DNA of 64,000 nt from Desulfobotulus pelophilus (GTDB lineage Bacteria; Desulfobacterota; Desulfobacteria; Desulfobacterales; ASO4-4), in the NCBI RefSeq assembly GCF_026155325.1, contig NZ_JAPFPW010000001.1, positions 186,001-250,000 on the forward strand, in the 5' to 3' direction. The translations under genes and the position numbers were made by a program. Position 1 is the stretch's first letter. Every line of letters starts with the position of its first letter. A model generated the notes under the pieces. It ran no database searches and had not been told where the DNA came from. It worked only from the letters and a program-made list of their open reading frames with translations. This document shows, piece after piece, positions 1-64,000 of this stretch.

Positions 1-158
1 GGTAGTGTACAGAACCGTGACCAGAAAATAATGGCTGCGCCAGAGTGGTAATCAGATACGTATTTTGCTCCTGTGAAGGGCCTGGGGTTTTTAGCTTGAG
101 TGCCGGATGTCTGAATTTACAAAGGACCTTTGTGCTGTATGGTAACAGAATCCAAGAA

Positions 159-1313
159 TCATCCCAGTCTGGTTTTAAAGTCCTGATATTCGAATTCTCG
201 TTCCAGATGCAGCCTTCCTTCCATGTCAATGCGATAGATGGAAGGAAGGGGAATGCCGTTGAAGGTGTTGGTTTTAACCATGGAGTAGTGGGCCATGTCC
301 GTAAAAACAAGACGATCACCCACGGTAAGGGGGGTGTCAAAGCTGTAACTGCCGATACGATCACCCGCAAGGCAGGAAAGGCCCCCCAGCTGGTAGGTAT
401 GGGCTTTTTCTCCCTCATCTCCGCTGCCTATAATATCCGGTCTGTAAGGCATTTCCAGCACATCGGGCATGTGGCAGGTGGCGGAAGTGTTCAGAATGGC
501 ATGGGGCCATCCTTCTGAGCCGGTAATATCCAGAACTTCCGCCACGAGAAAGCCCGTGTTCAGTGCAATGGCTTCGCCAGGCTCCAGATAGACGGGAATT
601 CCCCGGAACTCTTTTCTGAAATCAAGAATCAGCTGGCAGAGTCTGTCCATGTCATAGTCGTCCCTTGTGATGTGGTGGCCTCCGCCGAAGTTTATCCAGT
701 GCATGGATGGGATAAATTCTCCAAAGTTCGTCACAAAGGCTTCCAGCACCAGAGCCAGTTCATGGCTGTTTTGCTCGCACAGGGCATGGAAGTGCAGCCC
801 TTCTATGCCGCCCAGCAGATCCGGCCTGAAATCCCTGCGCCTGACTCCCAGCCGGGAACCGGGGGCGCAGGGATCATAGATGGCCACTTTCCCCACGGAT
901 CGTTCTGGATTCACCCGTATGCCGCAGCTGATTTTTCTGGGGGCTGACAGCGTCATGGGTCTGAATTTTTCCCAAAGTGAAAAGGAGTTGAAGACCAGAT
1001 GATCACAGAGTCCGAGAAAATTCTCCATATCCTCCGGGCTGAAAGCAGCGGCAAAGGCGTGGACTTCTCCTCCGAAGGTTTCCCTGCCAAGGCGGGCTTC
1101 ATGCACGGAGCTGGCACAGGTGCCGTCCAGGGTTTTTCTGATGAGCCTGAAGGTGGAAAACATGGAAAAACCTTTAAGAGCCAGAAGAATACGGCATCCC
1201 GTGCGCTCTTTTATCTCACCTAGGCGGGCAAGATTTTTGGCAATGAGCCTTTCATCCACCACAAAGGCCGGAGTTTTCAGGGCATAGGGGTCGAAATTCA
1301 GGGGCCGGGTCAT
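159..1313 (-). CDS. nspC: Carboxynorspermidine/carboxyspermidine decarboxylase
   Basis: PLP-dependent fold-III (alanine racemase-like) decarboxylase that performs the last step of the carboxy(nor)spermidine route, removing CO2 from carboxy(nor)spermidine or a related carboxy-polyamine. Visible: the PLP lysine in LLALKGFSMF near the N-terminus, GGGHHITRDDYD and EPGEAIALNTGF. The 384 aa length is close to the family norm. An in-frame extension to 1415 exists but lies inside the upstream gene; the ATG at 1313 forms a 4-nt ATGA overlap with that gene's stop, showing translational coupling. It pairs with the dehydrogenase just upstream and with speA, so the three probably make spermidine or a relative. 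The exact substrate cannot be read from sequence. Confidence 0.9.
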   Translation of the reverse strand: MTRPLNFDPYALKTPAFVVDERLIAKNLARLGEIKERTGCRILLALKGFSMFSTFRLIRKTLDGTCASSVHEARLGRETFGGEVHAFAAAFSPEDMENFLGLCDHLVFNSFSLWEKFRPMTLSAPRKISCGIRVNPERSVGKVAIYDPCAPGSRLGVRRRDFRPDLLGGIEGLHFHALCEQNSHELALVLEAFVTNFGEFIPSMHWINFGGGHHITRDDYDMDRLCQLILDFRKEFRGIPVYLEPGEAIALNTGFLVAEVLDITGSEGWPHAILNTSATCHMPDVLEMPYRPDIIGSGDEGEKAHTYQLGGLSCLAGDRIGSYSFDTPLTVGDRLVFTDMAHYSMVKTNTFNGIPLPSIYRIDMEGRLHLEREFEYQDFKTRLG

Positions 1314-2491
1314 TGGCTGATGATTTCCTTCCATGGCAGTCCGTGAAGATTGAGGGCTTCCATGAAGGGATCGGGATCCAGTTCTTCCATATTGAAAACC
1401 CCCCTTCCTGTCCATTTGCCGCTGAGCATCATTTTGGCTCCTATCATGGCCGGAACCCCTGTGGTGTAAGAGATGGCCTGGGACCCCACTTCTGCATAAG
1501 CTTCTTCATGGCTGCAGATGTTGTAAATATAAACGGTTCTTTCCTTTCCGTCTTTTACGCCTTTCATGAGGCAGCCGATGCAGGTGCGTCCCTTGGTCAG
1601 AGGCCCAAGGCTTCCCGGATCGGGGAGAACCGCTTTTAAAAATTCAATGGGGGCAATCTGCTGGCCCCTGATTTCCACCGGATCGATGCGTGTCATTCCC
1701 ACATTTTCAAGGACTTTCAGGTGGGTGAGGTAGGCATCGGAGAAGGTCATCCAGAAGCGGGCTCTTTTCAGGCCTTTCAGATGTTTCACCAAAGATTCCA
1801 GCTCTTCGTGGTAGAGAAGAAAGCATTTTTTAGGGCCGATACCTTCCGGAAAATCATAGGTCATGGACCAGGAAAGGGGATCGGTTTCCACCCATTCGCC
1901 CTGCTCCCAGTAACGGCCCCTCTGGGTGATTTCCCTGATATTGATTTCCGGGTTGAAATTGGTGGCAAAGGGCTGGCCATGGTCGCCTGCGTTGCAGTCG
2001 ATGATGTCCAGGGTATGGATTTCATCAAAGTGATGCTTCTGGGCATAGGCACAGAAGACATTGGTGACACCGGGGTCAAAGCCGCTGCCGAGAAGGGCCA
2101 TGAGACCTTTCTCTTTAAAACGCTCCTGATAGGCCCACTGCCATTTATACTCAAACTTTGCCACATCCGGCGGTTCGTAGTTAGCCGTATCCAGATAGTG
2201 CACGCCGGTTTCAAGGCAGGCGTCCATAATGGCAATATCCTGGTAGGGCAGGGCCACGTTGATGATCATTTCTGGTTGAAACTGGCGGATCAGGACCACG
2301 GTGTCAGCCACCTTGTCCGCATCCAGCTTTGCTGTACGTATGGGGCGCTTAAGCTGGGCTGCAATGCGGTCGCACTTTTCCTTTGTGCGGCTTGCAAGCA
2401 TGATTTCGGAAAAAATGTCGGGAAGCTGGGCGCATTTGTGGGCCACCACCTGACCGACACCGCCGGCACCGATAATTAAAACCCTGGACAT
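1310..2491 (-). CDS. Carboxy(nor)spermidine dehydrogenase (saccharopine dehydrogenase family)
   Basis: NAD(P)H-dependent enzyme that condenses a diamine with aspartate beta-semialdehyde by reductive amination to give the carboxy-polyamine used by NspC. The N-terminal Rossmann motif GAGGVGQVVAHK is at residues 8-19, followed by the saccharopine dehydrogenase-like body (SGFDPGVTNVF, TTGVPAMIGAKM). At 393 aa it has the usual length of this family. It overlaps nspC by 4 nt, a pairing typical of the alternative spermidine pathway. With arginine decarboxylase upstream, the amine acceptor could be putrescine, or agmatine as in the carboxyaminopropylagmatine variant; sequence alone does not decide. 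Confidence 0.88.
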   Translation of the reverse strand: MSRVLIIGAGGVGQVVAHKCAQLPDIFSEIMLASRTKEKCDRIAAQLKRPIRTAKLDADKVADTVVLIRQFQPEMIINVALPYQDIAIMDACLETGVHYLDTANYEPPDVAKFEYKWQWAYQERFKEKGLMALLGSGFDPGVTNVFCAYAQKHHFDEIHTLDIIDCNAGDHGQPFATNFNPEINIREITQRGRYWEQGEWVETDPLSWSMTYDFPEGIGPKKCFLLYHEELESLVKHLKGLKRARFWMTFSDAYLTHLKVLENVGMTRIDPVEIRGQQIAPIEFLKAVLPDPGSLGPLTKGRTCIGCLMKGVKDGKERTVYIYNICSHEEAYAEVGSQAISYTTGVPAMIGAKMMLSGKWTGRGVFNMEELDPDPFMEALNLHGLPWKEIISQ

Positions 2492-2922
2492 TGATTACCT
2501 CCCTTGTTGTTTGGATGTGGGTTCAGGCTCTGTTGGCATGTTACTCCGTATTTGTAAAAAGCTAAATAATGCAGTATGTTTTTCACTTGGTGAATGCCGT
2601 GTCCGTCAAAGATACACACAGGCTGTCTGCTTGTGATGCAAGTCTTTTCTTAGAGATTCTTGTCCTGTGAGCCGGCGGTAGAAACTTGTCCGCACGGCCG
2701 ATAGAACCCTGCCAATTGCCATAGCCGCTTCAGGCCTGGGGTACTTTTGTGCCAGTGTCAGGCTGTTGGCTGTCTTTATTCGCATCCGTCATGCAAAAAC
2801 CGAAAAAAGCGGACTGACTTCGTGTCAGGGGCCGGGGTTATGGCTTGCGAGTCGGATCCGGAAGAATGGCAATGTCATCCACAGACAGTCGTGTGTCGCA
2901 GGTTGCCGGAGTCGAAAGATCT
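2492..2922. other. Intergenic region between speA and the polyamine dehydrogenase
   Basis: 431 nt without a supported gene. I found no convincing terminator, tRNA or riboswitch-like fold. The short reading frames here have no ribosome binding site or recognisable product. It presumably holds the leader and promoter of the dehydrogenase-nspC pair, but no clear -35/-10 pair could be picked. Confidence 0.5.
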
Positions 2923-4848
2923 CTAACGTTCATAATAGGTATAGCCCAGCAGGCCTGTTTCATAGGCCTTCATGACTTTGTACCTGTCTTCCACGCTGAT
3001 AAAACCTGCTTTGATGGCTGTTTCAGCCGCGTGGCGGAATCGTTCGGCCATGGCTTTGGGGCTGTATTCCACATAGCTTAAGACATCAGCTACAGAATCT
3101 CCTTCCATTTCCTTCACATAGTCCAGTGTGCCGTCTTCACGGATTCTGACACTGACCACATTGGTATCACCAAAGAGATTGTGCAGGTCGCCCAGGGTTT
3201 CCTGGTAGGCACCTACGAGGAATGCGCCGAGATAATACTCTTCGTCCGGTTTCAGTTCATGCAGAGGCAGGGACTTTCTTACTCCATGGATATCAATAAA
3301 ACGGTCCAGTTTACCGTCGCAGTCACAGGTAATATCGGCAATTACGGCGTTACGTGTGGGTTTTTCGAGTAACCTGTGTACCGGCATGATGGGAAAGAGA
3401 TGGTCGATGGCCCATGCATCGGGAAGGCTCTGAAAAACACTTAAGTTGCCGTAATAGATGTCGGCCAGGGCATCATCCAGTTCACTGAGTTCGGGAGGTA
3501 TGCGTTTGAGTTTTTTTACATCCTGGGCAATGGTGTGGATGATGTGCCAGAAAATGGTTTCGCCGAGGGAACGCTCCCTCAGGGTTACGGCTCCATGCTG
3601 AAAACGCTGGCGCAGTTCGTCTCTGTAGAAAATGGCATCGTTGAAGCATTCCTGGAGATTTCGAAGGCTGAGGGAGTGCAGAACATCGACCAGGTTGACA
3701 ATGACATCCGGAGCATCTTCCGGTATGTCGCTGAGGAAGGGCTGGGGTTCCAGCCGACTGACATCCAGAATGTTGAAGAGAAGCACAGAATAATAGGCTA
3801 CGGTGGCCCTGCCCGATTCCGTAATGATGATGGGGTGGGCGAGCTCTTCCTCGTCCATGACACCCATTACGGTTTCCACAATGTCAGCGCAGTATTCGTC
3901 AATACTGTAATTCCGGGAATTGGAAAAATTGGTGTGGGAACCGTCATAGTCCACAGCCAGTCCACCCCCAAGGTCCAGATAACCCATAGGAGCTCCTTCA
4001 CTGATAAGACCCGCATAGATACGGCAGGCTTCCAGTACGGCATTGCGTATATCCCGGATGTTGGGAATCTGGGAGCCTAAATGGTAGTGCAGAAGCTGAA
4101 GACAATCCAGCATTTCCTTTTCCCGGAGTCTGTCCACAAGTCCGACCACCTGAGTGGTATCCAGGCCGAAAATGCTGCGATCACCACCCGAATCTGTCCA
4201 GTGCCCTCCGGCTTTGGAAGCGAGCTTGATTCTTATTCCGATGCGGGGTCTTACCCCGATAATAGCTGCCCGTTCAAGGATGAGTTCCAGCTCACCGGGC
4301 ATTTCCACCACAAGGAAACATGGATATCCCATTTTGCAGGCCCAGAGAGCCAGATCCACGAATTCTTCATCTTTGTACCCATTGCATATGAGACAGGCTT
4401 CCGGATCTTTCAGAAAGGAAAGGGCAGCGATCAGCTCGGCCTTGGAGCCGGCTTCCAGTCCGTGGTGATAACGGGCGCCGAAGCTTGTCACTTCTTCTAC
4501 CACCTGTTTCTGCTGATTCACTTTGATGGGATATACGCCCCTGAAATTCCCCTGATAGCCTGCATTGTCAATGGCTTTGGCAAAAGCTGAATGCAAACAG
4601 GCAATCTGGGAATCCAGAATGTTTTCTATGCGCAGCAGCACGGGCATTTCTTTGCCCCTGGCGCGGATTCCCTGAATAAGCTCGGGAATGCTGATGCTCA
4701 GGTCTTTGCGGTCAGGAATGGGAGTGATGATCACCTCACCAGCCTGGGAAATGTCGAAATAGCCAGCACCCCAGTTACGTACACCGTAAAGATCCAGTGC
4801 GTTTTCCAGGCTCCAGCGATCAAGGGTATTTTTTTCGAGCAATTCCAT
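2923..4848 (-). CDS. speA: Biosynthetic arginine decarboxylase
   Basis: Large PLP enzyme (641 aa, normal for SpeA) that decarboxylates arginine to agmatine, the first step of arginine-derived polyamine synthesis. Visible: the PLP lysine region VYPIKVNQQKQVVEEV near residue 110, HHGLEAGSKAEL, and the substrate-binding segment YLDLGGGLAVDYDGS. The start ATG at 4848 follows an AAAAGG tract closely. It is transcribed toward the dehydrogenase and nspC across a 431-nt gap, so it may be a separate unit of the same pathway. No agmatinase (speB), agmatine deiminase or ornithine decarboxylase is present in the window. Confidence 0.95.
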   Translation of the reverse strand: MELLEKNTLDRWSLENALDLYGVRNWGAGYFDISQAGEVIITPIPDRKDLSISIPELIQGIRARGKEMPVLLRIENILDSQIACLHSAFAKAIDNAGYQGNFRGVYPIKVNQQKQVVEEVTSFGARYHHGLEAGSKAELIAALSFLKDPEACLICNGYKDEEFVDLALWACKMGYPCFLVVEMPGELELILERAAIIGVRPRIGIRIKLASKAGGHWTDSGGDRSIFGLDTTQVVGLVDRLREKEMLDCLQLLHYHLGSQIPNIRDIRNAVLEACRIYAGLISEGAPMGYLDLGGGLAVDYDGSHTNFSNSRNYSIDEYCADIVETVMGVMDEEELAHPIIITESGRATVAYYSVLLFNILDVSRLEPQPFLSDIPEDAPDVIVNLVDVLHSLSLRNLQECFNDAIFYRDELRQRFQHGAVTLRERSLGETIFWHIIHTIAQDVKKLKRIPPELSELDDALADIYYGNLSVFQSLPDAWAIDHLFPIMPVHRLLEKPTRNAVIADITCDCDGKLDRFIDIHGVRKSLPLHELKPDEEYYLGAFLVGAYQETLGDLHNLFGDTNVVSVRIREDGTLDYVKEMEGDSVADVLSYVEYSPKAMAERFRHAAETAIKAGFISVEDRYKVMKAYETGLLGYTYYER

Positions 4849-4915
4849 ATCCTTTTTAAGTGTTGAAAGTTATTTGTCAGGCCCGGTTACAGAGGTTTAT
4901 CTGTGTTGCGGGAGG

Positions 4916-5779
4916 TCAGGGTGTACGGCGCTTTTGAAGTCTTACCGCAAGAAGGCCATACACCATAAGGCAGAGATAACTTGCTGCAGCCAGTACTACG
5001 ATGGTGGGTCCTGTGGGCAGATCCATTTCAAAGCTAAGGGCAATGCCGCCTGTGGTAAATCCCATGGAAAAAAGTACGGCAAGGCCCATCATGCCCGCAA
5101 GACTCCGGGAGAGTTGTCCGGCAATGGCGGCGGGCAGAGTAAGCATGGCGATAACCAGAACAATGCCGACTACCCGGATTAAAAGAACAATGCTCAAGGC
5201 TGTGAGTACAAGCAGGAGAAAATAGTAAAAGTGTGCGGGAACGCCCCGCAGTTCGAGAAATTCCTCATCAAAACAGACAGCCACAAGTTTATTATAAAAA
5301 AGGATAGCCATCAGCACAATAAATGCCGCCATGACTCCCATCATATGAAGATCGTTGGGGCCGATCATGAGAATATTGCCGAAGAGGAAACTCATGGGAT
5401 CCAGATAGCCCGATGTCTTGGCCATGAAAAGGAGGCCAATGGCCATTCCTACGGCCCAGAGGGCGTTGATGACCGTGTCTTCCCTCTGTTTGGCCTTGAG
5501 ACTGACGGCTCCAATGATAAAGGCCGCGAGAAGTGCTGCCATCAGAGCGCCGCCAACGGGATCCCACAGAGAGCTTCCTGTTTTCTCCTGCATGAAAAGG
5601 GCAAAGCCGATTCCTCCCAGCACACAATGGGCGATAGCTCCCGCAATGGTACTTATGCGGCGGGCAACCACGTAGGAACCGACTATACCGAAACTGATAC
5701 TGGATAAAAGCCCCGCAACAACCGCATAGCGCAGAAAGACAATATCCGGATCAAAGAGGGTGCTGAGCATGGACGACAT
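4916..5779 (-). CDS. Metal ABC transporter permease (ZnuB/MntB family)
   Basis: Inner-membrane channel subunit of an ABC-3 family importer for Zn2+, Mn2+ or a related divalent metal. The protein is almost entirely hydrophobic, with about eight predicted membrane segments and the family hallmark GAIAHCVLGGIGFAL near residues 40-60. The start is placed at the ATG giving MSSMLSTLFDPDIVF, which overlaps the 3' end of the ATPase gene by about 29 nt; an in-frame upstream extension lies deeper inside that gene. The overlap indicates one operon with the ATPase. No periplasmic metal-binding protein (ZnuA type) is next to it, so the metal is undetermined. Confidence 0.88.
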   Translation of the reverse strand: MSSMLSTLFDPDIVFLRYAVVAGLLSSISFGIVGSYVVARRISTIAGAIAHCVLGGIGFALFMQEKTGSSLWDPVGGALMAALLAAFIIGAVSLKAKQREDTVINALWAVGMAIGLLFMAKTSGYLDPMSFLFGNILMIGPNDLHMMGVMAAFIVLMAILFYNKLVAVCFDEEFLELRGVPAHFYYFLLLVLTALSIVLLIRVVGIVLVIAMLTLPAAIAGQLSRSLAGMMGLAVLFSMGFTTGGIALSFEMDLPTGPTIVVLAAASYLCLMVYGLLAVRLQKRRTP

Positions 5780-6542
5780 GGGTATGCCCTTTTTCTGTGC
5801 AGCGATGGTCATGGCGGACCATCTGCATGCTGCAGTTGTAAATTTCCTGAATAGCGGTTCCCGTAAGTTCTGTGGTGGGGTGGATCACCACCCTGCGGTT
5901 GACACAGATAACACTTTTGACAAGGGCGCTCACAAAGCCCATGTCATGGGACACCATGAGAACGCTGATATCATGGGAAAGTTGTTCCAGAAGGGCCATA
6001 AAACGGGTTTCTGTCTGGGCGTCAACATTGGCAGTCGGTTCATCCAGCAGAAGGAGTTCCGGTTCGCAGGCAAGGGCCCTTGCAATCATGACTCTTTGTC
6101 TCTGTCCTCCGGAGAGAGCGGAAAAAGGCCTGTCCGCCAGATGCTCCATTTCCACATGGGCAAGGCATTCCATGGTGTGAAAACGGTCTTTTTTATCCGG
6201 CCACCCAAAAAATCCCCTTATGCCACGACGGCCCAGGCGCCCCATGAGGACCACCTCCCTTACGGTGATGGGAAATACCGGATCAAAATGAAGATATTGG
6301 GGCATATAGCCAACCCTTGGGCGGGCATATTCAGGGTTTTTGCTAAATATCCGTACGGTCCCGCTAGAGGGATGGAGCATACCGGTTATGAGTTTTAAAA
6401 GGGTGGTTTTGCCGCCTCCGTTGGGTCCGACCATGGCAACAAGCTCCCTCGGGCCGATGGTAAAGCTGACATCCTCCAGCACAGGTGCGCCATTGTCGTA
6501 GGAAAAATGAACCTTGTGAAAGCATACAGCCGCTTCGTTCAT
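5751..6542 (-). CDS. Metal ABC transporter ATP-binding protein (ZnuC family)
   Basis: Cytoplasmic ATPase of the same metal importer as the overlapping permease. Walker A GPNGGGKTT at residues 39-47, ABC signature LSGGQRQR, Walker B LLLLDEPTANVD followed by the switch histidine in VSHD. The Q-loop region reads MPQYLHFDPVFPITVREVV, typical of the zinc/manganese branch. The C-terminus is histidine-rich (RHDHRCTEKGHTHVVHAQH), a possible metal-sensing tail, which is inference. At 263 aa it is of normal size. It is the first gene of the operon and is divergent from the NYN-domain gene across 330 nt. Confidence 0.9.
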   Translation of the reverse strand: MNEAAVCFHKVHFSYDNGAPVLEDVSFTIGPRELVAMVGPNGGGKTTLLKLITGMLHPSSGTVRIFSKNPEYARPRVGYMPQYLHFDPVFPITVREVVLMGRLGRRGIRGFFGWPDKKDRFHTMECLAHVEMEHLADRPFSALSGGQRQRVMIARALACEPELLLLDEPTANVDAQTETRFMALLEQLSHDISVLMVSHDMGFVSALVKSVICVNRRVVIHPTTELTGTAIQEIYNCSMQMVRHDHRCTEKGHTHVVHAQHPL

Positions 6543-6872
6543 GGTACCTCATATTGTGGGAGATAGGATCTGTCAGATATAATCAGGCGTGCTTTTCAAG
6601 GTCTCCTGCGGAAAACATTCTCTGCATGTGACACATTGCGGGTTGATTTTCAACAGTTTTTACTCCGGTGCTTCATAACCCATGGGTTTTTTCATGAAGG
6701 AGTGATATTTATAAAAAGATTGTGGCGGCAAAAGGGTTCACTCTGTTCCCTTTGTGCCAGAAAGGCGGGCAGCAGCGAATGGCTGTCCGCAAAAATTATA
6801 ACACTCCTTCCGTAAACGGTAAGGGGAGAAATGTTCATTTTCCCGCAACCTTAAGGCGGGAAAGGAGGAAAG
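6543..6872. other. Divergent intergenic region
   Basis: 330 nt between the metal ABC ATPase (leftward) and the NYN-domain gene (rightward), so it should hold two promoters. The rightward gene has a strong AAAGGAGG ribosome binding site at 6861-6868. I could not pick a convincing -35/-10 pair or a Zur/Fur-type operator by eye. Confidence 0.5.
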
Positions 6873-8264
6873 ATGCAGTTTCTGGAGTGTAACACCCGGC
6901 CCATGAGAAGTGCTGTTTTTGTGGATTTTGACAATATTTTTATCCGGCTTTCGGAGCTGGATGTCAATATTGCCCGAACCTTTGCCACCCGTCCTCTGGA
7001 CTGGATAGCATGGCTGGAGAATTCTCTGCCTCCATATGCGGGTATTGATGCGGGGGCAAAGCGTAACATTCTTGTGCGCCGCTGTTACCTTAATCCGAAA
7101 AGTTTTGGAAACTTCAGGCCGTATTTTATACGGGGTGCCTTTGAAACGGTGGATTGCCCGAGCTTGACAACCCAGGGAAAAACCAGTGCGGATGTGCATA
7201 TGGTTGTGGATCTTCTGGATCTTCTGGATCATAAGGTGAACTATGATGAGTTCATTATTATGAGTGCAGACGCGGATTTTACCCCCGTTCTTCTGAAGCT
7301 TCGTAAATGGGACCGGCGTACGGCCGTACTTGCCGTAGGGTCTACCTCCCCTGCCTACAGAGCTGCCAGTGATCTTGTGATTGATCAGGACGTGTTTATT
7401 GAAGAAGCGCTGGGCGGTGGCAGCATGGCTTTTTCGGAGCCCGCCCGCATTATCCGCAGAGCGGAGGGACCTGCCAGTACGGCCCCGGTTCTGAGTACGG
7501 AAGCCGTTACGGTAATTAACGGGGGGGCGACGGTTTTGCAGGAGAGTGCTGCCGTGCGTCCGGTCTTCAGTTCTTTCAGCCCTGGTGGGGTGCGGGATAC
7601 GGAAAAGCAGCGGGATCAGTGTTCCCGACTGGTGCAGACCTTTGTCCGGGCATCTCCTGAAGCTGTGACCATGGCTCAGCTGGCCTATCGTATCCGGCAG
7701 GCCTTTCCCGATGTGGGTATGGACTGGCAGGGCAAGGGGAGCTTCAAGCTTTTCCTGTCGGAGCTGGATCTGGGCAGCCTTGCCACCTCTCCTGTCATTC
7801 CGGGTTATGTATATGATCCCCTGCGCCATGCTGTTCCGTCCGGAGAGACAGGAATTCGGGATGAGGCTTTTGAGGCTGCGGAACCGGAACTGGCAGCACT
7901 TGCCCGAAAGGTCCATGATTTGACGGATACCCCCTATCTGTCTCCGGCGCACTACGGTGTTCTGTTTGCATCCATTGCACAGGAGATTAACCACTCCGGC
8001 TATAATATGACCACGGTCTCCAAGGCTGTACGGGATCGATGCAAGGAAAAAGAAGTGCCTGTGGCAAGGCAGCATGTGAATTTTGTGCTGCGCGGTATAG
8101 CATTTACGGGCCATCGTTTTGGCGAAGGAAAGGAGACGGCTCAGGTGCTGGCAGAACGTCTTCTGGCCAATACCTTGAATCTCTGTGAAAATGCCCAGCT
8201 CTCCCTTAGCGAGGGTGAGGTAACTTCTCTCAGGCGCTGGTTCTATGCAGGATTGATTCCATAG
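6873..8264 (+). CDS. NYN-domain (PIN-like) putative RNase with LOTUS/OST-HTH domain
   Basis: 463 aa protein. The N-terminal NYN domain (about residues 10-180) shows the acidic nuclease signature: VDFDN near residues 16-20 and MSADADF near 130, as in LabA/NYN predicted ribonucleases. A LOTUS/OST-HTH-like winged helix follows (about residues 249-315, around MAQLAYRIRQAFPDVG), and a second helical module fills the C-terminal 130 residues (SPAHYGVLFASIAQEIN). NYN plus LOTUS proteins are thought to act on RNA; the substrate is unknown. The start ATG has a strong AAAGGAGG 4 nt upstream; a later in-frame ATG at 6903 is possible. It is a single-gene unit that ends in the terminator at 8295-8330. Confidence 0.8.
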   Translation: MQFLECNTRPMRSAVFVDFDNIFIRLSELDVNIARTFATRPLDWIAWLENSLPPYAGIDAGAKRNILVRRCYLNPKSFGNFRPYFIRGAFETVDCPSLTTQGKTSADVHMVVDLLDLLDHKVNYDEFIIMSADADFTPVLLKLRKWDRRTAVLAVGSTSPAYRAASDLVIDQDVFIEEALGGGSMAFSEPARIIRRAEGPASTAPVLSTEAVTVINGGATVLQESAAVRPVFSSFSPGGVRDTEKQRDQCSRLVQTFVRASPEAVTMAQLAYRIRQAFPDVGMDWQGKGSFKLFLSELDLGSLATSPVIPGYVYDPLRHAVPSGETGIRDEAFEAAEPELAALARKVHDLTDTPYLSPAHYGVLFASIAQEINHSGYNMTTVSKAVRDRCKEKEVPVARQHVNFVLRGIAFTGHRFGEGKETAQVLAERLLANTLNLCENAQLSLSEGEVTSLRRWFYAGLIP

Positions 8265-8288
8265 CATCCTGCAGACGGTAATGACGGA

Positions 8289-10250
8289 CTATGGAAGGGA
8301 GGATGGCAGGGTGCCACCTCCCTTTTTTTTGGCTTCGTACATGCGGGCTTCCGCTTCCTGCAGTAAGAGATCCGGGCAGCGCAGGGTTTCCCGCGGGCTT
8401 GTTGTGCCCGAGCTGAAACTCAATTGCAGGTCCGGAATTTCAGTGATCACTGTCCGGCTGATCAGCCGGAGTACGCGTTTTGCGGCTCCTGTGGACGACT
8501 CCGCGCTGGTTTCCGCAAGATGAATGGCAAAGGTATCGCCATCGATGCGGGCAAGGGTGTCACAGCTCCGCAGGGATTGGCTCAGGCTGTCCGCAAGGGT
8601 ACAGAGAATTTTATCGCCCATTCCATGGCCGTAGCGGGCATTGATGGCCCGGAAATGATCTACGTTGAGAACGATAAGTCCAAAGGAGTTTCCATAGCGG
8701 CAGAAACGACCCGTTTCCCTGGCTAGAAGTTCCATAAAGGATCTCCGGTTGGGGAGTCCGGTCAGGCGGTCTGTGTGGGCCAGTCGGCGCAGGTGACTTT
8801 CCAGTTGGTGACTGCGGGTCATGTCCGTAAAGAATCCCTGTATGGCAAGTATACGCCCGTCAGTACCCATGGTGGCGTAAGCGGTGATGGATGCATGGCC
8901 GATGGTGCCGTTTTTTTTCCTGAAGCGGATGGGGAACTCCTGCACACCACCGGAAAGAAGTCTGTTGGTAAGTATTTTCCTGTCCTGACGGTCAAGGTAT
9001 AGTTTTTGCGGAATATCATCTACATGATGAATCAGTTCTTCCGGAGAGGCATACTCCAGTATTCGGGCCATGCTGCTGTTGACTTTGGTAAAACGGCCTT
9101 CCGGAGTGGAAATGAAAACGCCCACCGGTGCTTTCTCTATAAAGGTGGCCAGTTCTGTTTCCAGTTCCTGTTTTTTCTGTTCACTCTGATAGAGATCCAG
9201 TGCCAGCTGTCGGCAGAGACTGTGAGTGAAGGAGGTATCTGATGGCAAAGCGGGATGGGGTGCGGAAGGCCCTTGTTCCCGAAGGGTCTGAATTTGTGAT
9301 TTAAAAATCCGGTTTTCTTGCCTCTGCTTTCTGTAATACAGGGCATGGATAAAGAGATAAGAGACGGAAAGAAGGGTCATGAGAATCAGTGCCGTACTAC
9401 GCATGGGCGAACCGGGACAGGATTCCGGGGATCGGGGTATTCCCTGAACGATCCGCCATTGGGGCTGGTTCAATGTGCGGGTGCTGATTATGAGTTCCTT
9501 TGCCTGCCCATCCAGATGGAGAGTATCCGTTTCTCCGCGAAGAAGGGCGACAAGGCTGGCTGGTTTTTTGAGAAGGGCTTCCATTATCTCCGGTTGTGGC
9601 GAGGCGACAAGCTGACCATCGGAAGACAGGATTCCCAGAAAGCCTCCTTCCGGTATGGGAATGCGTCCGGCTATGGCATGGAGGTGGTCCAGGAGGATAT
9701 CGAGGCCCATCACTCCCAGCAGTTCGCCGGATTCAGGATCCGTTAGTGCCCTGACCACACTCACCACACGTCTGTTGGTAGGAACTTCCATGTATGGATG
9801 GGTCCAAAGGATTGTTCCTGGCTCCAGCATGGCGTGGCGAAACCAGGGTCTTCTCCGTGCATCATAGCTGTCCGGCAGGGGAGCTTCGGGTTCAAAAAAG
9901 AGCTTGCCATCAGCCGTGGAGAAGTAAAGATAATGGATGCTGCTGTGGGTGACGAGAATATTTTGCCACAGGCTACGGACGAAATCTTCATCCTTTTCAG
10001 ACGGATTCCGGGTGAATGCGGCAAATCGCCTGTCCGATGCCAGGTTCGTCAGTATGGTTTCAAACTGGCGGAAGGGGGCATCCAAGGCCGTGCTGACCAG
10101 AATGTTGAGCCTTATTTCTGCGTCACGCCGCTGCTGATCCATAAAGAACTGCTGATTTTTTTGGTCTGCATGGATGGATGCCATCAGAATGGCTGCCAGA
10201 ACCAGCAGGAAAAAAAAGAGGCTTCTGCGTTGGCAGAAATAAGAAAGCAT
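8289..10250 (-). CDS. Membrane Cache-PAS protein with degenerate GGDEF domain
   Basis: 653 aa signalling protein: an N-terminal membrane segment (about residues 10-28), a periplasmic dCache-type sensor (about 30-280, with YFSTADGKLFFEP and DARRRPWFRHAM), a second membrane segment (about 285-307), a PAS domain (about 375-490) and a C-terminal GGDEF-family domain. The metal-binding segment VLNVDHFRAINARYGHGMGD is intact, but the active-site signature expected as RxGGDEF reads RIDGDTF. The second Gly and the Asp-Glu pair are therefore altered and diguanylate cyclase activity is doubtful; it may bind GTP or act as a receptor. RBS GAGGA precedes the ATG. Its last codons form part of a terminator shared with the convergent NYN gene. 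Confidence 0.88.
   Translation of the reverse strand: MLSYFCQRRSLFFFLLVLAAILMASIHADQKNQQFFMDQQRRDAEIRLNILVSTALDAPFRQFETILTNLASDRRFAAFTRNPSEKDEDFVRSLWQNILVTHSSIHYLYFSTADGKLFFEPEAPLPDSYDARRRPWFRHAMLEPGTILWTHPYMEVPTNRRVVSVVRALTDPESGELLGVMGLDILLDHLHAIAGRIPIPEGGFLGILSSDGQLVASPQPEIMEALLKKPASLVALLRGETDTLHLDGQAKELIISTRTLNQPQWRIVQGIPRSPESCPGSPMRSTALILMTLLSVSYLFIHALYYRKQRQENRIFKSQIQTLREQGPSAPHPALPSDTSFTHSLCRQLALDLYQSEQKKQELETELATFIEKAPVGVFISTPEGRFTKVNSSMARILEYASPEELIHHVDDIPQKLYLDRQDRKILTNRLLSGGVQEFPIRFRKKNGTIGHASITAYATMGTDGRILAIQGFFTDMTRSHQLESHLRRLAHTDRLTGLPNRRSFMELLARETGRFCRYGNSFGLIVLNVDHFRAINARYGHGMGDKILCTLADSLSQSLRSCDTLARIDGDTFAIHLAETSAESSTGAAKRVLRLISRTVITEIPDLQLSFSSGTTSPRETLRCPDLLLQEAEARMYEAKKKGGGTLPSSLP
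8295..8330 (+). terminator. Rho-independent terminator of the NYN gene, inside the 3' end of the GGDEF gene
   Basis: Stem AAGGGAGG (8295-8302) pairs with CCTCCCTT (8317-8324), an inner GGCA/TGCC pair closes a GGG loop, and a run of eight T follows at 8323-8330. It ends the rightward NYN transcript. The same bases encode the last residues of the leftward GGDEF protein, whose stop is at 8289-8291. Confidence 0.85.
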
Positions 10251-10614
10251 GGGCTATTCCTCGAACTGGCAACAGGTTTTTCAGCCCGTCAGAAAAAAGT
10301 GGTTGAAAGGCATTGTGAAGGTTTCGTCTGTTCCGTTTCAGGGTGCTGGAAAAATACGATTCGGTTTTATCGGCCGCACAAGGGAATCGGCCTGAAGCGG
10401 GTTATGGCAGCTTTTACGGGCCAGCAGATCCATGGCGGGGTGTTTGGTCCTGCCTATTCCGGGTGCAGGCAGGGCCTTCTTTACATACGGATGCGTCCCC
10501 TACGGAAAGAATGAGCTGGGTTGCGGGTTTCGATGACAGTGAATTTGTACACAGATACGGATAAAGTCTCAAGGGGTGATTTGTGTACTCCTTGCGTTCA
10601 TGGCCTGGCAGTGG
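10251..10614. other. Intergenic region upstream of the Cache-PAS-GGDEF gene
   Basis: 364 nt between two leftward genes. It holds a 7-bp inverted repeat (GTACACA near 10548 and TGTGTAC near 10580) that could be an operator. No supported gene or clear promoter was seen. Confidence 0.4.
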
Positions 10615-12348
10615 TCAGGCAGGGCAAGGATTTTCTTTGCGGCAAATGCGGCAGATACCGCAGTCCTTCATGGGGCAGGGAGGGCTGGCAAGGGCGTTTC
10701 TGGACTTCAGCAGTTCGTTTTCCAGAAAAGGCCTGTAAATGCCATTGTCAATAATTTCCCATGGGAGATAATCCGTAAAACTGCGCTCTCCAAGGAGGTC
10801 TGTGGGATCCAGCCCGATGGACCGGCATGCCCTTGCCAGATGACCCTTTTCCTGCCAGAGGGCAATGACCAGCCGGGAGATATCCCTGTCTCCTCTGGCC
10901 AGGAGAGCCTGAAGAATGCTGTTCCTGGGGTTTTCATCATGGAAACGGATGTTGGGAACGGGTGCAAAGCTTTTGCGAAGATATTTCAGAATTTTTTTCA
11001 GATGGGCTTCGGTCTGCATGGCTGACCACTGAAAAGGAGTGAAGGGTTTGGGAACGAAGGGGGAAACACCAACGGTGATGGTGCCCATATACCCTTTTTT
11101 ACGGCTGGCGTCCAGAAAGCGTGCCTTGATGGCAAGAACAAGATTGTGAAGGGCTGTGATGTCTTCCTGTGTCTCTTCGGGCAGGCCGATCATAAAGTAA
11201 AGCCGGATATTGGGTATCCCTGCCGTGACAAGTCTTTCCGCGGCATGCAGTATGGTATGTGCATCCAGCCCTTTATTGATTACCCGCCGCATTCTTGAAC
11301 TGCCTGCTTCGGGAGCAATGGTGGCCGTTTTGACGCCGCCTGCCACCAGAGCATCAAGAAGGGCAGGGGTGATGGCGTCGGCACGCAGGGAGCTGAAACT
11401 TAATACCAGCTCACCCGTTCGGGCAGTGGCACAGATGCGGTCAATGTCTTTCAGGTCTGAAACAGCCGTTCCCATAAGGCCGATTTTCATGTTGCGTGCT
11501 TTGCCGCTGGCCATGGCTTTTTCCAGAACATCCATACGGCGGAAACGGGGCGGGCGGTATACGAAACCGGCGGAGCAGAAGCGGCAGCCATGGGGACATC
11601 CCCGACTTACTTCAATGAGAAAGGTGTCGGCAAATGCACTGTCAGGAGAAGTGATCACACTGCAGGTTGCATGGTCGGCTGCATGGGGATCGAAAACCCG
11701 TTTGATGGTTTTTGGCATACCCTCTTCCGCCTTGTATCCGCTGATGCGGCCTGTTTTGTCCCGCAGCGGGGCATAGAATGCGGGAGCATAGACTCCGTCC
11801 ATTTCTTTTGCCATATGACGGATGCAGTCCGTTCGGCTGAGGTGGCGGTAGCGGGCAAAGAGGTCAAAAAAAGGGTGGGTCAGAACTTCCGCCTCGCCAA
11901 TAAGGAAAAGGTCAAAAAAGTCTGCGAGGGGCTCCGGGTTGAGGAAGGTGACCACACCTCCGGCAATGATGAGCGGAAAGTTTTCTGTGTTCCTTTTTTC
12001 TCTGAGAACGGGGATTCCGCTTCCGTGTAAAATGTCCGGAATGTTCGGATAATCGTTTTCAAAGGAAAGGGAAAAGGCCAGGATGTCGCACTCTTCCGGG
12101 GACCAGCCTGACTCTATGCTGCGGATTGTTTCTTTTTCAGGGTTCGGAGGCAGAACAAAACGCTCACAGACCACTTCGTCGCGTTGATTAAAGAGGGCGT
12201 ATACGGCCTGAAAGCCTAGATTGGCCATGGCAACGGCATAGGTGTTGGGAAAAACAAGGCCCACCCGCACCCTTCCCCTGCTATCCTTGCGGATGGTACC
12301 GGTTTCGGTCACAGGAGGGGGCGGTGCAGGGGCGTTCTTTCTGGCCAT
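10615..12348 (-). CDS. B12-binding-domain radical SAM protein
   Basis: Radical SAM enzyme with an N-terminal cobalamin-binding-like domain (FPNTYAVAMANLGFQAVY) and the cluster motif CPHGCRFC, i.e. CX3CX2C, for the SAM-binding [4Fe-4S]. A cysteine-rich tail (CPMKDCGICRIC) could bind another cluster. It resembles the large TIGR03960-like family often found near cell-envelope or RNA-modification genes; its substrate is unknown. The reading frame extends upstream to 12378, but the first ATG with a plausible spacer (GGGA then 7 nt) is at 12348; 12354 is the alternative. It lies downstream of ftsZ with about 120 nt between and may share dcw readthrough. Confidence 0.8.
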   Translation of the reverse strand: MARKNAPAPPPPVTETGTIRKDSRGRVRVGLVFPNTYAVAMANLGFQAVYALFNQRDEVVCERFVLPPNPEKETIRSIESGWSPEECDILAFSLSFENDYPNIPDILHGSGIPVLREKRNTENFPLIIAGGVVTFLNPEPLADFFDLFLIGEAEVLTHPFFDLFARYRHLSRTDCIRHMAKEMDGVYAPAFYAPLRDKTGRISGYKAEEGMPKTIKRVFDPHAADHATCSVITSPDSAFADTFLIEVSRGCPHGCRFCSAGFVYRPPRFRRMDVLEKAMASGKARNMKIGLMGTAVSDLKDIDRICATARTGELVLSFSSLRADAITPALLDALVAGGVKTATIAPEAGSSRMRRVINKGLDAHTILHAAERLVTAGIPNIRLYFMIGLPEETQEDITALHNLVLAIKARFLDASRKKGYMGTITVGVSPFVPKPFTPFQWSAMQTEAHLKKILKYLRKSFAPVPNIRFHDENPRNSILQALLARGDRDISRLVIALWQEKGHLARACRSIGLDPTDLLGERSFTDYLPWEIIDNGIYRPFLENELLKSRNALASPPCPMKDCGICRICRKENPCPA

Positions 12349-12467
12349 GGGCATTTCCCGAAGCAGCCCTTCTGGCAAACCAAAGGACTTTGATCAGGGA
12401 TCTTCACCCCGTTTTACGGATGAAGGTCTCTGGAGGTTTAACAGGCAGCGGACAAGATCCCGGATCT

Positions 12468-13697
12468 TCAGTCTGCCTTTCGGCGTAAAAAAGTGGGGAT
12501 CTCCAGGTCATCCCTGTCTATGCTTCCTTTTTTTATTTCCGGAATATTGTCCTGCAGAGAGCTTGATATATCATCGCCCACAGCCTTTTTCCGATAAATT
12601 ACACCGGAGTCATGAATGTTTGGGTTCTCGAGATCTTCAGGAGTCAGATCCCGGACCTTGCCCCGGGTGGAAGCTCCGGCATTGCGGGTGGCATGAGCCC
12701 GGTGGGGAATGACATTGGCTGCTCTGGCCTGCATTTCTTCCTTGGTGCCGATGCCTGTGGCAATAACGGTAATCCGAAGTTCCTCGCCGAGGTTTTCGTC
12801 GATGGCGTGACCCCAGATGATTTCCGCTTCATCGCCGACTTCCTCATAGATACGATCCATGGCTTCTGTCATTTCATCCATGGTGAGTTCGCTGGTGGAG
12901 GTGATATTCATCAGCAGGCCTTTGGCACCGGAAATGGAAATATCTTCCAGCAGTGGATGACTGATGGCGCGCTCTGCTGCTTCCACGGCCCTGTTTTCTC
13001 CCGCAGCAATACCGATTCCCATGAGAGCCATGCCTGCTTTGCTCATGGTGGTGCGCACATCCGCAAAATCGAGGTTTACAAGGCCCGGAACCATGATGAG
13101 ATCCGTGATCCCTTTGACAGAATGGTGAAGAATTTCATCGGCCTTCTTGAACATATCCACCATGCGGGCATTTTTATGGGCAATGCCCCGGAGCCTGTCA
13201 TTGGGGATGGTGATGACCGTATCGGCTACATTTTTCAGCTCCTCGAGGCCTTCTTCCGCCTGACGAAGGCGTTTTTTTCCTTCGAAGCTGAACGGTCTGG
13301 ATGCTACGGCCACGGTCAGGGCACCCAGTTCTTTGGCAATCCGTGCCACCACAGGTGCTGCGCCTGTGCCAGTTCCGCCGCCAAGACCTGCTGTGATGAA
13401 GACCATGTGGCTGTCCTTCAGGGCTTCACGGATTTCCGCTTCGCTTTCCGTAGCGGCTTCGTGTCCCACACTGGGGTTGGCACCCGCCCCGAGGCCTTCG
13501 GTCAGGGTACTGCCCAGCTGAATTTTAACCGGTGCTTTGGAAATGTCCAGAGCCTGGGCATCTGTGTTGGCTGCAATGAACTGGACGCCCTGAAGATTGG
13601 CATCAATCATGTTGTTGATGGCGTTACCGCCTGCGCCTCCAACTCCGATGACTTTAATTTTTGCCGTTTTTTCATTTTCTACATAGGTGAAGCTCAT
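12468..13697 (-). CDS. ftsZ: Cell division protein FtsZ
   Basis: Tubulin-like GTPase that polymerises at mid-cell into the Z ring. The tubulin signature GGGTGTGAAP and the T7-loop region VNLDFADVRTTM are intact. The conserved C-terminal peptide that binds FtsA/ZipA is seen as DDLEIPTFLRRKAD. The ATG at 13697 is chosen because AAAGGAGG lies 5 nt upstream; six extra in-frame codons precede it. 409 aa, normal size. Last gene of the dcw cluster, 132 nt after ftsA, so it may also have its own promoter in that gap. Confidence 0.98.
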   Translation of the reverse strand: MSFTYVENEKTAKIKVIGVGGAGGNAINNMIDANLQGVQFIAANTDAQALDISKAPVKIQLGSTLTEGLGAGANPSVGHEAATESEAEIREALKDSHMVFITAGLGGGTGTGAAPVVARIAKELGALTVAVASRPFSFEGKKRLRQAEEGLEELKNVADTVITIPNDRLRGIAHKNARMVDMFKKADEILHHSVKGITDLIMVPGLVNLDFADVRTTMSKAGMALMGIGIAAGENRAVEAAERAISHPLLEDISISGAKGLLMNITSTSELTMDEMTEAMDRIYEEVGDEAEIIWGHAIDENLGEELRITVIATGIGTKEEMQARAANVIPHRAHATRNAGASTRGKVRDLTPEDLENPNIHDSGVIYRKKAVGDDISSSLQDNIPEIKKGSIDRDDLEIPTFLRRKAD

Positions 13698-13829
13698 ATT
13701 GCCTCCTTTTTGCATTCCCCGTTTTGGGCTTCAAAAAGCATCGCGTCGTATGGTCTGGGCCGGTCCGGATCGGATAAAAAACGATACGGGCTCAGGCCTG
13801 GCTTATAAGAAAATATCTGTCTGAAAGGG

Positions 13830-15056
13830 CTAGATGGCATTTTTGAACCATTCTTTCATTTTTGTAAGAACGGTGGCAAAAGTGCCTTTTTCTCTTACTT
13901 TCATCTGGCAGTTTTCATCCTGCTTGGCACCGTACAGTACCAGGCCCACGGCAGTGGCGAAGTTGGGATCCTGAATGACATCCTTCAGGCCACCAACGCC
14001 CCTTGGGTTCCCGATGCGTGCGGGCAGGTTGAAAAATGATTCGCAGAGATCGGTGATGCCGTGCAGCATGGCTCCGCCTCCCGTGAGAACAATGCCGGAG
14101 GAGATATGGCTTTCCATTCCTGCCCGGTAAATTTCTCTTTTGAGCAGGCTGAAAATTTCTTCGACCCTGGGCTCAATGATTTCTCCTAAAATTTGCCGGG
14201 GGAGTTTGCGGGATTCACGGCCGGCCATGCCGGGAACTTCTATCTGCTGCTCAGGGCTGATTTCTCCGGAAAGACAGGTGCCATGCTGGATTTTAATACG
14301 TTCCGCATCGGCAATGGGCGCCCTGAGCCCGATGGCAATGTCATTGGTGAGGTTGTTGCCGCCCAGGGGCAGAATAAAGGTATGACGAATGTTGTTCCCG
14401 GAAAAGACGGCCAGATCCGTGGTGCCGCCTCCAAGGTCCATCATGGCGGTGCCCAGTTCACGCTCTTCGGCGGAAAGCACCGTTTCTCCGGATGCCAGCG
14501 ATTCAAGGACGATATCGATGACTTCCAGTCCTGCTTTGTTGCAGCACTTAACAATGTTGTGAGCCGAGGCTACGGCTCCGGTCACGATATGGATTTTGGT
14601 TTCCAGCCGGACTCCTGCCATGCCCACCGGGTTTTGAATACCGAAATGGTCATCCACAATAAATTCCTGGGGCAGAACATGAATGACTTCCCGGTCCGTC
14701 GGGATGGCAACGGCGCGGGCGGCCTCTATGACCCTTTCCACGTCCGCTTCCGTTACTTCTGGCCCTTTAATGGCAATGATGCCATGGGAATTGAATCCGG
14801 TTATGTGGCCACCAGCAATCCCGGCATAGACCCGGCTGATTTCACATCCAGCCATCAGTTCGGCCTCTTCCACAGCTTTACGGATGGAGGATACTGTGGC
14901 ATCAATATTGACCACAACCCCCTTGCGCAATCCTATGGAGGGATGGGTGCCAATACCGATGATATGGATTTCGTTCCCGGAGACCTCACCCACCACGGCA
15001 CATATTTTGGTGGTTCCGATGTCCAGGCCTACAATAATATCGCCATTTGCGTTCAC
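13830..15056 (-). CDS. ftsA: Cell division protein FtsA
   Basis: Actin-like ATPase that tethers FtsZ filaments to the inner membrane. Visible: the phosphate-1 motif GLDIGTTKICAVVGE at the N-terminus, the inserted SHS2 (1C) domain around residues 85-165, and phosphate-2/adenosine motifs AMMDLGGGTTDLAVF and GIVLTGGGAMLHG. The C-terminus ends in a basic amphipathic stretch (VLTKMKEWFKNAI) suited to membrane binding. The start is GTG at 15056, supported by GGAGG 5 nt upstream. 408 aa, typical. Confidence 0.97.
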   Translation of the reverse strand: MNANGDIIVGLDIGTTKICAVVGEVSGNEIHIIGIGTHPSIGLRKGVVVNIDATVSSIRKAVEEAELMAGCEISRVYAGIAGGHITGFNSHGIIAIKGPEVTEADVERVIEAARAVAIPTDREVIHVLPQEFIVDDHFGIQNPVGMAGVRLETKIHIVTGAVASAHNIVKCCNKAGLEVIDIVLESLASGETVLSAEERELGTAMMDLGGGTTDLAVFSGNNIRHTFILPLGGNNLTNDIAIGLRAPIADAERIKIQHGTCLSGEISPEQQIEVPGMAGRESRKLPRQILGEIIEPRVEEIFSLLKREIYRAGMESHISSGIVLTGGGAMLHGITDLCESFFNLPARIGNPRGVGGLKDVIQDPNFATAVGLVLYGAKQDENCQMKVREKGTFATVLTKMKEWFKNAI

Positions 15057-15080
15057 ACGTCCCTCCTTTTTCTTCCGGCT

Positions 15081-15932
15081 TTATGCTGCAGCCGGTATAA
15101 CGACCACCCGGTCCGGCCGGACGAGATCGATGGTATCTACAGCCTCTGTATGGTGATGGGTTCTGCGATAATGGAGCAGAACGCGGAGTCTTCGGGTTTT
15201 TTCCTCATAGTCGGAGAAGCCGAATATAATTTGAGAGGCAATATCCGTATCCGCCAGGCCCAGCCCCAGTTCGGGATCTACCCAGAGAGAAACGGTATCC
15301 GAACGGTGGTCAAGTACCACCGGTGGTGTGTGCATCAGTGTTATCAGTGTCCTGACTCTGGTAAACCAAAGGGCATTCTCATCCGCATCCGGGAGGGGAA
15401 GCCCCCTGACCCTTGGATAATTTTTCGGATCCTCTTCGGACACTTGTTTAAAGATTCTGCCGCTGCTATCTGCCCAAAAAGCTGAATCCGGTGCAAAGGC
15501 AGGCTCAAGAATGACATAGGGTTTCTCTTCCTGTACTTCTATTTCAAGAGTGCCGGGCAGTTTTCGGTTCAGGGCTGCTTTGTGGATCCATGGATGGTTT
15601 TCCAGCCGCATCCTTACGTGGCGGAGATTCAGGTCCAGAAGATTGGCTTTGTGATGGATGGCGGCCTGTTCCAGAACGCTTTGGCGATCCAGGAAATCCG
15701 TTCCGCTGATCCGAATACTGCGAACCTCAAAATAGGCGGACTGAGTTGTCAGATCATGCAGAAAAATCAGAAGTATGGCCAGTGTCAGCACACCGGCGCA
15801 GCGTACAGTCCAGCGTCGGATGGTACCGGGTATGAGCAGGGGACGACTTTCCTTTCTTTTGCGGTTGGGTTTCGTCTTTTTCCCTTTGGCATGGAAGGAA
15901 GTTTTCTCAGACCGGAGTGTTTTCGCCGACAA
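15081..15932 (-). CDS. ftsQ: Cell division protein FtsQ
   Basis: Bitopic divisome protein linking FtsL/FtsB to FtsA. Layout: a strongly basic cytoplasmic tail (about 40 residues rich in K and R), one membrane helix (VLTLAILLIFLHDL, about residues 50-66), a POTRA domain (YFEVRSIRISGTDFLDRQSVL) and a FtsQ C-terminal domain. No ATG is available near the right place; the start is the TTG at 15932, supported by GGGAGG 6 nt upstream. The gene overlaps the 3' end of murB by about 26 nt. 283 aa is normal. Confidence 0.92.
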   Translation of the reverse strand: MSAKTLRSEKTSFHAKGKKTKPNRKRKESRPLLIPGTIRRWTVRCAGVLTLAILLIFLHDLTTQSAYFEVRSIRISGTDFLDRQSVLEQAAIHHKANLLDLNLRHVRMRLENHPWIHKAALNRKLPGTLEIEVQEEKPYVILEPAFAPDSAFWADSSGRIFKQVSEEDPKNYPRVRGLPLPDADENALWFTRVRTLITLMHTPPVVLDHRSDTVSLWVDPELGLGLADTDIASQIIFGFSDYEEKTRRLRVLLHYRRTHHHTEAVDTIDLVRPDRVVVIPAAA

Positions 15933-16815
15933 TGCGGACCTCCCTTTCCAGTGTAATTCCTTTTGTTGCCAGAACGGTTTCCTGTATGCATGCCATGAGT
16001 GAGAGAATATCCGAAGCCTGGGCGCTGCCCTGGTTGATGATGAAATTGGCGTGCCTGGGGGATACCATGGCGGCGCCCCTGCTGGTTCCTTTCAGCCCTG
16101 CTTCGTCGATCAGCCGTCCTGCCGGCAGGCAAGGATCTGGGTTTTTAAAAATACAGCCTGCGGAAGCCGCATCTACGGGCTGACTGGCCTTGCGCAGGAC
16201 AAGGGCTTTATGAATTTTCTGCCTGAGTACGGCGGGGTTTTCCGGCTGAAGTTCCCAGCGGGCCTCCAGAAGAATACGGTTTTCAGGGGCTGTCCCGTCA
16301 TTCCATCGGAACAGCCGGTAGCCGAATGAAAAATCTTTTTTGCCCAGAATACGGATACGACCGTCTTTTTCACATATGGTCAGGCTCTGCAGGTGGTCAC
16401 AGGCGGATCCTTCAGCCGTCCCGGCATTCATGGCAATGGCCCCCCCTACGGTTCCGGGAATTCCGGCAAGAGTTTCCAGGCCGGAAAGTCCCTGGCCGGC
16501 TGCATGGAGGCAGACTCGGGGAAGTTTGGCGGCACATCCTGCAATCAGGGATTTGCCTTCCGTTCGGATCTGTTTACAGTTTTTACCCAGACGAATTACC
16601 AGTCCCCGCAGCCCTCCGTCCCTGATAAGAAGGTTGGTACCATCACCCATGATAAAGAAGGGGATATTGTGCTGGGAAACGGTCTTCATAACAGCGGAAA
16701 GTGTTTGTATGTCCGGCGGGGAGCAAAAAAGATCGGCAGGCCCTCCTACCCGGAAGCGCACATGGGAAGCCAGTGGTTCATTTTCTTTCAGAAGTCCGGG
16801 AAACCGGCCTGTCAT
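15907..16815 (-). CDS. murB: UDP-N-acetylenolpyruvoylglucosamine reductase
   Basis: Flavoenzyme that reduces UDP-GlcNAc-enolpyruvate to UDP-MurNAc with NADPH. Visible: FAD-binding SHVRFRVGGPADLF near the N-terminus, GIPGTVGGAIAMNAG in the middle, and the catalytic-serine segment ASAGCIFKNPD with the glutamate in the C-terminal ITLEREVRIVG. The ATG at 16815 gives 302 aa and falls 10 nt after murC, but its ribosome site is weak. An in-frame ATG at 16884 inside murC with GGAG upstream is a real alternative. The position between murC and ftsQ is standard. Confidence 0.93.
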   Translation of the reverse strand: MTGRFPGLLKENEPLASHVRFRVGGPADLFCSPPDIQTLSAVMKTVSQHNIPFFIMGDGTNLLIRDGGLRGLVIRLGKNCKQIRTEGKSLIAGCAAKLPRVCLHAAGQGLSGLETLAGIPGTVGGAIAMNAGTAEGSACDHLQSLTICEKDGRIRILGKKDFSFGYRLFRWNDGTAPENRILLEARWELQPENPAVLRQKIHKALVLRKASQPVDAASAGCIFKNPDPCLPAGRLIDEAGLKGTSRGAAMVSPRHANFIINQGSAQASDILSLMACIQETVLATKGITLEREVRIVGENTPV

Positions 16816-16825
16816 TTTATGGTAT

Positions 16826-18211
16826 TCAGGCTGCTGCAGCACGGGAAAGAACCTCCGCAAGGGTTTCGCCAGTCCGGTATACATTGCCTGCTCCAAGGGT
16901 CAGGACCACATCGCCTTTTTGAACATAATCCTGAAGCAGGGGTACGGGATCCGTGTTGTCTCCCACGCAGATTACCTGTCGGTGACCATGGGCCTTGATT
17001 CCCTCGCAGAGCCTTGTTCCCGTAATCCCTTCGATGGGTGCTTCGCCCGCTGCATAAACGGGAAGAACAAAGAGGGCATCGGACTCATAAAAAGAACGGG
17101 TGAAGTCATCGAAAAGTGCTGCTGTTCGTGAATACCGGTGGGGCTGGAAAACCACTACCATACGCCGGTCCGGATAGGTTTCCCGAACAGCCTCAAGGGT
17201 GGTTCGGATCTCTGTGGGGTGGTGTCCGTAGTCGTCCATGATGGTTATGCCGTGGATTTCTGCCTTTACATCCATGCGTCGCGCCACACCGGAGACCTGT
17301 TCAAGGGCTTTCCGGATTTGATTGAAATCGATGGAAAGTTCGCAGCCCGTGGCAATGGCTGCCAGGGCGTTGGTAACATTATGGCGTCCGGGAAGATTGA
17401 GAGTCAGCCTTCCCAGCTCCTTGCCATGGTGAAGGACGGTAAAGTGATTTTTCATGCCTTCCCTGCAGATGTCCGTGGCCCTGTAGGCAGCCTGCCTGGA
17501 CAGCCCGTAGGTGACAAATCGTTTCCGGATCCGGGGAATCAGATCCTGAATATGCTCGTTGTCAAGGCAGATCACACCCATGCCGTAGAAAGGGACCTTG
17601 TTAATGAATTCCGTAAAGGCATTTTTGATATCTTCAATGCCCTTGTAGAAGTCCAGATGTTCCAGGTCAATGTTGGTTACTACAGCAATGGCCGGGCTCA
17701 TGCGGAGAAAGGAACCGTCAGATTCATCTGCCTCGGCAACAAGAAAGTCTCCTTCTCCAAGACGGGCGTTGGTGCCAAGGCTATGGAGCTTACCGCCGAT
17801 GATGATGGTCGGGTCGAGCCCCCCTTCCGCCAGTACGGCGGACATGAGATTGGTTGTGGTGGTTTTCCCGTGGGCACCGGCAATGGCAACACCATATTTC
17901 AGACGCATAAGTTCTGCCAGCATTTCTGCCCTTGGAATGACGGGAATCCCCTTCTCCTGCGCGAACAGGACTTCGGGATTGTCTTTTCTGACGGCGGAGG
18001 AAATGACCACCACATCGGCCTCTTCGGCCTGAGCTGCGGCATGTCCTTTGAAAATGTGCCCTCCCAGAGAGGCCAGCCTTCGGGTAATCTCGGAATCTAC
18101 AAGATCGGATCCGGAAACCCTGTAGCCCAGGTTGATGAGGAGTTCGGCAATACCGCTCATTCCGATACCACCGATTCCCACAAAGTGAATATGATAGGTT
18201 TTCTGATACAT
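16826..18211 (-). CDS. murC: UDP-N-acetylmuramate--L-alanine ligase
   Basis: ATP-dependent ligase adding L-Ala to UDP-MurNAc, the first amino-acid addition of the peptidoglycan stem. N-terminal Rossmann domain FVGIGGIGMSGIAELL (residues 10-25), P-loop AGAHGKTTTTNLM (about 112-124), and the Mur-ligase C-terminal domain with DDYGHHPTEI and FQPHRYSRT. 461 aa, typical. It begins 4 nt after the murG stop, so it is translationally coupled. Confidence 0.97.
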   Translation of the reverse strand: MYQKTYHIHFVGIGGIGMSGIAELLINLGYRVSGSDLVDSEITRRLASLGGHIFKGHAAAQAEEADVVVISSAVRKDNPEVLFAQEKGIPVIPRAEMLAELMRLKYGVAIAGAHGKTTTTNLMSAVLAEGGLDPTIIIGGKLHSLGTNARLGEGDFLVAEADESDGSFLRMSPAIAVVTNIDLEHLDFYKGIEDIKNAFTEFINKVPFYGMGVICLDNEHIQDLIPRIRKRFVTYGLSRQAAYRATDICREGMKNHFTVLHHGKELGRLTLNLPGRHNVTNALAAIATGCELSIDFNQIRKALEQVSGVARRMDVKAEIHGITIMDDYGHHPTEIRTTLEAVRETYPDRRMVVVFQPHRYSRTAALFDDFTRSFYESDALFVLPVYAAGEAPIEGITGTRLCEGIKAHGHRQVICVGDNTDPVPLLQDYVQKGDVVLTLGAGNVYRTGETLAEVLSRAAAA

Positions 18212-18215
18212 AAAT

Positions 18216-19307
18216 TCATTCCTCTGCTATGCAACCCATGATGGCGTTGGTAAGGGTGATTGCCGCATCAGGGCGTGAAAGATTTCTGGCCGCATCAGCC
18301 ATGGCCTCTGTGATTTCAGAGCTAGATGAACAATTTTTTAGGATGCTTGCCAGCTCCTCCGGTCGAAAGGTGCTTTCTTCCAGAATAAAGGCTGCTCCCG
18401 CATCCACCATGGCTTTTGCATTATAAAACTGGTGATTGTCCGCCGCATGGGGAAAGGGGATAAAAATTGCTCCAAGCCCGGCTGCTGCAAGTTCGGCCAC
18501 GGTGGTGGCGCCTGCCCGTGAAAGAACCATATCGGCTTCTGCATAGGCCGTTACCATATCGTCGATAAAAGGCTGAATATGTGCATGGACACCCGCCTTG
18601 GCATAGGCCCCATGGACCTCGTGAAAGTCTGTATCCCCAGTCTGGTGCACAAAGGTGAGGGGTAGGTTGCGGATCAGTGGCAGGGTCTGGCACAAAGCCT
18701 GATTCAATCCCCGTGCTCCCTGACTGCCGCCCAGAACAAGAAGCCGTAAGGGGGCTCCCGCTTGTCTTCTGTGGGTGCGGCATCCAACAAGATCTCTGCG
18801 TACCGGGTTCCCGCTGATATGTATTTTGCCCGGTCTGGCGGAAAGTTGTGTATCCGGAAATGAAACGTGGACTTCCGTGGCAAAACGGGCAAGAAGCCTT
18901 GTTGTCAAGCCGGGCAGGCTGTTTTGTTCATGCACGATCACAGGGATCCTCATGAGTTTTGCGGCCAGTGCCGCCGGTGCCGCACTGTAGCCCCCGACGG
19001 AAAGCAGCACCTGAGGCTGAAAACTGCGTAGAATAGCAGAGGAACGGCCAACTGTCATGGGGAAACGGAGTGCAGCCTTGATTTTTTGCAGAAGGCCCAT
19101 TCCCTTGATACCGGAAATGGCAATACTTTCATGGCGGAATCCATGGGCGTTGAGAATCTTATGATCCATGGGTCGGCCTGCGTTAATGAAGAGAACGCTG
19201 TTTTCCGGAGACCGGCGGAGAAACTCTTCAGCAGTGGCAACTCCGGGAAAGAGATGGCCGCCTGTTCCGCCACCCGAAATGACAAGGCGTTGCACTTTTC
19301 TGTTCAT
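18216..19307 (-). CDS. murG: UDP-GlcNAc:undecaprenyl-PP-MurNAc-pentapeptide GlcNAc transferase
   Basis: Membrane-associated GT28 glycosyltransferase that converts lipid I to lipid II on the cytoplasmic face. Visible: the glycine-rich SGGGTGGHLFPGV near the N-terminus, VGGYSAAPAALAAKL, VHEQNSLPG and the donor-site LSRAGATTVAELAAAG. The true start is the ATG at 19307, which shares one base with the ftsW stop (TGATG). A longer upstream in-frame extension is just ftsW read in another frame. 363 aa, typical. Confidence 0.96.
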   Translation of the reverse strand: MNRKVQRLVISGGGTGGHLFPGVATAEEFLRRSPENSVLFINAGRPMDHKILNAHGFRHESIAISGIKGMGLLQKIKAALRFPMTVGRSSAILRSFQPQVLLSVGGYSAAPAALAAKLMRIPVIVHEQNSLPGLTTRLLARFATEVHVSFPDTQLSARPGKIHISGNPVRRDLVGCRTHRRQAGAPLRLLVLGGSQGARGLNQALCQTLPLIRNLPLTFVHQTGDTDFHEVHGAYAKAGVHAHIQPFIDDMVTAYAEADMVLSRAGATTVAELAAAGLGAIFIPFPHAADNHQFYNAKAMVDAGAAFILEESTFRPEELASILKNCSSSSEITEAMADAARNLSRPDAAITLTNAIMGCIAEE

Positions 19308-20425
19308 CACGCTTTCCTTCCTGTGGCGGCTATGTTCATGATGATGCCCATGGCGGCGAGATTCACCACAAGGGATGTCCCGCCGTAGCTGAGAAAGGGG
19401 AGGGTGAGGCCCTTCGGCGGCAGCATGCCCAGAGTGACACCCGTGTTGATGAGAACCTGCATGGCCAGAGCAATGGCGATGCCAGCGCCCAGATAGAGGC
19501 CAAAGCGATCCGGTGCGGACATGGCAGCCTGCATGCTTCTCAGGAAGAGAATCACAAAAAGGCACAGCACCATACAGACCCCCCAGAGGCCCATTTCTTC
19601 ACCGATGACGGCAAAAATAAAATCCGTATGGGATTCCGGAATGTAATCCATTTTCATGCGTCCATTACCAAGGCCCTGTCCGAAGGGTCCACCGTTGCCA
19701 AAGGCCATGAGAGCCCTTGAAACCTGAAACCCTTCGTCCTGTGCGTGGGCCCATGGGTCGGTAAAACTGAGGATGCGGCGCATGCGATAGGGTGCGGCAT
19801 ACACAATCCATGTAAGGATTCCTGCAAGGGGAATGGCAGGCCATGCGAGATGGAGAAAGGGAACACCAGCCAGAAACATGAGCATCCATGCAATGGCCAT
19901 GAGAATGAGGATGGAGCCGAAATCCGGTTGTTGCATGAGAAGAACGGCAAAGAGCATAAGGACAACAAAGTGGGGGAGAAAACCGATGCTGAAGAGATGG
20001 ATCTGCTCCTGTTTTTTGTTCAGGGAGTAGGCCATATAAATAATAAGGGCATATTTGGCCATCTCAGAGGGCTGAAAGCTCACGGGCCCCAGATGCAGCC
20101 AGCGCTGGGCACCACCGGCACTGTGTCCATACTGACTGAAAAGAACAGCAATGAGAAAGGCAAAAGCAAGGGCCAGGATGGGGTAAGCCAGTCCTGCCAG
20201 GAACCGGTAGGGGAAAAATCTGAAAAGGATGAGGATGCCGAAGCCTGCCACCATATGAACTGCCTGTCGGCTAAGAAAATGATACTCGGATCCGAAAATA
20301 AGGGCTGCTCGGGAAGCGCTGGCGCTGTATACCATAACAAGACCGGTGGCCATGAGAATGAGAACCGGAGCCCAGAGCCAGGGGTCTTCACGAAATGAAA
20401 TCTTATGGTTGGGGTGTCTGCTCAT
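19307..20425 (-). CDS. ftsW: Peptidoglycan polymerase FtsW
   Basis: SEDS-family multipass glycosyltransferase that polymerises lipid II at the septum with FtsI. About ten hydrophobic segments; the family signature GVTLGMLPPKGLTLPFLSY occurs near the C-terminus, and the extracellular loop carries GNGRMKMDYIPESHTDFIFA. 372 aa, normal. Overlaps murD by 4 nt at its start and touches murG at its end. Confidence 0.96.
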   Translation of the reverse strand: MSRHPNHKISFREDPWLWAPVLILMATGLVMVYSASASRAALIFGSEYHFLSRQAVHMVAGFGILILFRFFPYRFLAGLAYPILALAFAFLIAVLFSQYGHSAGGAQRWLHLGPVSFQPSEMAKYALIIYMAYSLNKKQEQIHLFSIGFLPHFVVLMLFAVLLMQQPDFGSILILMAIAWMLMFLAGVPFLHLAWPAIPLAGILTWIVYAAPYRMRRILSFTDPWAHAQDEGFQVSRALMAFGNGGPFGQGLGNGRMKMDYIPESHTDFIFAVIGEEMGLWGVCMVLCLFVILFLRSMQAAMSAPDRFGLYLGAGIAIALAMQVLINTGVTLGMLPPKGLTLPFLSYGGTSLVVNLAAMGIIMNIAATGRKA

Positions 20426-21747
20426 GCATCATCCTCGCTGAGAGCATGACGGGCCACAATGGCACGGAACTGATTACCTCTGTCTTTGTAGTCCCGGAAC
20501 ATATCAAAGCTGGCACATGCCGGAGAAAGCAGAATCGGGGTATGAGGCCGGGCTTTCTCTGCGGCCATCCTGACGGCTTCATCAAGATCGCTGGCTTTTT
20601 CACAGGGAACAAGGAGGTGAAAGGCCCTGTAAAGAGCTTCGCTGGCCTCACCAATCAGAATGATGGCACGGGCGTATGTCCGGACGCATTGTTCCATGAG
20701 TCTGTAGTCTCCGCCTTTGTCCCTGCCTCCCATAATCAGGACGACTTCACGGTCAAAGGCAGCAAGGGCTCGGCATACGGCATCCATGTTGGTGGCTTTG
20801 GAGTCGTCATAGCAGGGAATCCCCCGGATACTGCCGCATGGGGTCATTCGATGTTCCAGCCCTTTGAATTCCCGGATAGCCTGAATGATTCCTTCCCTTG
20901 AAGCTCCTGCTGCTTCCGCTGCCAGCCATGCTGCTGCCAGATTTTCCCGGTTATGGCGGCCGGGCAGGGAAAACAGCTGAAGGTCAATGAATGAACCGTC
21001 TTCAAGGTGTATTCCTTTTTCGTCAATCTGAATGCCCCTTTCCTCCCTGTCATACCAGCGTCTGGTCAGAGGCAGTTTCTCTCCGATGGAACGAACCCGT
21101 GTGTCTCCGTAATTAAGCACGGCCGTGCCTGCGTTCATATCCCTGAAGATCCGGGCTTTCGATGCGGCATAGGCTTCGAGGTCGCTGTAGCGGTCCAGGT
21201 GATCCGGAGTGATGTTGAGCAGTACGGCCACATCGGGCCTGAAGGATTCCAAGGTATCCAGCTGATAACTGGAAATTTCCAGCACGGCTATATCGGCAGG
21301 GCATCCCTCGCGGACAAAATCACAGAGGGGTGTACCGAGATTTCCGCCCGTGAAAACAGTTTTGCCGGATGCGGCCAGCATGGCACCGATAAGTTCTGTC
21401 ACGGTACTTTTGCCATTTGTTCCTGTAACGGCAACAAAGGGTACGGAAAGAAACCGCAGACCCAGCGCCATCTCTCCGATGGCAGGAATGCCCTTTTCTG
21501 CGGCTGAGGAAACGGCCTCCCGCCTGGGATCCACGCCGGGGCTCAGAACAAGAAGTTCTGTATTTTCTGCCAGATCGCGACTCAATTCACCTGTAATCTG
21601 ATCGCAGATACCAGGACAGTTCGGCTTGTTTTCGTCCACGCCCGTGACCCGGTACCCCTGATCTTTAAGAAGACGCACGGCTGCCATTCCCGAAATGCCG
21701 AGACCAATCACTACCGCATGTTTTTTGATAGGGGCGCAGGGCATCAT
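20422..21747 (-). CDS. murD: UDP-N-acetylmuramoylalanine--D-glutamate ligase
   Basis: Adds D-Glu to UDP-MurNAc-L-Ala with ATP. N-terminal Rossmann VIGLGISGMAAVRLL, P-loop VTGTNGKSTVTELIGAM, central-domain NITPDHLDRY, and C-terminal CYDDSKATNMDA and LLSPACASFDMFRDY, all standard. 441 aa. Starts 8 nt after mraY and overlaps ftsW by 4 nt. Confidence 0.97.
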   Translation of the reverse strand: MMPCAPIKKHAVVIGLGISGMAAVRLLKDQGYRVTGVDENKPNCPGICDQITGELSRDLAENTELLVLSPGVDPRREAVSSAAEKGIPAIGEMALGLRFLSVPFVAVTGTNGKSTVTELIGAMLAASGKTVFTGGNLGTPLCDFVREGCPADIAVLEISSYQLDTLESFRPDVAVLLNITPDHLDRYSDLEAYAASKARIFRDMNAGTAVLNYGDTRVRSIGEKLPLTRRWYDREERGIQIDEKGIHLEDGSFIDLQLFSLPGRHNRENLAAAWLAAEAAGASREGIIQAIREFKGLEHRMTPCGSIRGIPCYDDSKATNMDAVCRALAAFDREVVLIMGGRDKGGDYRLMEQCVRTYARAIILIGEASEALYRAFHLLVPCEKASDLDEAVRMAAEKARPHTPILLSPACASFDMFRDYKDRGNQFRAIVARHALSEDDA

Positions 21748-21755
21748 GCTTGTCC

Positions 21756-22835
21756 TTAGCGTATTTTGAGGGTGCTGACAGCGATGAGGGCCAGCACAAT
21801 GGCAATAATCCAGAACCGGATGGTTACCTTGGATTCCTGCCAGCCTTTGAGTTCAAAATGATGATGGAGCGGAGCCATGCGGAAAATCCGTTTGCCTCCT
21901 GTTATTTTAAAATATCCAACCTGCAGGATGACGGAGAGAGCTTCTATGACAAAGATTCCTCCCACGATGACCAGAAGAAGTTCCTGCTTGGTAATCACCG
22001 CGACCACGCCAAGGAAGGCGCCAAGGGGAAGGGAACCCACATCCCCCATGAAAACCTGGGCCGGGTGACCGTTGAACCACAGAAAGCCAAGGCCTGCGCC
22101 TGCAACGGCTCCGCAGAGTATGGCCAGCTCACCCGCACCATTGACAAAAGGGACTTGCAAATAGGAAGCCAGTCCCCAGTGTCCTGCTACATAAGAAAAA
22201 ATCATGAAAGTGACAGCGGCAATGGTAACTGGACCGATGGCCAGACCGTCAAGACCATCGGTCAGGTTGACCGCATTGGAAGCTCCCACAATGATAAACG
22301 TTGCAAAGAAGATATAGGCAATGCCTAAGTCCGGGTTGAAATTTTTGAAGAAGGGAACCGATACCCGGGTGTCGAAATCCGGCATAAGGTAGATGAATAT
22401 GGATGCAATAAGGGCAAGAAGAATCTGCAGCATGAACTTATTGGCTGAAGACAGGCCTGTGTTGTGTTTTTTAACCTGCATCAGCCAGTCATCCACAAAG
22501 CCGATGAGTCCGAACCCCAGTGTGGTCATGAGGGCTACCCAGAGATGGAGGCTTGTAAGGTCCACCCAGAGCAGGGTGGAGCTTGTGATGGCAAATAGAA
22601 TCAGAAGGCCACCCATGGTGGGTGTTCCGGCCTTGCTCTGGTGAGACTGGGGCCCTTCTTCCCGGATATACTGACCCACCTGCATGGCCTTCAGTTTCCG
22701 GATGGCCCAATGGCCCAGCAGGATACAGATCAGCAGGGCTGTCATGGCGGCATAAATGGTTCTGAAGCTGATATAGCGGAATACGTTCAGCGCAGAAAAC
22801 CAGGTATGCAGTGGGTAGAGAAGGTGATAGAGCAT
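21756..22835 (-). CDS. mraY: Phospho-N-acetylmuramoyl-pentapeptide-transferase
   Basis: Ten-pass integral membrane enzyme that transfers phospho-MurNAc-pentapeptide to undecaprenyl phosphate, forming lipid I. The Mg/catalytic motifs are present: [33 protein letters not shown] and the C-terminal [13 protein letters not shown] loop. 359 aa, typical. Six nt separate it from murF upstream. Confidence 0.97.
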
Positions 22836-22841
22836 GGGCGT

Positions 22842-24263
22842 TTACTTCCTAGGGGCTGTCCGAGCAGCCTGCATCAGTTGATCCACAACGCTTTCCATGG
22901 ACATGGAACGCGAACCTTTTACAAGAACCTGGTCGCCGGGCATGAGTCCAGGCAAAATCATGGAGGCAATGGTTTCCTTGTTTTCACAGAAGACCTCTTC
23001 GAGCCCGGCACTGCGGGCTCCATAAGCAATGTCTGTGCCATTCGGGCCGCACGCATAGAGTGCTGAGATGCCAGCTTTTGCCGCCAGAGAACCCACATGT
23101 CTGTGCAGGGCAGGAGCTTCTTCGCCCAGCTCCCCCATGCTTCCAAGAATGGCAAAGGTACGCCCTTTTTTGTCCATGAGGCGGGTCTGTTTCAGGGCTG
23201 CTTCCATCGAATCGGGATTGGCATTGTAGGTGTCATCAATAACCGTGAAGCCGACTTCCGTTGTCATGGGCCGGAATCGGCCCGGACAGCCTGTAAACTC
23301 TGAAAGACCCTCCTGAATCAAGTTCTCCGGTACGCCCGCCATAAGGGCAGCAGCGGCAGCAGCCAGGGCATTTTCCGCCATCATGGTTCCAGGAATATTC
23401 AGCGTGATGGCAACGGGGGGCTTATTCTGACGGCAAAGATCGAAGGAGGATCCCCCTGCATGACACGCGAGGTTTTTCATATAAAAGTCACAATGATCGC
23501 TTTGGCCGAAGTATTGAACTCTGCGATCCTGTCTCAGGGGGATAAGTTGTGAATGGGGGTCGCTCCCGTTGATGAGGATGGAGCCGCCTGTCTTCATGTG
23601 GGTGAAAATTTCTCCTTTGGCCTTTGCAATGCCTTCCACAGAGCCCAGGCCTTCCAGATGAGCCGGAGCAATGCGTGTAATGACTGCCATATCGGGAAGG
23701 CAGATGGCGGAAAGTCTCTCCATTTCCCCCGGATGATTCATGCCCAGCTCCAGAATGGCCCATAGATCCATTGGCTTGAGTTGAAACAGGGTGAGGGGAA
23801 GCCCTATCTCATTGTTGAAATTACCCCTGGTAACCAGACAGGGGCCCTGTTTCCGAAAAATATTCCCCAGCATTTCCTTGGTGCTTGTTTTTCCGTTGGA
23901 TCCGGTTACAGCAAGGACTTTTGCCCCATAGATACCAAGGCGATAGCGGGCCAGGCGGCCGAGAGCCTGGAGGGTATTGTCCACACCAAAAACAGGAAGA
24001 TTCTGATTCTTGAGTATGGGAGAAAATTCCTGCCAGCGGGATTTTTCCATAAGAATGCCCCCATAGCCGGCATCAAGGGCTTTCTTCATGAAGTTGTGCC
24101 CATCATGGTTTTCCCCCTGTAAGGCCACAAAAAGAGCGTCAGGCTTTCTTTTCCGGGAGTCTGTGCCTATATCAGGAAAGGGGATATCCCGGTTTCCCCA
24201 AAGAAGGTCGGCTCCCGTAGCCATAAGAATATCTTCTGACGTCCAGAGCTGCGTTTCAGGCAT
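22842..24263 (-). CDS. murF: UDP-N-acetylmuramoyl-tripeptide--D-alanyl-D-alanine ligase
   Basis: Adds D-Ala-D-Ala to complete the pentapeptide. Visible: P-loop VTGSNGKTSTKEMLGNIF, LELGMNHPGEMERL and DDTYNANPDSMEAAL, diagnostic of MurF. The ATG at 24263 (MPETQLWTSEDIL) gives 473 aa and an 8-nt overlap with murE; a longer in-frame extension runs inside murE and is rejected. No ddl gene sits in the cluster, so D-Ala-D-Ala must be made elsewhere. Confidence 0.96.
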   Translation of the reverse strand: MPETQLWTSEDILMATGADLLWGNRDIPFPDIGTDSRKRKPDALFVALQGENHDGHNFMKKALDAGYGGILMEKSRWQEFSPILKNQNLPVFGVDNTLQALGRLARYRLGIYGAKVLAVTGSNGKTSTKEMLGNIFRKQGPCLVTRGNFNNEIGLPLTLFQLKPMDLWAILELGMNHPGEMERLSAICLPDMAVITRIAPAHLEGLGSVEGIAKAKGEIFTHMKTGGSILINGSDPHSQLIPLRQDRRVQYFGQSDHCDFYMKNLACHAGGSSFDLCRQNKPPVAITLNIPGTMMAENALAAAAAALMAGVPENLIQEGLSEFTGCPGRFRPMTTEVGFTVIDDTYNANPDSMEAALKQTRLMDKKGRTFAILGSMGELGEEAPALHRHVGSLAAKAGISALYACGPNGTDIAYGARSAGLEEVFCENKETIASMILPGLMPGDQVLVKGSRSMSMESVVDQLMQAARTAPRK

Positions 24264-25761
24264 GGGCAATGACTCCTTTGGCCGCAACGGCCCTGTCATC
24301 AAAGGGGTGGATGGTATCCCCCACAATCTGATAGGTTTCATGTCCTTTGCCCGCAATGAGGAGGACGTCGCCGGGTTCTGCCATGGCAATGGCCTGAAAA
24401 ATAGCCTTTTCGCGGTCTTTCTCCACCGCCAGAAGGGTGCCTTCAGGAATGCCATGGAGGATATCCTGAATAATGCTGTCGGGATCCTCTTTACGGGGAT
24501 TGTCGGAGGTGATCACACAGAAGTCTGCCGTGTCTGCGGCAATACGGGCCATTACAGGACGTTTGGTCCGGTCGCGGTCGCCTCCGCATCCAAACAGCAC
24601 AATAAGGCGGCCACGGCTGCACTTTCTCAGGGCAGTGAGTGCTTTTTCCAATGCATCCGGTGTGTGGGCGTAATCCACAAAGATATGCCGTCCCTTTGGA
24701 TCGGGAACGGGCTCCAGTCTGCCCGGGACAGCAAGGGAGCTTTCAAGGGCTTCTTTGATAGTTTGCGGCTTTATTCCCAATGCCAGAGCGGCAGCCGTTG
24801 CTCCAAGCATGTTTTCGAGGTTGAAGGCACCTACAAGAGGGCAGGCAACGGGAATGGTTTCTTCGGGTGTCATAAGGGAACATCGAATGCCGGAAAGGGA
24901 AAAACGCGGACTGCCGGGGCGTATCAGTGCATCGGGGTGGCGGCCTGTGGAAAAAAGCCTGTTGCCCCCGGTCTTCGCAATGCAGTGGTTGAGAAGCTGT
25001 TCTCCCCTTTCATCATCAATATTTATAACAAGAGAGGCTTCTTTTTTTCCGAAATGACCACCCAGCACTCCTTCCAGAAAGCTTTGTTTGCAGGCCCAGT
25101 AGGTGCCCATATTGCTGTGGTAATCCAGATGATCCTGGCTTAGATTGGTGAACACAGCCACATCAAAGGGCGTATGGGCTATGCGGCCGAGATCAATGGC
25201 ATGGGAGGATACTTCCATGACAACATGGGTAACACCGGCATCCCGCATGGCGGCCAGGCGGGCTTGGAGGTCTCTGGATTCTGGCGTGGTTGTGGACACA
25301 GATTCGCTGTGTCCCGGATAATGCCAGTCAATGGTACCCATAACCCCTGTGGTATGACCTGCTCTGCGGAGAATCTCTTCGAGAATGTGGGCAGTGGTGC
25401 TTTTTCCGTTGGTACCTGTGATGCCGATCAGGGTCAGGTCCTCTGCGGGGAACTGGTAAAAAGCAGCCGAAAGGGCGGCAAGGGCACGGCGGGAGTCATT
25501 GACGATGATTGTAGGTAGACCGGCTTCGGGAACAGGGCGTTCCGCCACCAGAAATACAGCCCCGTTTTTAGCAGCCACAGGGGCAAAGGTGTGACCATCT
25601 GCAACAAGCCCGGGGACGGCCACAAAGAGATCGCCGGGCTGTACCTTCCGCGAGTTGTACTGGATACCGGTAATGTCAGGGTTTTCAGGCGGACTCTCCT
25701 CGATGAGGAAGGGAGGAGTCTGAAGGGACTCCCATGGAGAAAAAAGATCAGAAACCTTCAT
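24256..25761 (-). CDS. murE: UDP-MurNAc-tripeptide synthetase, meso-diaminopimelate type
   Basis: Adds the third amino acid to the stem peptide. P-loop GITGTNGKSTTAHILEEIL; the DNPRKEDPDSI segment is the DNPR motif of enzymes that use meso-diaminopimelate rather than lysine, so a DAP-type wall is predicted. The carbamylated-lysine region and the Mur C-terminal domain (VDYAHTPDALEKAL) are intact. 501 aa. Overlaps ftsI by 14 nt. Confidence 0.97.
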   Translation of the reverse strand: MKVSDLFSPWESLQTPPFLIEESPPENPDITGIQYNSRKVQPGDLFVAVPGLVADGHTFAPVAAKNGAVFLVAERPVPEAGLPTIIVNDSRRALAALSAAFYQFPAEDLTLIGITGTNGKSTTAHILEEILRRAGHTTGVMGTIDWHYPGHSESVSTTTPESRDLQARLAAMRDAGVTHVVMEVSSHAIDLGRIAHTPFDVAVFTNLSQDHLDYHSNMGTYWACKQSFLEGVLGGHFGKKEASLVINIDDERGEQLLNHCIAKTGGNRLFSTGRHPDALIRPGSPRFSLSGIRCSLMTPEETIPVACPLVGAFNLENMLGATAAALALGIKPQTIKEALESSLAVPGRLEPVPDPKGRHIFVDYAHTPDALEKALTALRKCSRGRLIVLFGCGGDRDRTKRPVMARIAADTADFCVITSDNPRKEDPDSIIQDILHGIPEGTLLAVEKDREKAIFQAIAMAEPGDVLLIAGKGHETYQIVGDTIHPFDDRAVAAKGVIAHA

Positions 25762-27520
25762 GGGCGTTTCCTTGCTGCATGGCCGTTGTAAACGGACGAA
25801 TGGGTTCCGGCGGAATGTTCATATAGGCAAGTCCTTCGGATACGATGGTTCGGAAGGCGGGGCCTGCGGCCGCGCCACCATAAGAACTTCTTCTTGGTTC
25901 ATCCAGCATGATCACGATGGCAAGGGCTGGATCGTCAAGGGGGGCAAAACCCAGAAAAGAAGCGATGAAGCGAGTGCGGGAATAGGTCCCGTCGGGGTTT
26001 GTTTTCTGAGATGTTCCCGTTTTGCCTGCCACGCGGTAGCCTTGGGGAGTGGCGGCTCTGCCGGTTCCATCGGCTTCTGTAACGGCTGCCATCATGGAAG
26101 AGACCGTTGCCGCTGTCTCTGGTGCAATAACCCTGCGTATGGCTTTGGGAGGCATCCGGGTGCTTTTCCCGGTAACTGGATCCCGTATTTCACGTACAAG
26201 ACGGGGTTGCATGAGGATTCCGCCGTTGGCAATGGCACCTGCGGCGGCAACAAGCTGGACGGCGGAAGCGGAGAAGCCCTGACCGAAGGCGATGTTTCCC
26301 GTGTCCACGGCTGTCCAGCGCTGCCAGTCACGAAGAATTCCCCGGGTTTCTCCCGGAGCTTCGATTTTTGATCTCTCACCAAAACCAAAACTTCTCAAAG
26401 AATCATAAAGAGCTTTCTCTCCCATAACCTCAGATATTTTCACAGAGCCTATATTGCTGGAGAATTTGAGAATCTGGGTTACGGACAGCCATTCATGGGG
26501 CCGGGTATCCCGTATGGTCACAGGGCCAATGCGATAAGATCCGTTTCCGCAGTAGTAGATGGAGTCCGGGCGGATGTAGTTTCTGTCAATGGCACCGGCG
26601 ACCAGAAAAATTTTGGTTGTGGAGCCGGGCTCGAAAGGTTCGCTTACGGCACGGTTGCGCCAGAAATCCTGTGGGTAGCGACGGAAATCATTGGGATTGA
26701 ATGATGGATAGTGGGCCATGGCTTTGATGTCGCCCGTCTTAGGACAGAGCACTACGGCCATCCCTGCAGCGGCATCGGAACGGGAAGCTGCTTCATGGAG
26801 AGCTGACTCTGTAATAAACTGAATGGTTTTGTCGATGGTCAATACGATATCTTTGCCCGGTGCTGCCTGGCCATCGGAGGACGTTTCGTTGAACCAGCGG
26901 CCCCGGCCGTCACGTATAATTGTGAGGTCCCTTGCTTCGCCCTTGAGAATGCCATTGTATCGATGTTCCAGCCCTTCCAGTCCTTCTCCATCGGTTCCGG
27001 TGAATCCGATGACCTGGGCGGCCATTTCACGATTGGGATAGGCACGACTGCTTTCGTTGACAACCTGAATAGCCATAGACCGGTGGCTGGGAGGCAGATG
27101 GAGTTCTTCCCCGATGGCAAGAATGCTGTCGGCAGTTTCCGGTCGTATTCTGCGGGCAATCCAGGTGAAACGGTTTTCTGAGAAAAGAGGTCGGATTTCG
27201 TTGACGTCTTTGCCGAGAATTCGCGCTATTTTGAGGGCTGCCGCATCTTTGTCCGGAAAATAATCGGGACGTATGGCCACGCTGGCGGCATCGACACTTA
27301 CCGCCATGGGTGAACCATTGGCGTCAAGTATGCTGCCTCTTTTCCCATGAAAGAGAAGGGCTTTTCTGTAATGCCGCTCCGCTTTTTGAACAAGGCTGTC
27401 CCTGTGCAGCACCTGTACCTGAAACGCACGGGCGGCAACGATAAGAAAAAGGAGCGAAAAAACCAGTGACAGGAATCGGAAACGGTTTTTCGCATAGCGA
27501 TGTTCAGGGATCTTTTTCAT
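25748..27520 (-). CDS. ftsI: Septal peptidoglycan transpeptidase (PBP3/FtsI)
   Basis: Class B penicillin-binding protein that cross-links septal peptidoglycan with FtsW. N-terminal membrane anchor (FLSLVFSLLFLIVAARAF), PBP dimerisation domain, then the transpeptidase with the three active-site motifs: SxxK in EPGSTTKIF, SxN in KFSSNIGSVK and KTG in VAGKTGTSQK. The ATG at 27520 is used; a TTG two codons earlier is possible. No PASTA repeats. 590 aa. Overlaps ftsL (17 nt) and murE (14 nt). Confidence 0.96.
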   Translation of the reverse strand: MKKIPEHRYAKNRFRFLSLVFSLLFLIVAARAFQVQVLHRDSLVQKAERHYRKALLFHGKRGSILDANGSPMAVSVDAASVAIRPDYFPDKDAAALKIARILGKDVNEIRPLFSENRFTWIARRIRPETADSILAIGEELHLPPSHRSMAIQVVNESSRAYPNREMAAQVIGFTGTDGEGLEGLEHRYNGILKGEARDLTIIRDGRGRWFNETSSDGQAAPGKDIVLTIDKTIQFITESALHEAASRSDAAAGMAVVLCPKTGDIKAMAHYPSFNPNDFRRYPQDFWRNRAVSEPFEPGSTTKIFLVAGAIDRNYIRPDSIYYCGNGSYRIGPVTIRDTRPHEWLSVTQILKFSSNIGSVKISEVMGEKALYDSLRSFGFGERSKIEAPGETRGILRDWQRWTAVDTGNIAFGQGFSASAVQLVAAAGAIANGGILMQPRLVREIRDPVTGKSTRMPPKAIRRVIAPETAATVSSMMAAVTEADGTGRAATPQGYRVAGKTGTSQKTNPDGTYSRTRFIASFLGFAPLDDPALAIVIMLDEPRRSSYGGAAAGPAFRTIVSEGLAYMNIPPEPIRPFTTAMQQGNAHEGF

Positions 27521-27809
27521 GGACAATTCCGGTAAGATCTACTGTGTTTTCCGCTTTTGGCATAACAAGCCCCAGCCGGTTTTCTGCAAGATTGCGGATG
27601 CGTTCCGGTGAGCGGAGTCTTGCCTGTTCAATTTCAAGGTTACGGTTCTGGGTGATAAGCCTGTCTCTTTCCTCCCGGAGGAGACTGATACTGAAATTCA
27701 GGCTGGTGCACTGGGTCCGGATCCATGTGGCGCTGAAAACGGTTATAAAAAAAACGCCTAAAAGGAGCAGCCAGGCCATGGGACCCGGTGGGTTTGAAGT
27801 TTGTTTCAT
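27504..27809 (-). CDS. ftsL: Cell division protein FtsL
   Basis: Small bitopic divisome protein (101 aa). One membrane helix (MAWLLLLGVFFITVFSATWI, about residues 12-31) followed by a coiled coil (LREERDRLITQNRNLEIEQ) and a short tail with the RLGLVMP motif often seen in FtsL. Sequence conservation in this family is low, so the call rests on size, topology and position between rsmH and ftsI, with a 4-nt overlap on rsmH. Confidence 0.9.
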   Translation of the reverse strand: MKQTSNPPGPMAWLLLLGVFFITVFSATWIRTQCTSLNFSISLLREERDRLITQNRNLEIEQARLRSPERIRNLAENRLGLVMPKAENTVDLTGIVHEKDP

Positions 27810-28747
27810 GTAAGACGCTGCAGTGCCCTGAGCCGTGTGCTGCGGGCCATGGGATTGATCAGAACTTCCTGGCTGCCGGGTTTGACGGCCTTAATCGTCT
27901 GCAGCTGGAATTCAGTTTGTTTGCCACAATTGCATACAGGAAAGTCCGGTGGGCAGGTGCAGGGGAAAGCCAGTTTGCGAAAAGCCTGCTTGACCCTGCG
28001 GTCTTCCAGAGAATGAAAACTCAGGACCACCATGCGCCCGCCCGGCCTGAGCATCCTTGGAGCTGTTTCCAGAAAGGTGTCCAGTCTGTCCAGTTCCTGA
28101 TTCACGGCAATCCGGAGTGCCATGAAGACCCGTGTCGCGGGATGAATTTTTTGTTTTACCCTGTGTTTTGTCGGGATACTTTTCTGAATAATGTCTGCAA
28201 GCTGGCCTGTGCTTGTGACAGGGGCATTTTTTCTTGCTTCCACTATGCGGCGGGCAATGGGCCCCGCAAATCTCTCCTCCCCGAATTCCCGGAAAATCGT
28301 TTTGAGCTCCTGCTCACATTTTGTGTTGACCAGCTCTGCTGCGCTTAGTGCAGCCTTTGGATTCATGCGCATATCCAGAGGCTCGTCTCCCCTGAAACTG
28401 AAGCCCCTGCCGCTGGCTTCCAGCTGGTAGAGTGACAGGCCAAGATCCGCCAGTATGCCGTCAACGGCTGGAATATTCAGGTCGTCCAGAATCGGGCCTA
28501 TATCAGAAAAATTCCCATGAACGATTTCAACCTGCCTGCCAAAGGAGGCCAGCTTTTCCCTGGCATGGGCAATGGCATAGGTGTCCTGATCGATGCCAAT
28601 GATACGGGTTTCGGGTCCGGAAGATTCAAGAATGCGTCTGGCATGACCGCATCCGCCAAGGGTTGCATCCACATAGATGCCCTCCTTCTCTGAATGGAGG
28701 AAGGTAAGAACCTCTGCGGGCATACAGGATATATGATGAAATTCCAT
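27806..28747 (-). CDS. rsmH: 16S rRNA (cytosine1402-N4)-methyltransferase
   Basis: SAM-dependent enzyme that methylates N4 of C1402 in 16S rRNA. SAM-binding motif YVDATLGGCGHARRIL near the N-terminus; GILADLGLSLYQLE and VVLSFHSLEDRRVKQAF are diagnostic. A Cys cluster near the end (CTCPPDFPVCNCGK) is common to this subfamily. 313 aa. Second gene of the dcw cluster, 3 nt after mraZ. Confidence 0.97.
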   Translation of the reverse strand: MEFHHISCMPAEVLTFLHSEKEGIYVDATLGGCGHARRILESSGPETRIIGIDQDTYAIAHAREKLASFGRQVEIVHGNFSDIGPILDDLNIPAVDGILADLGLSLYQLEASGRGFSFRGDEPLDMRMNPKAALSAAELVNTKCEQELKTIFREFGEERFAGPIARRIVEARKNAPVTSTGQLADIIQKSIPTKHRVKQKIHPATRVFMALRIAVNQELDRLDTFLETAPRMLRPGGRMVVLSFHSLEDRRVKQAFRKLAFPCTCPPDFPVCNCGKQTEFQLQTIKAVKPGSQEVLINPMARSTRLRALQRLT

Positions 28748-28750
28748 GAA

Positions 28751-29200
28751 TCAGAGCCCCAGTCTGGCGATTTCGGCCCGCAGGCTTTCTTCGTTCTGCA
28801 TGTCATTTTCCAGCTGTTCCGTTTCTTTGGCCCACTGGTCTTCGGAAAGTATTTCAAAGTGATCCAGTACGCCCACCAGAACGATATTTTTTGTAAGTCC
28901 GGCATACTGGCGGAGAGAGGGAGGGATCAGTATGCGTCCCTGGCTGTCCAGTGGGCAGTCATGGGCACCGCCCACAAACACTCTTCTGAAACGCCTCATG
29001 GCGTCACTTTTTTCCGCAAGGCTGAGTATTCGTTTTTCAATCTGTTCCCACTCCCCGTAGGTGTAGGCAACAATATTCTGATCCATACGGGAGAGCATCA
29101 GGCCAGGGCAGTTCTGGCTGTCCATGACTCCGCGGAAACGGGCTGGAATGGAGACGCGCCCTTTCGGGTCAAGTTTATGCGTGGAGCTGCCCCGGAACAT
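28751..29200 (-). CDS. mraZ: Transcriptional regulator MraZ
   Basis: AbrB/SpoVT-type DNA-binding protein with two swapped-hairpin repeats, each with the family core: DPKGRVSIPARFR (about residues 11-23) and DSQGRILIPPSLR (about 84-96). MraZ forms a ring that binds short repeats upstream of its own gene and tunes dcw expression. The 149 aa length is normal. The ATG is preceded by AAGGAG with good spacing. Promoter and putative operator lie directly upstream. Confidence 0.96.
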   Translation of the reverse strand: MFRGSSTHKLDPKGRVSIPARFRGVMDSQNCPGLMLSRMDQNIVAYTYGEWEQIEKRILSLAEKSDAMRRFRRVFVGGAHDCPLDSQGRILIPPSLRQYAGLTKNIVLVGVLDHFEILSEDQWAKETEQLENDMQNEESLRAEIARLGL

Positions 29201-29219
29201 GGTTTCTCCTTATTGGAAT

Positions 29220-29274
29220 TCCACTTTCCCCCACTTTGCTCCATTACCCTACAATAAAAACAGAAAAGGTCAAG
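29220..29274 (-). promoter_or_regulatory. dcw promoter with MraZ-type operator repeats
   Basis: Reading the minus strand: a -35 TTGACC (29269-29274), a 17-nt spacer and a -10 TAGGGT (29246-29251). Just downstream are three 5-mers, ATGGA, GTGGG and GTGGA (29240-29244, 29230-29234, 29220-29224), spaced exactly 10 nt apart. That matches the known arrangement of MraZ boxes (TGGG-like repeats with 5-nt spacers) and would overlap the transcription start. The -10 is weak. Confidence 0.7.
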
Positions 29275-29462
29275 GGCTGATATGATTCTTCATGTCGTTT
29301 AAGTGGGTTAGTGTCCTGTAAACAGTTTGTTTCTGAGTGTGGGAGCCTTGGTAATCAACGGTATGGAGGGAATGGTTTTTTCTGCCTGTTTTCAATATTA
29401 TTTAAAAAATGTATGGTTGAAAAAAACAGATATATCAGATGGGCCTGGCCCGGGGAGGTTGT

Positions 29463-30161
29463 ATGCATGTTCATCAGTTCCGTTACAATTCAGATAATCT
29501 TGCCTACCTTGTGGAGTCCGGAGGTGAGGCACTGGTCATCGACGGTGGAGCAACGGATGGCATTATGAGGGTGATTGCTGAGAGGGGACTTCACCTTGTG
29601 GGCATTACCCACACCCACGATCACCCGGATCACGTGCAGGGCTCACGGATTTTATGTGAACAGTCCGGAGCGTCTTTGATCCACCACCTGGATCTTCTTG
29701 CCGATGGTGGCTGTGCCCTTGGTGGAGGGCGGGTACTGGTTCTGCCTACGCCTGGGCATACTATGGATTCCGTCTGTTTCAGGGCCGGAAATGCCCTGAT
29801 TTCTGGCGATACCCTGTTCAACGGAACGGTGGGGAACTGTTTTTCCGGGGATCTGGATGCTTTTTTTGAAAGCATGGAGCGACTTATGTCCCTGCCGCCG
29901 GAGACCAGAGTGTATGCAGGTCATGATTATCTGAGGGAGGCCGTTGCTTTTGCAAGGAGCATCGAGCCGGATAACCCTTTCCTGGAAGCCTTTCTTGCTG
30001 CGTGGAATCCAGAGCATGTATTGTCTACCCTTGCGGATGAAATGCGTGTGAATCCCTATCTTCGCTACGGAGATCCGGTCATGAAAGGGCTTCTTCAAAA
30101 GCGGGGCCTGCCGGTGGATACACCATTGCGCTGTTGGTACAGCCTGATGGAAGTGTACTGA
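29463..30161 (+). CDS. Metallo-beta-lactamase-fold hydrolase (GloB-like)
   Basis: 232 aa enzyme with the binuclear metal motif THTHDHPDH (THxHxDH), the downstream metal ligands in LPTPGHTMDSVCF and GDTLFNGTVG, and the glyoxalase II-like YAGHDY followed by a short C-terminal helical part. It resembles hydroxyacylglutathione hydrolase/persulfide dioxygenase relatives; which thioester or persulfide it acts on is not visible. The ATG at 29463 is chosen because GGGGAGG ends 4 nt before it. It is divergent from the dcw cluster and one or two nt upstream of the histidine kinase frame, so the two are probably co-transcribed. Confidence 0.85.
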   Translation: MHVHQFRYNSDNLAYLVESGGEALVIDGGATDGIMRVIAERGLHLVGITHTHDHPDHVQGSRILCEQSGASLIHHLDLLADGGCALGGGRVLVLPTPGHTMDSVCFRAGNALISGDTLFNGTVGNCFSGDLDAFFESMERLMSLPPETRVYAGHDYLREAVAFARSIEPDNPFLEAFLAAWNPEHVLSTLADEMRVNPYLRYGDPVMKGLLQKRGLPVDTPLRCWYSLMEVY

Positions 30162-30219
30162 TTTGTCTGGCTGGGGGTGCCTTGAAGGCCTTGTTTCAAG
30201 TGAGACGCATGGGGGGGAT

Positions 30220-32322
30220 ATGCCGGCTGAAGGGGGTTTGGATGATAAAAAAGTGTCAGAAAGTGGAGGCACCGGTTTCTGGCGGGTTTTCAGTGTCTGT
30301 GCCCTGGATCTTCTGTCTGGCAGAGGGCCGGATCTTGCAAGGGCCCTCGAGAGGCTGCAGATGTTTACCGGTTCCTGTGGCGTCAGTCTTTGGCAGGTGG
30401 CCGACAGTCTGGAAAAAGGGGTTGTTATTCAGTATCTTTCCGGTGCACGCAGGGATGGAGGGCCTGTAGAGTTCGCCTTTCCCCCTGCAATGAATACGGA
30501 TTTTATGGCTGATATGGAAAAAAAATGTTTTTGCGGGCATGAGCTGCCAGCGGTTTTTTGTGAAGCCATCGGCCGTGCTCAGGATTATTATATCTGTCTT
30601 CCTCTGAGGGAAGGGGAGTTTATACGGGGAGATGTCAGTGGTTTTCTTGTTTTCTCGTTTGAAAGAAAAAGTCATGGCGGTATGCTTGCCCCTGTCCTTT
30701 TGGATCTGTCGAGGCTTTTTTCCCTGTATGTGGACCGACGTTCAGCCTTTCTGTCTCTGGAAGCCGGAGAGCAGAAGTATATGGACATTCTTGAAAGTAT
30801 AGAAGAGGGTTTTTTTGAAATCGATCTGGCAGGAAACCTTACCCTGTTTAATGATGCCATCTGTCGCATTGCTGAGTGCTCCCGGGAAGAGCTGGTGGGA
30901 ATGAACAACCGGGAGTATACTACTCCTGAGACAGCAGCAAGCATGTACAGAGTTTTTAATACCCTTTACAGAACGGGTCGGCCTGTCCGTATACGGGATT
31001 ATGAAGTGATTCTCCGGGATGGCAGAAAAAAAATGATTGAAATTTCTGCTACCCTCATCCGCAATGGGGAGGGTAGGGCGGTGGGTTTCAGGGGACTTTT
31101 GCGGGATGTGACGGAAAAGGCCCGTGCCCTTGAGGAGCGCAGGCAACTGAGCCTGCAGCTTCAGCAGGTTCAGAGGATGGAGGCAATCGGTACCCTCGCA
31201 GGGGGCATTGCTCACGATTTTAATAATTTGTTGATGGGCATTCAGGGAAATGTTTCTCTGATGCGTTCCGGTAAACCGGAAAGCTCCGTTTTTTTTGAAA
31301 ATCTCAGGAACATCGAGCATTGTGTGGATTCCGGTGCGGATTTAACGAGGCAGCTGCTGGGCTTTGCCAGGGGTGGAAAGTACCGGATGGAATCCTTGAA
31401 TGTTAACTATCTGATTCAATCTACGGCTACCATGTTCGGTCGTACAAGGCGACAGATACGGATGCAGTTCCTTCTTGCTGACGATCTTTGGGCTGTAGCG
31501 GCGGATGAGGTGCAGATGGAGCAGGTACTTCTGAATCTCTATGTGAACGCCGGGCAGGCTATGCCTTCGGGTGGCAGTCTGATTCTTGCTACGCGGAACA
31601 CCTACCTTGACAGGGAGACAGCCGGTTTGCTGGGTTTGAACGCCGGTTCCTTTGTTCTTGTGTCGGTAAAAGATACGGGAGTGGGGATGGATGCCGCGAC
31701 AAGGCAGAGAATTTTCGAACCTTTTTTTACCACAAGAGAGATGGGGCGGGGTACGGGGCTGGGACTGGCTTCTGCCTTTGGTATTGTGAAAGGGCATGGA
31801 GGCGGCATTCATGTGGAGAGCCACCCTGGCAGAGGGGCATGTTTTTATCTGTATCTCCCCGCACTTCGGGATGGAAGGGTAGAACCAAAGGAAGAAAAGC
31901 GGACTTTGGAGCAGCATTGCGGCATCCGTGGCCGGATTCTTCTTGTGGATGACGAGGAAATGGTACTGCTGGTTACCCGTGAAATGATTGCAGGCATGGG
32001 CTGTGAGGTAAAGGCCGTGGCTTCGGGAACTGAGGCACTGGAATATTTTGCAAGGGAGGGGCATGTCCTTGATCTTGTGATTCTGGATATGATTATGCCG
32101 GATATCAGCGGCAGGGAAACCTATGAGGCTATGAAAAAAATATGCCCCCATGTGAAGGTTCTGGTATCAAGTGGTTACAGCCGTGATGATCAGGTCGAAG
32201 GTATGCTTGCGTCCGGTTGCATGGATTTTATTCAGAAGCCCTACAGCATGGAGGTGTTGCAGCAGGCGCTGGTAAAAATTTTATGCGCTGGAAGGGACCA
32301 GCAGGTCTGTTCTCCTCCTTGA
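30220..32322 (+). CDS. Hybrid sensor histidine kinase/response regulator
   Basis: About 700 aa cytoplasmic hybrid kinase, with no membrane segment seen. The N-terminal ~190 residues look GAF-like but are not clearly assigned. A PAS domain follows (around ESIEEGFFEIDLAGNLTLFN), then HisKA with the phospho-accepting His in GIAHDFNNLLM, a HATPase domain (LYVNAGQAMPSGG, DTGVGMDAAT, GTGLGLASAFG) and a C-terminal receiver with phospho-Asp in VILDMIMPD and the KP pair in FIQKPYSM. The ATG at 30220 has a G7 tract 2 nt upstream; a TTG at 30163 would add 19 residues and start right after the hydrolase stop. The target is unknown. Confidence 0.88.
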   Translation: MPAEGGLDDKKVSESGGTGFWRVFSVCALDLLSGRGPDLARALERLQMFTGSCGVSLWQVADSLEKGVVIQYLSGARRDGGPVEFAFPPAMNTDFMADMEKKCFCGHELPAVFCEAIGRAQDYYICLPLREGEFIRGDVSGFLVFSFERKSHGGMLAPVLLDLSRLFSLYVDRRSAFLSLEAGEQKYMDILESIEEGFFEIDLAGNLTLFNDAICRIAECSREELVGMNNREYTTPETAASMYRVFNTLYRTGRPVRIRDYEVILRDGRKKMIEISATLIRNGEGRAVGFRGLLRDVTEKARALEERRQLSLQLQQVQRMEAIGTLAGGIAHDFNNLLMGIQGNVSLMRSGKPESSVFFENLRNIEHCVDSGADLTRQLLGFARGGKYRMESLNVNYLIQSTATMFGRTRRQIRMQFLLADDLWAVAADEVQMEQVLLNLYVNAGQAMPSGGSLILATRNTYLDRETAGLLGLNAGSFVLVSVKDTGVGMDAATRQRIFEPFFTTREMGRGTGLGLASAFGIVKGHGGGIHVESHPGRGACFYLYLPALRDGRVEPKEEKRTLEQHCGIRGRILLVDDEEMVLLVTREMIAGMGCEVKAVASGTEALEYFAREGHVLDLVILDMIMPDISGRETYEAMKKICPHVKVLVSSGYSRDDQVEGMLASGCMDFIQKPYSMEVLQQALVKILCAGRDQQVCSPP

Positions 32323-32461
32323 CGGGAGGAACGCTTCATTTTAAGTACAATCGTAAGATTGTTTGCAGTCGTTTTCCCTTTGCCGGAATGATCGTTTTTC
32401 CATGAAACAATGAGATCTGAAGGTCAATATTTCAAAATCAAAATAATAATCAGGTGATTCA

Positions 32462-33145
32462 ATGACAACAAACAGGGTGGATGAGATTGATGACCGGGTG
32501 AGGGTGGAGCGGGTCCTGGTCAGTGTGTCGGATAAAAGGAATCTGGATGTGCTGATAGGGGGGCTTTGTGAAATCAACCCGGAAGTGGTGTTTTATTCCA
32601 CGGGGGGAACGTATCAATATATTGCCTCCATTCTGGGGGAAAGGGCAAAGCAATCACTGATTCAGGTTTCCGATTATACCGGCCAGCCGGAGACCCAGGG
32701 GGGGCTGGTTAAGACCCTTGATTTTAAAATTTATCTGGGCTTGCTCACGGAGACCTATAATGACAGCCACAAAGGGGATCTGATGAGGACCGGGGCCGTG
32801 TCTCTGGATATGACAGTGGTGAATCTGTATCCATTTGAAGAAACGATTGCCAAGGCAGGCGTTACAACAGAAGACGCCAGGGCTAATATTGATATTGGTG
32901 GTCCTTGTATGATTCGTGCTTCCGCAAAGAATTTTCTGCGTGTGGCTCCTGTGGTAGATCCTGACGATTACGGGAATATCATTCAAGAGCTGAAGGATGG
33001 GGAGGGCTGTACGACGTTGGCTCTTCGCTATGGTCTGGCAGCAAAGGCCTTTGCCCATACGGCTGCTTATGATATGGCCATCGCTTCTTTTCTTGGCAAC
33101 CTTGATTTTACCCATCAGGTTAACCCCTGTTACCGGAGTGTGTGA
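32462..33145 (+). CDS. purH: IMP cyclohydrolase, stand-alone N-terminal half of PurH
   Basis: Closes FAICAR to IMP, the last step of purine synthesis. The 227 aa match the N-terminal (MGS-like) domain of bifunctional PurH: SVSDKRNLDVLI, YSTGGTYQYI, GGLVKTLDFKIY, VVNLYPFEE, NIDIGGPCMIRASAKN and the closing AYDMAIASFL. It ends where PurH normally continues into the transformylase domain; that domain is the next gene, overlapping by 4 nt (GTGA). The two halves are thus separate, coupled polypeptides. AGGTG lies 6 nt before the ATG. Confidence 0.9.
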   Translation: MTTNRVDEIDDRVRVERVLVSVSDKRNLDVLIGGLCEINPEVVFYSTGGTYQYIASILGERAKQSLIQVSDYTGQPETQGGLVKTLDFKIYLGLLTETYNDSHKGDLMRTGAVSLDMTVVNLYPFEETIAKAGVTTEDARANIDIGGPCMIRASAKNFLRVAPVVDPDDYGNIIQELKDGEGCTTLALRYGLAAKAFAHTAAYDMAIASFLGNLDFTHQVNPCYRSV

Positions 33146-34398
33146 AGATGGTGCAAGACCTTAAAACCATGTATAAAACCGTTATGGATGATGCGTTCAG
33201 TTCTGCCATGGAAATTAGTTTTGTGGAGGGGCAGAAAAGACAGACCCTGTATTATGAAAAGGTGGCATGGACCATCGATGGGGTGCGGAAAGGGTTACGG
33301 TATGGCGAAAATCCCGGTCAGGAGGCTGCTCTGTACCGCCTTGTGAATGGGAATCTGGTGTTGGGGGAGACCCGCACTGTGCAGGCGGGCAAATACCTTG
33401 TTTCGGATATCGAGCTTTTGCAGAGTGGGAAGCACCCCGGTAAAACCAATTTGACCGATGCGGATAATGCCCTGAATATTCTTCGTTATTTTCATGATAC
33501 ACCGACAGTGGTCATTGTCAAACACAACAATCCCTGTGGTGTTGCCATGGATGGATCTCTGGAGAATGCCTATCATAAGGCCTATATGGCAGACCGGATT
33601 GCCGCTTTTGGCGGATGTATTGCCCTGAACCGTTCTGTGGACAGATCCACTGCAGAAGCCATTGCCTCCCAGTATGCGGAAGTGGTAGTTGCACCGGATT
33701 TTGAGGACGGTGTCATGGATATTCTGGGGGCCAAAAAAAACCTTCGGGTGATCCGTATTGCCAATATGGCAAGGCTGCAGGAATTTGTGGGTACCCCTGT
33801 GGTGGATTTTAAAAGCCTTATGGATGGTGGGATCATTGCACAGTGGAGTTTTGTGCCCTCCACTTTGAAAAAAGAAGAGCTGTTGCCTGCTGTCTGTGAC
33901 TACAAAGGGCAGGCCTATCGGGTGAAAAGGGAACCGACGGAAGCCGAATATGAAGATCTGCTTTTTGGTTGGCTGGTGGAATCGGGCATTACTTCCAACT
34001 CCGTTATCTATGTGAAAAACGGTGTGACTGTGGGCATCGGCACGGGCGAACAGGACCGTGTGGGGGTTGCGGAAATTGCCAGGGACAAGGCCTACCGGAA
34101 GTTATGTGACCGTTACTGTTTTGAAACCTTTGGCAAACCCTATAATCTCATGGTAGATGAAGATAAGAAGGCAGAAATTGATGCCCGCGTGGCGGCGGAA
34201 AAAGGGGGGCTTGTTGGTTCCTCCATGGTGAGTGATGCCTTTTTTCCCTTCAGAGACGGTATTGATGTGGGGCTGAGGGAGGGAGTCTCCGCTGTGATTC
34301 AGCCGGGAGGCTCCATGAATGATTATCAATCCATTGAAGCCTGTAACGAATATGATGCGGCCATGGTCTTTACGGGTCAGCGGAGTTTCAGGCACTGA
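33142..34398 (+). CDS. AICAR formyltransferase, stand-alone C-terminal half of PurH
   Basis: Transfers the formyl group of 10-formyl-THF to AICAR, giving FAICAR for the upstream cyclohydrolase. Visible: LRYGENPGQEAALY, the catalytic Lys-His pair in VIVKHNNPCGVA, DRIAAFGGCIALNRSV, SNSVIYVKNG, SDAFFPFRDGIDV and VIQPGGSMND. The GTG start overlaps the previous stop. 418 aa is larger than the same part of fused PurH because of an N-terminal extension of about 50 residues and inserts. It is followed by an inverted-repeat terminator shared with the convergent aminotransferase. Confidence 0.9.
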   Translation: MKMVQDLKTMYKTVMDDAFSSAMEISFVEGQKRQTLYYEKVAWTIDGVRKGLRYGENPGQEAALYRLVNGNLVLGETRTVQAGKYLVSDIELLQSGKHPGKTNLTDADNALNILRYFHDTPTVVIVKHNNPCGVAMDGSLENAYHKAYMADRIAAFGGCIALNRSVDRSTAEAIASQYAEVVVAPDFEDGVMDILGAKKNLRVIRIANMARLQEFVGTPVVDFKSLMDGGIIAQWSFVPSTLKKEELLPAVCDYKGQAYRVKREPTEAEYEDLLFGWLVESGITSNSVIYVKNGVTVGIGTGEQDRVGVAEIARDKAYRKLCDRYCFETFGKPYNLMVDEDKKAEIDARVAAEKGGLVGSSMVSDAFFPFRDGIDVGLREGVSAVIQPGGSMNDYQSIEACNEYDAAMVFTGQRSFRH

Positions 34399-34423
34399 GA
34401 GCTACGGGTCATTGATCAGGGTA

Positions 34424-34455
34424 CGCCGGGCGGGGGCTTTTACGCCTGCCCGGCG
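34424..34455. terminator. Likely terminator between convergent purH and aminotransferase genes
   Basis: CGCCGGGC (34424-34431) pairs perfectly with GCCCGGCG (34448-34455) around a 16-nt loop. GTTTTG follows on the plus strand, so it best serves the rightward purine genes. It lies 11 nt before the end of the leftward aminotransferase gene. Confidence 0.65.
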
Positions 34456-34466
34456 GTTTTGTGCTG

Positions 34467-35780
34467 TCAGTTTGAATCCTTGAGGTCCAGTATGCCCTGA
34501 AGCAGGGTATCAAAGAGTGGTTTTACCTCATCCTCCTCGATGCAGCTGAAGGCCACCCGTATGTCGTATTTGCCCAGGGCGATAAGGCCCACTCCGTATG
34601 TTTCCAGAAGGTGGAGGCGAAGCGGCTCTGCCTCCAGGTCCTTTAGGCGGACACACATGAAATAGCCTGCATTGAACGGGTAGGGTGTGAAGGCCCCGGT
34701 GTATCTGGGGTCCTTGAGAACGTCTTTGACCCTGGCAGCTCTGGCTTTCAGCACCTCATATTTCTGGGCATGTTCCTTCTTGTTCCGTGTATCCTGCATG
34801 GATTTGAGTACGATGCGCTGGCCCAGATGGGAGGCATTGGAAATATTGCCGCGGATGCAGCCTGCGGTTTTTCTTTCCAGTGCTTCATAGAAAGGAGCCG
34901 GATCTCCGGATATTTTTGTGCCATAGGTCATGAAGCCTACCCGCAAACCCCATACATAATTCTCTTTGGTTGCTCCGTCCAGTTTCAGGGCCAGGATGTT
35001 TTCGTGCAGATTTGCAAAGAGGGCAAAAAGGGACTCCTTCAGGGTTTCCTCTTCATAGAAGAGACCAAAATAGGCATCGTCTGTGGCCACCAGCAGCCTG
35101 CTGCCGGATTCAGCTACTGTTTTCAGCCCTGCAATCAGTTCGGAAGCTTCTTTTTGAGAAATGGCATAACCTGTGGGGTTCTGGGGAAAGTTCAGCAGCA
35201 CAATGGCTTTGCCTGTTCTGTCTGCTTCGTCCCGCACCTGTTCCATCAATCCTTCAACATTGAATCCGCCTTCGGGAGTGAAGATGGGATAGTGGCGCAG
35301 CTGTATGCCGAGACGGACATTCATGATGAGGTTGTAGTTGCCCCACATCATGTCCGGCAGAATGACCGTGTCTCCCGCATTGCACCACATTTCGGCAAAA
35401 ACGCTAATGGCATGGGTAATGCCGCAGGTTACCACGGGCAGGGAAATCGTTTTTTCTGCAAGGGAAGGGTTCTTTTCAAAAAGAGAGGCCTGCCATGCCT
35501 TGCGAAGCTCCGGGATGCCAAAGGAAGGAGCATAGGTCAGGGATTCATCGGGTCGGTAGGCAAGCCCCTCCATGACCGATGGGAAGCACATGATGTCCCC
35601 TTCCTCCCGTGCGATACCTATTGTGGCATTGATAGCATGTGCCTTTTCTTTGGCCTCGGCGCTCTGGCTGAGGATACCTTTTGGGAAAAAAAGCTGCTTG
35701 CCCACGGAAGACAGCAGGTCCAGGGCATTGGGGTTTCCATTGGATAGGTTCGTATTGAGCTGCTCGGCTAAGGGGTTCAT
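34467..35780 (-). CDS. Class I/II aminotransferase of unknown substrate
   Basis: Fold-type I PLP aminotransferase, 437 aa. Visible: VTCGITHAISVFAEMWCNAGD (substrate-loop region), NFPQNPTGYAIS with the conserved NPTG, the Asp/Tyr pair in TDDAYFGLFY, the PLP lysine in LDGATKENYVWGLRVGF and the C-terminal IRVAFSCIEE with the carboxylate-binding Arg. The subgroup looks like the aspartate/aromatic aminotransferases, but the substrate cannot be assigned. The ATG at 35780 (MNPLAEQL) has AAGGA 6 nt upstream; 25 further in-frame codons upstream are rejected as they lie in the terminator region. Confidence 0.85.
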   Translation of the reverse strand: MNPLAEQLNTNLSNGNPNALDLLSSVGKQLFFPKGILSQSAEAKEKAHAINATIGIAREEGDIMCFPSVMEGLAYRPDESLTYAPSFGIPELRKAWQASLFEKNPSLAEKTISLPVVTCGITHAISVFAEMWCNAGDTVILPDMMWGNYNLIMNVRLGIQLRHYPIFTPEGGFNVEGLMEQVRDEADRTGKAIVLLNFPQNPTGYAISQKEASELIAGLKTVAESGSRLLVATDDAYFGLFYEEETLKESLFALFANLHENILALKLDGATKENYVWGLRVGFMTYGTKISGDPAPFYEALERKTAGCIRGNISNASHLGQRIVLKSMQDTRNKKEHAQKYEVLKARAARVKDVLKDPRYTGAFTPYPFNAGYFMCVRLKDLEAEPLRLHLLETYGVGLIALGKYDIRVAFSCIEEDEVKPLFDTLLQGILDLKDSN

Positions 35781-35870
35781 GGTATTCCTTGGCAAAGAAT
35801 GCGGTTGGTAAATTGGCTCTCTGGCTGAACACCCACCCTGTTCCAGCACCATCATATGACGCCGGAACAG

Positions 35871-35910
35871 AGAAAGCCCGAATCCTTAACTGTAAGGCAG
35901 GGCTTTTTCT
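35871..35910 (-). terminator. Terminator-like hairpin after the PxxKW gene
   Basis: On the minus strand AAAGCCC pairs with GGGCTTT, and an inner CCTTA/TAAGG pair closes a CAGT loop. It lies between the PxxKW gene and the aminotransferase, both leftward. Only a short T-run follows, so termination may be partial. Confidence 0.6.
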
Positions 35911-35995
35911 GTCTGGATGATTGTATGCCTGCCGTAACAGGAATAAACGCTTTTGCGAGGCCTCCCATGGCCCATGGCCTTCCGGAGTATGGGAG

Positions 35996-36268
35996 CTATT
36001 TGCGCTTGGATGCCTTGAGGGGGTTGACTTTTTTCTTGGCGTCTGCGGATTCCGTTTTGATATGGGTGGCCATGTTGCAGTTGCCCAGTTTCCATTTGTT
36101 GGCTGGCTCAGGGAAAATGGTGCAGTAGATACCGCTTTCCTGTTCCGTAATACGGGCGCAGCCCATGCAGGGTTCAACGGCAGCAAGGCAGGTTCCTCCA
36201 TTGTAGGAGCATCCGTTGGATTTCATAAAAACACAGTCGTGGCCTTTGCGGGTGGTAGTGCAAATCAT
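35996..36268 (-). CDS. PxxKW-family cysteine-rich small protein
   Basis: 90 aa protein with eight cysteines in the first 64 residues (C3, C12, C20, C27, C34, C37, C49, C64) and the motif PANKW (P55-W59), which defines the PxxKW cysteine-rich family known mainly from sulfate-reducing and related Desulfobacterota. The lysine/alanine tail (KTESADAKKKVNPLKASKRK) is basic. The function is unknown; metal or Fe-S binding is a guess from the cysteines. The ATG at 36268 has GGAG 8 nt upstream; longer in-frame forms lack support. It has its own candidate promoter about 230 nt upstream. Confidence 0.8.
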   Translation of the reverse strand: MICTTTRKGHDCVFMKSNGCSYNGGTCLAAVEPCMGCARITEQESGIYCTIFPEPANKWKLGNCNMATHIKTESADAKKKVNPLKASKRK

Positions 36269-36494
36269 AGAGTGAACTCCTGGTTCCTTAAAAAAATAAC
36301 GATAAGGTCTTATGTCTGGATTAGGATGAAATCGGATCCTGACCGGGTGTCTGTTTCCCACCCTTTCATGATGGGCCGAATTGGAATCTTCAGGGTTATG
36401 CTGTCATTTTTATACAAAGATTACAAGCCCTCCCTCAGTCCGATCGAATCCAGAAACGGTTTGATTTGGTCAATCTCTGGATAAAAACCCAACA

Positions 36495-36523
36495 ACAATA
36501 GAAAAAGGAAGTGGGCTTGTCAA
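36495..36523 (-). promoter_or_regulatory. Candidate sigma-70 promoter for the PxxKW gene
   Basis: On the minus strand: TTGACA (36518-36523), a 17-nt spacer, TATTGT (36495-36500). This leaves an unusually long leader of about 220 nt before the PxxKW start codon. Confidence 0.55.
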
Positions 36524-36580
36524 TTTGAAAACGCTTTCCATGATTTTTTAGGGGTTGGCAGGGAAGTTAAATTTGATTCG

Positions 36581-36610
36581 CCGCTGGCTTGGAGGTATAG
36601 TTGCCAGCGG
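36581..36610. other. Inverted repeat in the divergent PxxKW/kdsD region
   Basis: CCGCTGGC (36581-36588) and GCCAGCGG (36603-36610) form a perfect 8-bp stem with a 14-nt loop, about 155 nt before kdsD. It could be a leader hairpin or an operator. The rest of the 498-nt gap between the two genes holds no supported gene. Confidence 0.5.
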
Positions 36611-36766
36611 TTTAACCGTTGGTTTGCAGGGTAGCAGTGGGGTCCATCCGATCGAGAGAGTTTGACCGGGGACATTTGTTCTTTTGTTTACAAAGCACCG
36701 TTTGCATCTTGCTGGGCCTGAATCTGCTGGCTGCATCGCCCTTGCTTGAAAGGAAGAAAGACCGTC

Positions 36767-37735
36767 ATGATAAAAGAGATTAAAGAGGTTCTTAGAACAG
36801 AAGCGCAGGGGATTCTCGACCTTGCGGACAGAGTGGACAGCACCTTTGAGAATATGGTGGAAGCGGTTTTTGCCTGCAAAGGCAGGCTTGTGGTGGCTGG
36901 AATTGGGAAATCCGGTCTGGTAGGCCGGAAAATTGTTGCCACGCTTATATCCACGGGAACCCATGCTATTTTTCTGCATCCTGTGGAAGCCATGCATGGA
37001 GATCTTGGTGTGGTGGGAGCCGGGGATGTTTTTCTGGCTCTTTCCAATTCAGGTGAAACCGAAGAACTGAATATTCTTCTCCCGAGCATACGGCATATGG
37101 GCTGTCCCATTATAGCCCTTACGGGGAACCCCGGGTCTACTCTGGGGCGTGAGGCGGATATTGTTGTGAATGTGGGGGTGGCCAAGGAGGCCTGCCCCCT
37201 TGGGCTGGCCCCCACCACGTCTACGACGGTTCTCCTCGCTGCAGGAGATGCCCTTGCGGTTGCCCTTATCCATAAAAGACAGTTTAAGTCATCGGATTTC
37301 AGACGTTTTCATCCTGGAGGTGCCCTCGGGCAGCGTCTTGCCAGTCGTGTTGCTGACCTGATGCTTACGGATAACCTTCCAAAGGTGGTGATCGAAACAT
37401 CTTTTTCGGAAGTTTTGGCCGTTATGGACAGAATTTCTTTGGGAGCTGTGATGGTAACGGACGGTCAGGACCGTCTTGTGGGGATTTTGACGGATGGGGA
37501 TGTACGCCACCTTGCGGCTTCCGGAGAGCTGGAAAAAGGCAGTCTGGAGGCTGTTATGACAATCAACCCGCGCTGCGTGACCCCGGAAGCACCGGTTTAC
37601 GATGCGTTGAACACCATGGAAGAGTATCAGATTACCGTATTGCCCGTTGTGAATGCGGAGGGTGTGCTGATGGGAATGCTTCATCTGCATGATATTCTGG
37701 GCAAGGGAGCCTTTCAATTCAATGCCCGGCCCTGA
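36767..37735 (+). CDS. kdsD: D-arabinose 5-phosphate isomerase (KpsF/GutQ family)
   Basis: Interconverts ribulose 5-phosphate and arabinose 5-phosphate, the first step to Kdo for lipid A core. N-terminal SIS domain with GIGKSGLVGRKI, HPVEAMHGDLG, SNSGETEEL and a C-terminal pair of CBS domains (from about residue 205, MVTDGQDRLVGILTDGDVRH and LPVVNAEGVLMGMLHLHDIL). 322 aa, typical. The ATG at 36767 has AGGAAG 10 nt upstream; a TTG 7 codons earlier is less likely. waaA in the same region supports a role in Kdo synthesis. Confidence 0.93.
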   Translation: MIKEIKEVLRTEAQGILDLADRVDSTFENMVEAVFACKGRLVVAGIGKSGLVGRKIVATLISTGTHAIFLHPVEAMHGDLGVVGAGDVFLALSNSGETEELNILLPSIRHMGCPIIALTGNPGSTLGREADIVVNVGVAKEACPLGLAPTTSTTVLLAAGDALAVALIHKRQFKSSDFRRFHPGGALGQRLASRVADLMLTDNLPKVVIETSFSEVLAVMDRISLGAVMVTDGQDRLVGILTDGDVRHLAASGELEKGSLEAVMTINPRCVTPEAPVYDALNTMEEYQITVLPVVNAEGVLMGMLHLHDILGKGAFQFNARP

Positions 37736-37791
37736 TGACAGCCTGGGGCAGCTATATGAGATGGGCTGAAGGGGGGGGGGCAGGGATAGAA

Positions 37792-39120
37792 ATGCAGGAG
37801 GCAAAAAACGAAATGTGGTTTGAAGATACACGGATTACGAATCTTGAAAATCAGCCTTTTGCGTCTCCTCTGCGCTTTGCCCATGGGGGCGGTTTTGTGG
37901 CGGATGGCCATCATATCTTGTACAGTCTTGATGCCGAAGGGCTTGTCCGTATGGTGAGGGAGGGTGGAAACCCTTTGGGTTTTGAGGCTGCCGGTCCCCG
38001 GGAGCGGATTCATTTTGCCCCTTCTGAGGTCCGGGCTGCCATAGTCACCTGTGGTGGGCTGTGTCCGGGTCTGAATGATATTATCCGGTCTCTGGTGATA
38101 GAGCTCTATCACCGTTACGGGGTTCGGCGTATTCTGGGAGTTCCTTTCGGGCTTCAGGGGTTGATCGGTGATTACGGGTATGATTTTCGGGAGCTGAATC
38201 CTTTAGTCGTGGAGCGGATTCTGGACATGGGCGGAACCATTCTGGGTTCATCAAGGGGACCTCAGGATTTTGACCGTATCTGTGACCGTCTTGAGAAGGC
38301 GGAAATTCATATCCTTTTCATGGTGGGAGGAGACGGAACCCTGACCGCTGCCCATCTGCTTTCCGGGGTTGTTCGGAAGAGGGGGCTGGACCTGGCTGTG
38401 GTGGGTATCCCTAAGACCATTGATAATGATATTGCCGTGATTGAGCGGAGTTTTGGATTTGATACGGCCGTTGAAGAGGCTACCCGGGCCATTCGGAGTG
38501 CCCATACGGAGGCCGTTGCCTACCCCAATGGCATTGGCATGATCCGTCTCATGGGGAGGCATTCCGGTTTTATTGCCGCCACAGCGGCCCTGGCTCAGCA
38601 GGATGCTAATTTTGTTCTGATCCCTGAGGTGCCCTTTGAGCTGGAAGGGGAAATGGGCCTTCTGGCCTCCCTTGAACGCCGTCTTGCTGAAAGGGGGCAT
38701 GCTGTGATTGTGGTTGCCGAGGGTGCTGGCCAGAATTTTTTTACGGACAAGGAGGAGGCAAAGGATGCTTCGGGCAACAGGGGTTTGAAGGATATCGGAT
38801 TGTTTCTGAAAGAAGCCATAGAAAAATATTTTGCGCTTCAAGGCAGGGCCATTGCCATGAAGTACATTGATCCCAGTTATATGATCCGGAGCAGACCTGC
38901 CAATGCAGGGGATTCGGTTTTTTGCAGTTTTCTTGCCCGTAATGCCGTGCATGCGGCCATGGCCGGAAAAACGGATATGCTGGTGGGTTATGTCAACGGA
39001 ACCTTTGTTCATCTGCCACTGGCTCTCTGTGCGGGGAAGCGGCGGCATGTGGACCCGGGGGGGCTGTTGTGGCAGGCTGTCCTGGAAACAACGGGGCAGG
39101 GGGAGCTTTGTCCGGCCTGA
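37792..39120 (+). CDS. 6-phosphofructokinase, probably ATP-dependent
   Basis: Group A phosphofructokinase acting in glycolysis. Visible: VTCGGLCPGLNDIIRSLV, the nucleotide site MVGGDGTLTAAH and catalytic PKTIDNDIAV, then IGMIRLMGRHSGFIAA and IPEVPFELEG. The residue after GGD is Gly, as in ATP-dependent enzymes, while the Lys in PKTIDND is the one found in PPi-dependent and some ATP-dependent long-type enzymes; ATP use is therefore inferred, not proven. The start is uncertain: ATG at 37792 (weak AGGGA) or ATG at 37813 (AGGAGG 11 nt upstream). A run of ten G lies at 37771-37780 just before it. It follows kdsD by 56 nt. Confidence 0.85.
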   Translation: MQEAKNEMWFEDTRITNLENQPFASPLRFAHGGGFVADGHHILYSLDAEGLVRMVREGGNPLGFEAAGPRERIHFAPSEVRAAIVTCGGLCPGLNDIIRSLVIELYHRYGVRRILGVPFGLQGLIGDYGYDFRELNPLVVERILDMGGTILGSSRGPQDFDRICDRLEKAEIHILFMVGGDGTLTAAHLLSGVVRKRGLDLAVVGIPKTIDNDIAVIERSFGFDTAVEEATRAIRSAHTEAVAYPNGIGMIRLMGRHSGFIAATAALAQQDANFVLIPEVPFELEGEMGLLASLERRLAERGHAVIVVAEGAGQNFFTDKEEAKDASGNRGLKDIGLFLKEAIEKYFALQGRAIAMKYIDPSYMIRSRPANAGDSVFCSFLARNAVHAAMAGKTDMLVGYVNGTFVHLPLALCAGKRRHVDPGGLLWQAVLETTGQGELCPA

Positions 39121-39160
39121 CACCTTTTTCCAAACGGGCGTTTTCGGGCGGGATGGCTAG

Positions 39161-39186
39161 GGCGGGCCAGAACCCGCCGCGTTTTT
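39161..39186 (+). terminator. Rho-independent terminator after phosphofructokinase
   Basis: GGCGGG (39161-39166), loop ccagaa, CCCGCC (39173-39178), then GCG and TTTTT (39182-39186). Lies in the 101-nt gap between the convergent phosphofructokinase and waaA genes. Confidence 0.75.
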
Positions 39187-39221
39187 CCTTGCATGATGCC
39201 CAGCTTGAGCCGGATGATCTT

Positions 39222-40556
39222 TCAGCTTGTGATGGGGATATGGTCGGCAGGGAGGACGTCGAGTATGGTCTGGACATGACAGGCCGTGGCACCCCTGTTC
39301 TTTTGAAGAGCCGCAAGCCCGGCAAGGCCTGCGGCTTTTGCTTTTTCCGGAAAGCTGAGCAGAAAGATCAGTTTTTCGGCAAGGGCATCCGCATCCTTTG
39401 CTTCAAAGGCTGCACCGGCTTCCACAAGCAGGTTTTTTTCATCGGAAAAATCTTCCATGGAGGGGCCGAAGAGGACTGGTTTGGCGCAGGCTGCTGCTTC
39501 CAGCAGGTTCTGCCCTCCTGCAGGAACAAGGCTCCCTCCGCAGAACACCACATCCGCAAGGGTATAAAGACTGCGGAGTTCGCCCATGGTATCCAGAAAC
39601 AGAACGGGGGCGTGCAGGGGAAGGTCGCTGCTGCGACGCTGGTGTCTCAGGTTCATTCCTGTGATGTTTTTTTCCATGGAGAGGAGACGTTTCAGGTGGC
39701 GGGGCGCAAGAATCATGTGAAGGTTGGGAATTTTTTTGCGGGCTGTGCAGAAAGCCCGGCCAAGGGGAATTTCTTCTCCTTGGCGGATGCTGCCGCAGAT
39801 CAAAAGCGGTGTATGGGATGCAAGGCCGAGGGTTTCTCTGTCGATGGTCTGTCCTGCAGCCGGAGCTATGCTGATGGGGTCCCGTTTGATGTTGCCGCAT
39901 ACCTGTATTTTTTCAGGCGGAGCGCCCAGCTCCACGATGCGTTCGGCATCGGCCTTGCTGATCATGCTGAATCCCTGCATGCTACTGAATGTTTCCTGCA
40001 AAAGGGGACGGATTTTTTTGTACCGGGGGAAAGACCGCGGGGAGATACGCCCGTTGACCATGAGTACGGGAATGCCTCTGTCTGTGCAGGCTCGTATCCA
40101 GTTGGGCCAGATTTCTGTTTCCACAAAAATCATGGCATCCGGATGCCTTGCCGTGATGGCAGCATCCGGCCACCCTGGGAGATCCAGAGGGGCAAAAATC
40201 ACGGTTGCGAACGAGCCAAGGCGCTGCTCCAGCAGGGCCTTGCCCGTGTGGGTGAAGGCGGAAAGGGTAAAAATGACGGGAGAGGAGAGATGTTGTTGCA
40301 GAAAGTACACGATGGATTCCGTGACGCCTGCTTCGCCAAGGCTGGCCCCGTGGATCCAGATATGCAGGGGCTGGTTGGCTCGATGAAGGGGAGGAATGTT
40401 GCCCATAAGGTGCTGGCAGCGTTCTTTATTCAGTGAGACGAGGCGGCCTGCCTGTAGCAGAGGCTGGGCGAGAGCTTTGATCCCTGCCGTTAGCCTGCTG
40501 TAGTTTTTATAGGAAACCGGGCAGGTTCTTCCCGGCTTTTCAGGGGTTGATTTCAC
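39222..40556 (-). CDS. waaA: 3-deoxy-D-manno-octulosonic acid transferase
   Basis: Adds Kdo from CMP-Kdo to lipid IVA at the inner membrane. GT30 motifs: the catalytic base Glu in IHGASLGEAGVTESI, FVETEIWPNWI, NGRISPRSFPRY, CGNIKRD and the donor site FCGGSLVPAGGQNLLEAAA. The N-terminal segment (SRLTAGIKALAQPLLQAGRL) is less hydrophobic than the usual anchor. The start is GTG at 40556, overlapping the upstream lipoprotein gene by 17 nt; no strong ribosome site is seen, which suggests coupling. 444 aa. Confidence 0.93.
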   Translation of the reverse strand: MKSTPEKPGRTCPVSYKNYSRLTAGIKALAQPLLQAGRLVSLNKERCQHLMGNIPPLHRANQPLHIWIHGASLGEAGVTESIVYFLQQHLSSPVIFTLSAFTHTGKALLEQRLGSFATVIFAPLDLPGWPDAAITARHPDAMIFVETEIWPNWIRACTDRGIPVLMVNGRISPRSFPRYKKIRPLLQETFSSMQGFSMISKADAERIVELGAPPEKIQVCGNIKRDPISIAPAAGQTIDRETLGLASHTPLLICGSIRQGEEIPLGRAFCTARKKIPNLHMILAPRHLKRLLSMEKNITGMNLRHQRRSSDLPLHAPVLFLDTMGELRSLYTLADVVFCGGSLVPAGGQNLLEAAACAKPVLFGPSMEDFSDEKNLLVEAGAAFEAKDADALAEKLIFLLSFPEKAKAAGLAGLAALQKNRGATACHVQTILDVLPADHIPITS

Positions 40557-42450
40557 GGAAAGAAGAGCCTCTTATTTCAAGGATAAAGGGTGGTGTAAGA
40601 GACTCCCGGTTTTCAGCAAAGCCGACAGGTCCGGTGACCCCTTGGTAGGATTCTGTTTTCTGCAGAAATTCAGCGAGTTCGGAGCGGCTGTACGGTCTCT
40701 GTTCCAGGGTGTGAAAAAATAACATCAGACTATCAAATACAACGGCTTCCAGATAGCCGGGGAGTTCACCATAGGTTTCAAGGAAAAGGCTGGTGAATTC
40801 CTGAACATGGGGGTTCTGGCTTTCGGCAAAAAAGCCTGTAGGCAGTATGGCACCCCGTGCATGGTGTCCTGCCATTTCAATAAGGCGTGGGCTGTGCCAG
40901 AGATTGGTACCCAAAAGTCGAACGCCCATAAGGTCGTTATAGGCCAGCTGGGGTAGAATCATGCCGGCTCTTTGGGCGCTGTCCGGGATAAAAAGGGCAT
41001 CGAACTGAATGGCAGGACCAGAAGTTTTATCCTTATCTTCGGTTTCGGAAGAAGACAGGTCCTCAGGAATGGGGAGGTGGAGACCCGTAAGTCGCCGTAT
41101 GGGTTCCGAGAAGTCTGTGCTTCTTGGTGGGTAGGCCTCCACACCTGTGATGCGGCCGCCCATGTCTTCAACCGTATCCCAGAAAAGATCCCGGAAATTC
41201 TGGCCGTAACTGTCGTCAGGATGGAGAATGCCGAATCGGAAGAGGTTCTGCCGGTTCATGGCATGGGAAACCAATGCGCGCACCTGCATGGAGGGGGTCA
41301 TGAAATTACGAAAAATGAGGGGGCCGATGTCCGTGATGCCCTCCTGCTGGGTCAGGGTTATCAGGGGGAGTCCGTGGTCGGCGGCAACCTGGATGGATTC
41401 GGGAGATGCTGCCAGAGGGCCGATGGCGGCAATGATTTTTCTTTTGTCAAGCAGCCGTATGGCATCGGCTGTGGCGGTTTCGTCGGAGCGGGTGTCTTCA
41501 ATGAGAATCCGTACAGGAAGAGCATCTTCTCTGTTTGTATAGACGGCCATGGCCATTTCAACCCCCCGGAGAGCCTGTATGCCAAAGGCTTCGAATCTCC
41601 CTGAAAGCGGGAGAAGGCAGCCGATGGCAAGAGGATCGATCTCTTCTTTGTCCTTGAGGGATTTTTTCAGGTCTTTAGCCATGTTTTTTCTCGGGTGACG
41701 GGGAAAGGTCTCCAGAAAAAACTGCAGTCTGTCTTCGGCGGCCCGGTAGCGTCCGGTTTCCGCAAGCCGGACGGCAGAGGCAAAGATCAGTATGGCCCGG
41801 GGTTCTGGTTGTCCGGCCCGATCAAAGAGGGCTTCCAAATCACCTGTATCCATGGAGCGGGTCTGGGAAAAGATTTTTTCTACCAGCAGGGGTTGGAGGT
41901 TGTTCGGAGCGGTATCAAAAGCCATAATGAGGGTTTCAAGGGCTTCCGGCATGCGTTTGAGTTCCGAGAGGGTATCAGCCTGTAGAAAGGCCAGGCGGAT
42001 GCGGATCTCTTCCGTATGGATTCTGTCCTGAATATTCTGAATGCAGCCAAGGGTTTTTTCGGGAAGATTTTCTGCATAAAAGGAGCTGCATTGGGCAAGA
42101 AGGGCTTCCGGAACAAGGCCGTTGCCGGGGAAGCCTTGAGTCAGTCGGTCAAAATAGTAGCGGGCTTTGCTTCCTTCCCCTTGGGCTGCATGGAGCGTTC
42201 CGAGTTTAAAAAGAGCAGAGGGTGTCTGTTTATGGTCTGGATATTGCTTAAGGAAATCCTTGTAAGCTTTGAGGGCATCTTCGCTGCGGCCGTCGGTATA
42301 GGCTTTTTCAGCCAGAAAGAATTCCTTTTCTCCGGGAGGCAGCATGTCGGGATGATGGGGGGAAGGGGGCTTTGCACAACCTGTCCAGAAAAAAAACAGG
42401 GTGATCACGAGAAGGCAGGAGATGCTTGATGCCAGGGATTGGTTTTTCAT
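40540..42450 (-). CDS. LpoA-like lipoprotein: TPR repeats plus periplasmic-binding (type 1) domain
   Basis: 636 aa. Signal peptide with a lipobox-like cysteine (SCLLVITLFFFWTGCAK, Cys about residue 25), so likely lipid-anchored. Then TPR-like helices (AEKAYTDGRSEDALKAYKDF, ALFKLGTLHAAQGEGSKARYYF) up to about residue 270, and a type 1 periplasmic binding fold (IGCLLPLSGRFEAFGIQALRG ... IAAIGPLAASPESIQVA). This layout is that of LpoA, the outer-membrane activator of PBP1A, but the same fold is used by ABC amino-acid receptors. No permease lies nearby, favouring the LpoA-like role. First gene before waaA. Confidence 0.8.
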   Translation of the reverse strand: MKNQSLASSISCLLVITLFFFWTGCAKPPSPHHPDMLPPGEKEFFLAEKAYTDGRSEDALKAYKDFLKQYPDHKQTPSALFKLGTLHAAQGEGSKARYYFDRLTQGFPGNGLVPEALLAQCSSFYAENLPEKTLGCIQNIQDRIHTEEIRIRLAFLQADTLSELKRMPEALETLIMAFDTAPNNLQPLLVEKIFSQTRSMDTGDLEALFDRAGQPEPRAILIFASAVRLAETGRYRAAEDRLQFFLETFPRHPRKNMAKDLKKSLKDKEEIDPLAIGCLLPLSGRFEAFGIQALRGVEMAMAVYTNREDALPVRILIEDTRSDETATADAIRLLDKRKIIAAIGPLAASPESIQVAADHGLPLITLTQQEGITDIGPLIFRNFMTPSMQVRALVSHAMNRQNLFRFGILHPDDSYGQNFRDLFWDTVEDMGGRITGVEAYPPRSTDFSEPIRRLTGLHLPIPEDLSSSETEDKDKTSGPAIQFDALFIPDSAQRAGMILPQLAYNDLMGVRLLGTNLWHSPRLIEMAGHHARGAILPTGFFAESQNPHVQEFTSLFLETYGELPGYLEAVVFDSLMLFFHTLEQRPYSRSELAEFLQKTESYQGVTGPVGFAENRESLTPPFILEIRGSSFREINP

Positions 42451-42480
42451 AGCAGAACTGTCGCCTTGGTTGCGGATACG

Positions 42481-42517
42481 ATAATGACTGGCAAGGAATT
42501 TATGAAACAGTCATTAT
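42481..42517. promoter_or_regulatory. Perfect 10-bp dyad in a divergent promoter region
   Basis: ATAATGACTG (42481-42490) and CAGTCATTAT (42508-42517) are exact inverted repeats separated by 17 nt. The dyad sits 31 nt before the LpoA-like start codon and 127 nt before the DUF4124 gene. It looks like an operator for a dimeric regulator; as a transcript it could also fold into a hairpin. Confidence 0.55.
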
Positions 42518-42643
42518 GATAAGGGCTATGCCCTGTACTTGTCACAAAACCTGGGTGGCTTTATACACCAAGATTGCAGCAGGAAGCAAAAAGGAATTGT
42601 TTTTTTCCGTATCCTCATTCGAAAGGTCCGAAAGGAAAGACTG

Positions 42644-43159
42644 ATGCAGACAGGTTACAGAAGTTTCATTAGCGTGGTTGTGGTTTTCTTTTTTGCATGC
42701 GGCGCAGGGGCGGAGTTTTATCAGTATCGGGATGCTTCGGGTCGTATAGTTTTTACTGATGATCTTTCCCGTCTTCCGGAGGCGGGAAGGGAGGTGGCTC
42801 TGCGTTTTGAAAGTCATAGGCCGCTGGCTGATACAGTAGGCGAAGAAGTGGATGCCAATGTACCTTCAGGCACTGTTTTTTCGGAGAGCGCAGCGGATCT
42901 GGAGGCGGAGCAAAAAGAACTCGGAGAAGCCTTGAGTCACCTGAAGGTATGGCGGGAAGCTCTTGAAGATCAGTTTGAAACTCTGGGAGATGCGGACCGT
43001 CAGATTATCGCAGCCTATAATGAGGAGGTAGCCGCCTTTGATGCGGAGCTGAGAGCTTATGAGCAGAAAAGGCAGCAGCATAATGAAAAAGTAAGGGCAT
43101 TCAATGCTGTCCTTGCAGAAATGGACAAAGGGGCGCTTCAGGATATGGGCACCCCCTGA
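42644..43159 (+). CDS. Secreted DUF4124-domain protein with coiled coil
   Basis: 171 aa. N-terminal signal peptide (FISVVVVFFFACGAGA, cleavage near residue 23), then a short DUF4124 domain of the usual form FYQYRDASGRIVFTDDLSRLP, then a helical coiled-coil region rich in Glu, Gln and Ala (about residues 85-160, RAYEQKRQQHNEKVRAF). The function of DUF4124 is unknown. The ATG at 42644 follows AAAGGAAAG; upstream in-frame codons lack a ribosome site. Its last 22 nt overlap the 3' end of convergent miaA. Confidence 0.8.
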   Translation: MQTGYRSFISVVVVFFFACGAGAEFYQYRDASGRIVFTDDLSRLPEAGREVALRFESHRPLADTVGEEVDANVPSGTVFSESAADLEAEQKELGEALSHLKVWREALEDQFETLGDADRQIIAAYNEEVAAFDAELRAYEQKRQQHNEKVRAFNAVLAEMDKGALQDMGTP

Positions 43160-44085
43160 AAACAGAGTGTGTTTCGTATGGCTGCCGTGGCCTCTTCAAG
43201 ATTTGCAGGGTTTATCCACAGGATATCCGGATCTGCATGAAACCACGTGTACTGTCGTTTGGCATAGCGGCGGGTGTCCCTCTTCAGCAGGCGGATCCCT
43301 TCCTCCCGCTCGACACGGCCCAGAAGTATGTCGGCCATGTGGCGGTAGCCGATGGCCTGCATGCTTTTTAATTCTGGTCCGTAGCCCATGGTAAAGAGCT
43401 GTTCTACTTCTTTTTCCAGACCTTCTGACAGCATGCGGTCTACGCGCTGGTTGATGCGTTCATAGAGTTCGTTGCGGTCCGTAAGGATGCCGATTTTGAC
43501 AACGGCGTAATCGGGCCTGTCCGTGAAATCATGCTCCTGCTGGCGGGTGGAAATGGGGGTTCCTGTTGTCTGGTAAAATTCCAGGGCCCGGATGATGCGG
43601 AAAGTATCGTTGGGGTGGATTTTGGCAGCCGCTTCCGGATCCAGGCTGGCCAGGCTGTTGTGCAGGGCTGCGGAGCCTTTTTCTTCAGCTTGTTTTTCAA
43701 GACTGGCCAGTCTTTCCGGACTGGCGGGGTGTGCGCGGAAAAGTCCCTGCAGCAGGGCCTTTATATAAAGGCCTGTACCACCGGCAACCAGCGTGAGAAA
43801 TCCTTCATTGAAATTGCGCATTATCTCCCTTCGGCCCAGACGTGCAAATTCAGCGGCGTCAAAAGGCATGTCCGGGTCCAGGATGTTGATGGCAGCGTGG
43901 GGGTATTGTCGCAGCTCTTCCTGGCTGGGTTTGGCCGTTCCAATATCCATATAGCGGTATACCTGCATGGAATCGGCGCTGAGAATGCGCGCGTTAAAAG
44001 TTCTGCTCAGTTTTATGGCCATGCCGGTTTTTCCGCTTGCGGTAGGGCCGCATATGACAATGACACCGGGTCTTGCTGGGTTCAT
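43138..44085 (-). CDS. miaA: tRNA dimethylallyltransferase
   Basis: Transfers dimethylallyl to N6 of A37 in tRNAs reading UNN codons. P-loop CGPTASGKTGMAIKL near the N-terminus, LSADSMQVYRYMDIGTAKP, VAGGTGLYIKALLQG and the C-terminal ....RYAKRQYTWF segment are diagnostic. The ATG at 44085 has AGGAGG 4-5 nt upstream; a 39-codon in-frame extension upstream is rejected. 315 aa, typical. Confidence 0.96.
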   Translation of the reverse strand: MNPARPGVIVICGPTASGKTGMAIKLSRTFNARILSADSMQVYRYMDIGTAKPSQEELRQYPHAAINILDPDMPFDAAEFARLGRREIMRNFNEGFLTLVAGGTGLYIKALLQGLFRAHPASPERLASLEKQAEEKGSAALHNSLASLDPEAAAKIHPNDTFRIIRALEFYQTTGTPISTRQQEHDFTDRPDYAVVKIGILTDRNELYERINQRVDRMLSEGLEKEVEQLFTMGYGPELKSMQAIGYRHMADILLGRVEREEGIRLLKRDTRRYAKRQYTWFHADPDILWINPANLEEATAAIRNTLCFQGVPIS

Positions 44086-44192
44086 GTTTCCTCCTGTGAA
44101 TATTCCCACCTCCTTAATTAAAGCGGATTTCAGCAGAAAATAACAGGGTAAAAATTGCCGGGAAGGGCGGATATCCATGCGGGACAAATGTA

Positions 44193-44221
44193 TTGACAAC
44201 ATTGATGTTAGTCGATAAGGA
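44193..44221 (+). promoter_or_regulatory. Candidate promoter of the hdrA-flx operon
   Basis: TTGACA (44193-44198), 17-nt spacer, TAAGGA (44216-44221). A small dyad AACAT-tg-ATGTT sits in the spacer. It is 177 nt before the hdrA start, in the 312-nt gap between divergent miaA and hdrA; the rest of that gap shows nothing I recognise. The -10 match is only fair. Confidence 0.45.
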
Positions 44222-44397
44222 TTGGCGTGCTAATAGAATTCATAAATGCTTGTACGGATTTTGGCGCCCATTCCCGATGCGGGAGGCAGAAAGCGTCAGG
44301 CAATATGGGTATTTGTAACGTTGCAGAATTCCTTGGAAATGCCGGATAATGGGGTGGCATGACGGGATTTTGCAGAATCGCTACAGGAGAATAGACC

Positions 44398-47300
44398 ATG
44401 TCGAAGGAAGTTATTGGATCCGCTGTCGTCGTGGGTGGTGGTATCACCGGGATGCAGTCGGCGCTTGATCTGGCCGATGCTGGATACTATGTGTATCTGG
44501 TGGAGAAGGGATCGTCCATTGGCGGCGTTATGTCGCAGCTGGACAAGACCTTTCCGACCAACGACTGCGCCATGTGAATTATCTCACCTAAACTGGTCGA
44601 GGTCGGCCGGCACCTGAACATTGAGTTATTGACGCTAAGTGAAGTTACGTCCATTACCGGAGAAGCTGGAAATTTCGAGGTCGAAGTTTTCAAAAAGCCC
44701 CGCTATGTGGACATGGACAAATGTATTGCCTGTGGTGCGTGTACGGAGAAATGTCCTAAAAAAATTGATGATCTGTACAATGCATCCTTGAAAAAGCGTA
44801 AAGCCATTTATGTGGAATACGATCAGGCAGTGCCCCTGAAGTACGTTATAGACCCTGCAAGTTGTATCAAGCTTACCAAGGGAAAATGTGGTAACTGCGA
44901 AAAGGTGTGTCCTGCCGGAGCTATCAATTATGACGACAAGCCGGAAACCCTGAAGCTGAACGTAGGGTCCATCGTGCTGTCTCCGGGCTTCAAGCCCTTT
45001 GATCCCACTATTTTTGATACCTATCAGTATGCCAAATTCCCCAATGTTGTGACCTCTATGGAGTTTGAAAGAATTCTTTCCGCTTCCGGTCCCACCATGG
45101 GGCATCTCACCCGTATGAGCAAGGATCACGAGGAACCGAAGAAAATTGCCTGGTTTCAGTGCGTGGGCTCCCGTGACATGAACCGTTGCGACAATGCTTA
45201 TTGTTCTTCGGTATGCTGTATGTACGCCATCAAGGAAGCGGCCATTGCCAAGGAACATAATGGTGATGATCTGGACTGCGCCATTTTCTACATGGACATG
45301 CGTACCCACGGAAAAGATTTTGAGCGCTACTATGAGGATGCCAAAAAGAAGGGCGTCCGTTTTGTCCGCAGCCGTGTGCATACCATCAATCCCATTCCGG
45401 AAACTGATTCCCTTGAGGTTCGTTATGTGACCGATGACGGCCGTCTTGAGACGGAAATCTTTGACATGATTGTTCTGTCCATCGGCCTTGAAACAGATCC
45501 TTCCACAGTGAAGCTGGCCAATGATCTGGGCATCAAACTGACCAAGGGTAACTTTGCTGAATACGAGACCTTTAAGCCGGTTTCCACCTCCCGTGAAGGT
45601 ATTTTTGTGGCCGGCGCCTTCGCTGGTCCTAAGGACATTCCTCAGGCCATGATTGATGCCTCGGCGGCGGCTTCTGCTGCGGGCGAGCTGCTGACATCGG
45701 CCAGGAATACCCGTACAAAAACCGCAGAGGCCGTGCCTGAAACAAACGTTGCCGGTGACCGCCCCAGAGTGGGGGTCTTTGTCTGCTCCTGCGGCACCAA
45801 TATTGCCGGGACTGTCGATGTAAAGGCCGTGGCGGAATATGCGGGAGGTCTTCCCTATGTGGAATACGTGACCAACAACCTCTTTTCCTGTTCCCAGGAT
45901 ACTCAGGACAAGATGGCGGAGATCATCAAGGAAAAGAACCTGAACAGGGTGGTTGTGGCGGCCTGTACGCCCAAAACCCATGAGGGACTCTTCCAGGAAA
46001 CCCTGATCAATGCAGGGCTGAATAAGTATCTTTTTGAGATGGTTAACATTCGTAACCATGATTCCTGGGTACATAAAGAAACTCCGGATCTCGCCACGGA
46101 TAAAGCCAAAGACCTGATCCGTATGGGGGTTGCCAAGGTTGCACTTTTTGAGCCCCTGAAAGAAGGGGAGCTGAACGTCAACCAGGTGGCCATGGTGGTG
46201 GGCGGTGGTGTTGCGGGCATGACCGCAGCCAAGGCCCTTTCCAGTCAGGGATACCATACCCACATCATAGAAAAATCAGACCGCTTGGGTGGTCAGGCTC
46301 TGAATCTCTTTAAAACCATCAAAGGCGAAGATGTGGCGGAGAAGGTGGCGGATCTGGAAAATGCCATCAAGGTGGATGCCAGCATCACCGTTCACCTGAA
46401 TACGGAAATCGCAACGGTTGACGGTTTTGTTGGGAACTTCAAAACTCAGCTCAAAGGCGGTTCCGAGCTTCTCCTTGAACATGGCATTGCTGTCATGGCA
46501 ACAGGAGCTTCGGCCCTCCAGCCCAGCGAATATCTTTATGGCGAAGATCCAAGGATTCTCACCAGCCTTGAGATGGATATCAAGTTTAAAACCAAAGATC
46601 CCATCCTGGACAGTGCGGAAAGTGCCGTGTTCATCCAGTGCGTGGGCTCCCGTCAGCCGGATCGTCCCTACTGTTCCCGCGTGTGCTGTACCCACTCCAT
46701 TGACAATGCTCTGGAGTTGAAAAAGCATAAGCCGGATATGGATGTATTTATTCTGTACAGAGACATCCGGACCTACGGCGAAAAAGAATACCTCTACCGT
46801 GAGGCGAGGGATGCGGGTGTGATTTTCATCCGCTATGAGCTTGACGCTAAGCCTGTGGTGGAAAAAGCAGGTGACAGTCTTGTGGTTCGTGTTAGGGATC
46901 ATGTGCTGGGTCGTCCTCTGGAGCTGAAGGCAGATATTCTGACTCTGGCCTCCGCTGTTGTGCCCAACAAAAATGAAGCACTGGCCCAGTTTTTCAAGCT
47001 GCCCATGAACGCAGATGGCTTCTTTGTGGAACGCCATGCCAAGCTCGGACCCAGCGAATTTGCCACAGACGGCGTCTTCCTTGCCGGTACGGCCCATTAT
47101 CCCAAGCCTCTGGATGAGACCGTGGCCCAGGGAAGGGCGGCTGCGGCAAGGGCCGTGACACTTTTGGCCAGGCAGAAGGTGTACACCTCCGGTCAGGTGG
47201 CCAAGGTGGATCCTGCTGTGTGCTCCTCCTGCGGAATCTGTGTGAGTGTGTGCCCCTATTCTGCCCCCAGCGTTATGGATACGGGTTATTATGCGGGCAA

Positions 47301-47430
47301 GGCTGAAATCAATCCCGTTCTCTGCAAGGGCTGCGGCCTTTGTGTGGCGGCCTGCCGCAGTGGTGCCATCCACCATGGCGGTTTTGATAACAGCCAGATT
47401 TTTGCACAGATTTTTACCATGAGTGCATAA
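44398..47430 (+). CDS. hdrA: HdrA-type flavoprotein with selenocysteine encoded by in-frame TGA (Sec60)
   Basis: 1010 aa when TGA at 44575-44577 is read as selenocysteine. HdrA is the FAD-bearing, electron-bifurcating subunit of heterodisulfide reductase-type complexes. Layout: N-terminal GGGITG Rossmann-like part with PTNDCAM-Sec at 60; [4Fe-4S] motifs [12 protein letters not shown] (about 108) and CGNCEKVCP (about 163); second, thioredoxin-reductase-like FAD module [12 protein letters not shown] (about 600); two C-terminal [4Fe-4S] motifs [12 protein letters not shown] and [12 protein letters not shown] (about 941-990). The paralogue at 61632 has Cys60 here. The ATG has AGGAG 8 nt upstream. 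Read without recoding, the gene would be split, with a false start near 44629. First gene of the operon. Confidence 0.93.
44575..44610 (+). promoter_or_regulatory. Sec codon UGA and putative SECIS hairpin of hdrA
   Basis: UGA at 44575-44577. Downstream, CUGGUC (44593-44598) pairs with GGCCGG (44605-44610), including two G-U pairs, around the loop GAGGUC (44599-44604). The loop contains GGUC as in the E. coli fdhF SECIS, and the loop starts 21 nt after the UGA, within the usual range for bacterial SECIS elements that bind SelB. Confidence 0.75.
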
Positions 47431-47437
47431 CCATTTT

Positions 47438-47470
47438 CCTTTCAGGGTTTCTTAAGGATGCCCTGAAAGG
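47438..47470 (+). other. Intercistronic hairpin between hdrA and flxD
   Basis: CCTTTCAGGG (47438-47447) and CCCTGAAAGG (47461-47470) form a perfect 10-bp stem with a 13-nt loop, 8 nt after the hdrA stop and 25 nt before the flxD start. No T-run follows, so it is more likely an RNA processing, stability or attenuation structure than a full terminator. Confidence 0.7.
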
Positions 47471-47495
47471 ATTCTATACATAAGGAGAAACAGCC

Positions 47496-47927
47496 ATGAG
47501 CTGGGAACCTAAAATTGTGAGTTTCCTTTGCAACTGGTGCAGCTACGGTGCGGCGGATCTGGCAGGCGTAAGCCGGTTTCAGTATCCCCCCAACATCCGG
47601 GTAATCCGCATCCCCTGCACGGGTCGTATGAGTCCGAAATTTTTCCTTTCCGCATTAAGGGAAGGTGCCGATGCCGTATGGGTATCCGGCTGACATCCCG
47701 GTGACTGCCATTACCTGGAAGGTAATTACTATGCACGCCGCAGATTTCAGCTGTTCAACGACCTGATGGAACACATGGGTGTTGAGAAAGGTCGTCTCCA
47801 TTATTCATGGATCTCTTCCGCCGAATCCACCAAGTTTGTGGAAGTGGTCAAGGAAGTAACGGATGCTGTAAAGGCCGTTGGTCCCAATACTAATTTTGTG
47901 AAGCGTTACATGAAGGAAGCGGAATAA
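47496..47927 (+). CDS. flxD: MvhD/FlxD-type [2Fe-2S] subunit with selenocysteine (Sec66)
   Basis: 143 aa when the TGA at 47691-47693 is read as selenocysteine. MvhD-family proteins carry a [2Fe-2S] cluster and pass electrons to HdrA. Ligand candidates: C12 and C15 (CNWC), C41 (IPCTG), Sec66 and C71 in SG-Sec-HPGDCHY; family members normally have SGCHPGDCHY, so TGA replaces the conserved Cys. Sequence after the TGA stays in frame and on-family to the end ([12 protein letters not shown]). AAGGAG lies 8 nt before the ATG, and the stop overlaps the next start (TAATG). A standard gene caller would report only a 65-residue stub. Confidence 0.92.
47691..47726 (+). promoter_or_regulatory. Sec codon UGA and putative SECIS hairpin of flxD
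   Basis: UGA at 47691-47693. AUUACC (47710-47715) pairs perfectly with GGUAAU (47721-47726) around the loop UGGAA, which holds the guanines typical of a bacterial SECIS apical loop. The loop starts 22 nt after the UGA, almost the same distance as in hdrA. Confidence 0.7.
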
Positions 47928-48874
47928 TGAGCGGAAACATCGACAGGATTAAAGAGATTGCCCGCGGCCTTCTCGAATCAGAGAAGGTCGATGTCGTGAT
48001 CGGCTTCAAAAAGGGAACGCTTCCCGTCATGAGTGAGCCGACCATCATTCGTAAGGCATCGGATACAAAGGATCTGATCTGGGACGCCACCTGCCGTCTC
48101 AATCTGTGCAATTATTTAACGGGCCGCAAGGACCGCATCGGTATCATTGCCAAGGGCTGTGATGCGCGGAACATTGTGGGCCACATTGTGGAAAACAAGA
48201 TCAAGCGGGATCAGCTTGTGATCATCGGTGTTCCCTGCACGGGCATGGCGGACAAAAAAGCCCTTTCCGACCTTGTTGGCGGTGAGGTAACCGCTTACGC
48301 CGAGGCCGGTGATCAGATTACGGTAAGCGGCCCTGCGGGAGAAAAGACTGTTTCCAAGGCAGATGTTCTCCAGTCCAACTGCTGCACCTGCATTAAACGC
48401 AACCCCGTAATTTTTGACGAGATGGCAGGGGAGCCCGTGGAAGAACTTTCCCCTGACAATCGCTTTGCGGACGTGGAAGCCATAGCTTCCATGGATGCGG
48501 CTGCCAAGTGGGGGTATTTTGAGGAGCTTCTTTCCGGCTGCACCCGCTGCTATGCCTGCAAGAACGCCTGCCCCTTGTGTTATTGTCCCACCTGTTTTGT
48601 GGATGAATCCCGTCCCCAGTGGGTGGGTAAGGGAACGGACCCCATTGATATCCGCACCTACCACTTCCTGCGGGCCTACCATTGTGCAGGGCGTTGTACG
48701 GATTGTGGTGCCTGTGAGGCGGCCTGTCCCATGGATATCAAAATGCGTGCCTTCACACGGAAAAGCATCAAGGACTGTGTGGACAACTACGGTTGGGAAA
48801 CGGGTATGAAGGAGGGTGTGCGGCCGCCGCTGGACACCTTTAAAACCGATGACCCCGAGGCCTTTATCCGCTAG
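47927..48874 (+). CDS. flxC: Fe-S electron-transfer subunit, FlxC-like
   Basis: 315 aa soluble Fe-S protein of the NADH/Hdr module. The N-terminal half resembles the coenzyme F420 hydrogenase/dehydrogenase beta-subunit family (GIIAKGCDARNIVGHI, IGVPCTGMADK). Cysteine clusters: CCTCIKRNP (about 150), CTRCYACKNACP followed by CYCPTC (about 205-225), and CGACEAACPMD (about 265), enough for two or more [4Fe-4S] clusters. Start overlaps the flxD stop by one base. The assignment to FlxC rather than a generic dicluster ferredoxin rests on operon position and the neighbouring FlxD, FlxB and FlxA-like genes. Confidence 0.75.
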   Translation: MSGNIDRIKEIARGLLESEKVDVVIGFKKGTLPVMSEPTIIRKASDTKDLIWDATCRLNLCNYLTGRKDRIGIIAKGCDARNIVGHIVENKIKRDQLVIIGVPCTGMADKKALSDLVGGEVTAYAEAGDQITVSGPAGEKTVSKADVLQSNCCTCIKRNPVIFDEMAGEPVEELSPDNRFADVEAIASMDAAAKWGYFEELLSGCTRCYACKNACPLCYCPTCFVDESRPQWVGKGTDPIDIRTYHFLRAYHCAGRCTDCGACEAACPMDIKMRAFTRKSIKDCVDNYGWETGMKEGVRPPLDTFKTDDPEAFIR

Positions 48875-48909
48875 GCCCTTACGACCCCAAGCATTATCGG
48901 AGGAAAATT

Positions 48910-49947
48910 ATGAGTTATATCCGAATTGCCAAGGCATCCTGGGACGGTGGGCTTGAGAAGGCGCGTAAAGCCTACGAACTCATCGGACCTGTGCCAGAAA
49001 AAGACAGTCACAAGTACGCGGTATTGGCCGCGGGCCAGCTTCCGGACATGGGATTTAAAAGCACAAAGCTGTCTCCCAAGTGGGTTGTGTTTCCCCAGTC
49101 TGAAGTGATGTTTGAATATACCCTGGATGAGAGCAAGGCCAACCACCACATCCTTCAGGAAGTGCCCGCCGCACCGGGCGCACGGGCTGTGATCGGCATC
49201 CGTCCCTATGATGCCAAAGCCATCCAGCTGACTAAGATGAACTTTGACAACAAAGATTACAAAGATCCCTTCTGGCTGCGCAATTATGAGCGCTGCACCT
49301 TTGTGGGCCTTGCCATCAATGAGCCTTCTTCAACAGATTTTTCCACCTCCTGTGGCACAGGTCCCTTTGCCGAAGAAGGCCTTGATGTACTGCTGGTGGA
49401 TGCAGGGGATGCTTTCATCGCCAAGGTGTTGACGGATAAGGGGAAAAAATTCCTTTCCGAAGCAGGCTTTGCCGAAGAAGCCGGTGCCGATGCGGCCAAA
49501 GCCGTGGAAGATCTGAAGGCCAAGGCAGAAGCGGCCATCACTTCGAAGGTGAGCTACAATAAGATTGCTGGCAAGACCATCATGGATCTTTATGATGCCC
49601 CCTTTTGGAAGGATGTTCTCTTTGGCTGCATCAACTGCGGTACCTGTACCTATGCCTGCCCCACCTGCTGGTGCTTTGACATTCAGGATGAGGTGAAGGG
49701 TACGGATGGTGTGCGCGTGCGGAACTGGGATTCCTGCATGACGGGTCTTTTTACCCACCATGCCTCGGGCCATAACCCCCGCGAACACGAATGGGAGCGT
49801 ACCCGCCAGCGTTTCATGCACAAGCTGAAATATTTTGTGGACAAGTACGATGCGGGCCTGATGTGTGTGGGCTGCGGTCGCTGCGTGGAGCAGTGCCCTG
49901 CCAACATTGACATCCGGACGGTGTGCAATACCCTGAACGATTTTTAA
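48910..49947 (+). CDS. flxB: 4Fe-4S dicluster subunit, FlxB/AsrA-like
   Basis: 345 aa. Resembles AsrA and sulfhydrogenase beta subunits: an N-terminal alpha/beta region (GARAVIGIRPYDAKAIQL, FSTSCGTGPFAEEGLDVLLVD) and a C-terminal pair of ferredoxin motifs CINCGTCTYACPTCWC (about 240) and CVGCGRCVEQCP (about 320), with NWDSCMTGLFTHHASGHNPR between. Likely relays electrons between FlxA and the other Fe-S subunits. An alanine/lysine-rich insert lies at about residues 180-215. GGAGG is 6 nt before the ATG. Confidence 0.78.
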   Translation: MSYIRIAKASWDGGLEKARKAYELIGPVPEKDSHKYAVLAAGQLPDMGFKSTKLSPKWVVFPQSEVMFEYTLDESKANHHILQEVPAAPGARAVIGIRPYDAKAIQLTKMNFDNKDYKDPFWLRNYERCTFVGLAINEPSSTDFSTSCGTGPFAEEGLDVLLVDAGDAFIAKVLTDKGKKFLSEAGFAEEAGADAAKAVEDLKAKAEAAITSKVSYNKIAGKTIMDLYDAPFWKDVLFGCINCGTCTYACPTCWCFDIQDEVKGTDGVRVRNWDSCMTGLFTHHASGHNPREHEWERTRQRFMHKLKYFVDKYDAGLMCVGCGRCVEQCPANIDIRTVCNTLNDF

Positions 49948-50058
49948 ACCGGCCACGTGGCAGGGCAGGCTTTTGGCCTGCCCACTACCCCGTGCCTGCA
50001 TATCGGTGCAGCCCCCTGTGTCTGCCCACTGGAAATAGCAGGATAAGGAGAAGACAAG

Positions 50059-50904
50059 GTGAGAAATCCCAATCCATATGAGCCGTATCCCGTCCGTATA
50101 GACGACATCACGGTGGAGACGGAAGACAAGAGCTTGAAGACCTTCAAGTTCGTCTTCCTGAATCCTGAGCATGAGGAGATGTTTGCGTATAAGGCGGGCC
50201 AGTTTGCAGAGCTTTCCATTCCGGGTCAGGGCGAAATACCCATCGGCATTGCGTCCAGCCCTACGGAAAAGGGTTTTGTGAAATTCACGGTGTTTAAAAC
50301 CGGCAAAGTGACAAGCTATCTGCATTCCATGCAGGTGGGCGATATCATGGGTCTTCGTGGCCCCATGGGCAACTGGTATCCCTGGGAGATCCTTGAGGGG
50401 AAGAACATACTGATTGTGGGGGGTGGTTTTGCTTTCACGACCTTACGTTCTTCCATCAAGATGATGCTGGATAACCGGGATAAGTTCGGCAAGATCGATG
50501 TGGTGTATGGTGCGCGTTCACCGGGTATGCTTCTTTACATGGATGATCTGAAGGAATGGGAAGCGCAGGGTAAGATCAACATGCACATTACAGTCGACAA
50601 AACCGATGATCCTAACTGGAAATATCATCAGGGTTTTATTCCTCCGGTTGCGGAAAAGGTGGCACCCCCTGCCAGTGATGATACCTATGCCATTGTCTGT
50701 GGTCCTCCCATGATGATCAAGTTCACCATGCCTGTGCTGGACAAACTGGGCTACAAGCATGACCACATTATCATGAGTCTTGAAAACCGTATGAAATGCG
50801 GCATTGGCATGTGCGGTCGCTGCAACATCGGCAAAGAGCTGGTGTGCAAGGACGGTCCTGTGTTCACTCTGGATCAGCTCAACCAGATGCCCAAAGAGTA
50901 TTGA
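50059..50904 (+). CDS. flxA: NAD(P)H-binding flavoprotein with C-terminal [2Fe-2S], FlxA-like
   Basis: 281 aa ferredoxin-NADP reductase-like subunit, as in AsrB, PyrK and hydrogenase gamma subunits. FAD-binding beta barrel with YKAGQFAELSIPG and IGIASSPTEKG, then an NAD(P)-binding domain with VGGGFAFTTLRSSI and VCGPPMMIKFT, and a C-terminal [2Fe-2S] motif CGIGMCGRCNIG...C. It is the NAD(P)H entry or exit point of the Hdr module. The GTG start at 50059 is supported by AAGGAG 8 nt upstream; it lies 111 nt after flxB. Last gene of the operon before dsrC. Confidence 0.82.
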   Translation: MRNPNPYEPYPVRIDDITVETEDKSLKTFKFVFLNPEHEEMFAYKAGQFAELSIPGQGEIPIGIASSPTEKGFVKFTVFKTGKVTSYLHSMQVGDIMGLRGPMGNWYPWEILEGKNILIVGGGFAFTTLRSSIKMMLDNRDKFGKIDVVYGARSPGMLLYMDDLKEWEAQGKINMHITVDKTDDPNWKYHQGFIPPVAEKVAPPASDDTYAIVCGPPMMIKFTMPVLDKLGYKHDHIIMSLENRMKCGIGMCGRCNIGKELVCKDGPVFTLDQLNQMPKEY

Positions 50905-51041
50905 GGCACTCCATAACTTGTAGTGGGGATGTGGCCTGAAAATGGGAGCTCGTTGGGAAACACTGAACTTCACAGGAAATATTCCGAAACCATCCTCTCT
51001 GATTTTCAGGAATACCTCCAGCTTCTAAGATGTATAATGCG

Positions 51042-51087
51042 AAAGTTGCGACCGTTCCCCGGTTTCTGGTGGAGCGGCCGCAACTTT
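51042..51087. other. Long near-perfect hairpin between flxA and dsrC
   Basis: AAAGTTGCG (51042-51050) pairs with CGCAACTTT (51079-51087); after one A/C mismatch CCGTTCC pairs with GGAGCGG, and the tip can pair further, giving about 20 bp over 46 nt. Little T-run follows. It could end the flx transcript, be a processing site, or be a small repeat-type element. The rest of the 379-nt gap carries the dsrC promoter region. Confidence 0.65.
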
Positions 51088-51174
51088 ATTCCGGGGATTC
51101 CTGCCCGTTTATGGGCAAGCGTGTTCGCAAAAGTTTGACACCTAAGAAGGAATGATGTAAAAACATCTTGCTTG

Positions 51175-51203
51175 TTGACAAGGCATGCTTGTTTCGTTAG
51201 GTA
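51175..51203 (+). promoter_or_regulatory. Candidate dsrC promoter
   Basis: TTGACA (51175-51180), 17-nt spacer, TAGGTA (51198-51203), 80 nt before dsrC. A second candidate lies just upstream: TTGACA (51135-51140), 17 nt, TAAAAA (51158-51163). Direct repeats GCTTGTT at about 51170 and 51187 flank the -35. These suggest dsrC is also transcribed on its own, separately from flx. Confidence 0.55.
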
Positions 51204-51283
51204 GATACGCTAACAAAAAGTTAAGGATATAACGGGAACCCCCCCATAAGAATGATATCTTAATTACAGGAGGTCTTTTTAAA

Positions 51284-51601
51284 ATGGCTGAAGTAGAATT
51301 CAAAGGAAAAAAGTTTGTTGTGGATGAAGATGGCTTTCTTGAGGACTTCAATACCTATACGGAAGAATGGGTTGAGTTCTGCATGAAAGAAGAAGGTATC
51401 GAAACCCTGACAGAAGAACACTGGAATGTAATCAATATTCTTCAGGATTATTACAAGAAGAATGGTATTGCTCCCATGGTGCGTGTTCTTTCCAAGCTTA
51501 CCGGTTTTAAACTTAAGCACATCTATGAGCTTTTCCCCTCAGGACCCGGTAAGGGAGCTTGTAAAATGGCTGGTCTTCCCAAGCCTACGGGCTGCGTTTA
51601 A
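51284..51601 (+). CDS. dsrC: Dissimilatory sulfite reductase partner DsrC
   Basis: 105 aa sulfur carrier that takes sulfite-derived sulfur from DsrAB as a trisulfide and is then re-reduced. The functional C-terminal arm is intact: C93 and C104, separated by ten residues (GACKMAGLPKPTGCV). The N-terminal core (DEDGFLEDFNTYTEEWVEF, LTEEHWNVINILQDYY) is standard, so this is true DsrC and not a TusE/RspA-type relative lacking one cysteine. AGGAGG lies 10 nt before the ATG. Located directly after the Flx/Hdr genes, which are candidates for re-reducing it. Has its own promoter and a strong terminator. Confidence 0.97.
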   Translation: MAEVEFKGKKFVVDEDGFLEDFNTYTEEWVEFCMKEEGIETLTEEHWNVINILQDYYKKNGIAPMVRVLSKLTGFKLKHIYELFPSGPGKGACKMAGLPKPTGCV

Positions 51602-51633
51602 TATCTGCCGTTGCAACACTGTATTTTTTGCTG

Positions 51634-51671
51634 AAAAGAAAAGGTCCTGCCATGGCAGGACCTTTTCTTTT
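51634..51671 (+). terminator. Terminator of dsrC, perfect 38-bp palindrome
   Basis: The whole segment is an exact inverted repeat centred on 51652/51653: AAAAGAAAAGGTCCTGCC followed by its complement. It gives a GC-rich stem flanked by A-run and T-run, the classic bidirectional terminator form. Confidence 0.9.
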
Positions 51672-51722
51672 ATCAGAAAGATGCCGTATGATTGCATCCG
51701 TGTACTTTATGGGAGAAAGTCT

Positions 51723-52130
51723 ATGCATATGAAAGTTCAGACATCCACGCGTAAAGAACTCGTGGACATTACGGCACGGGTGCAGGAAGTTGTGGCCGCA
51801 TCGGGTATGGTGACAGGTCTTTGCCATATTTTTGTTCCCCATACCACAGCGGCCATCACTCTGAATGAGAATGCCGACCCGGATGTGCAGGAAGACATGA
51901 TCCGTACGCTTTCCAGATTGGTGCCGGTGGATCCGGATTACAGGCACATGGAAGGGAATTCCGATGCTCATATGAAGGCCTCATTGATCGGCGCTTCGGA
52001 GCTGGTGCCTGTGCGGGATGGCCGTCTGGATTTAGGTCGCTGGCAGGCCATTTATCTGTGGGAATTTGACGGACCCCGGAGGCGCGAGGTGAGAATCATG
52101 CTGATGCCCCAGCAGGAAAGGGGACTTTAA
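51723..52130 (+). CDS. yjbQ: YjbQ family protein (UPF0047)
   Basis: 135 aa protein of the YjbQ/UPF0047 family, for which a weak thiamine-phosphate-synthase-like activity has been reported but whose real role is unclear. Conserved histidine motifs: CHIFVPHTTAAITLNENAD, HMEGNSDAHMKASLIGAS and GRWQAIYLWEFDGPRRREV. The ATG at 51723 has GGAGA 6 nt upstream; the frame remains open further upstream across the terminator and is not coding there. It is separated from ahbA-like by 3 nt, so the two form an operon with the nitrilase gene. Confidence 0.9.
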   Translation: MHMKVQTSTRKELVDITARVQEVVAASGMVTGLCHIFVPHTTAAITLNENADPDVQEDMIRTLSRLVPVDPDYRHMEGNSDAHMKASLIGASELVPVRDGRLDLGRWQAIYLWEFDGPRRREVRIMLMPQQERGL

Positions 52131-52133
52131 ATC

Positions 52134-52580
52134 ATGGATGATCTGGATAAAAAGCTTTTGAACAGTATACAGTCAGGTTTTCCCATTTGTTCCAGGCCCT
52201 ATGGTGCCATTGGAGAAATGCTGGATATGGGCGAGACCGAGGTGCTGGAGCGATTGAAGAAGCTCAAAGAGTCCGGTATTATCCGTCGAATAGGGGGCAA
52301 TTTTGGGCCTGAGAATCTTGGGTATTTTTCCACCCTTTGTGCCGCAAAGGTGCCGGAGGATAAGCTGGAAGCCTTTACGGAGACAGTGAATTCTTACCCC
52401 GGTGTCACCCATAATTATATCCGGGAAAATGACTGGAATGTGTGGTTTACCTTTATCGAGCCTTCACGGGAGATTATTGCCCATAATCTGGAGGAGATAG
52501 CTAAAGAAACGGGAGTTACGGAGATCCTCAACCTGCCGGCCACCCATGTTTTTAAAATCCGTGCAAAGTTTGCCCTATAA
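52134..52580 (+). CDS. ahbA: Siroheme decarboxylase subunit, AhbA/NirD-like (Lrp/AsnC fold)
   Basis: 148 aa with an Lrp/AsnC-like layout: an N-terminal helix-turn-helix (IGEMLDMGETEVLERLKKLKESGIIRRIGG) and a C-terminal ferredoxin-like domain ending NLPATHVFKIRAKFAL. In sulfate reducers the AhbA/AhbB pair decarboxylates siroheme to didecarboxysiroheme for alternative heme synthesis. Lacking AhbB beside it, an ordinary Lrp-type regulator cannot be excluded, but the IIRRIGGNFGPENLGY segment and C-terminal motif favour the decarboxylase family. Choice of AhbA over AhbB is tentative. Starts 3 nt after yjbQ. Confidence 0.75.
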   Translation: MDDLDKKLLNSIQSGFPICSRPYGAIGEMLDMGETEVLERLKKLKESGIIRRIGGNFGPENLGYFSTLCAAKVPEDKLEAFTETVNSYPGVTHNYIRENDWNVWFTFIEPSREIIAHNLEEIAKETGVTEILNLPATHVFKIRAKFAL

Positions 52581-52585
52581 TACCC

Positions 52586-53467
52586 ATGATTAATTCCGGA
52601 ATCTCTCTGCCGGATAAAGACGGCATCATCACAGGTCTGGCCCTCGCTCCGCAGTTTATGGGGGATGTTCAAAACAACCTTGCTACTTTAAAGTTTTTTT
52701 GTGAAAGGGCATCTCTGGCCGGTGTTGAAGTCCTTCTTCTGCCCGAAATGAACCTTACGGGATACCCGACCCGCAAAGAAGATCTTGAGCGATGTGCCCT
52801 TGGTCTTGAAGAGGCCATTTCCATCATGGTCCCCCTTGCCAGCCGGTGGAACCTTGTGCTGGTGGCGGGTTTTGTGGAAAGGTCAGAAAAACGTTTTTTT
52901 GTAACCCAGCTTGCACTGGGGCCTGAAGGACTGCTTGCCCTTTACAGGAAAATTCATTTAGGTCCGCCGGAGAGACCTCTATACTGTGCGGGAGATCAGA
53001 CCGCCTCTTTTATGTTCAAGGGAATGCATTTTGCCATAGCCCTTTGCTATGATGCCCATTTCCCTGAGCTTTTTTCTCACCTTGCCAGTCAGGGTGTGGA
53101 TGTATTTCTTATTCCCCATGCCTCTCCCAGAACTACTCCCCAGGAAAAAAAATCCTCATGGCTGCGCCATCTTTCAGCCCGTGCCTTTGATACGGGAAGC
53201 TATGTGCTGGCAGTAAATCCCCTTGGTCCCGATGGTGCAGGAAAAAGTTTTCCGGGTCTTGCCCTGGGTCTTGGTCCTGACGGCCGTATCTTTGGTGAGC
53301 TTGCCACAGATAAGCCCGATCTTCTGGTACTGAATCTTCATGCAGAACGGGTGAAATCCCTTCGATCCCATCCCATGACAGCCTTTTATTGTGGCCGGAG
53401 GCCGGATCTTTATATGGCTTGGATCCGTGAAGAGCTGGAAACGGTTTTTCCTCCCAAAATACCCTGA
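52586..53467 (+). CDS. Carbon-nitrogen hydrolase (nitrilase superfamily)
   Basis: 293 aa amidase-type enzyme with the full Glu-Lys-Cys triad: Glu in LLLPEMNLTGYP, Lys in LYRKIHLGPP and Cys in AIALCYDAHFPE. The fold is that of ω-amidase/N-carbamoyl hydrolase relatives; the substrate is not assignable. It begins 5 nt after the ahbA-like gene. An N-carbamoylputrescine amidase role would fit the arginine-derived polyamine genes elsewhere in the window, but that is only a possibility. No clear terminator follows. Confidence 0.85.
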   Translation: MINSGISLPDKDGIITGLALAPQFMGDVQNNLATLKFFCERASLAGVEVLLLPEMNLTGYPTRKEDLERCALGLEEAISIMVPLASRWNLVLVAGFVERSEKRFFVTQLALGPEGLLALYRKIHLGPPERPLYCAGDQTASFMFKGMHFAIALCYDAHFPELFSHLASQGVDVFLIPHASPRTTPQEKKSSWLRHLSARAFDTGSYVLAVNPLGPDGAGKSFPGLALGLGPDGRIFGELATDKPDLLVLNLHAERVKSLRSHPMTAFYCGRRPDLYMAWIREELETVFPPKIP

Positions 53468-53677
53468 TTTCTTTCCCTGTGGCTGGGCTTTGTCCTGGCT
53501 CTGTCTGGTTGCGGGACAGGGTCGTTGACATAAAACTTGTTCGAGCCTCCTGGGTGTGTTAATTTTTCTGAACCTGGTTTTTTTTAAAGATTCTCCCCAC
53601 AGCATTTATGCGGCAACGTTTTTCAGATCTCTTCTCTTTCCTGCTTTCCCACCCCTGTCTGAAGAAAGGAAAACCCT

Positions 53678-54895
53678 ATGGGCATTTTTCGTCCCATGCT
53701 GTGTGTTCCCTTCATGCTCTTTTTTGTGGTTTTACCCCTTTCCCTTTGGGCTTTGGAACCTGAGCATTTATCCTTGCCCCGCACCCTGGAAATCGCTTTT
53801 GAACGGGATACCACCCAGGAAAGCTTTAAGGCCAGGGCTGCAAGTCTTCATGAGCGTGGTGCCGTGGCTTCCCGGCTTCCGGATCCCCGTCTGCTTTTGG
53901 GGTATGAAAAGGCGGAAAGCATGGAGGAATACATGTTGGGAGTGAGGCAGGAAATTCCCCGCAGTAGCCGTTTGCGTCTTAAACAGGATCAGTTTGGCGT
54001 GCTGGCTTCTGCCCAGGAAAGGCAGGCTGAAGTCTGGGATCGGCAATTAAAGAGAAATGTGCGCATGGCTTATCTCGATCTCTGGTACCAGCAACAGGCC
54101 TTAAAGATTGTACGCCATCACCTCAGTCTTCTTTCGGAGCTGGCAGGAGCGGCGGCTCAGCAATATGCCGTGGGCAGGGTGAGCCAGCAGCAGCTTGTCA
54201 TGCTGGAGCTTGAGGAAGATAAGGAGAAGGATCGTCTGGCCCGCAGCCTTGGCGATGAAGAGGCGGCCCGGGCGAGGCTGGCCCGCTGGATCGGCAGCAT
54301 TCCGGAAACCCTTCAGCTGGATGAAAAAAGCCCCCCGTTGCCCTCCCTTCCTCCCCTTGAAGCTTTGAAGGCGGCACTTCCGGAGCATCCGCTTCTGGCG
54401 GTGGATCAGGCGAGCATTCAGGCAGGTGAAATGGAGGTGAGACTGGCGGAACAGTATTATACGGGTTTCATGGTGGATGGCCTGTATACCCGAACGGATG
54501 AGGACCAGCAGAAATTCAACCTCATGTTTTCCATCGAAATTCCCCTTGCGCCCTCCGGGAGGCAACAACGCAACGCCGCTGCTGCCCGGCACCAGGTGCG
54601 CGCCACAGGCTATGACCGGCTGGAGCGCCTGCGCCAGATGGAAGGGGAGGTGGAAGCAGGGTATGTACGCTGGGAAAGACTGGGGCAACGCATGGATCTG
54701 TACCAGACCCGGATTTTACCCCAGAGTCACATGGTCAGTGAGCTTGCCGCTTCGGGTTATCAGCACAGGGTTGGAGAGTATGCGGGCTGGCTGCGCTCGT
54801 CTGTGGCGGCCTTTGAAAATGAACTTTCCTATCTGCGTCTTTTAACGGAGCAGGCCAGTGTGCAGGCGGAACTCCTCTATTATACGGAGAAATAA
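53678..54895 (+). CDS. cusC: Outer-membrane efflux channel (CusC/TolC family)
   Basis: 405 aa TolC-like protein with a signal peptide (LCVPFMLFFVVLPLSLWA, cleavage near residue 27). Two long helical halves typical of the family: ARAASLHERGAVASRLPDPRLL and DQASIQAGEMEVRLAEQYY, the second leading into SIEIPLAP. Forms the outer-membrane exit duct of the Cus pump encoded downstream. AAAGGAAAA precedes the ATG. cusB starts 3 nt after it. A TTGACA lies at 53525-53530 in the 210-nt upstream gap, but no good -10 was found. Confidence 0.87.
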   Translation: MGIFRPMLCVPFMLFFVVLPLSLWALEPEHLSLPRTLEIAFERDTTQESFKARAASLHERGAVASRLPDPRLLLGYEKAESMEEYMLGVRQEIPRSSRLRLKQDQFGVLASAQERQAEVWDRQLKRNVRMAYLDLWYQQQALKIVRHHLSLLSELAGAAAQQYAVGRVSQQQLVMLELEEDKEKDRLARSLGDEEAARARLARWIGSIPETLQLDEKSPPLPSLPPLEALKAALPEHPLLAVDQASIQAGEMEVRLAEQYYTGFMVDGLYTRTDEDQQKFNLMFSIEIPLAPSGRQQRNAAAARHQVRATGYDRLERLRQMEGEVEAGYVRWERLGQRMDLYQTRILPQSHMVSELAASGYQHRVGEYAGWLRSSVAAFENELSYLRLLTEQASVQAELLYYTEK

Positions 54896-54898
54896 ACC

Positions 54899-56389
54899 AT
54901 GAAATTTTCATCCCTGTTCAAGCTGGCTTTTGCCTTTATCATCGGTGTTTTTCTCACAGGGGCCTTTTTCCTGTGGCCCTACGGGGAGGAGGATCACAGC
55001 ATCCATGGAGAATCCGTTTTGGGCTCAGAAGAACGCGTTATCCTTTACTATCGTCATCCCCATAACCCCCAGGTGACATCGGAAACCCCGCGTAAGGATG
55101 AGATGGGAATGGATTATATTCCGATCTACGCCGATGCCGCAGGGGATGCCTCTGCATCCGGAGTCCGGATTGCTCCTGAAACCCGGCAGAACCTTGGGGT
55201 TCGCACGGCGCATGTTCGCAGGGGAACCCTCTCTCCCCTTGTGGAGGCCGTGGGTTATGTGGACTATGATGAAAATCTGCTTTCCCATGTGCATGTGCGT
55301 ACCGAAGGCTGGGTGGAGCGCCTTGTCGTACGCACGGCAGGGGAAGGGGTGAAAAAGGGGGCGCTGCTCTTTGAGTTCTATTCGCCCCAACTGGTGAATG
55401 CCCAGGAAGAATATCTGCGGATTCTGAACATCGGTCAGCCCGCAGTACGGCAGGCGGCCCGCGAGCGTCTGCTAGCCCTGGGGATGGGCAGGCCTACCCT
55501 TGAAGCTCTGGAAAAAGATCGCAGGGTACGCACCCTGATTCCGGTGTTTGCCCGTCAGGATGGGGTGATAAGCGAGCTTGGTATCCGTGAGGGTATGTTT
55601 GTGACCCCGGCCATGGACATCATGACCCTGGCCGATCTTTCGAGAATCTGGATACAGGTGGAGGTTTTTGAACATCAGGCGGCTCAGATTGCAAGGGGGC
55701 AGAAAGCACTTCTGGACATGCACCCTGTGCATGGGGGCAGCCTTGAAGGAGAGGTGGCTTTCATCTATCCGGCTCTGGATCCCAGGACGCGGGCTTTGCG
55801 GGTGCGTTTGACTTTCCCCAATCCCGATGGTCGGCTGAAGCCAGGCATGTTTACCCGGGCGCGTATTCTGGGAGAACCCCGGGAGGATATTCTCCTGATT
55901 CCTTCGGCCAGCCTGATCCGAAGTGGCAACAGCCAGCGGGTGATTGTGGATCGTGGAGAGGGGCGCTTTGAAGCCCTTGAGGTGGAGACCGGCCTGATAA
56001 CAGATGATGAGGTGGAGATTCTTGCCGGTCTTTCCCTTGGCGAGAAGGTGGTGGTTTCAGGCCAGTTCCTGATAGATTCGGAAAGCAGCCTCCGGGGCTC
56101 TTTTCTGCGTATGCAACCCTTGGAGGATTCGCCGCCCGCATCGGGTGAGGCGGTGTGGGCCAGGGGCGTTTACAAGGGTGCTGGCGCCAGTCCGGGATCC
56201 ATCCATGTCAGCCATCAACCCATTGTGGAGTTGGGCTGGCCCGCCATGGCTATGGATCTGGACCTTAAAGAAGGGTTTGAGCTTCCTGCGGATATCCATG
56301 AAGGTATGGAGATTGAATTTGCTTTGGAGCAGGTGGATGAAGTGACTTTCCGCATTGTGGATCTGCGAAGTCTGGAGGTGGCCCCGTGA
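54899..56389 (+). CDS. cusB: Periplasmic adaptor CusB with fused C-terminal CusF-like domain
   Basis: 496 aa membrane-fusion protein linking CusA to CusC. N-terminal membrane anchor/signal, then the HMBD-like stretch YYRHPHNPQVTSETPRKDEM ending in GMDYIPIY (its usual cysteines absent, as in many CusB), the barrel-sandwich and beta-barrel parts (LSHVHVRTEGWVERLVV, VFARQDGVISELGIREGMFV). The last ~75 residues form a CusF-like domain with H439, W447, M450 and M452, the same spacing as the Cu(I)/Ag(I) site of CusF. Fusion of adaptor and metallochaperone on one chain implies direct metal delivery. Overlaps cusA by 4 nt. Confidence 0.9.
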   Translation: MKFSSLFKLAFAFIIGVFLTGAFFLWPYGEEDHSIHGESVLGSEERVILYYRHPHNPQVTSETPRKDEMGMDYIPIYADAAGDASASGVRIAPETRQNLGVRTAHVRRGTLSPLVEAVGYVDYDENLLSHVHVRTEGWVERLVVRTAGEGVKKGALLFEFYSPQLVNAQEEYLRILNIGQPAVRQAARERLLALGMGRPTLEALEKDRRVRTLIPVFARQDGVISELGIREGMFVTPAMDIMTLADLSRIWIQVEVFEHQAAQIARGQKALLDMHPVHGGSLEGEVAFIYPALDPRTRALRVRLTFPNPDGRLKPGMFTRARILGEPREDILLIPSASLIRSGNSQRVIVDRGEGRFEALEVETGLITDDEVEILAGLSLGEKVVVSGQFLIDSESSLRGSFLRMQPLEDSPPASGEAVWARGVYKGAGASPGSIHVSHQPIVELGWPAMAMDLDLKEGFELPADIHEGMEIEFALEQVDEVTFRIVDLRSLEVAP

Positions 56390-59300
56390 TTAACGCCATA
56401 ATCCGATGGTCGCTTCGTAACCGTCTGCTGGTTCTCCTTGCCAGCCTCTTTCTGGCAGTCTGGGGGATGTATTCCCTTTATAAAACTCCCATGGATGCCA
56501 TACCGGATCTTTCCGATGTGCAGGTTATTATCAAAACAAGCTATCCCGGTCAGGCCCCTCAGGTGGTGGAGCAGCAGGTAACCTATCCCCTTTCCAGTGC
56601 TCTTTTGGCTGTGCCAAAGGCAACGGCGGTACGGGGATACTCCATGTTCGGAGACTCCTATATTTATGTGATTTTTGAGGATGGAACGGATTTGTACTGG
56701 GCAAGGGCAAGGGTGCTGGAATACCTCAGCCAGGTTGCGGGCAATCTGCCCGAAGGGGCAAGGCCTTCTTTAGGACCCGATGCCACTGGGGTGGGCTGGG
56801 TTTTCCAGTATGCCCTGACAGACCGCAGCGGCAGACACGACCTTGCCCAGTTGCGCAGCCTTCAGGACTGGTTTCTAAAATATGAACTGCAGACCGTGGA
56901 AGGGGTTTCCGAAGTGGCCACCATCGGTGGCATGGTACGCCAGTATCAGATTGTTATGGATCCCCATCGTCTGCGGTCCTATGGTCTGACCCCGGCACAG
57001 GTTGCCGATGCAGTGAGGGCCGCAAATCTGGAGAGCGGTGGCTCTGCCATTGAGATGGCTGAGGCGGAGTATATGATCCGCGCCAGGGGATATATCCAGA
57101 GCCTGGAGGATCTGCGGCAGGTTCCTCTGATTCTAAGCCCCGGAGGCACCCCGCTTCTGCTGGGGGATGTGGCGGAAGTTACCACAGGACCGCAGATGCG
57201 TCGGGGAATTGCCGAGCTCAATGGCGAAGGCGAGGTGGTGGGGGGTATTGTGGTGATGCGTTCCGGAGAAAACGCCCGGGTCGTGATTGAACGGGTGAAG
57301 GAAAAGCTGGATCAGCTCCGTCCAGGCCTGCCTGCGGGTGTGGAAATTGTCACGACCTATGACCGGTCCAGTATCATTGACAGGGCTGTGGAAAATCTTC
57401 GGGATACCCTGATCAAGGAACTGCTTGTTGTTGTGCTGGTCTGCATGCTTTTTCTCTTTCATTTCCGATCTTCCCTGGTCATTGCCATCAGCCTGCCTTT
57501 GGGCGTTCTCGGTGCCTTTGCCATCATGAAGCTTCAGGGAATCAATGCCAACATTATGTCCCTCGGTGGGATTGCCATTGCCATTGGCGCCATGGTGGAT
57601 GCCGCCATTGTCATGATAGAAAATGTGCACAAACATATGGAACACCAGAAAGAAGGGGAGGTCCGGGAACACTGGACTTTGATCCGGGAAGCTTCCGAGG
57701 AAGTGGGACCGCCCATCTTTTTTGCCCTTTTGATTATCACCATCAGTTTTCTGCCTGTGTTCACACTGGAAGCCCAGGAAGGCCGTCTTTTTGCTCCTCT
57801 GGCCTTTACCAAGACCTATGCCATGGCGGTATCCGCAGGCTTGGCCATTACATTGGTACCTGTACTGATGGGGTATTTTATTCGCGGTAATATCATGCCG
57901 GAGCAGAAAAACCCCTTGAATCGTATGCTCATTGGGATTTATCGACCGGTGATCCGTATCTCTTTGGATTATCCTGCTACGGTTCTGGTGCTGACACTGG
58001 TGGTCAGCCTCAGCATGGTTTACCCTGTACTGCGTCTGGGTTCGGAATTCATGCCCACTCTGGATGAGGGGGATCTCATGTACATGCCCACTACCCTGCC
58101 GGGGATTTCCGTGGGAAAGGCCAGTGAGCTTCTGCAGCAGACGGACAGGCTCATTAAAACCCTGCCTGAGGTGAAAAGCGTTTTCGGCAAAGCAGGGCGG
58201 GCCGAAACCGCTACAGACCCGGCTCCCCTGACCATGCTGGAAACCACCATACAGTTGAAACCCCGCGAAGAATGGCGGCCCGGTATGACTACAGCAAAGC
58301 TTATTCAGGAGCTGGACAGCCTTGTGCAGCTTCCCGGTGTCACCAATGCCTGGGTCATGCCCATCCGAACCCGCATTGATATGCTGGCGACAGGTATCCG
58401 GACCCCTGTGGGGATCAAGGTGGCGGGAACGGATCTTGGGGTGATTCAGAAAATCGGAAGTCAGATTGAGGACGTGATCCGCGGAGTTCCGGGAACCACT
58501 TCCGTGTATTCGGAGAGGGTTACGGGCGGTCGTTACATTGAGATAGAAATAGATCGGCCTGCTGCGGCGCGTTATGGGCTGAATGTGGCGGATATTCATG
58601 GGGTGATCCGTATGGCAGTGGGCGGCATGAATATCAGCACCACTGTGGAGGGACTGGAGCGCTATCCCATCAATCTGCGCTACCCGAGGGATGTGCGGGA
58701 TTCTCTGGAAAAACTTCAGCAACTTCCCCTGGCAACTCCAAGCGGGGTATGGGTCAGTCTGGAGCAGGTGGCGGAGGTGAAAATCACCGATGGGCCTCCC
58801 ATGATCCGCAGCGAAAATGCCCGGCTCAGCGGCTGGGTCTATGTGGATATTCAGGGCAGGGATCTGGGTTCCTATGTCAGTGAGGCCAGGGATGCGGTGG
58901 CGCGTTATGTGGAGCTTCCATCGGGTTATTCCATCAGCTGGTCTGGTCAGTATGAGTATATGGAGCGGGCCAATGCCCGCCTCAAGCTTGTTATTCCCCT
59001 TACCCTGGCCATCATTCTGCTCTTTTTATATTTGAGTTTTGGTCGGGTTGGCGAAGCTCTGCTTATTATGGCGACACTGCCTCTGTCTCTGGTGGGGGGA
59101 TTCTGGCTTCTTTATTTTCTGGATTATAATCTCTCCATCGCTGTGGGGGTGGGCTTCATTGCCCTGGCTGGTGTGGCCGCAGAGACCGGTGTGGTGATGC
59201 TGGTTTACCTGGATCAGGCCCTCCGCAGGTGTGAGGAAAAGGCTTTTCAGGAGAAGAGGGGCGTCCATGTTGCGGAACTGATGGAGGCTGTGAAAGAGGG

Positions 59301-59532
59301 TTCTCTTATGCGGGTAAGGCCCAAAATCATGACAGTTGCCACCATTATCATTGCTCTTTTGCCTATTATGTTCAGTACGGGAACCGGAGCTGAGGTGATG
59401 CGTCGCATTGCAGCGCCCATGGTGGGCGGCATGGTCAGTGCCACGCTTTTGACCCTGGTGGTTCTGCCGTCGGCTTTTTTCTTGTGGAAAAAATATACGT
59501 TCACAGAGGGTTTGCCCAAGAGTAAGCCTTAA
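56386..59532 (+). CDS. cusA: Heavy-metal RND efflux pump CusA (Cu+/Ag+ type)
   Basis: 1048 aa inner-membrane proton-driven pump. HME-RND hallmarks: D405 in GAMVDAAIVMIENVHKH on transmembrane helix 4, and three periplasmic methionines, M567 (in YMPTTLPG), M617 (in PLTMLETT) and M666 (in RIDMLATGI). These have the same 50- and 49-residue spacing as the metal-binding triad of E. coli CusA, which supports a Cu+/Ag+ rather than Zn/Cd/Co substrate. GTG start overlapping the cusB stop. Full length, no interruption. Confidence 0.95.
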   Translation: MINAIIRWSLRNRLLVLLASLFLAVWGMYSLYKTPMDAIPDLSDVQVIIKTSYPGQAPQVVEQQVTYPLSSALLAVPKATAVRGYSMFGDSYIYVIFEDGTDLYWARARVLEYLSQVAGNLPEGARPSLGPDATGVGWVFQYALTDRSGRHDLAQLRSLQDWFLKYELQTVEGVSEVATIGGMVRQYQIVMDPHRLRSYGLTPAQVADAVRAANLESGGSAIEMAEAEYMIRARGYIQSLEDLRQVPLILSPGGTPLLLGDVAEVTTGPQMRRGIAELNGEGEVVGGIVVMRSGENARVVIERVKEKLDQLRPGLPAGVEIVTTYDRSSIIDRAVENLRDTLIKELLVVVLVCMLFLFHFRSSLVIAISLPLGVLGAFAIMKLQGINANIMSLGGIAIAIGAMVDAAIVMIENVHKHMEHQKEGEVREHWTLIREASEEVGPPIFFALLIITISFLPVFTLEAQEGRLFAPLAFTKTYAMAVSAGLAITLVPVLMGYFIRGNIMPEQKNPLNRMLIGIYRPVIRISLDYPATVLVLTLVVSLSMVYPVLRLGSEFMPTLDEGDLMYMPTTLPGISVGKASELLQQTDRLIKTLPEVKSVFGKAGRAETATDPAPLTMLETTIQLKPREEWRPGMTTAKLIQELDSLVQLPGVTNAWVMPIRTRIDMLATGIRTPVGIKVAGTDLGVIQKIGSQIEDVIRGVPGTTSVYSERVTGGRYIEIEIDRPAAARYGLNVADIHGVIRMAVGGMNISTTVEGLERYPINLRYPRDVRDSLEKLQQLPLATPSGVWVSLEQVAEVKITDGPPMIRSENARLSGWVYVDIQGRDLGSYVSEARDAVARYVELPSGYSISWSGQYEYMERANARLKLVIPLTLAIILLFLYLSFGRVGEALLIMATLPLSLVGGFWLLYFLDYNLSIAVGVGFIALAGVAAETGVVMLVYLDQALRRCEEKAFQEKRGVHVAELMEAVKEGSLMRVRPKIMTVATIIIALLPIMFSTGTGAEVMRRIAAPMVGGMVSATLLTLVVLPSAFFLWKKYTFTEGLPKSKP

Positions 59533-59559
59533 AACGTAAAACCAGAAAAGGAGTGCAGC

Positions 59560-59913
59560 ATGAAAAAAGTGGTTCTTATCCCTATTCTCGCCCTGATATT
59601 TCCCTTTGTGCTCTGCACGGCTCCCATGGCCAGCAGCCACAGCCATGGGGACCATAATCATGGGGCCGCAGAAACCCCTGAGGGTAAAGTTGTTACGGCC
59701 ATGGGCCTTGTGACAGCCCTGAATCCTGGGGGAAAGAGTATTACCCTGAAGCATGAGCCCATCCGGGAGCTGAACTGGCCAGCCATGACCATGGCGCTGG
59801 CTCTGGAAAGTCCGGATCTGGCCAAAGGCCTTAAGGTTGGCGATAAGGTGGCGTTTAAACTCAAACAGCTTTCTGCCACGGATTATGTTATTACGGAAAT
59901 CACAAAGCATTGA
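59560..59913 (+). CDS. cusF: Periplasmic copper/silver metallochaperone CusF
   Basis: 117 aa with signal peptide (about residues 1-24) followed by a His-rich stretch SHSHGDHNHG. The CusF OB-fold carries the Cu(I) site H65, W73, M76 and M78 in HEPIRELNWPAMTM, matching H36/W44/M47/M49 of E. coli CusF in spacing. It hands metal to CusB/CusA. AAAGGAG precedes the ATG. Last gene of the operon, ended by a strong hairpin. Confidence 0.93.
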   Translation: MKKVVLIPILALIFPFVLCTAPMASSHSHGDHNHGAAETPEGKVVTAMGLVTALNPGGKSITLKHEPIRELNWPAMTMALALESPDLAKGLKVGDKVAFKLKQLSATDYVITEITKH

Positions 59914-59939
59914 GAAGGTAAACCCGTATAGTTTTGCTT

Positions 59940-59970
59940 AAGGCAGGTCCTTTCTATGGGGACCTGCCTT
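59940..59970 (+). terminator. Terminator of the cus operon
   Basis: AGGCAGGTCC (59941-59950) pairs perfectly with GGACCTGCCT (59960-59969) around a 9-nt loop, extended by an outer A-T pair, followed by GGTGTTTT. Confidence 0.85.
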
Positions 59971-60120
59971 GGTGTTTTCAGAAGTTACTTCCAGAAATAT
60001 GATTTGAGAGTTTTTCATAGAATTTTATTTTTTATATTTTTTTAGTTGAACTGAAAAAAATTAAGTCTTTTTAAATAGTAAAAATCTATCCTTGTTATTA
60101 ACTATATCAGGATTATCTGT

Positions 60121-60150
60121 TTGACTCCCTCCTTCTTCCCTTTCTATAAG
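60121..60150 (+). promoter_or_regulatory. Candidate promoter of the second Hdr locus
   Basis: TTGACT (60121-60126), 18-nt pyrimidine-rich spacer, TATAAG (60145-60150), about 155 nt before the HdrCB-like start. The region 59990-60200 is markedly more AT-rich than the flanking DNA and holds no supported gene. Confidence 0.5.
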
Positions 60151-60305
60151 ACACAATCAAATTTATACCTATGTTCTTCATTGGTAAAATCTATTTATAA
60201 AAGAAGAAACCATAATTTTCCCTGAGAGATCTTTGCACAACATGGCGTCAGGAGAGAGCTTATGGAATATGGATGCCTTTTTGGATGTGAAGGGAGGAAT
60301 AATAG

Positions 60306-61592
60306 ATGACAGCTGAAGCGGTACGCGTCGGCGGTACTGGCGGGGATATCTGCAGGATGGCACGGGAAATGGTCCCGGACGGGAATCTCAATGCCTGTCT
60401 CACCTGTGGTACCTGTTCCAGTGGCTGTCCTGCCACAGGACAGTTTGACATGGATCCGCGGAAATTTCTCCGCATGGCCGTGCTGGGCATGGATGAGGCT
60501 CTGGAAAAGCACCCATGGGCCTGGGTCTGCACCATGTGCAGGCGTTGCTATGATGTCTGTCCCATGCAGATCAACATTCCGGCACTCATTTATGAAATCC
60601 GTTCCCGCTGGCCCAGAGAGGAGCGGCCCAGAGGGATTCTGGAATCCTGTAATCTCCATGTGAAATCCCGTGGTGGTGCCATGGGGGTCCCCTTCGAGGA
60701 CTTTAAGTTCACGGTGGATGATCTGGCGGAAGAATGCCGGGAACAGCCGGGGTTTGAGGAGTTACAGGCCCCCATTGATAAAGAAGGGGCCATGTATGCT
60801 TTGAATCAGAACTCAAGGGAACCCGTTGTGGAGCCAGATGAGCTTCTGCCCCTCTGGAAGATCCTCCATACCGTGGGGGCGGACTGGACCTATTATTCTG
60901 AAATGTGGGCCGGTGAGAACTACTGCATGTTCCTTGCCGATGACAAATCCTGGGAATATATCGTCCGTGCCCAGGTGGAACACCTGAACAAACTGGGTGT
61001 GAAGTATTTTGTGAATACGGAATGCGGGCATTCCTTTTACGCCATTTATGGAGCTATCCGCCGTTTCAATATTGAAACTAACTTTGAGTTTATTTCCATC
61101 ATTCAGCTCTATGCCAAATGGATACGGGAAGGCAAACTTCCCGTTAATTCAGAGTGGAACAAGGAGCTTGGCATCAAGTTCACGGTGCAGGATCCCTGCA
61201 ATATCATCCGTAAATCTTTGGGCGATGAAATGGCTGAAGATCTGCGTTTTGTCGTTAAGACGGCCGTGGGGGAGGAAAATTTCATTGATATGGTGCCCAA
61301 CCGTTCCAACAACTACTGTTGCGGTGGTGGGGGCGGGGCGCTTCAGGCTGGCTTTACGGAACAACGGCAGGCCTATGGAAAAATTAAATTTGATCAGATC
61401 GACAAAACCGGCGCCACCTACGTCATCACCCCCTGCCACAACTGCCATGCACAGGTAGAAGATATCGGCCATCATTTTGACGGGAAGTATCATACCGTGC
61501 ATCTGTGGACCATTCTCTGTCTTTCCATGGGGATTCTCGGTGAAAACGAACGGACCTATCTGGGACCGGACCTTGCGGATTTTGGTCTGTAA
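60306..61592 (+). CDS. HdrC/HdrB-like (HdrD-type) iron-sulfur protein
   Basis: 428 aa soluble protein that joins an HdrC-like N-terminus, with two [4Fe-4S] motifs CLTCGTCSSGCP (about 35) and CTMCRRCYDVCP (about 78), to an HdrB-like C-terminal part bearing CCG-type cysteines: TECGHSF, DPCNIIR, YCCGGGGGAL and TPCHNCHAQ. Such proteins act at disulfide or thiol redox sites or pass electrons to them. No membrane segment is seen, unlike HdrE/DsrM-linked forms. GGAGG lies 8 nt before the ATG; hdrA2 follows by 39 nt. It is the only HdrB/HdrC-type gene in the window. Confidence 0.82.
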   Translation: MTAEAVRVGGTGGDICRMAREMVPDGNLNACLTCGTCSSGCPATGQFDMDPRKFLRMAVLGMDEALEKHPWAWVCTMCRRCYDVCPMQINIPALIYEIRSRWPREERPRGILESCNLHVKSRGGAMGVPFEDFKFTVDDLAEECREQPGFEELQAPIDKEGAMYALNQNSREPVVEPDELLPLWKILHTVGADWTYYSEMWAGENYCMFLADDKSWEYIVRAQVEHLNKLGVKYFVNTECGHSFYAIYGAIRRFNIETNFEFISIIQLYAKWIREGKLPVNSEWNKELGIKFTVQDPCNIIRKSLGDEMAEDLRFVVKTAVGEENFIDMVPNRSNNYCCGGGGGALQAGFTEQRQAYGKIKFDQIDKTGATYVITPCHNCHAQVEDIGHHFDGKYHTVHLWTILCLSMGILGENERTYLGPDLADFGL

Positions 61593-61631
61593 TTTCCCTG
61601 AGCCATCAGGCGTGAGGAGGAGTAAAACAAG

Positions 61632-64000
61632 ATGTCAGAAAAAACCATAGGATCAGTTCTGATCGCCGGCGGCGGAATTGCCGCCATCCAGGCGGCACTG
61701 GATCTGGCCGATTCCGGCTATTATGTCTATATGGTGGAAAAATCGCCATCCATCGGCGGGGTCATGGCCCAGCTGGACAAGACCTTTCCCACCAATGACT
61801 GCTCCATGTGCATCATGAGTCCCAAACTTGTGGAGGTGGGACGGCACATCAATATTGAGCTGGTAACCCTGGCAGAGATCAAGGATATAAAGGGGGAGGC
61901 CGGTAATTTCGATGTGGAGGTCTTCCAGAAGGCCCGTTATGTGGACATGGATAAGTGCATCGGCTGTGGGGCCTGCATGGAAAAATGCCCCAAAAAAGTG
62001 GATGATGAGTACAATATGGGTCTTGACAAGCGCAAGGCCATCTATGTGCCCTATCCCCAGGCTGTACCGCTTAAGTATGCCATTGATGCAGCTAATTGTA
62101 TCAAAATCACAAAAGATAAATGTGGAAACTGTGAGAAGGTCTGCCCTGCGGATGCCATTAATTATAAAGATACGGACAAGACTTTTACCCTTAATGTGGG
62201 TTCCGTCATTCTGGCCACGGGCTTTTCTGCCTACAATCCTTCGGGTAAGGATTTCCTCAACTATGACCGCAGCAAGGATGTGGTCACCTCTCTGGAGTTT
62301 GAGCGGCTCCTTTCCGCATCCGGTCCCTTTCAGGGCCATGTGGTGCGCCTGTCCGATAAGGAACATCCCCATAAAATCGCTTGGTTGCAGTGCGTGGGTT
62401 CCAGGGATGTGAACACCTGCAAAAACGGTCACTGTTCTTCGGTCTGCTGCATGTATGCCATCAAGCAGGCCATCATTGCCAAGGAACATGATCCGGAGCT
62501 GGAAACCAAAATTTTCTACATGGATATGCGTACCCACGGCAAGGGCTTTGAGGATTGCTATAATCAGGCCAGGGAGAACTATGGTGTAAAGTTCCAGCGC
62601 TGTCGTGTGCATACGGTGTATGACAATCTCGATGGTCCGGGACAGGTTCTGGAATACATTGATGAGAACAACCAGCGGGTAACGGAAGTCTATGACATCG
62701 TTGTTCTTTCCGTTGGTATGGAAATCAATGATGAAGTGCGGGCCAATGCAGCAAATATGGGCATTGAGCTGACCGAAGGTGGTTTCGTTAAAACCTCCAC
62801 CTTCAAACCTGTCAGCACTTCCAGGGAAGGGGTCTATGTCTGCGGTGCCTTCCAGGGTCCCAAAGATATTCCCCAGTCCGTTGTGGAGGCAGGTGCTGCG
62901 GCCCTCAATGCCGGAGCAGGCCTTGTTGCTGCCCGGAACACCCTGACCCGCACCGTGGAAAAGGTGAAGGAAAATGACATCCGGGGAGATCGTCCCCGTA
63001 TCGGTGTCTTTGTCTGCCACTGCGGGATTAACATTGCAGGGGTCATTGATGTGGAGGCGGTGAGGGATTATGCGGCAAGCCTGCCCAATGTGGAGTTTGT
63101 GACCAATAATATGTATTCCTGTTCCCAGGATACCCAGGATGGCATGGTCAAGGTCATTAAGGAAAAGGGCTTAAACCGCATTGTTGTGGCGGCCTGCAGT
63201 CCCAGAACCCATGATCCCCTTTTCCAGGAAACCCTCATCAATGCAGGCTTGAATAAATACCTCTTTGAAATGGTGAACATCCGCAACCACGGCTCCTGGG
63301 TACACAAGGATCAGCCTGCGGAAGCCACCCTGAAAGCCAAAGAGCAGGTTCGCATGGCCGTGGCCAAGGTGGCCCTGTTTGAGCCTCTCTCCGAAGCCAC
63401 CCTTGAGATAGACCAGAACGTACTGGTCATCGGCGGCGGGATTTCCGGTATGGCTGCTGCAAGAGCCCTTTCCACCCAGGGCTATCATGTGACTCTGGTG
63501 GAGCGGGACAAGGTTCTGGGCGGTCAGGCAAGAAATCTTTATGTTACGGGCAAGGGCGAGTCCATTGAAGAAGGCCTTGCCGACATGGTCAACAGCGTGG
63601 CTGTGGATGATAAAATTGATGTCCTGCTGGAGTCCAGCCTTAAAAATGTGGAAGGCTTTGTGGGTAACTTTGTCAGTACCATTGAGACAAAGGGCAGTGA
63701 AAAAGAACTCCGCCATGGTGTTACCATCATTGCCACGGGGGCTGAGGAATATAAGCCCACGGAATACCTCTACGGCAGCTCTGATAGGGTGGTGACGGGT
63801 CAGGAGCTGGATGGACTCATGAAGAGCCATGATGCCAAGGTGGAGAAGGCGGAAACCGCTGTCTTCATTCAGTGTGTGGGTTCCCGTGAGCCGGGCCGTG
63901 CCTACTGCTCCCGCATCTGCTGTACCCATACCATGGTGAGCGCCCTTCACCTGAAGGAGAAAAAACCGGACATGGATGTCTTTGTCCTCTACCGGGATAT
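61632..64000 (+). CDS. hdrA: Second HdrA flavoprotein, cysteine form, truncated by window end
   Basis: 789 codons without a stop up to the window edge, so only the N-terminal ~three quarters is seen. Same layout as the HdrA at 44398: GGGIAAIQAALDLADSGYYV, PTNDCSMC with Cys60 where the other has Sec60, [4Fe-4S] motifs CIGCGACMEKCP and CGNCEKVCP, and the second FAD module VIGGGISGMAAARAL. The C-terminal ferredoxin motifs would lie beyond the edge. The ATG has GAGGAG upstream. It forms a transcription unit with the HdrCB-like gene. Several differences in the region after each FAD motif suggest a distinct partner set, which is inference. Confidence 0.92.
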   Translation, partial: MSEKTIGSVLIAGGGIAAIQAALDLADSGYYVYMVEKSPSIGGVMAQLDKTFPTNDCSMCIMSPKLVEVGRHINIELVTLAEIKDIKGEAGNFDVEVFQKARYVDMDKCIGCGACMEKCPKKVDDEYNMGLDKRKAIYVPYPQAVPLKYAIDAANCIKITKDKCGNCEKVCPADAINYKDTDKTFTLNVGSVILATGFSAYNPSGKDFLNYDRSKDVVTSLEFERLLSASGPFQGHVVRLSDKEHPHKIAWLQCVGSRDVNTCKNGHCSSVCCMYAIKQAIIAKEHDPELETKIFYMDMRTHGKGFEDCYNQARENYGVKFQRCRVHTVYDNLDGPGQVLEYIDENNQRVTEVYDIVVLSVGMEINDEVRANAANMGIELTEGGFVKTSTFKPVSTSREGVYVCGAFQGPKDIPQSVVEAGAAALNAGAGLVAARNTLTRTVEKVKENDIRGDRPRIGVFVCHCGINIAGVIDVEAVRDYAASLPNVEFVTNNMYSCSQDTQDGMVKVIKEKGLNRIVVAACSPRTHDPLFQETLINAGLNKYLFEMVNIRNHGSWVHKDQPAEATLKAKEQVRMAVAKVALFEPLSEATLEIDQNVLVIGGGISGMAAARALSTQGYHVTLVERDKVLGGQARNLYVTGKGESIEEGLADMVNSVAVDDKIDVLLESSLKNVEGFVGNFVSTIETKGSEKELRHGVTIIATGAEEYKPTEYLYGSSDRVVTGQELDGLMKSHDAKVEKAETAVFIQCVGSREPGRAYCSRICCTHTMVSALHLKEKKPDMDVFVLYRD

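Follow-up and report, generated by a model that had tools for sequence, protein, structure and literature searches.

Selenocysteine (Sec) is a known constituent of HdrA and of the delta subunit encoded beside it. Operons of Deltaproteobacteria with Sec in both proteins were described in 2006 (PMC1794560) and 2009 (PMC2702500), the same hdrA and delta-subunit neighbors occur in Asgard archaea (PMC11227280), and the pair was reviewed in 2026 (PMC13188914). The locus described here, from Desulfobotulus pelophilus, resembles the deltaproteobacterial Sec HdrA and FrhD/MvhD systems (PMC1794560, PMC2702500, and PMC8318568) in carrying Sec in HdrA and in the adjoining delta subunit. Their hosts are likewise sulfate reducers or kin of these, and strain HRM2 also has Cys paralogs in the same genome, as is the case here. 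It differs in its partners, which in the available text on the known operons are a hydrogenase, GlpC, formate dehydrogenase, or HdrL and here are the products of flxCBA, and in the presence of a twin Cys/Cys operon with near-identical flxCBA. The family of Sec HdrA with Sec MvhD is already known, and it is the matched pair of Sec and Cys operons that is the testable arrangement.

The FlxABCD-HdrABC system of Desulfovibrio vulgaris likewise combines FlxABCD with HdrA, with DsrC as its likely partner (cited in PMC6687939 and PMC10553843). Compared with that system as its available descriptions give it, HdrA is here fused to double length, Sec is present in both HdrA and FlxD, and no HdrB or HdrC was recognized beside the Sec operon. 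Methanococcus maripaludis also keeps Sec and Cys sets of HdrA and an MvhD-type protein in one genome (hdrAU-vhu and hdrA-vhc; PMC11097638); there, regulation by selenium has been shown and the input is a hydrogenase, whereas here the input would be NADH and a switch is proposed from gene content. In the fused HdrA3/HdrA4 of ANME and in Moorella HdrA, Cys197 and the N-terminal cluster domain are complementary across halves, as they are here, but the ANME fusions have the N-domain in the first half and Cys197 in the second (PMC9012536), the opposite of the order in this protein, which has Sec in place of the Cys. Among the literature matches listed, in which subscription papers are thinly covered, none dealt with a Sec/Cys flx-hdr operon pair, none joined HdrA Cys197 with selenocysteine, and none concerned a FlxABCD-HdrABC system with selenium. 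The available text of PMC9012536 mentions selenocysteine once, for FdhA.

We consider it likely that this locus carries two Sec codons, each with its SECIS element, in an NADH-fed Flx-HdrA system in which Sec60 of HdrA sits on a cluster and a Cys/Cys set provides a selenium-free isoform. A more specific proposal, which we advance only tentatively, is that Sec60 serves a low-potential [4Fe-4S] cluster as a genetically encoded selenolate ligand, donated from one half of the fused HdrA to the other, that the Sec and Cys operons act as a selenium switch, and that their flxCBA genes undergo gene conversion.

Organization of the Sec operon

The window is the whole 64,000-nt stretch of Desulfobotulus pelophilus DNA that was analyzed (GCF_026155325.1, NZ_JAPFPW010000001.1, positions 186,001 to 250,000, forward strand). 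Coordinates are those of the window unless they carry a genome label (Table 1).

Table 1. Features of the Sec operon and of the Cys operon in the window
Feature	Position	Strand	Remarks
hdrA (Sec form)	44398..47430	+	1010 residues + stop; two HdrA halves, fused
In-frame TGA, hdrA codon 60, read as Sec	44575..44577	+	Column of Cys197, PDB 5odc chain A
Predicted SECIS core of hdrA, CTGGTCGAGGTCGGCCGG	44593..44610	+	7-bp stem, AGGU loop
flxD/mvhD (PF02662), predicted selenoprotein	47496..47927	+	143 residues + stop
In-frame TGA, flxD codon 66	47691..47693	+	Context GUHPGDCHY
Predicted SECIS core of flxD, CATTACCTGGAAGGTAAT	47709..47726	+	Stem-loop 47710-47726
flxC, Fe-S protein	47927..48874	+	Weak domain matches; named from position and Cys motifs
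flxCBA segment	47950..50904	+	99.2% identical, 2956 bp, to Cys operon's G000:C1:251208-254163
flxB, AsrA/sulfhydrogenase-beta-like Fe-S protein	48910..49947	+	Domain matches
flxA, FAD/NAD-binding reductase, DHODB-type Fe-S domain (NADH entry)	50059..50904	+	Domain matches
dsrC-like gene (PF04358)	51284..51601	+	Two C-terminal Cys; 379 bases past flxA
HdrD/TmcB-like gene (CCG domain)	60306..61592	+	Immediately 5' of Cys hdrA
hdrA (Cys form)	61632..64000	+	Match extends to G000:C1:250646; Cys flxD, flxCBA next

An earlier note on this DNA had proposed that hdrA is a selenoprotein gene, with one in-frame TGA at a conserved cysteine and an open, on-family frame beyond it, and these observations hold. 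Read from its ATG, the hdrA frame has this TGA as its single internal stop, after which 950 codons stay open up to a TAA. In domain and PDB searches, the read-through protein matched HdrA both N- and C-terminal of the TGA (NF040770, 944.9 bits, which is below that model's own cutoff of 1100; 5odc chain A, E=1.6e-180), and the paralog at 61632 has Cys in the column of the TGA (PTNDCSMC). Each of the best 20 HdrA rows, from this genome and 19 others, contained one TGA, confirmed at column 60 in the rows of the 19 other genomes. Alignment at this column, suggested in the note as a check for Cys/Sec exchange, brought out both Sec hdrA and Cys hdrA genes. The closest named organism was Desulfobotulus alkaliphilus (HdrA 96%; row L034), in which hdrA and flxD are likewise of the Sec form.

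Adjoining hdrA on its 3' side is flxD, which had not been part of the note's account of the locus. Its PF02662 domain scored 175 bits, its codon 66 aligned with a Cys of 5odc chain D, and the TGA column is Cys in three solved MvhD chains among the matches listed.

All five genes, hdrA and flxD to flxA, are codirectional and form one operon with matching domains. The Flx names follow domain content and the gene order of the type system. On domain content, the note's view that hdrA heads an NADH-linked Flx operon is borne out. We assign hdrA(Sec)-flxD(Sec)-flxCBA by its domains to the family of NADH-fed Flx-HdrA modules, with a predicted activity in flavin-based bifurcation: NADH would enter via FlxA, and electrons would pass through FlxB and FlxC to the [2Fe-2S] center of FlxD and on to HdrA. 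A dsrC-like gene occurs 3' of many Sec operons. Open reading frame and domain searches between 44398 and 51601 recognized no hdrB or hdrC, and none was recognized next to the Sec or the Cys operon; the acceptor for the Sec operon may be HdrD from the Cys operon or a different one.

A paralogous Cys operon and its partner genes

A Cys/Cys operon, not described in the earlier note, lies 17 kb from the Sec operon and comprises the Cys forms of hdrA and flxD and another copy of flxCBA. The Sec and Cys HdrA proteins are 62% identical, and at the DNA level the two copies of hdrA and flxD agree at 65.0% and 66.4%, while flxB and flxA are 100.0% and flxC 97.1% identical. The segment of near-identity runs from 24 bases into flxC to the flxA stop. 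Relatives likewise keep paralogous operons of the Sec and Cys types within a genome: both forms of HdrA and FlxD were found in the genome under study (G000), in G001, G002, G011, G015, G019, and G048, and in Desulfoluna limicola, and each of two other genomes of the genus examined has one Sec and one Cys HdrA. In the stretch fetched from G015, flxCBA was not found behind the Cys flxD.

The neighbors of the two operons differ. In the operons that had flxA in view and enough flanking sequence to judge, with the split-form row L059 set aside, a dsrC gene followed 13 of 19 Sec operons and none of 5 intact Cys operons, while an HdrD/TmcB-like gene lay no more than 700 bp upstream in 0 of 22 Sec operons and in all 5 intact Cys operons. 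Because the HdrD-like gene tracks the Cys operon and dsrC the Sec operon, to call the Cys operon a "spare copy" may be wrong. It is possible, though in our judgment short of probable, that the operons encode two complexes with different acceptors, DsrC with the Sec form and HdrD with the Cys form, and that flxCBA is shared as a common NADH donor only; an HdrA identity of merely 62% would fit such a division as well. However, HdrD and DsrC could serve both complexes in trans, and two rows (L100 and L101, with flxA out of view) have a Sec hdrA preceded at ~1.25 kb by an HdrD-like gene. The homogenization of flxC and flxB in several lineages also speaks against two separate complexes, as does the archaeal precedent, which is an isoform switch (PMC11097638).

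If the operons instead form such a switch, the Cys/Cys operon would supply a selenium-free isoform, and which isoform is made would probably depend on selenium, as in M. maripaludis. The near-identity of the flxCBA copies would be explained most simply if both cores shared one input module and the genes underwent conversion.

Predicted role of Sec60

Residues 8 to 110 of the Sec HdrA aligned with residues 145 to 247 of 5odc chain A without a gap, and residue 60 therefore corresponds to Cys197. In the solved enzyme, Cys197 of one HdrA ligates the cluster in the N-terminal domain of the other HdrA, on the path to ferredoxin, and in tandem as well as fused HdrAs of ANME, Cys197 and the N-domain are complementary (PMC9012536). 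The two halves of the fused protein divide in a similar way. The first half has residue 60 and an inserted ferredoxin domain; the second has the N-domain (residues 454 to 610, aligning with 2 to 158 of 5odc chain A) and is without Cys at the equivalents of positions 57 and 60 and without the inserted ferredoxin domain.

Because residue 60 is the equivalent of Cys197 and the halves are complementary, Sec60 probably ligates the cluster held by Cys 463, 465, 498, and 523, all four of which are Cys in each of 144 rows. Its partner would most likely be the second half of the fusion protein itself, with the cluster domain at about residues 454 to 600. Selenium would then sit directly on the cluster of the low-potential branch toward ferredoxin, where it may tune the potential of the cluster or its resistance to oxidation. 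The earlier note had suggested that the residue acts near the bifurcating flavin, as a more reactive ligand or in a redox role; we would narrow this to a ligand given across to an Fe-S cluster in the low-potential branch. Roles of Sec as a metal ligand have been described at Ni (PMC13188914) and at Mo (PMC9012536). If Sec60 does ligate an Fe-S cluster, the effect of selenium on the bifurcation path is open to comparison of the two natural isoforms, which one genome encodes together with near-identical input subunits.

Alternatively, Sec60 could be a free redox-active selenol, forming for example a selenyl-sulfide with Cys57. All 144 rows have Cys at this position, a CxxU motif is given for HdrA in PMC13188914, and the four N-domain Cys residues could complete the cubane without Sec60. 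Yet the Cys of this column is described as an Fe-S ligand in the solved enzyme (PMC9012536), and we consider a free selenol rather unlikely.

Probable concerted evolution of flxCBA

Trees of 17 rows (support given as bootstrap/SH-aLRT) separated the Sec and Cys forms of HdrA and of FlxD into clades, each with 100/100 support. The copies of FlxC, on the other hand, grouped by genome in G000 (85/71, a modest value), G001 (99/94), G011 (99/99), and G048 (98/97). For FlxB, the copies are identical in G000 and in G011 and pair in G048 (93/92), and for FlxA they are identical in G000 and form a weak pair in G048 (46/86). The identity of flxC across species of the genus is 90 to 95%, and within genomes it is 97.1% in G000, 99.3% in G001, and 95.0% in G002, whose two copies do not pair in the tree. 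In G001, G002, and G011, these comparisons are of partial copies, because contigs end inside flxC or flxB. Homogenization is not universal, since the FlxC and FlxB copies of G019 and Desulfoluna limicola are not paired by genome. The trees suggest that the Sec and Cys paralogs are old and that flxCBA has been homogenized in some genomes.

The genomes compared are drafts, in which near-identical repeats may reflect assembly consensus. For the flxCBA copies of this genome, which is a draft of 86 contigs with flxB and flxA copies 100.0% identical, an assembly artifact seems improbable: the flxC copies are 2.9% apart and hence were resolved there in the assembly, and contigs that end in flxC or flxB (G001, G002, and G011) behave as contigs do at true repeats.

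Decoding of the in-frame TGA codons

Searches of the genome for the Sec machinery, which the note had listed as a check, found the complete set above cutoff: tRNA-Sec (75.4 bits), SelB (379.3 bits), SelA (620.6 bits), and SelD (375.6 bits), the last with one in-frame TGA of its own. All 14 control genomes also gave matches in the tRNA-Sec, SelB, and SelD searches (above cutoff in 5, 2, and 2 of them, respectively), and for this reason only matches over the cutoff were counted.

A hairpin follows the hdrA TGA, with a stem of 44593-44599 and 44604-44610 and a four-base loop 22 nt after the TGA. The note had reported such a hairpin at SECIS distance with a GGUC loop; the hairpin stands, but the loop is AGGU, and the C belongs to the closing pair. 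SECIS elements of archaea lie outside the coding frame, unlike those predicted here in hdrA and flxD. Folding energy was tried as proof of the hdrA element and dropped, as it was unremarkable at 48 nt (z = -0.54, with 45 of 200 shuffles equally good) and at 76 nt (z = +0.47). For the flxD hairpin, z was -1.19 at 48 nt and -2.99 at 76 nt, where none of 200 shuffles was equally good. Rfam gave no SECIS match; its sole match, RF01310, scored 11.5 bits against a cutoff of 37 and is a chance match. The evidence for the hdrA element, with folding energy unremarkable, therefore consists of codon constraint and of a core tied to TGA.

Codon use was compared between 103 distinct Sec hdrA and 34 Cys hdrA genes over the 19 codons starting at the Sec/Cys codon (144 rows with a scored HdrA state, 140 after a motif filter, and 137 distinct). 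At codons +6 to +11, the Sec hdrA genes that encode the commonest residue use CTG GTC GAG GTC GGC CGG in 95, 97, 100, 100, 95, and 93% of cases; the average share of these codons among those for their amino acid in the same genes is 26 to 41%. Away from the hairpin, the leading codon in the Sec genes has a share of 28 to 74%, except at the lysine at +5 (AAA, 94%), and the leading codon in the Cys genes has 36 to 68% at +6 to +11. Synonymous codons are thus frozen in the 103 Sec genes and not in the 34 Cys genes, which bears out the note's proposal of a SECIS hairpin after the TGA. A similar pattern holds for flxD: codons +6 to +11 (CAT TAC CTG GAA GGT AAT) are 94 to 99% fixed in 94 Sec genes, whereas the leading codon has 46 to 75% in 29 Cys genes, with a different commonest residue at +8.

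Of 395 genomes of the phylum, 125 contained a TGA with the 18-base hdrA core after a 15-base spacer, and none contained the reversed pattern used as a control. The same arrangement headed by TGC or TGT was found in one of the 395. In this single gene (L243), which codes for a Cys HdrA carrying a large insert and lies next to the gene of an all-Cys FlxD, the core looks like a fossil SECIS. The 18-base core is a DNA signature by which HdrA genes that are annotated as broken could be spotted.

Because the sel set is complete, synonymous codons are constrained, and the core is tied to TGA and not to TGY, the TGA at 44575 in hdrA is, on comparative-genomic rather than chemical grounds, a selenocysteine codon, and on comparative grounds of the same kind so is the TGA at 47691 in flxD, each predicted to be decoded via the hairpin shortly 3' of it. 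There is next to no chance that the hdrA TGA truly ends translation or results from a sequencing error or pseudogene lesion, with HdrA initiating 3' of it: a 933-aa open reading frame from TTG 44629 does offer a downstream start, but a protein begun there would miss the GGGITG motif (residues 13 to 18), and the complete sel set, the recurrence of the TGA across the best 20 HdrA rows, and synonymous sites that are frozen in TGA genes and free in Cys genes all argue against it. The reading of this locus as a bacterial selenoprotein gene is upheld by the sel genes, the TGA column, and the SECIS footprint, but it was incomplete, having missed the Sec FlxD and the twin operon.

Linkage of Sec in HdrA and FlxD

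The states of HdrA, assigned by alignment columns, and of FlxD were compared in a sample of 160 HdrA rows, of which 16 had the column residue missing and 34 had a scored HdrA but no FlxD in reach. The rows were gathered by similarity to the Desulfobotulus HdrA and partly by picking stop-free rows, so that they are not a random sample. Among intact rows with Sec HdrA and an adjoining FlxD, 84 of 84 have a Sec FlxD. The 26 Cys HdrA rows with FlxD comprise 16 with an all-Cys FlxD and 10 with a Sec FlxD, the latter reduced to 7 when three split HdrAs are set aside (L059, L133, and L142, in which the Cys that aligns is not homologous).

Strict coupling between the two proteins was entertained and rejected. 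It held in the first 114 rows (59 UU and 12 CC, intact HdrAs), and was broken by the 7 C/U rows once 40 further regions were included and, in the opposite direction, by a split-form HdrA (L070) whose separate N-terminal part contains Sec and whose FlxD is all-Cys. Because of L070, the rule that a Sec HdrA goes with a Sec FlxD is limited to intact HdrAs. The linkage is one-way and not strict.

On the tree, FlxD switched five times independently, each time matching HdrA (two-sided p = 0.0625), and HdrA changed alone in 3 of 8 independent pairs, in a test that includes the three split rows L059, L133, and L142. In the 84 FlxD proteins beside an intact Sec HdrA, the Sec site is position 66 in 71, position 15 in 12, and both in 1.

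Selenocysteine placement in FlxD and its pairing with HdrA

The position of selenocysteine (Sec) varied among the small FlxD/MvhD proteins compared. Twelve rows carried Sec at position 15 and not at position 66, and one carried it at both; regions L067, L101, L113, and L198 are among the rows with Sec at 15 or at 15 and 66. Across these sequences, Sec shifts from one to the other of two Cys sites of this protein. Pairings with HdrA varied as well, as a Sec-containing FlxD accompanied a Cys HdrA in the operons of L172, L177 to L180, L183, and L184. The selD gene of D. pelophilus (genome G000) has its frame interrupted by one in-frame TGA.

Split and insert-bearing HdrA forms

In L063, hdrA is divided into a short N-terminal piece with Sec and, beyond ~3 kb of other genes (NuoE/NuoF-like, judged by eye), the remaining HdrA preceded by another N terminus. 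The gene was divided in this way also in L059, L064 to L066, L070, L072, L077, and L081. It may be that the Sec-bearing N-terminal piece of these forms serves as a stand-alone ligand donor. An all-Cys FlxD alongside such a piece was seen solely in L070.

An all-Cys FlxD also adjoins the HdrA of L243, which contains a large insert that is glutamate-synthase/NfnB-like (judged by eye). Here, the hdrA SECIS core is intact after a TGT codon and looks like a fossil SECIS.

Locations of the features described
Feature	Location	Details
Split hdrA	L063:1750-7829	
HdrA with SECIS core after TGT	L243 (G389:C233)	contig minus strand
selD	L030 (G000:C2:165800-168600)	
Genes following dsrC	window 51462-52577	YjbQ-like gene and siroheme decarboxylase alpha (AhbA) gene
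Cus-type metal efflux genes	window 53678-59913	outer-membrane channel, CusB-like with fused CusF domain, RND pump, CusF

Other genes near the operons

The Cus-type genes are situated between the Sec and Cys hdrA operons.
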